A stretch of 29,344 nucleotides of DNA from a virus: the IMG/VR virus record IMGVR_UViG_3300027763_000179, positions 1-29,344 of that record, one strand, 5' to 3'. How positions within the stretch are numbered: position 1 is the first letter of the stretch; every line of letters begins with the position of its first letter. The notes under the pieces are model-generated. The model ran no database searches and was not told the origin of the DNA. It saw nothing but the letters and a program-made list of their open reading frames with translations. Both the position numbers and the translations under genes were made by a program. Of the stretch, positions 1 to 29,344 are shown one piece after another.

Positions 1-936
1 GTCCTGCCCACATGAGTGACATTTGTGATCTTCCAACAATGCAATTTCTGTCTTGAGTCGTTCGATCAGTTTATTTTGTTTGGCATTGTCACTTTCGATG
101 CTACGAATCCACTTAGTGGCTTGGTCAATAGCTTTTTGTTTCACATGATATGCGTCAAGGTCTCTATGTGCTTGTATCTCAGAATCGATATCTATATGTT
201 CAAGATCGGCCACAGCCTGTGTGAGTTTTGCTACATCTTCGTCACGTTTGGCAATCCAAAGACGTTGACGTTTACGCAGACTTTCAATCTGCTCTTCGAT
301 GCGTTTGTTGGCTTCTTGTACAGCACGAATTCTAAACTCTTCAGACTGGATGGCATCTTTGGTCTGACGATTTAGTTCTTTGATGCGGTCAGCTCGCTCA
401 CTCAACAAGGTAATGCCCAACAACTGCTCAATGATAGTGCGTTGGTCATTGGCCTTCAAACTCAAGAATGGTTCTGTGTAGGTGTTCAAGGCCAGCACAT
501 GTTTGAACATGTCGTGGCTCATGCCGATAATACGCTCTATGGCGTCTTGTGTTTCTCTCGAATCCCCTTGTGCTTCATCCTCTGCGGCTTTGTGTTCGTT
601 GTTTACATAAAACTTTAGCACGTTGGGCTTGCGTCCACGCTCAATCCGGTAGTCTGTGCCATTGATGTGAAAGTCTAAACTGACCAACATGTGTTTGGCA
701 TTGGTCTTGTTTACTAGGTTGTCTTTGCGGATGTTTGACAGTGCTTGTCCATACAATGCATAACTCAGCGCATTGATGATTGTGGTCTTGCCTGTACCGT
801 TGCGTGATCCATCACCGCCTAAGTCTAAGTTCTCGCCCAGCACCAGTGTAAGGTCATTGCGATCAAAGTCAATGGCCTGTGTGGCTGCACCCACACTCAT
901 AAAGTTTTTAACAGTAAGGTCGCGTATTTGGATCAA
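1..936 (-). CDS. 46: Recombination endonuclease subunit gp46 (Rad50/SbcC-like), 3' end cut by window edge
   Basis: ATPase subunit of the gp46-gp47 complex, which processes DNA ends for recombination-dependent replication. I read 312 codons; the C-terminal half lies outside the window. Residues 4-16 (IRDLTVKNFMSVG) match the first strand of T4 gp46. The Walker A motif is at 43-52 (GSRNGTGKTT), preceded by a Gly-rich insertion (GENLDLGGDG). A conserved RGRKPNVLKFYVN stretch follows, then a coiled coil from about 190 to 300. The last codons give CHSC (Cys306, Cys309), the zinc-hook CxxC half-site, so the window ends near the hook apex. The start is TTG at 936-934: it restores the first beta-strand that a start at the ATG (900-898) would remove, has GGAG 7 nt upstream, and overlaps the previous stop as TTGA. 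This indicates translational coupling to the 272-aa gene. Confidence 0.93.
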   Translation of the reverse strand, partial: MIQIRDLTVKNFMSVGAATQAIDFDRNDLTLVLGENLDLGGDGSRNGTGKTTIINALSYALYGQALSNIRKDNLVNKTNAKHMLVSLDFHINGTDYRIERGRKPNVLKFYVNNEHKAAEDEAQGDSRETQDAIERIIGMSHDMFKHVLALNTYTEPFLSLKANDQRTIIEQLLGITLLSERADRIKELNRQTKDAIQSEEFRIRAVQEANKRIEEQIESLRKRQRLWIAKRDEDVAKLTQAVADLEHIDIDSEIQAHRDLDAYHVKQKAIDQATKWIRSIESDNAKQNKLIERLKTEIALLEDHKCHSCGQD

Positions 937-1751
937 ATTTTTACTCCGTGCTTGTCAAGCATTATAACAATATCATTTGTATTTGTAAACCAGTCGGCGT
1001 AGTCATTGTGTGGAACTTCAATTCCAAACTCCAACCAAATGTAATAGTAAACCACAGCCTGAGTCCATATATCTGTAATATGTGTCAAGTCAGATGAACA
1101 TTGCAGTTTTACATAGTTCAAAACATTTTTTGCGTCGTTGATTGGATTGATGTGCATGGCATTTGAAGTACGCCAATCAGACCATAAATCGTTGCACCAG
1201 TTTAGTTTTACAATAGAATTTACGGTGTAAAAAAACTCATCATAGTCATTGTATAACTCGTCTATGTATATTGCACTATCTTCTTGAGATCTCCATGCAT
1301 GTCGAAGAGGATGATCCCGTAAAAACAAAAAATACTTTTCACGCCGTGCCCACGGCTCGCTAGTCTCCCAAATGTCAGTGGGTAATTGTTCTTCGATACT
1401 ACTTTCCATGGCTTTTTCAATCATAGTTTTTGCAACAATGGGCCAGGTACGATCTGTGTAACAAATTTTAATAACAGTTGAATTGGGAAACGTAGATTTA
1501 AAATGTGTTGACTCGTTGTTAATCCCGTTATCTATCAGCACACAATAATTTTTATCATTGCGGAACTCAATTCCTCCAGGCCAGCATTCATGCAAGTACT
1601 TGGGAACAACCAAATCAAGATTATGGCTATTGCCGTTTTTGGAAAATTCCAACGACTTTGATGGTCTTACAAAATTATCACCATGCAACGTTAATACTGC
1701 ATTGATAAAGTGCCCAAACCCGCCACTGGGATACCAAACACAATAGATCAT
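933..1751 (-). CDS. Uncharacterised 272-aa protein inserted between gp47 and gp46
   Basis: I cannot assign a function. The N-terminus (MIYCVWYPSGGFGHFINAVL) has a Gly-rich GGFGHF turn after a beta-strand. Further along are LVVPKYLHE, a VLIDNGINNE strand-turn near residue 75, and ICYTDRTWPIVAKTMIEKAM near 95-115. The C-terminal half is rich in Trp, Tyr and Asp. There is no signal peptide or membrane segment. The Gly-rich loop and later Arg-rich helices faintly recall sulfotransferase/glycosyltransferase folds, but that is a guess. It starts inside the gp47 stop (ATGA overlap) and ends inside the gp46 start (TTGA overlap), so it is cotranslated with the nuclease pair. Its base composition is lower in GC than its flanks, suggesting a later insertion (moron). 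I have a memory of similar proteins in marine T4-like phages, not verified here. Confidence 0.85.
   Translation of the reverse strand: MIYCVWYPSGGFGHFINAVLTLHGDNFVRPSKSLEFSKNGNSHNLDLVVPKYLHECWPGGIEFRNDKNYCVLIDNGINNESTHFKSTFPNSTVIKICYTDRTWPIVAKTMIEKAMESSIEEQLPTDIWETSEPWARREKYFLFLRDHPLRHAWRSQEDSAIYIDELYNDYDEFFYTVNSIVKLNWCNDLWSDWRTSNAMHINPINDAKNVLNYVKLQCSSDLTHITDIWTQAVVYYYIWLEFGIEVPHNDYADWFTNTNDIVIMLDKHGVKI
944..947 (-). promoter_or_regulatory. Ribosome binding site of gp46 (GGAG), supports the TTG start
   Basis: On the minus strand GGAG lies 7 nt before TTG (936-934), inside the last codons of the upstream gene. It is too far from the ATG at 900-898 to serve it, so it favours the TTG start. 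Confidence 0.65.
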
Positions 1752-2764
1752 AAGTTTTGATAAATCTTCAGCAGTAGCTTGTTGTCGTAAAATTCTGACT
1801 CAATGTTTGTGAGCTGGTCTGTAACAATTTGATCCACTGACTCAAACTTGATCTCGCCAGGTGCCATGTCTGTATCTACATCTGAGTTCTTGTTTGGTAT
1901 CAAACTCATCTCACGCAAGTCGTAATCTCGGATGAATGTTTCTTTGATGAAGTTGGCTTCTTCGTATGAGATCTCAATGTCTAGTCCAACACGCACATGC
2001 ATCTTGGGCTTAAGAAGAGCTGGAGCGTTATCAATAAGGTTGGCGAGCCCGTAAACCCTGTACGTGGGTTGAGCAGGCCAAGCATGAAATGCAGGCGTTC
2101 CTCCCCACTCCAGTATAGTGAGGCCTCGTTCGTCGTCACCAGCATCCGCATAATTATGAGGAAACGCATTACCGATATAGGTAATATTCTTTTTAGTCTG
2201 TCGTTTGTGAAAGTGCCCGGTGAATACATGTTCAAAATTCTCAAAGTCTTCTCTACGCACTTCGCCATGATCGGGCATCTCTACCATGGCGTTCATCAGG
2301 TAGCCCGGCAGTTCAAAGTGTCCAAACATGTACTTGCCGGTCAGTTTAGGAATGCGTTTATGATCATCGCCGCAAAGCCAAGGAGCAATAACGACGTCAC
2401 CGCTACTAAACCAATCGTTACATATTTCCACATTGGGGAGATGACGTGCCCATTCCACGCTCTGAATATCACGCTTGTCGCGATAATAAAGGTCGTGATT
2501 CCCAGGTATAAAATACACACGGTCAAAATTAGCATTTAGGTGCTCCAGTGATCGAAGGCTGTAGTTAAGTGTAACAATGTTGAGACTGGCTCTATTATTA
2601 TGCCAATCTCCGAGGAACAAACAGGTTTCACAGCCTTCTAATTTGGCTTTAGCGGTTGCCCATTTGACAAAATTCAAACAATCCTCGTTGTGTTGAGTGC
2701 TGTTTGATTTTAGGCCAAAGTGAATGTCTGTAAAGACCGCGGCTTTACGAAATAGGTTAGTCAT
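1748..2764 (-). CDS. 47: Recombination endonuclease subunit gp47 (Mre11/SbcD-like)
   Basis: Metallophosphoesterase nuclease subunit partnering gp46. All expected motifs are visible in order: DIH (residues 13-15), GDWHNNR (52-58, the GDxxxxR motif), GNHD (88-91), GHFE (148-151) and GHFH (183-186). These form the two-metal active site of Mre11/SbcD. Its 338 residues are close to the length I recall for T4 gp47. The C-terminal third (about 240-338) should be the Rad50-contacting cap region. It lies 12 nt downstream of gp55 and overlaps the next gene by ATGA. The ATG at 2764-2762 is preceded by AGCAGG, a weak, close-set ribosome site. A sigma70-like promoter may overlap the gp55 3' end (see 2771-2799). 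Confidence 0.95.
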   Translation of the reverse strand: MTNLFRKAAVFTDIHFGLKSNSTQHNEDCLNFVKWATAKAKLEGCETCLFLGDWHNNRASLNIVTLNYSLRSLEHLNANFDRVYFIPGNHDLYYRDKRDIQSVEWARHLPNVEICNDWFSSGDVVIAPWLCGDDHKRIPKLTGKYMFGHFELPGYLMNAMVEMPDHGEVRREDFENFEHVFTGHFHKRQTKKNITYIGNAFPHNYADAGDDERGLTILEWGGTPAFHAWPAQPTYRVYGLANLIDNAPALLKPKMHVRVGLDIEISYEEANFIKETFIRDYDLREMSLIPNKNSDVDTDMAPGEIKFESVDQIVTDQLTNIESEFYDNKLLLKIYQNL

Positions 2765-2770
2765 CCTGCT

Positions 2771-2799
2771 ATTATACTACTCATCCAGGCTACTTACAA
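2771..2799 (-). promoter_or_regulatory. Possible internal sigma70-type promoter for gp47
   Basis: On the minus strand, TTGTAA (2799-2794, four of six -35 bases) and a perfect TATAAT (2776-2771) are separated by 17 nt. The predicted start falls at or just before the gp47 ATG (2764), which would give a nearly leaderless message. It could be a chance match at the 3' end of gp55. Confidence 0.35.
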
Positions 2800-3673
2800 C
2801 CGGTCCGGACATGGCAGCCATGCCTAATTTGCCCGAGTTCTGTCGTGTCCACGATGGATTGAGTCCGTTCATCTCTAAGATATCATCACGTATGTTTTGA
2901 TTTTTCTTTTCAATATTCAAGATACGAGTGAAACTATTAGTGATAGCGGCAGTATAATACGCAAAAGGGTTCTGCGATTTTGACTCATCAAACTGCAATC
3001 CGATTTGACTGAGCTGGAGCAAGGCTTGGCCTCGCATTTCTTCGTTGTAGGTGTATCCACGCCAGTTACTCCTTGTGGCATATCTTTCGCAAAGTTTCAT
3101 AAACATCAAGGCCAGTTTTTTAGTCATCTCGCCATGATCTTTAGAATACTCTCCTGTGGCCAAATCGCCACGCCAGTGACTTCGTCCAACAATAAACGGT
3201 GTTTTGTTTTCATCCAAGCGATACTGCTCAAACGGTGGGAAGTTCACACGCACATGATTCATATCCAGCACAGGAATATCAATGATGTCTGCTAGTGGAT
3301 CGTCTTCAGTAGCATCATCTAAGTCTAGTATGTCTTCCAGCTTCTTGCGTTTGGCTTCAGCCTTGGTAATTTTCTTGGGTGCTTTGGGAATGTGATCCCA
3401 GCAAGTGATACGGAACACAATGTCTGTGTTGGGTATCTTTTTTGGGTCTACTATGGTACCTTCACGCTTGAGTCGGTCAGCACGATTGCGTCGTGCTTCT
3501 GCTATGGTACGTTGATTGATCTTGTCAAGACTGGGCAAAATAATATCAAACTGATGATCGTTCACACGATCTCGGAACCAGCAGTAGTTGTTTTTGCTAG
3601 AGTGAATTTCTTTTAGTATGTCTCTGTTGTTGAGATAATTGACGCGGGGCGCCGCTTTGGGTAGTAAAGTCAT
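2777..3673 (-). CDS. 55: Late transcription sigma factor gp55, enlarged form
   Basis: Sigma factor that directs host RNA polymerase to T4-type late promoters, in T4 together with gp33 and the gp45 clamp. Recognition rests on the sigma-region-2-like segment at about residues 181-280, including WRGYTYNEEMRGQALLQLSQ, NPFAYYTAAITNSFTRIL (236-252) and an EKKNQ helix. The N-terminal NYLNNRDILKEIH (12-24) also resembles the start of T4-like gp55. At 298 residues it is well above T4 gp55 (about 185 by memory). The surplus is mostly residues 30-180, a charged Lys/Arg then Asp/Glu-rich segment with CWDHIPKAPKK near 91. The C-terminus ends SSLDE; T4 gp55 also uses a short acidic-hydrophobic C-terminal tail to bind the clamp, so equivalence is possible but unproven. 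AGGAGA lies 10 nt before the ATG. Confidence 0.88.
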   Translation of the reverse strand: MTLLPKAAPRVNYLNNRDILKEIHSSKNNYCWFRDRVNDHQFDIILPSLDKINQRTIAEARRNRADRLKREGTIVDPKKIPNTDIVFRITCWDHIPKAPKKITKAEAKRKKLEDILDLDDATEDDPLADIIDIPVLDMNHVRVNFPPFEQYRLDENKTPFIVGRSHWRGDLATGEYSKDHGEMTKKLALMFMKLCERYATRSNWRGYTYNEEMRGQALLQLSQIGLQFDESKSQNPFAYYTAAITNSFTRILNIEKKNQNIRDDILEMNGLNPSWTRQNSGKLGMAAMSGPVVSSLDE

Positions 3674-3683
3674 TTAGACTGGG

Positions 3684-3689
3684 TCTCCT
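3684..3689 (-). promoter_or_regulatory. Ribosome binding site of gp55 (AGGAGA)
   Basis: On the minus strand AGGAGA is followed by 10 nt and then the ATG at 3673-3671. It is a strong Shine-Dalgarno match and fixes the gp55 start. Confidence 0.75.
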
Positions 3690-3700
3690 AATATGTACTT

Positions 3701-3728
3701 ATTGTAGCACTTTTACAACATTTGTCAA
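3701..3728 (-). promoter_or_regulatory. Sigma70-type promoter for gp55-gp47-ORF272-gp46
   Basis: Minus strand: perfect -35 TTGACA (3728-3723), 16-nt spacer, -10 TACAAT (3706-3701, five of six consensus bases). Transcription would start near 3694 and leave a roughly 20-nt leader carrying AGGAGA. This indicates that the sigma-factor/recombination operon is read by unmodified host polymerase. An imperfect tandem repeat (CAACATTTGT then CAACCTATTTGT on the plus strand, 3716-3737) covers the -35 element and could be an operator. Confidence 0.72.
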
Positions 3729-3758
3729 CCTATTTGTTAAAATACCAGTTTTTAAAAT

Positions 3759-3766
3759 GGGTAAAT
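3759..3766 (+). promoter_or_regulatory. Candidate T4-type late promoter for the tail operon
   Basis: GGTAAATA at 3759-3766 matches six of eight positions of the T4 late octamer TATAAATA. The expected start is near 3772, followed by AGGA (3774-3777) 8 nt before the ATG at 3786. It lies in the divergent region upstream of the first late gene, where a gp55-dependent promoter is expected. An imperfect inverted repeat (3745-3760) abuts it. Confidence 0.5.
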
Positions 3767-3785
3767 AAGTGATAGGAATAACACA

Positions 3786-6281
3786 ATGGCAGACCCAACA
3801 GGAGCAGGTAGCGATGGCGGCACAACCACAGTAGTGGCCAATCCACCAAACCCGCCCACGACCAACACGGTACCTAATACTACAAACAATACTAATACAG
3901 TGGTATATCAGTCTGCGGCCACCAACAACGGTGGCGAAGGCTTTACCTTGGGTACTCCTGATGGCAATGGCGGCTTTGTTAATGCACAAGGCAATCCGGT
4001 TGATGCAAGTGGTATGCCTATTGCAGGAGTACCTCCCACAACATATTCTGCCCCTGTTAACGATCCCTACGCCGGACTCAGCCCTGCACAACTTGAAGCA
4101 CTCGGCGGAGCAGATCCAACAGATCCGTTCATACGTGCAAGACTAGGTATACCACAACTGCCAGGATCAACTTTCCAGCCAGGATTTCGATCACTCAACA
4201 CTGGATTCCCCGCCATTGATTCGGCACTGGGAACTATTGGTGGACTGTTTGGCGGACTACTTGGTGGTGGTGCAGGTGGTGGTGCTGGCCTCAGTAGTTT
4301 ATTCACAAATTTTTCTGCCACAGTAGGTGGATTATTCGGAGCCAAGCCCACAGCAACCACCCTGGCAGCCAAAACAGGTTCTGGTGTCGCGGCCTTGGAA
4401 GCACCGGTTAATCCACAACTGGGAGCGGATGCGGCAAAACTATCAGCAACAACATCCCCAGGAAATCAAAATTTAAAAAATATCGAAGGTGCCACTGCTA
4501 ACATTGCAACAGACAAACTTGGAATAGAAAATGCCAACGAAACAAAAACAGTTGCTGAACAAAATATTTTACAATCGCAAACACAAATTTCTATAAACAA
4601 CACTGAATTGGCTGATCCCAACATCAGCGATGCACGTAGAGCCCAGCTTGAATCAAACAATGCTCAACAAGCACTCGCTATTGATCAAAATAGCAATGTA
4701 ATTGATCAAAACAATGCCTATATTGTTACCGCAGAAAAAAATATTCAATACAATGAAGCAGTGACACAAACCAATGCCAGTGCATACGAAGCCAATACAC
4801 AAGGCGGAGATGCACCTACACAAGTCAGTGCATTGGAAGATCCGTCGGCAGCGGCTGCCGAACGCAATGACGCAGCCAATGTTGATGCTTTGGTGGCGGC
4901 ACAAGGTGAGCGTAATGATGCTGCCGCAGTTGATACTAACTCTGATCCATTTGAACAAGCACGATTTGATGCTCAACAGGCGGCCGATGCAGGGCCAGTT
5001 GACCTAGGTCCCAATGATGTGGCGGTGATGTCTGACGCTGAAGCAGATGCACTAGATGCACAGCAAGCAGAAAATCGTCGTGTACTGGCTGAACAAGCCA
5101 CAGATGTTGAACCCGGCCTATTCACTGGACAAACAGATGAATTTGGCGGAGTTGACAATGCTGTTGCGGTACAACGTGCTGAAAATTTAGCCGCCAACAA
5201 CGGTGGCGAAGGATTTGGTCCTGTCTCACCTGATGGTAATGGTGGCTTTGTTAATGCACAAGGCGATCCAGTTGATGCAACCGGTATGCCTATTGCGGCA
5301 GTACCGCCTACTACCTACCCTCCAGCAGGAGTTAGCGGACTAGAAGATCCTGCGGCAGGCGGGGTCACTGCGGCAGGATCCGAATTTGGAACTGGTGCGG
5401 CTTTTGCCGCACAAGAACAAGGTTCACAAGAAGCGGCTATCAAACAAAAAGCACAAAATCAAGCCACGCTTCAAGCACGTTACAAACAACCTGGTAATAC
5501 AGACTGGCGTGTGAGACTGAGCCTTGCACCTGGTGCAAACTATCTTTATAATGATCCCAGTGCAGATATTCTTAAACCATTGAGATACGGTAGTGGAACT
5601 GATGGTGTAATATTCCCCTACACTCCTCAAATCAGCACAGCATACAAAGCCAACTATGAACAATACGATCTTATCCACTCAAACTATCGCGGAATATTTT
5701 ACAAAAATTCAAGAGTGGATGATATTTCAATTCGTGGCACGTTCACAGCACAAGACACACAAGAAGCAAATTATTTGCTGGCAGTGATACATTTCTTTAG
5801 AAGTGCGACAAAAATGTTTTACGGACAAGATCCACAACGTGGAACACCTCCACCAATTTGTTTACTAAACGGTTTTGGACAATATCAATTTTCGGATCAC
5901 CCGGTAGTCATATCTTCATTTAGTTACAACCTGCCCAACGATGTGGACTATATAAGAACAACCAACCCCAATAACTTTGGATTAAATTTAGCTGACAAAT
6001 ATAACAATTCGGGAGCTAGTGGCAAAGCCGGTAGTGCATCAACTGCTGGTCTTAATCGATTGTTAAATGCATTGTTACCCAAAGGTGCAACACCAAAAGT
6101 TAAAGCACCGCCTAATACTGTTGCTGGCAGTGTAAGTAACCAAACACCGTCCAGTTATGTACCGACAAAAATGGAAATTGATATCACGTTAATACCTGTG
6201 CAAACACGCAGTCAAGTCAGTCAACAGTTTAGCCTGCAAGGATTTGCCAGCGGACAATTGCTTAAAGGAGGATTCTGGTAA
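3786..6281 (+). CDS. Baseplate tail-tube cap/initiator-like protein (gp48/gp54 type) with long disordered N-terminus
   Basis: 831 residues. The C-terminal part (about 574-831) resembles the tube cap/initiator proteins gp48/gp54 that crown the baseplate hub: WRVRLSLAPGANYLYND at 574, FYKNSRVDDISIRGTF, HFFRSATKMFYG from 669, and a final beta-rich stretch starting TKMEIDITLIPV. gp48 and gp54 of T4 are only about 320-365 residues by memory. The first 570 residues are low-complexity: Asn/Thr/Pro-rich start, a Gly-rich hydrophobic run (149-171, IGGLFGGLLGGGAGGGAG), then Ala/Asn/Gln/Asp-rich segments with repeats. A 41-residue unit occurs at 47-87 and again at 471-511 (34 of 41 identical). ERNDAA-type motifs occur near 360-380. 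The gene overlaps gp53 by one base (TAATG). Which of gp48 or gp54 it represents is unresolved; the hub-proximal role is inferred. Confidence 0.7.
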   Translation: MADPTGAGSDGGTTTVVANPPNPPTTNTVPNTTNNTNTVVYQSAATNNGGEGFTLGTPDGNGGFVNAQGNPVDASGMPIAGVPPTTYSAPVNDPYAGLSPAQLEALGGADPTDPFIRARLGIPQLPGSTFQPGFRSLNTGFPAIDSALGTIGGLFGGLLGGGAGGGAGLSSLFTNFSATVGGLFGAKPTATTLAAKTGSGVAALEAPVNPQLGADAAKLSATTSPGNQNLKNIEGATANIATDKLGIENANETKTVAEQNILQSQTQISINNTELADPNISDARRAQLESNNAQQALAIDQNSNVIDQNNAYIVTAEKNIQYNEAVTQTNASAYEANTQGGDAPTQVSALEDPSAAAAERNDAANVDALVAAQGERNDAAAVDTNSDPFEQARFDAQQAADAGPVDLGPNDVAVMSDAEADALDAQQAENRRVLAEQATDVEPGLFTGQTDEFGGVDNAVAVQRAENLAANNGGEGFGPVSPDGNGGFVNAQGDPVDATGMPIAAVPPTTYPPAGVSGLEDPAAGGVTAAGSEFGTGAAFAAQEQGSQEAAIKQKAQNQATLQARYKQPGNTDWRVRLSLAPGANYLYNDPSADILKPLRYGSGTDGVIFPYTPQISTAYKANYEQYDLIHSNYRGIFYKNSRVDDISIRGTFTAQDTQEANYLLAVIHFFRSATKMFYGQDPQRGTPPPICLLNGFGQYQFSDHPVVISSFSYNLPNDVDYIRTTNPNNFGLNLADKYNNSGASGKAGSASTAGLNRLLNALLPKGATPKVKAPPNTVAGSVSNQTPSSYVPTKMEIDITLIPVQTRSQVSQQFSLQGFASGQLLKGGFW
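3924..4046 (+). repeat. 41-codon repeat, copy 1, in the tube-cap gene
   Basis: Encodes residues 47-87, beginning NNGGEGF and ending PPTTY, with the core PDGNGGFVNAQG. It pairs with 5196-5318 at an offset of exactly 1272 bp (424 codons) with no internal indels; 34 of 41 residues agree. A 19-base run CCAACAACGGTGGCGAAGG is identical in both copies. Confidence 0.9.
5196..5318 (+). repeat. 41-codon repeat, copy 2, in the tube-cap gene
   Basis: Encodes residues 471-511 and is the partner of 3924-4046. Differences are scattered conservative changes (for example N/D, S/T, G/A), so the copies have diverged under constraint on protein sequence. An LEDP(S/A)A motif follows copy 2 and also occurs near residue 350, so the duplicated material may extend further. 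Confidence 0.9.
6264..6271 (+). promoter_or_regulatory. Ribosome binding site of gp53 (AAAGGAGG)
   Basis: A near-perfect Shine-Dalgarno sequence inside the last codons of the 831-aa gene, 9 nt before the ATG at 6281. It is the strongest site in the operon and sits at a TAATG stop-start overlap, suggesting that gp53 is highly translated. Confidence 0.75.
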
Positions 6282-6580
6282 TGGCCATTTATGATGCAAC
6301 CAGCCCTTATTTCGATACCGGCTATACTCAATTTTTTCTTGACGTAATGATCAATAGACCTATACCCAAAGAAAACGACGATTTGCAATTCACCATCAAC
6401 ACAACATATCAATACAGACCAGACTTGCTGGCATTTGACTTGTATGGCAATGCCACACTATGGTGGGTGTTTTATCAACGCAATCCCAACTCATTACAAG
6501 CACCACCTTTGGACTTCAAACAAGGTGTGCAAATTTTTCTACCAAAAATCACAACGCTGAAATCAGCCTTGGGGTTCTAA
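6281..6580 (+). CDS. 53: Baseplate wedge protein gp53, compact form
   Basis: 99-residue wedge subunit. The diagnostic segment is residues 44-70: RPDLLAFDLYGNATLWWVFYQRN, followed by P.DF..G..I.LP. This LysM-like pattern (Tyr-Gly, Leu-Trp-Trp, Asn-Pro, Gly, Leu-Pro) is shared by gp53 and the phage tail X/LysM proteins. The N-terminus SPYFDTGYTQFFLDVMINRPIP is typical of a baseplate-docking arm. It is shorter than T4 gp53 (about 196 residues by memory), so only the core is kept. It starts in a one-base overlap with the upstream stop and ends 3 nt before the next ATG. Confidence 0.8.
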   Translation: MAIYDATSPYFDTGYTQFFLDVMINRPIPKENDDLQFTINTTYQYRPDLLAFDLYGNATLWWVFYQRNPNSLQAPPLDFKQGVQIFLPKITTLKSALGF

Positions 6581-6583
6581 CCC

Positions 6584-9500
6584 ATGGCAACAGTTACAGA
6601 ACTTCAAGCAGAAATTGTTCGACTGCAAGAACGGTATCGCATTGCACAAAACGGACTTGCTACTCTCAATAAAAGTTTGCAAAGCAATCAGGCGATACTA
6701 GCAAGATATACCGCTGAAGTTTCTAGCATTCCAGGACAGATTGTATTGCTTGAAGCACAAATAAATGCAAATCAACCCCCACCACCTGCTACTGCCAGTC
6801 AAACTGCCGGTGATGATTCCCCAAAAGGTCCCAACGCACCACCAAAAGCACAAGTTGGCGACAACGGGCGAATTGTGCCCCCACCAGATACTACAACACC
6901 AACTAATGCTATTCCTCCAGCTACAACAGAAACCACTGGTGCTACTACAGGTACAAATGCACCAGTGCGAACCACAGAACAAACACAAGCCACATACTAT
7001 GAAAATGATGGCACAGCAAGTACTAGTAACACTGCATTAAAAGCACCCGCAGTGGGGGCCAATACAGAAGGTAATGCAGGTGAAGCAGACGCTAGTGCCG
7101 CAATTAAACCCGGTGTTGGAAAAAAAGATGATGCTGCCACTCCAAATCCTACCAACACACAAGCCGCTGTAAACGCTAACGATTTTAAATTGGTCAAAGT
7201 TGTACCGCAACCAAATGTGCTTGATCAGTATCCCAGTTCTAATTACATAGCATCTGTTTATCTCTTGAACGATACACAATACAAGCGACTAATAGACAGT
7301 GAGGTGAAAAAAATTGATGGGTATCAATTGTTATTTCAAAGCGGCGGTGCGGGAGTTAGTGATGGCGTTATAAGAGCCCCGTCTCAAACAGTTTATGAAA
7401 ATGATGGGACTTCCAGCACAACCGAAATTAACTATTCTTCGGCAGATAGAAATCCTTATTTCGACAATGATTTTTATATCGATTCTCTTTCAATTTCAAC
7501 ATTAACACATGGCAAAGGATCAGGATCGGCTCACAGTTCAACTGACATTAAATTTACTGTGGTAGAGCCACAAGGCATGACTATGCTAGAAAGATTACGA
7601 GATGCTGTGGCCAATCATGCACCACAAGGTTCCAATGGTGCCATCAACTACGTGGCTGCTACATTTTTACTGGTAATACGTTTTTATGGGTACGATCAAA
7701 ATGGCAATATTGTACAACCCATCAAAGGTGGAATGTTGGGCAATGATGTCACTTCTGATCCCAAAGCCGCAGTAGAAAAATTTATTCCTTTCTTGATAAA
7801 AAATATCAATTGGTCTGTAGGAACCAAGACTGTGAGTTATGATTGGGAGTGTGCTCCAGTGGGACAATACCTAGGCGGATATTCAGATCGCGGAACCGTA
7901 CCATTTGACATGCAACTCAATGCATCCAGTGTGGAATTGATGTTGGGCGGTCCGGCAACGTATAGCTCAACAACTACATCACCAGCTAACCCTGGAGCAA
8001 GCACAACTAATGCTAAAACATCAACTCCTGGATTTGTTCCAGTGGGAGGAAACAACACAGCAAATCAACAAGCAACAGTTCGAAGAATTGATAATGCGAC
8101 TATAGTTCCGGCATCATCTGCACAGGCAGAACGAGATGATGCTGCCGCAGTTGATGCGGCTGCACCACAGACAGCCGCCGCGGCACCTACTACTAAAAAA
8201 ACTGTGGTGCAAGGACTTATGGCGGCCTTGAATGATTTTCAAAAACAAGCAGTAGAAGATGGCAAAATTGAACAAGCTGATGTTTATTCAGTAGAGTTTG
8301 TAGGACCAGATGCAAATTTAATTGCCGGGGCCAGTTTAAATACGCTTACTGGAAAATATGATAAAACCAAAACTCCTGCTGGGGTCAATGGCCCGGGATC
8401 AATAAATCCGGACACTAATTCTGTAGATCCTGCCAGCAGAAGTAGTAGTATAACTGCCGGTCAACAGATTATACAAGTACTGGAACTTGTGTTGCGAAAT
8501 AGTCAATACATTACTAAACAAGCATTGTTTGAAATAGATAGATATGGAAACCAAGTCCCTACAAAAAACCCCACATCAAACGATCAAGTCAGGTGGTACA
8601 ACATTTCAATGTCTGCTACTCAACGAAGTGACAAAATTGACAAGAAAAGAAATGCGTTTGCATATGACATCAAATACACAATAAGTCCATATCTGATAAA
8701 AAATCTCAATAGTGTGTATTTTCCTGTTAATTCATTTAGCGGTGTACACAAAAGTTATCCCTACTGGTTTACCGGACAGAATGTTGCGGTATTAGAATAC
8801 CAAGAAAATCTCAATGTATTGTACAAAGCCACATTGAATGGCAGCAAAGATGACAAGTCCAGTGCTGATCGTATTAAAGGTGCACAAACATCTAATCTAT
8901 TAGAATTGATGTCTTTTAGTCTAGCCTCACGCAGTGGAGAAAGCAGTCAAGGTGCTCTAGGAAGAACATTTGATTTAACAGCCAATGCCGCTGAACAATT
9001 GTATGATCCAGCCAGTTTAAGATCAGTTAAAGTTAAAATAATAGGAGACCCAGCTTGGCTACAACAAGGCTCGGTGTTAAAACCAACTTCGGTATCAACG
9101 GTTGGAGCATCCGCATTCACAACTGGATTCAACCCTGACGGTAGTATTTCGTATGATACCCAAGACATTTTGTTTGAAGTAAATTGGCAACCACCCGAAG
9201 ATTATAATTTAAGCACAGGATTAGCAGATCCTTATAGTGGAAAACAAAGTTCAGTACAAAAACAATACAACACAAAAACTTCAAAAATAAGCAGAGTGTA
9301 TATTGCCACTAAAGTAACCAGTACATTTAGGCAAGGACGATTTGAACAAGAACTTGAGGGGGTATTATATCAGTTTGCACCAGTAACACTAACTGCCAAT
9401 GCAACCCCAGGCGGATCATTTGCCAGCAGTAGTAATCTTGACGCTGAAAGAGCAAGTAATGCTTCTGCGGTAGCAGCCTCCAACAAAGCTCGTGGAAACA

Positions 9501-9952
9501 ATCAAACACAAGCCACTGGCAACAGAATTGGTCTAGAGCTTACTGGCAGAATACAAAACAATGGTTCAACTGATCCACGTAGTACATTGAGCAGTGATGG
9601 TGGCACAGCGGCCATACTTGGCGCACAACAAGCATCGCCAACAGGAGCATATAATAATTCATTACCGCCTGGCAATTCACGAGAACTTACCGACGCTAGA
9701 ACTTCCTGGGCCGCTAAAACTACACCAGTCTCTTTACAAAATGCACAACCGCCAATGCCAGTCACTGATGGCAACAATAACGTGTTAGACACAACAAACA
9801 TAGAATCTAGTCCACCAAAATTAAATTCTGTAGTGTCAAGAATCAACGCGGCTGCAACCGCCGCAGGACCTAGAGGCCGTGGTGCCGCCCCAGGCAATCC
9901 TACAAGCTCAACAATTCCTAATAACCAACTAATTAACAAACCTGACTATTAA
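6584..9952 (+). CDS. Probable baseplate hub protein (gp27-like position), 1122 aa
   Basis: Likely the central hub subunit that joins the tube cap to the gp5 spike, inferred from position directly before gp5 and from beta-rich structural motifs. Residues 1-60 form a Leu-heptad coiled coil (ELQAEIVRLQERYRIAQ), followed by a Pro/Thr/Asn-rich linker to about 198. Structured part one includes DFKLVKVVPQPNVLDQYP (200), DFYIDSLSISTLT (296), a VVEPQGMTMLERL stretch (330) and KFIPFLIKNINW (399). A second disordered linker (about 460-540) carries AERDDAAAVDA. Part two includes YPYWFTGQNVAVLEYQENLN (725) and VKVKIIGDPAWLQQGSVLK (815). The tail from about 945 is again low-complexity. ENDGT(A/S)ST occurs twice (near 145 and 270). 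The gp27 equivalence is tentative, since I recognise style rather than clear homology. GGGG lies 9 nt before the ATG. Confidence 0.6.
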   Translation: MATVTELQAEIVRLQERYRIAQNGLATLNKSLQSNQAILARYTAEVSSIPGQIVLLEAQINANQPPPPATASQTAGDDSPKGPNAPPKAQVGDNGRIVPPPDTTTPTNAIPPATTETTGATTGTNAPVRTTEQTQATYYENDGTASTSNTALKAPAVGANTEGNAGEADASAAIKPGVGKKDDAATPNPTNTQAAVNANDFKLVKVVPQPNVLDQYPSSNYIASVYLLNDTQYKRLIDSEVKKIDGYQLLFQSGGAGVSDGVIRAPSQTVYENDGTSSTTEINYSSADRNPYFDNDFYIDSLSISTLTHGKGSGSAHSSTDIKFTVVEPQGMTMLERLRDAVANHAPQGSNGAINYVAATFLLVIRFYGYDQNGNIVQPIKGGMLGNDVTSDPKAAVEKFIPFLIKNINWSVGTKTVSYDWECAPVGQYLGGYSDRGTVPFDMQLNASSVELMLGGPATYSSTTTSPANPGASTTNAKTSTPGFVPVGGNNTANQQATVRRIDNATIVPASSAQAERDDAAAVDAAAPQTAAAAPTTKKTVVQGLMAALNDFQKQAVEDGKIEQADVYSVEFVGPDANLIAGASLNTLTGKYDKTKTPAGVNGPGSINPDTNSVDPASRSSSITAGQQIIQVLELVLRNSQYITKQALFEIDRYGNQVPTKNPTSNDQVRWYNISMSATQRSDKIDKKRNAFAYDIKYTISPYLIKNLNSVYFPVNSFSGVHKSYPYWFTGQNVAVLEYQENLNVLYKATLNGSKDDKSSADRIKGAQTSNLLELMSFSLASRSGESSQGALGRTFDLTANAAEQLYDPASLRSVKVKIIGDPAWLQQGSVLKPTSVSTVGASAFTTGFNPDGSISYDTQDILFEVNWQPPEDYNLSTGLADPYSGKQSSVQKQYNTKTSKISRVYIATKVTSTFRQGRFEQELEGVLYQFAPVTLTANATPGGSFASSSNLDAERASNASAVAASNKARGNNQTQATGNRIGLELTGRIQNNGSTDPRSTLSSDGGTAAILGAQQASPTGAYNNSLPPGNSRELTDARTSWAAKTTPVSLQNAQPPMPVTDGNNNVLDTTNIESSPPKLNSVVSRINAAATAAGPRGRGAAPGNPTSSTIPNNQLINKPDY

Positions 9953-9962
9953 AGGATAATAA

Positions 9963-11498
9963 ATGACAGAAAGTGTACAACGCAGTCGAGGACGCCCCAG
10001 TAACTACAAACTAGATCGTGGTGGAGTACCTGCTGAATTTGGGCCATTTACGGGCATAGTAATGAGCACAGTAGATCCCACAAGGTCAGGTAGACTTCGT
10101 GTTTTTATTGATGCATTTGCTACTGGCACAACAGCAAATGAAATAGATAATGACGCACAGTGGACCACGGTGAGTTACCTACCATCATTTTTTGGTAATA
10201 CACCACTTTCGGCCATTGCAGAAACAGGTGGTACTACAGACAGTATTGGTTCATATCCAGGCAACCCTACCAGTTACGGCATGTGGTTTACTCCGCCTGA
10301 CGTGGGAGTAACTGTGGTATGTATTTTTGTCAATGGTGACCGTAGTCAAGGATTTTACATTGGAGTAGTTCCAGAACAAGGACTGGGACAAATGGTTCCG
10401 TCCCTGGGCTCCGCACCCAAATTCAAAGCCGAAGTACAAAATCAAAATCAAGAAACATATTTTGCCGATGCACCTAATTTGCCAGTCACTGAAATAAACA
10501 TTGACAATGTTGACGTGTTCAATGATCCAAGATTTTTTGATCAAACAAAACCTGTGAACAGTTACCTAGGGCAAGCATTATTGCAACAAGGATTGATAAA
10601 CGATACCGAACGTGGCGCAATACAAAGTTCAAGTCAGCGAGAAACTCCCAGTGCGGTGTTTGGTATTAGTACCCCTGGTATACCCATCTTTCAAGGTGGC
10701 ATGAGTCCCAATGATATTCGTCAAAAATTAAATGCTGGGGAAATTTCACCCAAGCAAGCTCAAGTGATTGGACGTGTGGGCGGTCATAGTTTGATAATGG
10801 ACGATGGTGATCTTGATGGCAACACCGCCATGCTAAGATTGCGTACTAGCCTAGGCCATCAAATCACCATGAGCGATACTGGAAACTTTTTTTATATTAT
10901 TCATGCCAACGGACAAACTTGGTTGGAGTTTGGGGTAGAAGGTACTGTCGATGTGTATGCCACAAACAGTGTAAACATACGTACCAAAGGCGATATTAAT
11001 CTGCATGCTGATCGGGATATTAACATGTTTGCTGGACGCTACTTAAAAATGAAAAGCAAAGAAGACATGCAGTTAGAAACAGATACATTCTTGAGTGTGC
11101 AGGCACAAGATGATATTACATTGTACAGCAAAAATACAATTGGGGTCAAAGCAGACGGTACACTTACATTGAACAGTTCGTCGGGCTCGTGGGGTGCAGG
11201 TTCTGCCCTGGTGCTAGAAGCAGGCGGAATTGATCTTAATGGTGCGTCTGCTGGAGCAGTTAACAACCCACAACCACTGACCACAACACTACTAGACGAC
11301 ACAGAATGGGATACCAGCAAAGGCTGGATCGTAAAACCCGAAGGACTTGAAAGTACTGTGAGTCGGGCTCCTACACACGAACCTTATCCGTATCATAACA
11401 AAGGGGTTGACGTTGAAGTCAAGTTTGAAGAAGGCAAACCCAGTCCGCCACCAGGTGCAGTACCAGTGCCAGCTGGCGTAGAAATACAGGCAAAATAA
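9963..11498 (+). CDS. 5: Baseplate central spike gp5 (OB-fold plus beta-helix, no lysozyme)
   Basis: Membrane-piercing spike at the hub tip. The N-terminal OB-fold is at about 26-135: FGPFTGIVMSTVDPTRSGRL, then SYGMWFTPPDVGVTVVCIFV and QGFYIGVVPEQGLGQMVP. A linker with RETPSAVFGISTPG and a helical KLNAGEISPKQAQVIGR follows. From 273 the VgrG-like domain begins (GGHSLIMDDGDLDGNTAMLR), and from about 300 to 425 a triple-stranded beta-helix repeats short strands (VDVYATNSVNIRTKGDINLH, INMFAGRYLKMKSKEDMQL). T4 gp5 carries a lysozyme domain between the OB-fold and helix; here only about 135 linker residues are present and no lysozyme motif is seen. 511 residues. AAAGG at 9951-9955 precedes the ATG by 7 nt. 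Confidence 0.9.
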   Translation: MTESVQRSRGRPSNYKLDRGGVPAEFGPFTGIVMSTVDPTRSGRLRVFIDAFATGTTANEIDNDAQWTTVSYLPSFFGNTPLSAIAETGGTTDSIGSYPGNPTSYGMWFTPPDVGVTVVCIFVNGDRSQGFYIGVVPEQGLGQMVPSLGSAPKFKAEVQNQNQETYFADAPNLPVTEINIDNVDVFNDPRFFDQTKPVNSYLGQALLQQGLINDTERGAIQSSSQRETPSAVFGISTPGIPIFQGGMSPNDIRQKLNAGEISPKQAQVIGRVGGHSLIMDDGDLDGNTAMLRLRTSLGHQITMSDTGNFFYIIHANGQTWLEFGVEGTVDVYATNSVNIRTKGDINLHADRDINMFAGRYLKMKSKEDMQLETDTFLSVQAQDDITLYSKNTIGVKADGTLTLNSSSGSWGAGSALVLEAGGIDLNGASAGAVNNPQPLTTTLLDDTEWDTSKGWIVKPEGLESTVSRAPTHEPYPYHNKGVDVEVKFEEGKPSPPPGAVPVPAGVEIQAK

Positions 11499-11499
11499 C

Positions 11500-13500
11500 A
11501 TGGCAGAATTTACATTTAATCTTGACCAACTTAAATCAAGTGTCGGTAGCATTGCTACCAGTTTTGAATCTAAACTCTATTCTAAAACACGTGATCAAGA
11601 TCTCAACTATACCGGTAATGATTATATTATATGGGACAGAACAAATGCTGAACGTATACGTCGTGGATTACCTAGTTTAACTGAGATTGGTTTTCCAAGA
11701 CCACCCGAAGATACAACAGGCGGCACAACAGGAGCAACAGGAACGCCAGCAACAGGAGCCGCTCCCACAAATCCTGACGGCACCGCAAAAACATTTGCTA
11801 TCAAAGGTCCACCGGGACTCACTCGCGAGCAAGCATTTGCAATTTTTAAGAAACAAGCCGACACCGGTGGTTTAGTGGGGTTCACACCCGGCGAAACACT
11901 CAGTGCGTCGACACAAGCCGCAGATGGCCTGGTTGGAGCACAAGCCATTGTGGCACAAGCACAGTCTGGAATAAACGGTAGTATAAACAGTCTAGGTGGA
12001 TTCTCATCAAGTCTATCAGCAGCAGGTGTGGACCTGTCAACTGGTAGAATTCCATCAGTTGATTCAGCATTTGCCAAAGGTGGCATCAATGGCGGTGCCG
12101 CTGGCCTTGGTGCAGTGGTAGGTAGTGTTGCTTCAGGCCTTGGTTCAGCCGGCGGAGCATTAGGCGGATCACTTGCTGGTATTACCCCAGGATTGACCGC
12201 CGCTGTTGGACCAGCAGTATCTTCGGTGTCGGGAGCCCTAGGCGGCGTGGTCGGATCCAGTCAACTTGGTTCAGCTTTGGTTGGTGCATCTGCTGTGCAA
12301 GGATCAGTTGCAGTAACTTCGATACAAACAATCAACAAAACTATTACTGGACTGCCAGTTACTAGTCCCATTAACGTGGCAGACTTTTCAAAGATTGCAT
12401 CCGGTATTAATTCTGTGGGTGCCGTGGCTCCTATTGGTCCCATGAGCATACCTGAAGTCAACGGGGTGTTGGCACAGGCAAAAAATCTTACCGGACAAGG
12501 GTTTGGCGATCTAAGCGATGCCAATGGCCTGGGAGCATTTGGATTGAATCTTGGTCAATTAGAATCTGCTGGATATGTTAAACCAGGAACTCGTGCTAAA
12601 TTTAGTACAGACTTGTCAGCATTCAGTACCGTGATAAACAGTCCTGCTGTATGGACCGGAAAAGACGGAGTTAAGAATGCCGGCGATTTACTGGCCAACG
12701 CATCCAAACAAAGCCAAATACAACAAGACTTGATGACCAAAGGTGTGGCAGGTATGGGGGCAGTAGGCATACCTGTACAAAATTTATCAAGCCAAGGCAT
12801 TGCTGGCATGAGTTTAAATGCCGCAAAAAGTTTGCCCAATGCAGAAGCATTTGCCAAAGGCCTGACCATACCCGGAGACTCCACTGGTGCGGTGCAAGCA
12901 GAGTTTGCTACAGCAGTAAGAGATGGTGCATTTGCTGTCAATTTAGTAAACACAAAAATACCCACAGCATTCAAACAACAAGAAGTTCCTAAACCAGCGT
13001 CGGATACTGTGGGTAGAGCCACAGTGGATGCTGCCACTACTCGTGTGATAGGCGATGACAAAGTACCAGCACCCAGTTACACTCCCAAACCGGTATCTGA
13101 CAACACAGAAGATGTTGTGGCGTATGTGAATACTGCCAAGACCCTAGCAACTGATTATATTACCCCAGCAAACATAGCACTTACTGCCATTGGTAATAAA
13201 TTAACAGCATTAGAAAGCCAACAAACAATTACACAACAGCAGTACGATGCAATCAACAACGAATACCAGCAGGCACGAAATACGTTTAATGCAAAGGCAC
13301 CAGAACTGATAGCAATATTAGAATCAGCTTTTGCTCGATTAGGTACCAAACAACAAGAACTGCTATACACCAGCGACAAGTTTACCAATATAATAAACAT
13401 TAGAGCCGCCAAATCAATACTGTTAGACAAGAGCAAAAATATCAAACAAAGATTGGTTGAGTTAAGTTTAAAAATTGAAGGACGTGGAGAGGGTGAATAA
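11500..13500 (+). CDS. Unrecognised 666-aa structural protein, Gly/Ala-rich with C-terminal coiled coil
   Basis: I do not recognise a named family. The N-terminus carries NYTGNDYIIWDRTNAERIRR (36-55) and then GLPSLTEIGFPRPPED, followed by a Thr/Gly/Ala linker. Residues 194-270 form a Gly/Ala/Val/Ser-rich hydrophobic run (GGAAGLGAVVGSVASGLGSA, GALGGVVGSSQLGSALVGAS). The middle (300-500) has repeated Gly-X-Gly and NLSSQGIAGMSLNAAKS-type helices. The C-terminus (about 558-660) is a charged coiled coil (LTALESQQTITQQQYDAINN). The gene starts 1 nt after the gp5 stop and is followed by the gp25 promoter, so it belongs to the hub cluster. A tail-lumen or membrane-interacting role is possible from the hydrophobic Gly-rich run, but this is inference. 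Confidence 0.85.
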   Translation: MAEFTFNLDQLKSSVGSIATSFESKLYSKTRDQDLNYTGNDYIIWDRTNAERIRRGLPSLTEIGFPRPPEDTTGGTTGATGTPATGAAPTNPDGTAKTFAIKGPPGLTREQAFAIFKKQADTGGLVGFTPGETLSASTQAADGLVGAQAIVAQAQSGINGSINSLGGFSSSLSAAGVDLSTGRIPSVDSAFAKGGINGGAAGLGAVVGSVASGLGSAGGALGGSLAGITPGLTAAVGPAVSSVSGALGGVVGSSQLGSALVGASAVQGSVAVTSIQTINKTITGLPVTSPINVADFSKIASGINSVGAVAPIGPMSIPEVNGVLAQAKNLTGQGFGDLSDANGLGAFGLNLGQLESAGYVKPGTRAKFSTDLSAFSTVINSPAVWTGKDGVKNAGDLLANASKQSQIQQDLMTKGVAGMGAVGIPVQNLSSQGIAGMSLNAAKSLPNAEAFAKGLTIPGDSTGAVQAEFATAVRDGAFAVNLVNTKIPTAFKQQEVPKPASDTVGRATVDAATTRVIGDDKVPAPSYTPKPVSDNTEDVVAYVNTAKTLATDYITPANIALTAIGNKLTALESQQTITQQQYDAINNEYQQARNTFNAKAPELIAILESAFARLGTKQQELLYTSDKFTNIINIRAAKSILLDKSKNIKQRLVELSLKIEGRGEGE

Positions 13501-13505
13501 CCTCC

Positions 13506-13513
13506 CATAAATA
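13506..13513 (+). promoter_or_regulatory. T4-type late promoter octamer upstream of gp25
   Basis: CATAAATA at 13506-13513, followed by CC, matches the T4 late octamer TATAAATA at seven of eight positions. It lies in the 17-bp gap between the 666-aa gene and gp25. The expected start site (about 6 nt downstream) falls at the gp25 ATG itself (13518). Confidence 0.6.
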
Positions 13514-13517
13514 CCAT

Positions 13518-13895
13518 ATGGCACAAACATTCATTGGATTCAACACACAAAATCAATACAAAAAGTTTACACTCACGGATTTTGCTTTGGTAAAACGTGA
13601 TTTGCTTAATGCATTTAACATACGTCAAGGGCAATTGCCTGGACGTCCAGCATATGGCACATCGTTGTGGGATTTTTTGTTTGAGGCTCAACTTGAAGAT
13701 TTAAACACTGCTATAGTGAATGAAGTACAAAGAGTAGCCGGTGGTGACCCTAGGATTTATATCAATGATGTACAAAGTTACCCCCAGGAAAACGGTATAT
13801 TAATTGAAATTGAATTGACCGTGGTACCCAGCACTGATGCCGAAAGATTAAGTATTTTCTTTGATTTGCAACAACGCAATGCCTCTTATGTATAA
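13518..13895 (+). CDS. 25: Baseplate wedge protein gp25
   Basis: 125-residue wedge subunit of the GPW/gp25 family, which sits at the base of the sheath and nucleates it. Typical features are the helix FTLTDFALVKRDLLNAFNIR (17-36), the RPAYGTSLWDFLFEA segment (43-57, matching the family's FG..L...LF.. motif), a long helix, the conserved (E/D)PR motif as DPR (77-79), and the terminal beta pair (ILIEIELTVVP). The length is close to T4 gp25. No Shine-Dalgarno lies just upstream of the ATG; GGAGAGG is about 28 nt away. A late promoter ends 5 nt before the ATG, so translation may be leaderless or reinitiated. gp6 follows after 48 nt, the usual gp25-gp6 (P2 W-J) order. Confidence 0.92.
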   Translation: MAQTFIGFNTQNQYKKFTLTDFALVKRDLLNAFNIRQGQLPGRPAYGTSLWDFLFEAQLEDLNTAIVNEVQRVAGGDPRIYINDVQSYPQENGILIEIELTVVPSTDAERLSIFFDLQQRNASYV

Positions 13896-13914
13896 AGTAG
13901 CCGTTTTTAATATC

Positions 13915-13922
13915 CATAAATA
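13915..13922 (+). promoter_or_regulatory. T4-type late promoter octamer upstream of gp6
   Basis: CATAAATA at 13915-13922 matches seven of eight late-octamer positions. The expected start is near 13928, and AGAGG (13929-13933) stands 10 nt before the gp6 ATG at 13944. It lies in the 48-bp non-coding gap after gp25. Confidence 0.6.
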
Positions 13923-13943
13923 AAACATAGAGGCTCAATACAA

Positions 13944-16900
13944 ATGGCAAAAACCACAAGACAAACAGCGATATTTGGTGTAGAGGATTGGAAACAAATC
14001 TACCAAACCTATCGCGAAGCTGATTTTCAAAGTTATGATTTTGAAACACTACGTAAAAGTTTTGTTGATTATCTGCGTTTGTACTATCCAGAAACATTCA
14101 ACGACTACATTGAATCAAGCGAATACATTGCCTTACTAGATGTTATGGCATTTATGGGGCAAGCACTGGCTTTCCGCACAGACTTAAACACTCGCGAAAA
14201 TTACATGGACACAGCTGAACGTAGAGATTCAGTTGTGCGTTTGGCAAACTTGGTAAGTTATACTGCCAAACGCAACATTGCCGCACAAGGGTTACTCAAA
14301 GTATTTTCGGTTACCACAACAGAAAATCTAGTGGATTATAATGGTGTAAATCTTAGCAACATTACTGTGGATTGGGCCGACCCCACAAACCCAGACTGGC
14401 AAGAGCAATTTACCACAATTATAAATGCCAGTTTAGTAGACACACAAAAAATTGGCAGACCGGGCAACCGTCAAACAATGCTTGGTGTACGCACAGACGA
14501 ATATGCAATTAATTTAGTTCCAGGATATTTGCCAGTTGTTCCTTATACTGCCACAGTGGATGGGGTGAGCATGCCTTTTGAGGCAATGACTTCAACCTCA
14601 GTTGGCGAAAATTATTTGTACGAACCCCCACCACGACCCAATCAACCTTTTAATATTTTATTTCGTAATGACAGTTTAGGATTTCAGTCATCCAACACTG
14701 GTTATTTCTTCATGTTCAAACAAGGCATATTACAAAATCAAGATTTTAACTTAGGTGAACGAGTGAGCAATCGCACAGTCAATATCAATATCGAAGGTGT
14801 TAACAATGAAGACCGTTGGCTGTTTCAACTAGACAATGTTGGCAACATAAATCGTGAATGGCAATATAGTGAAAACATTTATGCCGCTGGTGGCGAACAA
14901 ATAGCCACCAGCACTCGTCCCATATACTCAGTAACTTCAAGAACCAATGATCAAATTACCATGGTGTTTGGTGATGGCGTATTCTCAGAAATTCCCGTAG
15001 GTACATTTCGGGCGTATGTACGTGCTAGTAACGGATTGCAATATATTATCAATCCAGAAGAAATGCAGTCTGTAAATATTCCTATCAGTTACATTAGTCG
15101 TGCTGGTAATCTTGAAACAATGACATTCACTTGTGGTATCACAAGACCTGTTAGCAACAGTCAGGCACGTGAAAGCATTGACGCTATTAAACAACGTGCC
15201 CCTGCTAGATACTACACACAAAATCGCATGGTCAATGGCGAAGACTATAATCTTTTTCCATACACTCAATATAACAGTATTGTAAAATCCAAGGCATTGA
15301 ACCGTGCAAGCATTGGAACTAGTCGTTATCTTGACCTAGTAGACAACACAGGCAAATATTCAAGCACAAATATATTTGGCAGTGATGGTGGATTGTGGGA
15401 AGAAAATATATTACCTACAATTTTATTCTCTTGGACCAACCGTAATGAAATTTCTGATTTGGTTACCAATCAAATACAACCAAAAATAGCAGAAACTTTG
15501 ATGCGGCAATTTTATTATGCAAATTTCCCCAGGGTCACATCCACCACATTGCCGACGGCCGTCACTTGGTTACCTAACACAACCTGGAATCAAAGCACAA
15601 CATTAGCCAACGAAACCACAGGCTATTTTAAAAATGCCGCAGGAACACCAATACCAATTGGATCAACTACCACAACACAATTTAAGTATGCTGTGGTAGG
15701 AAGTTTAATTAAATTTGTTCCGCCCACTGGCTACTACTTTGACAAAAATAACAAACTACAACAAGGTACACCTACCAGTGCAGATCAGAAATTAGAAATT
15801 TGGGCCAGTCCATTGAGCATTCAAGGCACTGGATACAACAACGGTCTTGGTAACTTGTCTTCGGGTGCTGGACCGGTAGCACTGAATAATTTTGTTCCCA
15901 CAGGAGCATTGATCAACACAATTATTCCTTTGTTTGTAACTGATTTACCACAAAGTGTAGAACTATCTATAACTGAACAAATTTTATTAAATCGTAACTT
16001 TGGATTAGGGTACGATAACAACGGTGACATAACCGGAACACCATACTCGTGGTATGTAATTACCAGTACCAATTTAAACGCTGATGCTACGTGGAGTCAA
16101 ACATACGCTGGTAATACATCGGGCACCAATTTAGACGCCAGTTGGTTGATACAATTTGTAGTTCAGAATCAAAACTACACAATCACATTCCGCGGACTGT
16201 CCTATTTCTTTGGATCAGTATTGCAGACACGCTTTTTCTTCTACGATGGTTCTCCGATTTACGACAGCCGCACAGGCACTGTTATCAAGGACTACATCAA
16301 TTGTTTGGCGGTGAATACCCAACCAGATTCAACTGACCATTTGCCTGGCGATATCTACATGACCATAACTGGTCAACCAGTAGAAAGCGACGGCTATGTT
16401 GATGACTTCCAGGTCCTGGTAGGATATCGCGACAGTGACAATGATGGTGTACCGGACAACCCTGATTTCTTTAGTGAAATTGTTGCTCCAAGTACTAACC
16501 CAACACAAAAATATATTTACTTACAGAAGACTGTGGACTTTGACAACCTACAACGCTACCTATTGGTAGAGCCAGGAGTTGTTACCAGCGACTACGGCAC
16601 ATATGATGAGATTGAATTGGTAAAAAATTCTTGGACTCCGGGGCAAGTGTTCTATGCATATAGTCAAGTTAATACTAATAACACAGTGGGTGCATTTTAT
16701 CAACTCAGCGTTGGCGTAACTGGTGTTAGGACATTAATTGATGTCACAACCGAATGGATTGCTAGAACAGGACGTCAGGCATTGTATTTCCAATACAGAC
16801 ACAATGCACCGTTGACTGCACGTATTGATCCAGGCACCACAAACATTATTGATTTGTATGTGGTAACACTGGCATATTATACATCATATCAAAACTGGAT

Positions 16901-17414
16901 ACGTGACACAACTGGCAAAGTTGTTGAACCAGATATTCCTACCATTGATGAATTGTCAACTGCGTATCAGGGATTAGAAAATTATAAAATGATAAGCGAC
17001 AACATTGTTTTAAACTCTGTTGTGTTCAAACCTTTGTTTGGAGAAAAAGCCGCACAAAATCTTCGTGCCACAATCAAGGTCATACGTGCAAGCAATTCAA
17101 CTGCTAGTACCAGCGAAATCAAAAGTAGTGTAGTAGCCGCAATGAATACATATTTTAGTATTGACAAATGGAATTTTGGCGATACATTTTATTTCTCAGA
17201 ACTTGCGGCTTACTTGCATAGTCAACTGGGTACAATCATAAGTTCCGTGGTGTTGGTACCACTCAACAGTCAGAAATACTTTGGTGACTTGTACGAAATA
17301 CGTTCAGCACCCAATGAAATATTTGTTAACGGTGCCACAATCAACAATATTGACGTTATTGAAGCATTGACCAGTACCAACTTGCGTACTGCACCCGGTA
17401 GTGGAGTAATTTAA
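13944..17414 (+). CDS. 6: Baseplate wedge protein gp6 (gpJ-like), enlarged
   Basis: Main wedge scaffold linking neighbouring baseplate wedges. The N-terminal third matches gp6: FGVEDWKQIYQTYREADFQS, ESSEYIALLDVMAFMGQALA, an N.RENYMDTAERRDSVVRLA segment, and SYTAKRNIAAQG. The central J-like part follows: QITMVFGDGVFSEIPVGTFR, then RESIDAIKQRAPARYYTQ and VNGEDYNLFPYTQYNSIVKS. The C-terminal J domain is visible as KWNFGDTFYFSELAAYLHSQ and SVVLVPLNSQKYFGDLYEIR. It has 1156 residues against about 660 in T4, with extra beta-rich material at about 510-950. Within that, DSDNDGVPDNPD (830-841) looks like a thrombospondin type 3/EF-type calcium loop. It overlaps the next gene by one base (TAATG). Confidence 0.9.
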   Translation: MAKTTRQTAIFGVEDWKQIYQTYREADFQSYDFETLRKSFVDYLRLYYPETFNDYIESSEYIALLDVMAFMGQALAFRTDLNTRENYMDTAERRDSVVRLANLVSYTAKRNIAAQGLLKVFSVTTTENLVDYNGVNLSNITVDWADPTNPDWQEQFTTIINASLVDTQKIGRPGNRQTMLGVRTDEYAINLVPGYLPVVPYTATVDGVSMPFEAMTSTSVGENYLYEPPPRPNQPFNILFRNDSLGFQSSNTGYFFMFKQGILQNQDFNLGERVSNRTVNINIEGVNNEDRWLFQLDNVGNINREWQYSENIYAAGGEQIATSTRPIYSVTSRTNDQITMVFGDGVFSEIPVGTFRAYVRASNGLQYIINPEEMQSVNIPISYISRAGNLETMTFTCGITRPVSNSQARESIDAIKQRAPARYYTQNRMVNGEDYNLFPYTQYNSIVKSKALNRASIGTSRYLDLVDNTGKYSSTNIFGSDGGLWEENILPTILFSWTNRNEISDLVTNQIQPKIAETLMRQFYYANFPRVTSTTLPTAVTWLPNTTWNQSTTLANETTGYFKNAAGTPIPIGSTTTTQFKYAVVGSLIKFVPPTGYYFDKNNKLQQGTPTSADQKLEIWASPLSIQGTGYNNGLGNLSSGAGPVALNNFVPTGALINTIIPLFVTDLPQSVELSITEQILLNRNFGLGYDNNGDITGTPYSWYVITSTNLNADATWSQTYAGNTSGTNLDASWLIQFVVQNQNYTITFRGLSYFFGSVLQTRFFFYDGSPIYDSRTGTVIKDYINCLAVNTQPDSTDHLPGDIYMTITGQPVESDGYVDDFQVLVGYRDSDNDGVPDNPDFFSEIVAPSTNPTQKYIYLQKTVDFDNLQRYLLVEPGVVTSDYGTYDEIELVKNSWTPGQVFYAYSQVNTNNTVGAFYQLSVGVTGVRTLIDVTTEWIARTGRQALYFQYRHNAPLTARIDPGTTNIIDLYVVTLAYYTSYQNWIRDTTGKVVEPDIPTIDELSTAYQGLENYKMISDNIVLNSVVFKPLFGEKAAQNLRATIKVIRASNSTASTSEIKSSVVAAMNTYFSIDKWNFGDTFYFSELAAYLHSQLGTIISSVVLVPLNSQKYFGDLYEIRSAPNEIFVNGATINNIDVIEALTSTNLRTAPGSGVI

Positions 17415-20400
17415 TGGCCAAGGTTCGTAGTGTAGATTTTCTTCCTGAAATATTTCAGACTGATGCCAACAAACAGTTTCTTGCAGCCACACTAGATCAG
17501 CTTATACAAGAGCCTAGTTTTAAAAAGTCACAAGGATTTATTGGCCGCACCGTAGGCCCTGGTGTCAATCCCAACGACAAATATGTAATTGAACCCACAG
17601 CCACACGAGCCAACTATCAACTTGAGCCCGGAGTAGTAAGTCTTGTTCCTGAAAATACCAACAAGATACAAAACGCTATTACCTATCCGGGCATGAATGA
17701 TGCTGTGGCATTTCAAGGTGGCAATGGCGACAGGCCAGATAGACTATACTCAAGTGAGTATTACACATGGGATCCGTTTGTTGATTTTGATACATTTGTA
17801 AATTTTAGCCAATATTTTTGGTTACCAGCAGGTCCCGACGTAGTTGACGTAGCGGCAGTGGTATCGCCGGTGTCGGAAAATTTTGTAGTGACTCGGGCCG
17901 AAAATGCATATTCTTTTTCGGGAGTTTATGGTGAAGATCCGGTCATTGAATTAATTCGCGGCGGCACGTACACTTTTCAAATAGCCCAAAATCCCAAAGA
18001 AACCATAACATACAGAGTTACCAACAACAGAACTCAAGCCTATGTAATCAACAGTCAAAACAATCCTGCACTTAGTCTAATTCGTGGCAACACCTATCAA
18101 TTTAATCTAACATTAACTGGAGCATTTCCATTCTGGATAAAAACTGCAGCCACCACAGGTGTAGGCGATAGTTATAATTCTGGCGTAACACGCAACGGAT
18201 CTTCTGTTGGGTTGGTAACATTTGTTGTGCCACAAGATGCACCAGACACACTTTATTACGCTAGTCAAGACCAATCCAACATGCAAGGTGTGTTGAATAT
18301 TGTAGATGCCACAGCTGGCAACGGACCTGAATTTTGGATACAATCAGAACCGGGCGTGTCAGGAACATTGCCCTACTCTCCCAACATCAGCAGTAGAGAT
18401 GTGTACGGTGTGGTCAATGATGGCACCGATCTTGGTACAATAACATTTAATGTGCCTTATACTGATGCACAAGCATTTTATTATAATCTTACTGACATTG
18501 GCACAATTGATTTAGTTACTGAACTAGATTACGATCAAATCAATAACCAACCATTGGTTGAATTCTTGATCGAATACGATGGAATTGATGATACTACCAA
18601 TCTCAATACCAGAACATTAATTTTTATTAACAATCCTGCCCTGGTTAACAAATACCAAATCACTTACGTCACTGTTGATGATGTGGTGTACCTTCAATTG
18701 ATTGATATCGGGATTATCAATCCCCTGGAAAAATTTACAATATTGTATGGCACAGTATACAGTAATACACAATGGTACAAAGATCCGGTTGACCTCTTTC
18801 AACAAATCCCACTATTAACAGCAATAGAAGATACTCTGTATTATCAAGACAGTGAAAATCCAGACCTAGTGGGTCGCATTAGATTGGTTGACGCTGATCA
18901 AACTGGCATAATTTATATTGATCAAATTCTGGGCAAAAAAACTTACACAGCTCCGAATGGAGTTGCATTTACCAATGGCCTCAAGGTAAGATTTACAGGA
19001 AATGTTGAGCCTGCTGTTTACGGATCAGGCACCACTAGTATTACGTGTACCGGTACTGAATACGGCACAAATTATATCACGTATGACAACACTAATACAT
19101 CTTTGTATGTGGGTCAAGAAATTGTATTTGTTGCCCCCACACTTGGCGGATTGGTGGCAGGACAAACTTATTATGTGAGATCAATTTCAGCTAACAATGT
19201 AAAATTCACAGTAAGCAGTATTCAGTACGGAGCAACACCTGTTGCATTATCAACTGCAACAGGATCAATGACAGCCAATGCTGTGGCCAATAGAGAATAC
19301 TATGTAAGCGGTGTGGGAACAGCAATTGAATTGTTGCCAACTAGTAGTCTTGATGTTTACGAAACTTATGCTGTAGATGCCGATACCACAACTGTTGTAA
19401 TTGAGCCAACACAACCGGACTATCTTACAATCAGTCGTGCCAGTAAAGATCTAAATGCATGGAGTCGCAGTAACCGCTGGTTTCACATTGATGTAATTAA
19501 TGCAACAGCTGAATATAACAATACCACCGCGGTGCTTGACAATAACTATCGAGCCAAACGTCCTATTATACAATTTAGATCTGGATTACGATTATGGGAC
19601 ATGGGCACAGACGGCAAAGCACCTGTGGACATTATTGATTTTACACAAACAGATGCATTTAGCAATGTTGAAGGTAGTGCTAGTTATTCCACAGATGGAT
19701 ATACATTTGTAGAAGGCACACGAGTAATTTTTGCCGCAGATGAAGATACTGATGTAAAAAATAAAATTTATGTTGTTAGTTTTGTTACGCCTGATACATC
19801 ACCTAATACCAATGCTGGCGACTTTTTGATAGGCGTACACTATAATATTTTAACACTTGGATCAACTGACTGGAATGCGGCCGCTGGAACTTCTGGAATA
19901 ACTTACGCAGTTGGCGACGGTTTTATCGCTGCCACTGCGGGATCTGGGTCAGGAACAGCCACAGTTGACGAACCAATTATTACATTGACCCAAGCACCTG
20001 ACGGAATAGTATTGCTTGATCAATCCACAGTTTGCCTTAATGGCAATACCAGTGCCGGACTTACCTATTGGTATGATGGTACTGATTGGATAGAAGCACA
20101 ACAAAAAACTGCAATCCAACAAGCACCACTTTTTAATATATACGATGTTGATGGTGTAAGTTTTGGAAACAAAGTAAAATATCAATCTTCAGACTTTACA
20201 GGATCAAAATTATTCAGTTATGCTGTGGGAGATACCACCATACTTGATCCAGTTTTGCAATTCCCGTTACAATATTTAAACATCAACAACGTTGGTGATA
20301 TTGTGTTTGACAACAACTTGTATGTTGATACGTTTACATACACTATAGATAATGTTAGTACTACCAGTGACATAAGTGCGGGTGCGGCACGTGAATATGC

Positions 20401-23400
20401 TGATAGAACCATTTATGCAAAATTAATTGGTTGGCAAACTGCTGTAGTTGAGCAACAAATTTATCAGCAATTTAAATTTACATACGACGGTTCTCCTCTT
20501 AAACTTGACATTGCTACCACGCCGCAAACATCTATTGCAGTTCCTGTAATTAAAATATATGTAGGTAGTCAATTTGTTGACCCATCATTATATACCTATG
20601 TGATTGGTACTGATAATACTGTTATTACATTAACAAACACTTATGTTCCAACCGATATCATTGAAGTGTTGGCACTAAGCGATCAAACAAGCAAAGTGGC
20701 ATTTTATCAAGTGCCAAATAATCTTGACAGTAATCCTCTCAATGCCAATAGCTCTGCATTTACTTTGGGCACAATTCGCACACATTACGAAAGTATTTGC
20801 CAAAATTTGTTGACAGTAACTGGTAAAATTAACGGTGCTAATAACACTCGAGATCTTGGTGATATTGTTCCTTATGGCCTAGTAATACTACAACAAAGTT
20901 CGCCATTGACTCTAGCCGGCTATTTCATGCGTAGTCCAGCTTACAATATTTTTGCCAGTTTGCAATTTAACGGTCGTGAATACATTAAATTTAAAGCACA
21001 AATGTTAGATGCAGTTTTAACACAACAAAACATTGCGTTTAAAACAACAGCTGAAATTCTTAACACTGCCATAGCCGATATCACCCTGGGAAAACTTGAC
21101 ACGCAACCATTTTACTGGAGTGACATGATCCCGGCCAGTGTGCCATACGCTACAAATTCTTACACAGTGGGATATACTACACAACCCACATTTGACACAG
21201 TACAAGTATACAACTACGAGTCAGCCAACTACCTTGGCATGTGTGTGTATCTAAATGATGAAATTTTAACACGTGGTCTTGATTATGAAGTTGCCATCAA
21301 CGGCCCACGATTGACAATACTCATAACATTAGCACTGGGAGATGTTGTAACTATAAATGAATACAATGCCACTTATGGTAATTTTGTACCCAACACTCCA
21401 ACCAAGTTGGGACTATACCCTGCATGGCAACCGGCTGTACTACCGCAATCAACCAGCAATGGTGTAGAAAACTTCACTCAAGGCCACGACGGTAGTATAA
21501 CTCCGTTGTTTGGAGACATACGTGATCAAGTGTTGTTGGAATTTGAAACTAGAATTTACAGCAATTTAAAACTTGATGGCAATCCAGTGCCACTAACAAT
21601 TGAAAATGTGTTACCAGGACAGTTTCGTACTACTGGATACACGTTTGAAGAAATCAATACAATATTTGCCCAGGACTTTTTGAGCTATTGCGGTTGGAAC
21701 AAACTGGATTACAGTCAACAAACTTACAAAGCCACCAATGAGTTCACCTGGAACTACAGCAATTCACAAAGCAAACTAGACAAACAAAACTTGCTGGGTG
21801 CCTGGCGTGGAATCTATAGATATTACTATGATACACAACAACCCAGTTATACTCCTTGGGAGATGTTGGGTTTTGCAATTGAACCCACGTGGTGGGAAAA
21901 TAGATATGGTCCAGCACCGTACACACAAGACAACTTGGTATTGTGGGACGACTTGGCCGCAGGCTACGTAGCAGATCCTGTTGTACCATATTATAAACCA
22001 GAATATGCTAGACCAGGTTTAACTTCTGTTATTCCCACAGGGACCGAGGGCGAATTATTAAGCCCGTTCAACAGTGTGGTTGGTGTTGCATTTAATGATT
22101 ACAATGCTGGCTCACAATTTAATAAAAGTTGGGCCATAGGCGACGGCGGCCCAGTTGAAGCGTCATGGTGGAATAGTTCAGCATACCCATTCTCGGTCAT
22201 GCATGTGCTGGCAGTTACTCGCCCAGCAGAATTCTTTGCATTGTTTGCTGATCGAGATTTATACAAGTTTGATACAGATTACAATCAGTATTTGTACAAC
22301 GGTCGTTACAGATTAAATGCCAATCAACTTGAAATTTATGGCGATGGCGTCAGCAAAGCCAGCTATATTGATTGGATTGTGGATTTTAATCGTCAATCTG
22401 GAATCAATAGTACCCAAGCCCTTACCGCCGATCTTGACAATCTTGACGTGAGATTGTGTTACCGCATGGCCAGTTATTCGGACAAGCAATATATTAAATT
22501 ATACACTGAAAAATCCAGTCCCAATAGTACCAATAACACATTGATGATTCCAGACGAGAGTTACAATATTGTTTTGTATAAAAATCAGCCATTTGATCGA
22601 ATTGTTTATAGTTCAGTAGCAATACAAAAAGTATCCGGCGGATATGCGGTATTTGGATACGGAACTACACAGCCATATTTTAATATATTACAAAGTCAAG
22701 CAGTTGGTAGATTGCAAGAATACAGCTCTGGCGGAATTACTGTTAGAGTTCCAACTTTCTATAGTGATAATGTGGTTCAAGTACCATATGGATTTATTTT
22801 CAGCAACGAAACCGCAGTTAGTGATTTCTTGTTGAGTTATGGCAAATTGCTAGAAAATCAAGGACTTACTTTTGACAATATCTCAGAAAATAACTATGTC
22901 TTGGATTGGTCAAGAATGGTTGATGAATTCTTATATTGGAGCCAGCAGGGGTGGAATACAGATGCGATTATCAATTTAAATCCATTGGCCGCTAAATTAA
23001 CAGTAACACGCCCTGGTGCAGTAGTTGATAGCATTGTGACCGAGACCAGCGAAAATTTATTGTTGGACCAGAATTCAAGAGAATTACCAACTCGCACTCT
23101 CAATATTGTTCGTATAGACAATACATTTGTTATACAGCCATTGAGCACTCAAACAATTAGTTTTATTGATTTGAAATTTACAAATTTTGAACACATGATT
23201 GTGTTGAACAATCGCAGTGTGTTTGGCGATCTAATTTATGATCCCACAACAGGTGCTAGACAAAGTCGTCTAACCCTTGTGGCGGTGACCACTGCTGACT
23301 GGAATGGAACACTTGACACTCCAGGTTTTATTTTAAACCAAGACAATGTGGAAGAATGGACAGGTTTACGCACCTATAGCAAGGGAGAAATTGTCAAATA

Positions 23401-26400
23401 CAAGAATGTGTATTGGTCTGCTCTAAAGATAGTCCAACCAACTGAAAATTTTGATTTCAATGATTGGGTGCAAAGCGACTATACACAAATAGAACTTGGG
23501 TTGTTGCCTAACTTGGCCAACAAAGCCAATCAATTGTCCAACAGTTACAATATCAATACCGCCAATATCGAACTTGACAACGATCTATTGGCATACGGAT
23601 TGATTGGATACAAGCCTAGACAATACTTGGCCGCGTTAAACCTTGACGACGTTAGTCAAGTTAACATATATCGACAGTTCCTTGATACCAAGGGCACTAT
23701 CCTTGCGGCAGAATTATTTAAATCGGCCAACCTTGGCAAAGAAGCAGCCGATTATAGCATATATGAAAATTGGGCAGTACAACGAAGTGTGTATGGTGCC
23801 AATGCTAATCGCAGTTTTTTTGAACTTCGTTTAAATCGTGCATTGCTAGATGCCAACCCCAGTCTGGTTCAAGTGGTGTTACCACAACAAACAAGTTCAG
23901 CAGATCAACAAATACTACTAAGTGATGTTTGGAGACAGAGTTATAAACTCACAAGTCCTGATATTTTACCAACCACGACAGAATTACCTACCGATACTGG
24001 CTTGCCTTCAGCAGGATATGTAAGTCTTGATGATGTTGATATCACAGTGTTTGATATCAATAGCACAGCCAGTTTAAGTGCCAACATAGATGCAATTCAA
24101 GTTGGTACCAGTATATGGGTGGCCAAGATCAATGATTATGATTGGAACATTTACCGTGCTCAAGCAGTACCTGGACAAATACAACACGTATGTGATAATT
24201 TAAACGGCACCAGCCGTGTGATCTTTAGCGGTAATCATGGCCTGGTTGCTGGCGACAAGTTAATTATTAAATTCTTTGATATTGAAGTCAACGGGGTATA
24301 TCAAGTATTATCAGTATTAAATTTAACCACAGTAAACATTGCATTTGCGTTTAGTGGCAATAGATCAGTAGCAAACGGTACTGGCCTGGGATTCACATTG
24401 CAAACCATGCGTGTTGCACAGGCAAGCGATGTACTTACATTACCATATGCCAATGACATTTTGCCCGGTGCAAGAGTTTGGGTAGACAACAACGGCAGTG
24501 GGTTGTGGGAAGTATTGCAAAAGAACACAGTATTTTCAGATGTTATTTCTCTTTATCCAGCATTGTTAGATGCCGGCGAACAATATGGTGCCAGTGTATC
24601 ACAAGCAAGAAATCGAACAGCGGCCTTAGTCGGCAGTCCCAAATACGGATTTGGTGTAGGCATTGAAAAAGGCGGATTATATTTGTATGTTAAAAACTAC
24701 AGCGATCAGTACACCCCCGTAAGCCCAGTGTCCGGTGGAGATGCGGTACTCACACTAGATGTCACTGGTGTGCGTGGTTATGGTAATGCTATAGATTTTG
24801 GCAATCAAACCTGGGCAGTGGCCGGTGCAAGCAAAAGTCTAGGGTCTGGCAGCCAAGCCAACAATGGATATGCCAGTGTTATATATCGTGATCCTGCTCG
24901 AGGACAACCCGGGGTAGTACCGTTTGCACAATGGCAGTTGTTGACACAACCTGCTGGATACGGAACACTACTAACTGGTGCTGGTGAGTTTGGTTATAGT
25001 GTGGCCATGAGTCTTGACGAACGTTGGATGTATATTGGTGCACCTGGATTGAATAGTGTACACGCTTATGGTCGGGTTGATTGGCAAAATCAATTTATAC
25101 GAGTTAGGGGTAACGGAGCCACAACAGCATACACCATTAACGACACCATACAAATCAACAACTCGAGCCAAATCAAGATAACACTAGACGGGCAATTGCA
25201 AACAGTTGGTGTTAATTATACTGTCAACGGTTCTTTTAGCACTGTTACTTTTGTCACACCACCCGCTGATGGTGTGCTGATAGATATTTCTAGATATTAT
25301 GCATTTCAAATCCCAGCAACATCTGCTACGTTCAATTTGTCTAACGGAATAGACGCAAGCGGCAATGCTGTGGGAATTTTCACAGCCACAAACATATATT
25401 CATTTAGCATTACTGTAAATGATGCATTATGGCGGCCAAATATTGATTACACATTTGCTGGTACCACAGTGACTTTTATCACAGCAAGAGCACCTAGTGA
25501 TGTTGTGGTTGTAAACGCACAAAGTTATTTTGAATATGTAGATACCATCGACACATCAAGTGTATCAGGCGGACTCACTGCAGGTGATCAATTTGGTGAT
25601 GCAATTTCTTGTACCACTGATGGTAGACAAGTTATAATTGGAACACCAGACAGCACAGTTGACGGCAAAACTGAAGCTGGTGCTGTTTATGTGTTTGATC
25701 GCAATGTACAAACATTCATCAAGAACGATGATTCAAGCAATGCTTACATAGTTCTTGGCACAGTTACTGGACCGGTTAGTGTAATTGTTAATAATCAATT
25801 TTTAATTAATCAAACCGACAGCACGATTGGTGCTGCCAATTCGTTTACTGTATCTGGAAATACTATTAATATCAATGCAGATTTAATAATTGGCGACACT
25901 ATTCAAATTGAAACCAATCAATTTAGTTTGATACAACAAGTGGATCAAAACACAGTGGCCGAATTCTGTAATTTTGGGCAAGCGGTAGACATCTGCGCCA
26001 ACAACTGTAGTCTATATGTAGGCGAACCACAAAGCAGTCAACAAATTTTCAAAGGCGGCGTAGTTGAACGTTTTGTAAATCAAAGTCGTGTCTATGGCAC
26101 AATTACTGCCACTGTGGCTAATCCTGTGCTCACCGCTGGCAACACTATTCGAATTAACAACATTGATGTAGAAGTTCCTGCTAGTGATCCAACTGTGCAA
26201 GGACTAGCAGATCAAATCAACGGTGTTCCGGTAGGATCACAAACTGGTGTACAAAATGTTCTAGCCACAGTCAGTGCTACAGGATACCTTACAATATCAA
26301 TTAAAAATCCTGATGCGGCTCCACAATTTAACAAATTACAAGTGGCACCGGGCACTGTGGGCACAACATTTGACGATTTAGGATTTGATACATTCGCTTG

Positions 26401-29344
26401 GACACAAACAATTGAAAGTCCATATCCTACAGAATATGCTGGATTTGGTAGCAGTCTCAGTATTGATGACTCGGCTGTTAATCTAGTGGTCGGAGCACCC
26501 AAAGGAACTATCTATCTTGAAACTGAATTTGATGACGGTACCACAATCTTTGACGTTGGTAGTACTGTGTTCTTTTCAATAATTATACAAAGCGGTGCAA
26601 TATACACATACGATTATTTGCCCAGTTCAACCTTGGTCATTACCAATCCGGGCAAGTTTGTTTTTGGACAACAGATCAACAACAGTGACGTGGCACCGTA
26701 TGATGGATTTGGTACTTCGGTTAATTACACATCGGGTGTGGTCATGGCCGGAGCACCTAAAAATGATTACGGTGATAGCTCAGCTGATTTTGGTTCAGTG
26801 TTTGTGTTTGAAAACACCACCGGCACCCTTGCATGGACAGTGACCAACATACAACAGCCCACCGTGGACATACGTTTATTAAACTCGGTATTTTTGTATG
26901 ATAGAATTACTGGAGCCAGAACTGAATTTTTAGATTTTATTAATCCGTTACAAGGCAAGATACTTGGTGCCGCCAAACAAAATATTGATTATATTGGTGC
27001 CGTTGATCCTGCCTCATACAACATAGGTCCGGTAAATGTTCGTGGAACTACTTGGTTTGGTGAGCGTGTGGGTGAAGTTTGGTGGGATATATCAACAGTT
27101 AGATTTATCGATCCCAATCAAGACAACATCACATACGCTAGTCGTCGCTGGGCACAAATATTCCCAGGAAGTGTAATTGATGTTTACCAATGGGTATACA
27201 GTCCAGTACCTCCGGTACAGTACAATGGAGAAGGCACACCTTACAACACATTCAGTTATACTGTAAACACTAGACTCACGTTAGATGGCACATTCGCCAC
27301 AGAATATTATTTCTGGGTGCGAGACATCACAGTTACCGCAACCAAACTTGGAAAAACACTACCAGTAAGTACCATAGCATCGTACATAACTAATCCACGT
27401 GCGTCAGGCATTCCGTACATGGCACCAATCAATGCTAGTACCATAGCTCTTTATAACAGCGGAGATTACATTGAAGCCAGTGACACAATTATTAATATTG
27501 AATTTGATCAGCAATTAACTGATGCTGACGTTCACGTTGAGTACGAATTAATACCACAAGATCGTCCTGATGGATTCTTGAGTGATATATTGTATCGCAA
27601 ACTACAAGACAGTTTCTGTGGCGTAGACACATTTGGTAATCAAGTGCCTGATCCAAGACTGGGTCCTGCTGAAAGATACGGAGTACAATTCCGCCCAAGA
27701 CAAAGTATGTTTGTGGATCGCTTTGCGGCATTGAAAAACTATCTTGTGAGATGCAACACAGTTTTAAGTCAGTATCCTGTTAGCGAAAATAGATCATTCA
27801 ATTTGTTGAACAGCAGTCAAGCAGAACCGATGCAAACTGAAACTGTTAACGGAGTTACTATTACAAATTGGAATTTACGTATAGCTAATTTAGAAATACT
27901 AGGTTTTCAAACACCGTTCTGGAGCAATACCAGCGGGCCAATACCATTAGGATACAAATACCTTGTGACGACTGACAGCAGTCAGCGTGGGTTGTGGACA
28001 ATTTATACTGTTGAAGCAAGCGATGTTTCGGCCTCTGGCAGAATGCTAGTATTAACCAAAGTGCAAGGTTATAATACTCCTGACTATTGGAATTACATTG
28101 ATTGGTACCGCCCTGGTTATAATTCCAGCACCAAGGTTGTGGCAGAAGTCTCCACATACTCTGCATTGGCCACGCTTACAGTTCCTGTAGGCAGTAGTGT
28201 CAAGGTCACGGCCAATGCACAAGGCAAGTTTGAAATTTATTTAAAAACTGATCTAGGTTGGGAACGTGTTGGACTACAAGATGGTACTATTGAATTTTCA
28301 GCAGAATTATGGGATTACGCATTAGGACGATTTGGTTTTGACGTCGAAGTATTTGACGCACAATATTTTGATCAGGAACCTGTTACCGAAACACGTAAAA
28401 TTATACAGGCCATTAACGAAGAGTTGTTTGTAAATGAACTAGCAATTGAACGCAATCGTGCATTAGTATTAGTATTTAATTTTGTATTGAGTGAATTTTC
28501 AGCACCTGAATGGCTGGTCAAAACCAGCTTGATTGATGTGGATCACAGAATACGTGAATTGATACCTTATCAAAATTACATAAGAGACAATCAAGAATTT
28601 GTTAGTGATTACATTCAAGAAGTTAAACCGTATCACGTTAGCATTCGAGAATTTAATTTAAAATACGCAGGGTTTGATGAATTCTTTGGTGATACCACTG
28701 ATTTTGACTTGCCTGCATATTACAATACTTCACTAGACATACCAGCATATACCAGCCCAATTTTATTACCATATGATCACGGTACTGCATCTGGTGCATC
28801 AATTAATGATTTAAGTGATTTGCCAGCAACTAGTACAGTATGGACAACATGGCCATACAATCAATGGTACAATAATTATCTATTAAATTTGATAAGCATA
28901 CGAATAATAGACGGTGGATTGGGGTACGCCCAAGCTCCTTTGGTTATTATTTCTGGAGATGCCGAAACTCCAGCCACGGCTGTGGCAATAATCAATGCTG
29001 TTACGGGCGTAGTAACTAGTGTAGATATAACTTATGCAGGATCAGGATATACCACAACTCCCACAATAACATTTGATGGTGGCAACGGTACTAATCGTAT
29101 GGCAACCGCTTATGCGGTCATGAATTATAACTTGAGTACAAACATGTATGCCGGACTTGTGCGTAGTATCAAGACTACCATGAAGTTTGATCGTTTCCAA
29201 TATTTCTCAGACGTATCAGATTGGAGTGCAAACGGCACGTATCAGGATGGTACTCTAGTGCGGTATGAAGATCGTGTGTATCAAGCTGCCAGTCAGGACT
29301 CCACCGCAGTGGTTGGTCCAACATTTAATCTTGAAGACTGGAAC
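17414..29344 (+). CDS. Giant virion structural protein, at least 3977 aa, 3' end beyond window (probable wedge/tail-fibre element)
   Basis: Open in one frame from ATG 17414 to the right edge (3977 codons, no stop met; frame confirmed at eleven spaced landmarks). It occupies the place of T4 gene 7 after gp6, but I see no clear gp7 homology. The N-terminus SVDFLPEIFQTDANKQFLAA with IQEPSFKKSQGFIGR looks like a baseplate-docking helix pair. Domains in order: EYYTWDPFVDF (115); a cupredoxin-like fold (217-298) lacking most copper ligands; beta-rich modules; GHDGSITPLFGDIRDQVLLE (1357); a W/Y module (1981-2020); a seven-blade FG-GAP propeller (2390-3135); EVKPYHVSIREF (3736); two GGxGY repeats (3829-3890); a second W/Y module (3936 to edge). 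GGAG lies 7 nt before the ATG. A wedge/fibre role and host-surface binding are inferred from position and domain types. Confidence 0.85.
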   Translation, partial: MAKVRSVDFLPEIFQTDANKQFLAATLDQLIQEPSFKKSQGFIGRTVGPGVNPNDKYVIEPTATRANYQLEPGVVSLVPENTNKIQNAITYPGMNDAVAFQGGNGDRPDRLYSSEYYTWDPFVDFDTFVNFSQYFWLPAGPDVVDVAAVVSPVSENFVVTRAENAYSFSGVYGEDPVIELIRGGTYTFQIAQNPKETITYRVTNNRTQAYVINSQNNPALSLIRGNTYQFNLTLTGAFPFWIKTAATTGVGDSYNSGVTRNGSSVGLVTFVVPQDAPDTLYYASQDQSNMQGVLNIVDATAGNGPEFWIQSEPGVSGTLPYSPNISSRDVYGVVNDGTDLGTITFNVPYTDAQAFYYNLTDIGTIDLVTELDYDQINNQPLVEFLIEYDGIDDTTNLNTRTLIFINNPALVNKYQITYVTVDDVVYLQLIDIGIINPLEKFTILYGTVYSNTQWYKDPVDLFQQIPLLTAIEDTLYYQDSENPDLVGRIRLVDADQTGIIYIDQILGKKTYTAPNGVAFTNGLKVRFTGNVEPAVYGSGTTSITCTGTEYGTNYITYDNTNTSLYVGQEIVFVAPTLGGLVAGQTYYVRSISANNVKFTVSSIQYGATPVALSTATGSMTANAVANREYYVSGVGTAIELLPTSSLDVYETYAVDADTTTVVIEPTQPDYLTISRASKDLNAWSRSNRWFHIDVINATAEYNNTTAVLDNNYRAKRPIIQFRSGLRLWDMGTDGKAPVDIIDFTQTDAFSNVEGSASYSTDGYTFVEGTRVIFAADEDTDVKNKIYVVSFVTPDTSPNTNAGDFLIGVHYNILTLGSTDWNAAAGTSGITYAVGDGFIAATAGSGSGTATVDEPIITLTQAPDGIVLLDQSTVCLNGNTSAGLTYWYDGTDWIEAQQKTAIQQAPLFNIYDVDGVSFGNKVKYQSSDFTGSKLFSYAVGDTTILDPVLQFPLQYLNINNVGDIVFDNNLYVDTFTYTIDNVSTTSDISAGAAREYADRTIYAKLIGWQTAVVEQQIYQQFKFTYDGSPLKLDIATTPQTSIAVPVIKIYVGSQFVDPSLYTYVIGTDNTVITLTNTYVPTDIIEVLALSDQTSKVAFYQVPNNLDSNPLNANSSAFTLGTIRTHYESICQNLLTVTGKINGANNTRDLGDIVPYGLVILQQSSPLTLAGYFMRSPAYNIFASLQFNGREYIKFKAQMLDAVLTQQNIAFKTTAEILNTAIADITLGKLDTQPFYWSDMIPASVPYATNSYTVGYTTQPTFDTVQVYNYESANYLGMCVYLNDEILTRGLDYEVAINGPRLTILITLALGDVVTINEYNATYGNFVPNTPTKLGLYPAWQPAVLPQSTSNGVENFTQGHDGSITPLFGDIRDQVLLEFETRIYSNLKLDGNPVPLTIENVLPGQFRTTGYTFEEINTIFAQDFLSYCGWNKLDYSQQTYKATNEFTWNYSNSQSKLDKQNLLGAWRGIYRYYYDTQQPSYTPWEMLGFAIEPTWWENRYGPAPYTQDNLVLWDDLAAGYVADPVVPYYKPEYARPGLTSVIPTGTEGELLSPFNSVVGVAFNDYNAGSQFNKSWAIGDGGPVEASWWNSSAYPFSVMHVLAVTRPAEFFALFADRDLYKFDTDYNQYLYNGRYRLNANQLEIYGDGVSKASYIDWIVDFNRQSGINSTQALTADLDNLDVRLCYRMASYSDKQYIKLYTEKSSPNSTNNTLMIPDESYNIVLYKNQPFDRIVYSSVAIQKVSGGYAVFGYGTTQPYFNILQSQAVGRLQEYSSGGITVRVPTFYSDNVVQVPYGFIFSNETAVSDFLLSYGKLLENQGLTFDNISENNYVLDWSRMVDEFLYWSQQGWNTDAIINLNPLAAKLTVTRPGAVVDSIVTETSENLLLDQNSRELPTRTLNIVRIDNTFVIQPLSTQTISFIDLKFTNFEHMIVLNNRSVFGDLIYDPTTGARQSRLTLVAVTTADWNGTLDTPGFILNQDNVEEWTGLRTYSKGEIVKYKNVYWSALKIVQPTENFDFNDWVQSDYTQIELGLLPNLANKANQLSNSYNINTANIELDNDLLAYGLIGYKPRQYLAALNLDDVSQVNIYRQFLDTKGTILAAELFKSANLGKEAADYSIYENWAVQRSVYGANANRSFFELRLNRALLDANPSLVQVVLPQQTSSADQQILLSDVWRQSYKLTSPDILPTTTELPTDTGLPSAGYVSLDDVDITVFDINSTASLSANIDAIQVGTSIWVAKINDYDWNIYRAQAVPGQIQHVCDNLNGTSRVIFSGNHGLVAGDKLIIKFFDIEVNGVYQVLSVLNLTTVNIAFAFSGNRSVANGTGLGFTLQTMRVAQASDVLTLPYANDILPGARVWVDNNGSGLWEVLQKNTVFSDVISLYPALLDAGEQYGASVSQARNRTAALVGSPKYGFGVGIEKGGLYLYVKNYSDQYTPVSPVSGGDAVLTLDVTGVRGYGNAIDFGNQTWAVAGASKSLGSGSQANNGYASVIYRDPARGQPGVVPFAQWQLLTQPAGYGTLLTGAGEFGYSVAMSLDERWMYIGAPGLNSVHAYGRVDWQNQFIRVRGNGATTAYTINDTIQINNSSQIKITLDGQLQTVGVNYTVNGSFSTVTFVTPPADGVLIDISRYYAFQIPATSATFNLSNGIDASGNAVGIFTATNIYSFSITVNDALWRPNIDYTFAGTTVTFITARAPSDVVVVNAQSYFEYVDTIDTSSVSGGLTAGDQFGDAISCTTDGRQVIIGTPDSTVDGKTEAGAVYVFDRNVQTFIKNDDSSNAYIVLGTVTGPVSVIVNNQFLINQTDSTIGAANSFTVSGNTININADLIIGDTIQIETNQFSLIQQVDQNTVAEFCNFGQAVDICANNCSLYVGEPQSSQQIFKGGVVERFVNQSRVYGTITATVANPVLTAGNTIRINNIDVEVPASDPTVQGLADQINGVPVGSQTGVQNVLATVSATGYLTISIKNPDAAPQFNKLQVAPGTVGTTFDDLGFDTFAWTQTIESPYPTEYAGFGSSLSIDDSAVNLVVGAPKGTIYLETEFDDGTTIFDVGSTVFFSIIIQSGAIYTYDYLPSSTLVITNPGKFVFGQQINNSDVAPYDGFGTSVNYTSGVVMAGAPKNDYGDSSADFGSVFVFENTTGTLAWTVTNIQQPTVDIRLLNSVFLYDRITGARTEFLDFINPLQGKILGAAKQNIDYIGAVDPASYNIGPVNVRGTTWFGERVGEVWWDISTVRFIDPNQDNITYASRRWAQIFPGSVIDVYQWVYSPVPPVQYNGEGTPYNTFSYTVNTRLTLDGTFATEYYFWVRDITVTATKLGKTLPVSTIASYITNPRASGIPYMAPINASTIALYNSGDYIEASDTIINIEFDQQLTDADVHVEYELIPQDRPDGFLSDILYRKLQDSFCGVDTFGNQVPDPRLGPAERYGVQFRPRQSMFVDRFAALKNYLVRCNTVLSQYPVSENRSFNLLNSSQAEPMQTETVNGVTITNWNLRIANLEILGFQTPFWSNTSGPIPLGYKYLVTTDSSQRGLWTIYTVEASDVSASGRMLVLTKVQGYNTPDYWNYIDWYRPGYNSSTKVVAEVSTYSALATLTVPVGSSVKVTANAQGKFEIYLKTDLGWERVGLQDGTIEFSAELWDYALGRFGFDVEVFDAQYFDQEPVTETRKIIQAINEELFVNELAIERNRALVLVFNFVLSEFSAPEWLVKTSLIDVDHRIRELIPYQNYIRDNQEFVSDYIQEVKPYHVSIREFNLKYAGFDEFFGDTTDFDLPAYYNTSLDIPAYTSPILLPYDHGTASGASINDLSDLPATSTVWTTWPYNQWYNNYLLNLISIRIIDGGLGYAQAPLVIISGDAETPATAVAIINAVTGVVTSVDITYAGSGYTTTPTITFDGGNGTNRMATAYAVMNYNLSTNMYAGLVRSIKTTMKFDRFQYFSDVSDWSANGTYQDGTLVRYEDRVYQAASQDSTAVVGPTFNLEDWN
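18062..18307 (+). other. Cupredoxin-like domain with lost copper ligands (in the giant gene)
   Basis: Residues 217-298. The pattern NPALSLIRGNTYQFNL, FPFWIKT (238-244), GDSYNSGVTRNG, then FVVPQDAPDTLYYAS and NMQGVLNIVD follows the cupredoxin-like module I know from marine phage proteins, where the ligand motifs are HPF and YYxCxxHxxM. Here the His is Phe238, the Cys is Ser284, the His is Gln287, and only Met290 remains. The fold appears kept without metal binding. Confidence 0.6.
23354..23473 (+). repeat. W/Y-rich carbohydrate-binding-like module, copy 1
   Basis: Residues 1981-2020: EWTGLRTYSKGEIVKY, then NVYWSA and ending FNDW. The pattern W-x5-Y-x2-G-x(I/L)V-x-Y-x3-(V/Y)(Y/W)-x-A resembles the small CBM5/12-type fold. 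It pairs with the module at 29219-29344. Confidence 0.6.
24581..26818 (+). other. Seven-blade FG-GAP (integrin-alpha-like) beta-propeller in the giant gene
   Basis: Seven copies of the FG-GAP pattern (aromatic-Gly, strand, then GxP or GAS, then a strand ending in Y/V-x-Y/F) occur in register. Blade starts by residue: 2390 (QYGASV, VGSPKY), 2455 (GYGNAI, AGASKS), 2525 (EFGYSV, IGAPGL), 2726 (QFGDAI, IGTPDS), 2853 (NFGQAV, VGEPQS), 3010 (GFGSSL, VGAPKG) and 3098 (GFGTSV, AGAPKN). Blades 4 and 7 close with GAVYVF and GSVFVF. Seven is the canonical blade number. Spacing is irregular because beta-modules are inserted, notably about 170 residues between blades 3 and 4 and about 120 between blades 5 and 6. 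Confidence 0.7.
28898..29083 (+). repeat. Two GGxGY beta-turn repeats in the giant gene
   Basis: Residues 3829-3849 (IRIIDGGLGYAQAPLVIISG) and 3870-3890 (VDITYAGSGYTTTPTITFDG) share the frame (I/V)xI-x3-G-x-GY-x3-P-x-(V/I)-x-(I/F). This short repeat is common in phage tail and fibre proteins and usually forms stacked beta-strands. Confidence 0.6.
29219..29344 (+). repeat. W/Y-rich carbohydrate-binding-like module, copy 2 (cut by edge)
   Basis: Residues 3936-3977: DWSANGTYQDGTLVRYEDRV, then YQAA and ending FNLEDW. It is aligned to copy 1 (residues 1981-2020) over its length, including the closing FN-x(0-2)-DW. The protein continues beyond the window, so further copies may follow. Confidence 0.6.

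Follow-up and report, generated by a model that had tools for sequence, protein, structure and literature searches.

What is encoded by an open frame of 3977 codons that lies directly after the gene for the baseplate wedge protein gp6, where bacteriophage T4 carries gp7? The frame is found in a viral IMG/VR contig, 29,344 bases in all, analysed over its whole length and here called the window, in which it runs on the plus strand from an ATG at 17414 to the right edge at 29344. A first-pass annotation of the letters had read it as one polypeptide with a baseplate-like N-terminus and adhesion-type domains, possibly a fusion of wedge and fibre functions.

Integrity and length of the giant frame

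The stop codon of the gp6 gene (TAA, 17412-17414) and the start codon of the giant ORF (ATG, 17414-17416) share one base as TAATG, and the frame stays free of stops for 11.9 kb, both as the first-pass annotation had described; a stop is lacking because the contig ends there. The remaining frames across 17414..29344 hold 175-379 stops, the log10 P of a chance open run this long is about -115, and in each of the eight 500-codon bins the raw pN/pS against five relatives lies between 0.04 and 0.30. A chance open frame was ruled out by these values, and the whole visible frame is under purifying selection. Two contigs from other samples (L009 and L010), which over the final 977 residues visible in the window are 97% identical to the giant, carry an unbroken giant frame of 4877 codons with its stop, therefore about 900 codons would lie beyond the window edge, and the full-length protein is estimated from these near-identical relatives at about 4880 residues. 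T4 gp7 has 1032 residues, in agreement with the figure in the first-pass annotation. The claimed excess of at least fourfold falls just short for the visible part (3.85 times) and holds for the predicted full protein (about 4.7 times).

Most of the giant is more than 95% identical to its counterpart in L009, and residues ~2751-2960 (window 25664-26290), around the FG-GAP repeat described below, are mostly 58-62% identical; this stretch is a variable or recombined patch by sequence comparison. In another locus, L088:533-15723, the giant gene is present as two overlapping frames of 4094 and 995 codons, and the close relatives of L088 are unbroken; the split is a frameshift, either real or an assembly error.

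A family of giant virion proteins in jumbo phages

The giant matched the profile of PHROG 10938 ('virion structural protein') with an E-value of 7e-279 and belongs to that family. When three slices of ~1000 residues were searched by tblastn, matches were obtained in 86-110 INPHARED records, nearly all of them jumbo phages (of Escherichia, Klebsiella, Salmonella, Erwinia, Pseudomonas and others), with the N-terminal slice also matching cyanophages. The gene is present in ~87 sequenced jumbo phages, at least 593 IMG/VR contigs encode relatives, and about 100 further relatives besides L009 and L010 are complete, with frames of 2781-5341 codons. The giant is thus an already catalogued kind of protein, carried by hundreds of jumbo phages, whose members mostly go under the names 'virion structural protein' or 'hypothetical protein' and, in PHROG 10938, even under 'head and packaging'.

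In the window, the giant directly follows gp25 (13518..13895, plus strand; PF04965 above the cut-off) and a gp6-type wedge protein of 1156 aa (13944..17414, plus strand; PHROG 10646, E 3e-281), which HHalign aligned to T4 gp6 with a probability of 88.5 (E 3e-6) and which is larger than T4 gp6 (660 aa). This placement is that of the Rak2-like jumbo phages, and the gp25-gp6-giant order was seen in Atu_ph07 (giant of 4449 aa), Phosso (4555), PA5oct (3857), GAP32 (3341) and CBB (3340); gp6 itself was found in 89 INPHARED records. The PHROG 10938 relatives Atu_ph07 gp180, PA5oct gp355, GAP32_230, CBB_236 and phAPEC6 gp245 share the slot after gp25-gp6 and are homologous to the giant along conserved blocks at 22-28% identity, whereas the window's clade is longer than the Rak2-like relatives (4.7-5.3 k codons) and carries additional inserts at residues ~140-660 and 2250-3100. 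Related proteins of 2541 aa and 4455 aa are described from RsoM2USA (PMC8504454) and AP-J-162 (PMC11242549), respectively. In Salicola phage SCTP-2, gp6 lies at 231-235 kb, away from the giant, and the gene before the giant encodes a 3096-aa protein containing ~15 copies of a ~65-residue unit. No IMG/VR relatives were recovered in single-protein scans with the cores of SCTP-2 and Vibrio 2.275.

Virion mass spectrometry detected CBB_236 (21 unique peptides, coverage 7.7%; PMC5259590), and phAPEC6 gp245 (382 kDa) with 17 unique peptides next to 21 for the adjoining wedge protein gp244 (PMC7247149); PA5oct gp355 carries an annotation note of its detection in virions by mass spectrometry. PHROG 10938 giants are therefore present in virions, as shown for these three phages only, and the three sources assign the giant no specific role. 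The CBB paper lists gp6 in a table of T4 core homologues and does not mention gp7 (PMC5259590).

Whether the frame corresponds to one protein was considered from two sides. It runs off the contig edge, as might a product of misassembly or of a sequencing error joining several genes; however, it is intact in the two 97%-identical contigs and in the ~100 other complete relatives and is under selection throughout, so that an artefact is refuted for the family and is exceedingly improbable for the window. A hidden stop/start pair, named in the first-pass annotation as a possible refutation, was looked for and ruled out by the uninterrupted frame of L009 and L010, and the claim of a single polypeptide has held up in every sequence test available. 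After translation, the single chain could still be cleaved by a phage or host protease, giving a gp7-like piece and separate peripheral proteins. The published peptide coverage, only 7.6-7.7%, is too low to prove that the chain is intact in the virion, but no direct evidence speaks for cutting and none is seen in the available portions of the published virion data; we consider such processing quite improbable.

Matches to gp7-type blocks inside the chain

The position agrees with gp7, as had been proposed: gp6 is followed by gp7 in T4 and in eight further T4-like phages. Comparing 600-residue slices of the giant by HHalign with T4-type gp7, gp5, gp6, gp8-gp12 and wac, along the lines that the first-pass annotation had suggested for gp7, gp10 and fibres, gave nothing above 20% probability, and T4-type gp7 taken whole did not match the giant. 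No gp7 appeared among its PHROG matches or in the top 50 PDB fold matches of two slices (residues 1318-2217 and 3112-3859). Its Pfam scans did not contain the curated gp7 families PF21427, PF21428, PF21456 and PF23786, matches of which type are present in known gp7s; because these matches were sought and did not appear, the giant was kept out of the curated gp7 families.

A short Desulfovibrio phage gene, which aligns to T4 gp7 residues 644-897 with 96% probability, served as the entry point to further gp7-type genes in T4-like phages (523-1288 aa), located directly after gp6 in seven of seven annotated T4-like regions. It also gave access to 80 IMG/VR loci whose gp7 frames have ~460-2211 codons. 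The family widened in this way has three blocks, namely B1 (helical, at the N-terminus of the core), B2 (KGT) and, later in the chain, the C-terminal B4 (HPAG). Two of its frames, of 1861 and 2211 codons (L235 and L247), fall in size between gp7 of the T4 kind and the giants. In RefSeq, the gp7-type protein of Pelagibacter phage HTVC008M (L180:5560-8610) is named 'head closure Hc2', a label that seems to stem from a repeat domain in common (PHROG 3465/460).

The profiles of B1, B2 and B4 were each run over 121 windows of an alignment of 73 giants. B2 scored best at residues 2074-2114 (23633..23755, plus strand) with 28.3, whereas the next separate window reached 13.9 and the highest of 20 column shuffles 19.3; K2093 and G2094 within this block are invariant in all 73 giants. 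B1 scored best at ~1803-1840, within a helical block at residues ~1788-1845 (22775..22948, plus strand), with 22.0 against 18.7 for the next window and a shuffle maximum of 19.0. The two blocks stand in the right order, ~230 residues apart. Single-sequence scans with B2 picked the KGT site in 56 of the 73 giants, the target being 1.8% of the length and the giants being related and hence not independent trials. HHalign probabilities in the giant were 73% for B2 and ~40-49% for B1, compared with 96-98% for B2 in known cyanophage giant gp7s. The best windows of B4 (SYxI...HPAG...FG) reached at most 19.1 and did not separate from the background, and the motif EVKPYHVxIREF (~3735), tried as B4, found no support in the window scan. 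The N-terminus LPEIFQTDANKQF, tried as the gp7 core-bundle helix, was ruled out, since the scan puts B1 at ~1800. The matches support, at the profile level only, a remote but real homology of B1 and B2 to the gp7 wedge core, and the profile statistics support an internal position of this putative core, at residues ~1790-2114. A baseplate-like part of the chain is therefore retained from the first-pass annotation in the form of a gp7-like core, lying mid-chain and not at the N-terminus.

Domain layout and a proposed wedge role

Invariant positions of the giant cluster at residues 1-136, 669-1190, 1326-2210, 3158-3440 and 3555-3810, and the stretches between them are missing from many members. 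All features given here lie on the plus strand. The N-terminal block (residues 1-136, 17414..17821) belongs to no known family and is conserved in an alignment of 16 members, in which P11, F22, G44, R65, Y68 and Q69 are invariant; it is followed by a domain in common with PHROG 677, 'baseplate wedge tail fiber protein connector' (residues 195-299, 17996..18310, E 1e-17). The most conserved core 1 (residues 1318-2217, 21365..24064) and conserved core 2 (residues 3112-3859, 26747..28990), for which there is no solved relative, were modelled by AlphaFold at a fair predicted quality (pLDDT 82 and 80, respectively). Foldseek comparison of both models with the PDB matched only a small chitin-binding-like domain, comparison with BFVD matched the giant's own family, and PDB sequence profiles gave no matches to four conserved giant blocks. 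In the core 1 model, B1 and B2 are separated by a ~230-residue insert (22949..23632) with predicted beta-rich structure, the gap being 222-276 aa across the 73 members. The chitin-binding type 3 (CBM5/12)-like domain (residues ~1977-2022, 23342..23479) is a weak match, with a Foldseek probability of 1.00 over ~46 residues at E 0.03-1 and a Pfam score below the cut-off. Further along are an FG-GAP repeat (residues 2723-2761, 25580..25696; PF14312, 32.4 bits, cut-off 23), a repeat domain common to PHROG 460 and gp7 of cyanophage S-IOM18 (28892..29143), which has several copies in S-IOM18, and a CBM5/12-like fragment (residues 3937-3958, 29222..29287; Pfam E 3e-4, below the cut-off). The domain series of the first-pass annotation is thus upheld in part, FG-GAP exceeding the Pfam cut-off and CBM_5_12 falling below it.

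The baseplates of T4, of phage XM1 and of the T6SS are built from six wedges, in each of which a single gp7-type chain is held together with two gp6-type chains by a helical bundle and a trifurcation region (PMC10457771, PMC6300606). The XM1 equivalent of gp7 has only 242 residues, and its flexible parts bind tail spikes. Judging from sequence and gene order, the frame is probably the 3'-truncated gene for a single giant wedge protein in the baseplate of a jumbo myovirus related to T4, a protein that would act as the functional gp7. A core of ~330 residues (B1, insert, B2) would pack with two gp6 copies into a wedge, with B1 and B2 corresponding to the bundle and the trifurcation, and six copies would be expected per baseplate by comparison with T4, XM1 and the T6SS. 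The ~1790 residues before the core and ~2770 after it (~4,550 in total), beta-rich and prone to inserts, may form the peripheral baseplate and provide docking or possibly adhesion surfaces. T4 builds its peripheral baseplate from gp8, gp9, gp10 and gp11. More tentatively, gp7 may have been enlarged here independently of the cyanophage giants, by extensions on both sides, with one chain taking over much of the peripheral baseplate.

Alternatively, the giant could be a peripheral baseplate protein, gp10/gp8-like or new, with the partner of gp6 encoded elsewhere, for example by the 1122-aa or 666-aa ORF of the baseplate cluster. It has no family-level match to gp7, and its separation from gp6 in SCTP-2 would suit such a protein; however, the matches of B1 and B2 to the giant stand in the right order and exceed the controls, neither block matches the two other ORFs, and gp7 fills the slot after gp6 in all T4-like genomes examined, which makes this explanation rather unlikely. 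A wedge-fibre fusion, in which the chain also replaces the tail fibres as the main receptor-binding protein, would account for the FG-GAP, CBM5/12-like and fibre-related PHROG 677/972 pieces within the chain. Those with a carbohydrate-binding likeness are weak or below cut-off, though, separate tail-fibre-like genes lie downstream of the giant in relatives, and the phAPEC6 virion has six baseplate fibres and separate fibre proteins. These observations speak against the fusion suggested by the first-pass annotation, which we consider improbable.

As a functional gp7, the giant would resemble known systems to different degrees. T4 gp7 shares the position after gp6, the overlapping start and the internal core, whereas it has no overall sequence match and the giant is 4.7 times longer. 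XM1 gp17 (242 aa), TssG of the T6SS and P2 gpI are far smaller and are likened to the giant by its proposed role of pairing one chain with two gp6-type chains in each wedge. Giant gp7s are already annotated in cyanophages, so that the window giant belongs to a known kind: a 6387-aa protein 'similar to gp7' in Synechococcus phage S-IOM18 and a 4225-aa 'baseplate wedge initiator' in ACG-2014f directly follow gp25-gp6 and, like the giant, hold thousands of residues with inserts around a small wedge core. S-IOM18 has one repeat domain in common with the giant; block scans placed its B1 at 4-57, B2 at 663-740 and B4 at 3453-3499. In the cyanophage giants B1 is thus N-terminal and B4 present, whereas in the window giant the core is internal and B4 undetected. 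Within the open-access literature, the link of PHROG 10938 to the gp7 core and the internal core position are modestly new. If the gp7 assignment is true, a protein that ranks among the largest in jumbo phages would gain a defined tail role, the unlisted gp7 of Rak2-like phages such as CBB would be explained, and the gp7 slot would tolerate growth from ~460 to more than 6,000 residues, so that the plasticity of wedge size could be put to the test as a question of baseplate design.

Among the other genes of the window, the 1122-aa ORF (6584-9952) and the 666-aa ORF (11500-13500) of the baseplate cluster have no PHROG match, the former weakly matching PA5oct gp349. An 831-aa ORF (3786-6281) matches in its C-terminal part the virion proteins PA5oct gp347 and GAP32_237 (211-245 aa) and has ~575 extra N-terminal residues compared with them. 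Genes for an SbcD-like nuclease and a late sigma factor (1748-3673, minus strand) have the order and orientation seen in PA5oct and GAP32.

Follow-up and report, generated by a model that had tools for sequence, protein, structure and literature searches.

The stretch of DNA analysed here, hereafter the window, comprises all 29,344 nucleotides at positions 1 to 29,344 of the viral record IMGVR_UViG_3300027763_000179 from IMG/VR. Its plus strand carries a contractile-tail baseplate block, running from a gp53-like protein through a 1,122-aa protein, a gp5-like hub, a 666-aa protein, a gp25-like and a gp6-like protein to a giant open reading frame (ORF) that is still open at the contig end (Table 1). 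The order gp53-gp5-gp25-gp6-giant is identical in RaK2, PBECO4, XaC1 and PA5oct, and the block, situated beside a late sigma factor and SbcCD-like genes, recurs in these four phages and in Vibrio phage 2.275, in a comparison where annotation is incomplete and some genes are unlabelled in individual phages. The full giant ORF is present, at 4,774-5,063 aa, in five long contigs (151-349 kb) from close relatives, and there it alone carries FG-GAP_2 among the matches listed.

Table 1. Features of the window, with the basis on which each was assigned
Feature	Position	Strand	Basis
gp53-like baseplate wedge subunit	6281..6580	+	phrog_7145, E=3e-23
gp5-like baseplate hub protein	9963..11498	+	phrog_13211, E=4e-37
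gp25-like baseplate wedge subunit	13518..13895	+	PF04965, 29 bits, exceeds cut-off
gp6-like baseplate wedge subunit	13944..17414	+	phrog_10646, E=3e-281
Giant baseplate/virion structural protein, partial, 3977 aa in frame	17414..29344	+	homologues are 'virion structural protein' of giant phages; phrog_10938, E=7e-279
Upstream chassis, conserved, residues 877-2248	20042..24157	+	BLASTP alignments; alignment A4; common to cultured giant phages
Chassis hairpin 'GARVWVDNNGSGLWEVLQKN', N side of insertion point	24431..24553	+	continuous with C side in propeller-less L145, L138, L121
Blade unit 1, FG at residue 2391	24554..24736	+	blade profile comparison and anchors
Blade unit 2, YG at residue 2456, lowest profile support	24737..24931	+	blade profile comparison and anchors
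Blade unit 3, FG at residue 2526	24932..25081	+	blade profile comparison and anchors
Insert 3-4, small beta domain present twice, resembling the T7 tail-fibre N-terminal domain	25082..25534	+	hhalign copy a vs b 96%; PF03906
Blade unit 4, FG at residue 2727, best Pfam FG-GAP_2 stretch	25535..25714	+	Pfam
Insert 4-5, small domain, replaced in L003	25715..25924	+	comparison with L003
Blade unit 5, FG at residue 2854	25925..26089	+	blade profile comparison and anchors
Insert 5-6, with a weakly flagellin-IN-like stretch; the insert exchanged most frequently	26090..26389	+	pair comparisons
Blade unit 6, FG at residue 3011, conserved long 2-3 loop (FDDGTTIFDVGSTVFF)	26390..26653	+	anchors
Blade unit 7, FG at residue 3099	26654..26830	+	blade profile comparison and anchors
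Downstream chassis, conserved, from residue 3140	26831..28720	+	alignments with relatives

Homologues of the giant protein are virion structural proteins in PA5oct, RaK2, PBECO4, XaC1 and Atu_ph07; those of PA5oct, RaK2, PBECO4, XaC1 and Vibrio phage 2.275 have 3,300-4,450 aa, and that of PA5oct was detected in virions by ESI-MS/MS. Homology on both sides of the propeller, together with gene order, identifies the window protein as the giant baseplate protein of RaK2/PA5oct-like phages. An initial reading made from the sequence alone had spoken of a phage tail protein; the host of the propeller is the giant baseplate chassis protein following gp6 and no classic tail fibre. The ORF occupies the place of T4 gp7-gp9; its position after gp6 is the sole agreement with T4 gp7, and homology of the chassis to gp7 was rejected (hhalign probability 0.1-0.2%). 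Near the contig end lies a CBM_5_12-like carbohydrate-binding stretch (window 29222-29287, residues 3937-3958; 21 bits, below the cut-off of 26). In a 342 kb relative (L207, G001) the baseplate genes are followed downstream by at least four consecutive radical-SAM genes (9295-16653), two of them with SPASM domains, and a radical-SAM gene also lies near the baseplate block of Atu_ph07.

Between the two conserved parts of the chassis stand seven FG-GAP motifs in one frame, each with 11-13 residues from FG to GAP, at the coordinates given by the sequence-only reading. Pfam FG-GAP_2 (PF14312) matches the module at E=2.9e-12 (47 bits against a cut-off of 23) and also all 54 of the relatives in alignment A2; PF01839 stays below its cut-off in the module (16.6 against 22.1, in blade 4). 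In profile-profile comparison, blades 1, 3, 4, 5, 6 and 7 are related to one another, at up to 96% probability, and none of these six matches an insert. In 47 or more of the 54 relatives, the leave-one-out HMMs of blades 1 and 3-7 each score above the best of 200 shuffles; that of blade 2 does so in only 4 of 54, and a seventh blade on profile evidence alone is unsupported. Blade 2 nevertheless aligns column by column with the others at the anchors common to all seven (a strand, FG, a short turn, GAP and GxVYxF), and the motifs occupy equivalent positions. A scan with the downstream chassis yielded 80 diverse loci, among which the count by an iterated blade HMM was exactly seven in almost every window-type propeller (eight in one) and seven, sometimes six, or five in truncated ORFs, in diverged ones: the blade count is constant at seven across large divergence and all insert loads. 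Blade 6 has a long 2-3 loop (TTFD...TTFD.xSTxF; window 26504-26590, residues 3031-3059) that can be recognised in almost all of the propeller clade, insert-free members included, and may be a fixed contact.

The chassis aligns on both sides of the propeller site in carriers and non-carriers alike. In the latter the hairpin is unbroken, as in L145 ('YAYVDGTRDTPWKVYQKYGVWFEYRSENKKVDTKLL'); in carriers the propeller is flanked by 'VWVDN..W.V..K' and 'W....QQ..VD..L', and the conserved chassis parts, 101-230 aa apart without a propeller, are separated by 557-1,112 aa with one, the smallest propellers, which lack domain inserts, adding ~435 residues. A quickly built tree of the downstream chassis, in which some branches are long, separates the 55 carriers from the non-carriers by a single branch (support 97), showing one gain or one loss of the propeller followed by strict retention in the sampled loci; we infer that the direction was gain. 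The giant proteins of the cultured phages RaK2, PBECO4, XaC1, PA5oct, Atu_ph07 and SCTP-2 share the chassis with the window protein but have no propeller: RaK2, PBECO4, XaC1 and Vibrio phage 2.275 hold 112-170 aa at its site, and PA5oct, SCTP-2 and Atu_ph07 have other content there, that of Atu_ph07, like that of L128 and L165, being unrelated. A direct tblastn search of the window propeller against cultured phages gave no match. In nine relatives without FG-GAP (L128, L131, L136, L139, L165, L168, L178, L184 and L193), 560-860 residues of GSGY-type repeat domains occupy the same chassis site, which therefore itself accepts large modules.

The sequence-only reading had placed domains between the blades. 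Domain inserts are indeed present, but on the strand scheme of PMC3192720 they fall after beta3 (GxVYVF) and before beta4 (e.g. FAWTQTIESP), that is, within the beta3-beta4 hairpins of blades 3, 4 and 5 and not literally between blades; once beta3 and beta4 were placed in this way, the candidate position in the loop of the integrin alpha-I domain was dropped. On this sequence-based placement, the insert hairpins and the FG-GAP loops are on opposite sides of the propeller. The long insert with beta domains, put at 170 residues between blades 3 and 4, exists at a length of ~150 (residues 2557-2707). Its similarity to the T7 tail-fibre N-terminal domain (PF03906) is below the cut-off in the window (E=7e-4), with matches in 7 of 54 relatives, and weakly suggests an attachment domain, unlike a receptor binder in look; the chassis, too, has a weak copy of the same domain (10.8 bits, residues 1246-1319). 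The blade 3 hairpin is short in L141 and in L182 and L188 holds an insert of ~150 residues that is probably alpha-helical and has no Pfam match; the window clade has beta domains there. L153 has its inserts in other loops, and in L015, L018 and L019 the 2-3 loop of blade 4 is longer by 85 residues. Domain-sized inserts are absent altogether from many carriers (e.g. L141, L146, L189), so the inserts are not required.

Comparison of close relatives indicates how these inserts change. The window and L003 share ~96% DNA identity over ~3,600 codons, and identity falls deeply only once, to 62-65% in the inserts 4-5 and 5-6 (residues 2751-2950), blade 5 between them standing at ~80% and blade 6 back at 99%; a shallower dip, to 77%, lies at 3501-3550. 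Insert 5-6 is likewise the sole deep trough between L056 and L006. Conversely, L054 and L056 share this insert at 94% DNA identity against 64-84% elsewhere, the pattern expected from transfer. Across 45 close pairs, which are non-independent as one subclade dominates, sharp identity drops occur in insert 5-6 in 18%, in insert 4-5 in 7%, in insert 3-4 in 4%, in chassis windows in 3% and in blades in 0-2%; length changes of at least 15 residues affect insert 3-4 in 18%, insert 5-6 in 13% and blade 6 in 27%, the last tracing to its variable 2-3 loop. Inserts are thus exchanged by recombination, with most blades untouched. Average divergence is less contrasted: mean pairwise identity is 0.43-0.50 for insert 3-4, 0.58-0.61 for inserts 4-5 and 5-6 and 0.60-0.72 for blades. 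Of the expected excess of variability in inserts over blades, it is the more frequent replacement, resizing and recombinational swapping that stands; in average divergence insert 3-4 alone clearly exceeds the blades, inserts 4-5 and 5-6 being about equal to them. Loops on the FG-GAP face vary more than the 1-2 loops.

Perhaps the most coherent account of these patterns is that, in a clade of uncultured giant myoviruses, a complete seven-bladed FG-GAP propeller entered a surface hairpin of the giant baseplate protein encoded after gp6, where it would act as a rigid wedge scaffold. Small domains have been acquired in its beta3-beta4 hairpins, chiefly in blades 3, 4 and 5, and are replaced by recombination. 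The propeller would face outward, its inserts and the variable loops of the FG-GAP face touching a partner that differs from host to host, most likely the bacterial surface, and would serve as a secondary adhesion platform beside separate tail fibres. That the blade 3 hairpin holds unrelated domains in different lineages counts in favour of this account, to which we give slightly better than even credence. The platform for displaying receptor-binding modules imagined in the sequence-only reading survives in it as far as exchangeable domains on a seven-blade scaffold are concerned, and loses ground where insert 3-4 resembles an attachment domain.

The same propeller could instead work inside the baseplate, as a structural part or a dock that holds tail fibres, gp10-like pins or a neighbouring wedge, with inserts that are spacers or partner-specific docking domains and co-vary with those partners, not with host receptors. 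This is a serious possibility, if not the probable one: the propeller is kept universally within the clade, the giant gene directly follows gp6 and in PA5oct lies two genes ahead of one noted as gp10-like, and the likeness of inserts to the T7 tail-fibre N-terminal domain would suit a dock. Precedent is also available, since the nozzle protein of phage SU10, a seven-bladed propeller, has domains inserted between its blades 2 and 3 as well as a loop for docking fibres, and acts as fibre dock and nozzle (PMC9509320). Against docking, single inserts are sharply replaced in proteins otherwise 96% identical, which is more typical of contacts under host pressure. The inserted domains probably touch either the bacterial surface or other tail parts, and their exchange is most likely explained by host contact, docking of variable tail parts being the main rival.

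Known phage propellers, by analogy, support both roles, and the design, for which the sequence-only reading knew no described phage receptor-binding system, does have precedents. Besides SU10, the beta-propellers phiKZ gp131C and phi11 Gp45 occur in baseplates and have been proposed as receptor binders (PMC4901313). The SU10 or T7-type nozzle resembles the window protein as a phage tail protein whose seven-bladed propeller bears inserted domains, but it is a podovirus hexamer with inserts between blades 2 and 3, whereas the window has a myovirus baseplate chassis with exchangeable inserts in blades 3-5. In the passages of PMC4901313 that describe them, phiKZ gp131C and phi11 Gp45 are separate proteins, the latter with five blades, and exchangeable inserts are not among their features. 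Literature searches, mostly outside subscription journals, returned no account of FG-GAP propellers in phage tails or of this module.

The blade profile itself detects FG-GAP arrays in other phage proteins, all on a different chassis: gp054 of cyanophage S-TIM5 (407 aa, ~7 blades, a virion protein with no large inserts), S-MbCM6_080 of a Synechococcus phage (a 7,022-aa virion protein with FG-GAP repeats) and the many-repeat arrays of Sinorhizobium phage Phosso, which have no virion annotation. In Phosso (L195, 469 kb) two adjacent giant ORFs, at 6114-17192 (3,692 aa, ~39 blades) and 17266-26754 (3,162 aa, ~21 blades), amount to several propellers in a row.

As to fold, the relation to integrins proposed from the motif count is borne out. 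An insert-free profile (A6, 17 relatives), whose alignment to the window family has a probability of 100% and leaves gaps at the inserts, matched 27 PDB sequences, all of them integrin alpha chains (best integrin alpha-4, 3V4P, E=2.1e-15); searches of PDB sequences with the window alone, the whole protein, the chassis profiles A3 and A4, or A2 gave nothing significant. By sequence this is an integrin-type FG-GAP propeller, sharing with the N-terminal propeller of integrin alpha the profile match, seven FG-GAP/Cage-like repeats and an insert-free length of ~435 residues. It differs in its short FG-to-GAP spacing and in the site of its inserts, which occupy 3-4 hairpins; the integrin alpha-I domain lies between propeller blades 2 and 3. 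That the repeats form an open or split array with no closed ring is very improbable. The weakness of blade 2 by profile would fit such an array, but the count is constant at seven, the PDB matches are to integrin alpha propellers only, and the module ends must be close, as they join nearly adjacent chassis residues in non-carriers; on these three grounds a closed seven-blade ring is the predicted structure. Least probable of all is that the propeller acts enzymatically, or as an integrin-like adhesin that depends on ions bound at calcium sites: some propellers are enzymes and integrin-type ones bind calcium, but no enzyme family matches the module and, unlike integrin alpha, none of 90 phage propellers has a DxDxDG-type calcium motif.

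Returning to the reading of the propeller as a scaffold for host contact, one may tentatively suppose that in a large clade of uncultured giant phages the baseplate-wedge propeller is a fixed socket for plug-in host-contact domains, in which single-insert swaps would change contacts with the blade count and a 5,000-residue chassis held constant. Little is known of how giant phages that were never brought into culture recognise their hosts, and a fixed scaffold with naturally swapped inserts offers precise, testable candidates for host contact from sequence alone. The locus also brings the baseplate chassis of giant phages within the range of the integrin-related propeller family, and provides an example of a domain insertion long kept within a core machine of the phage.
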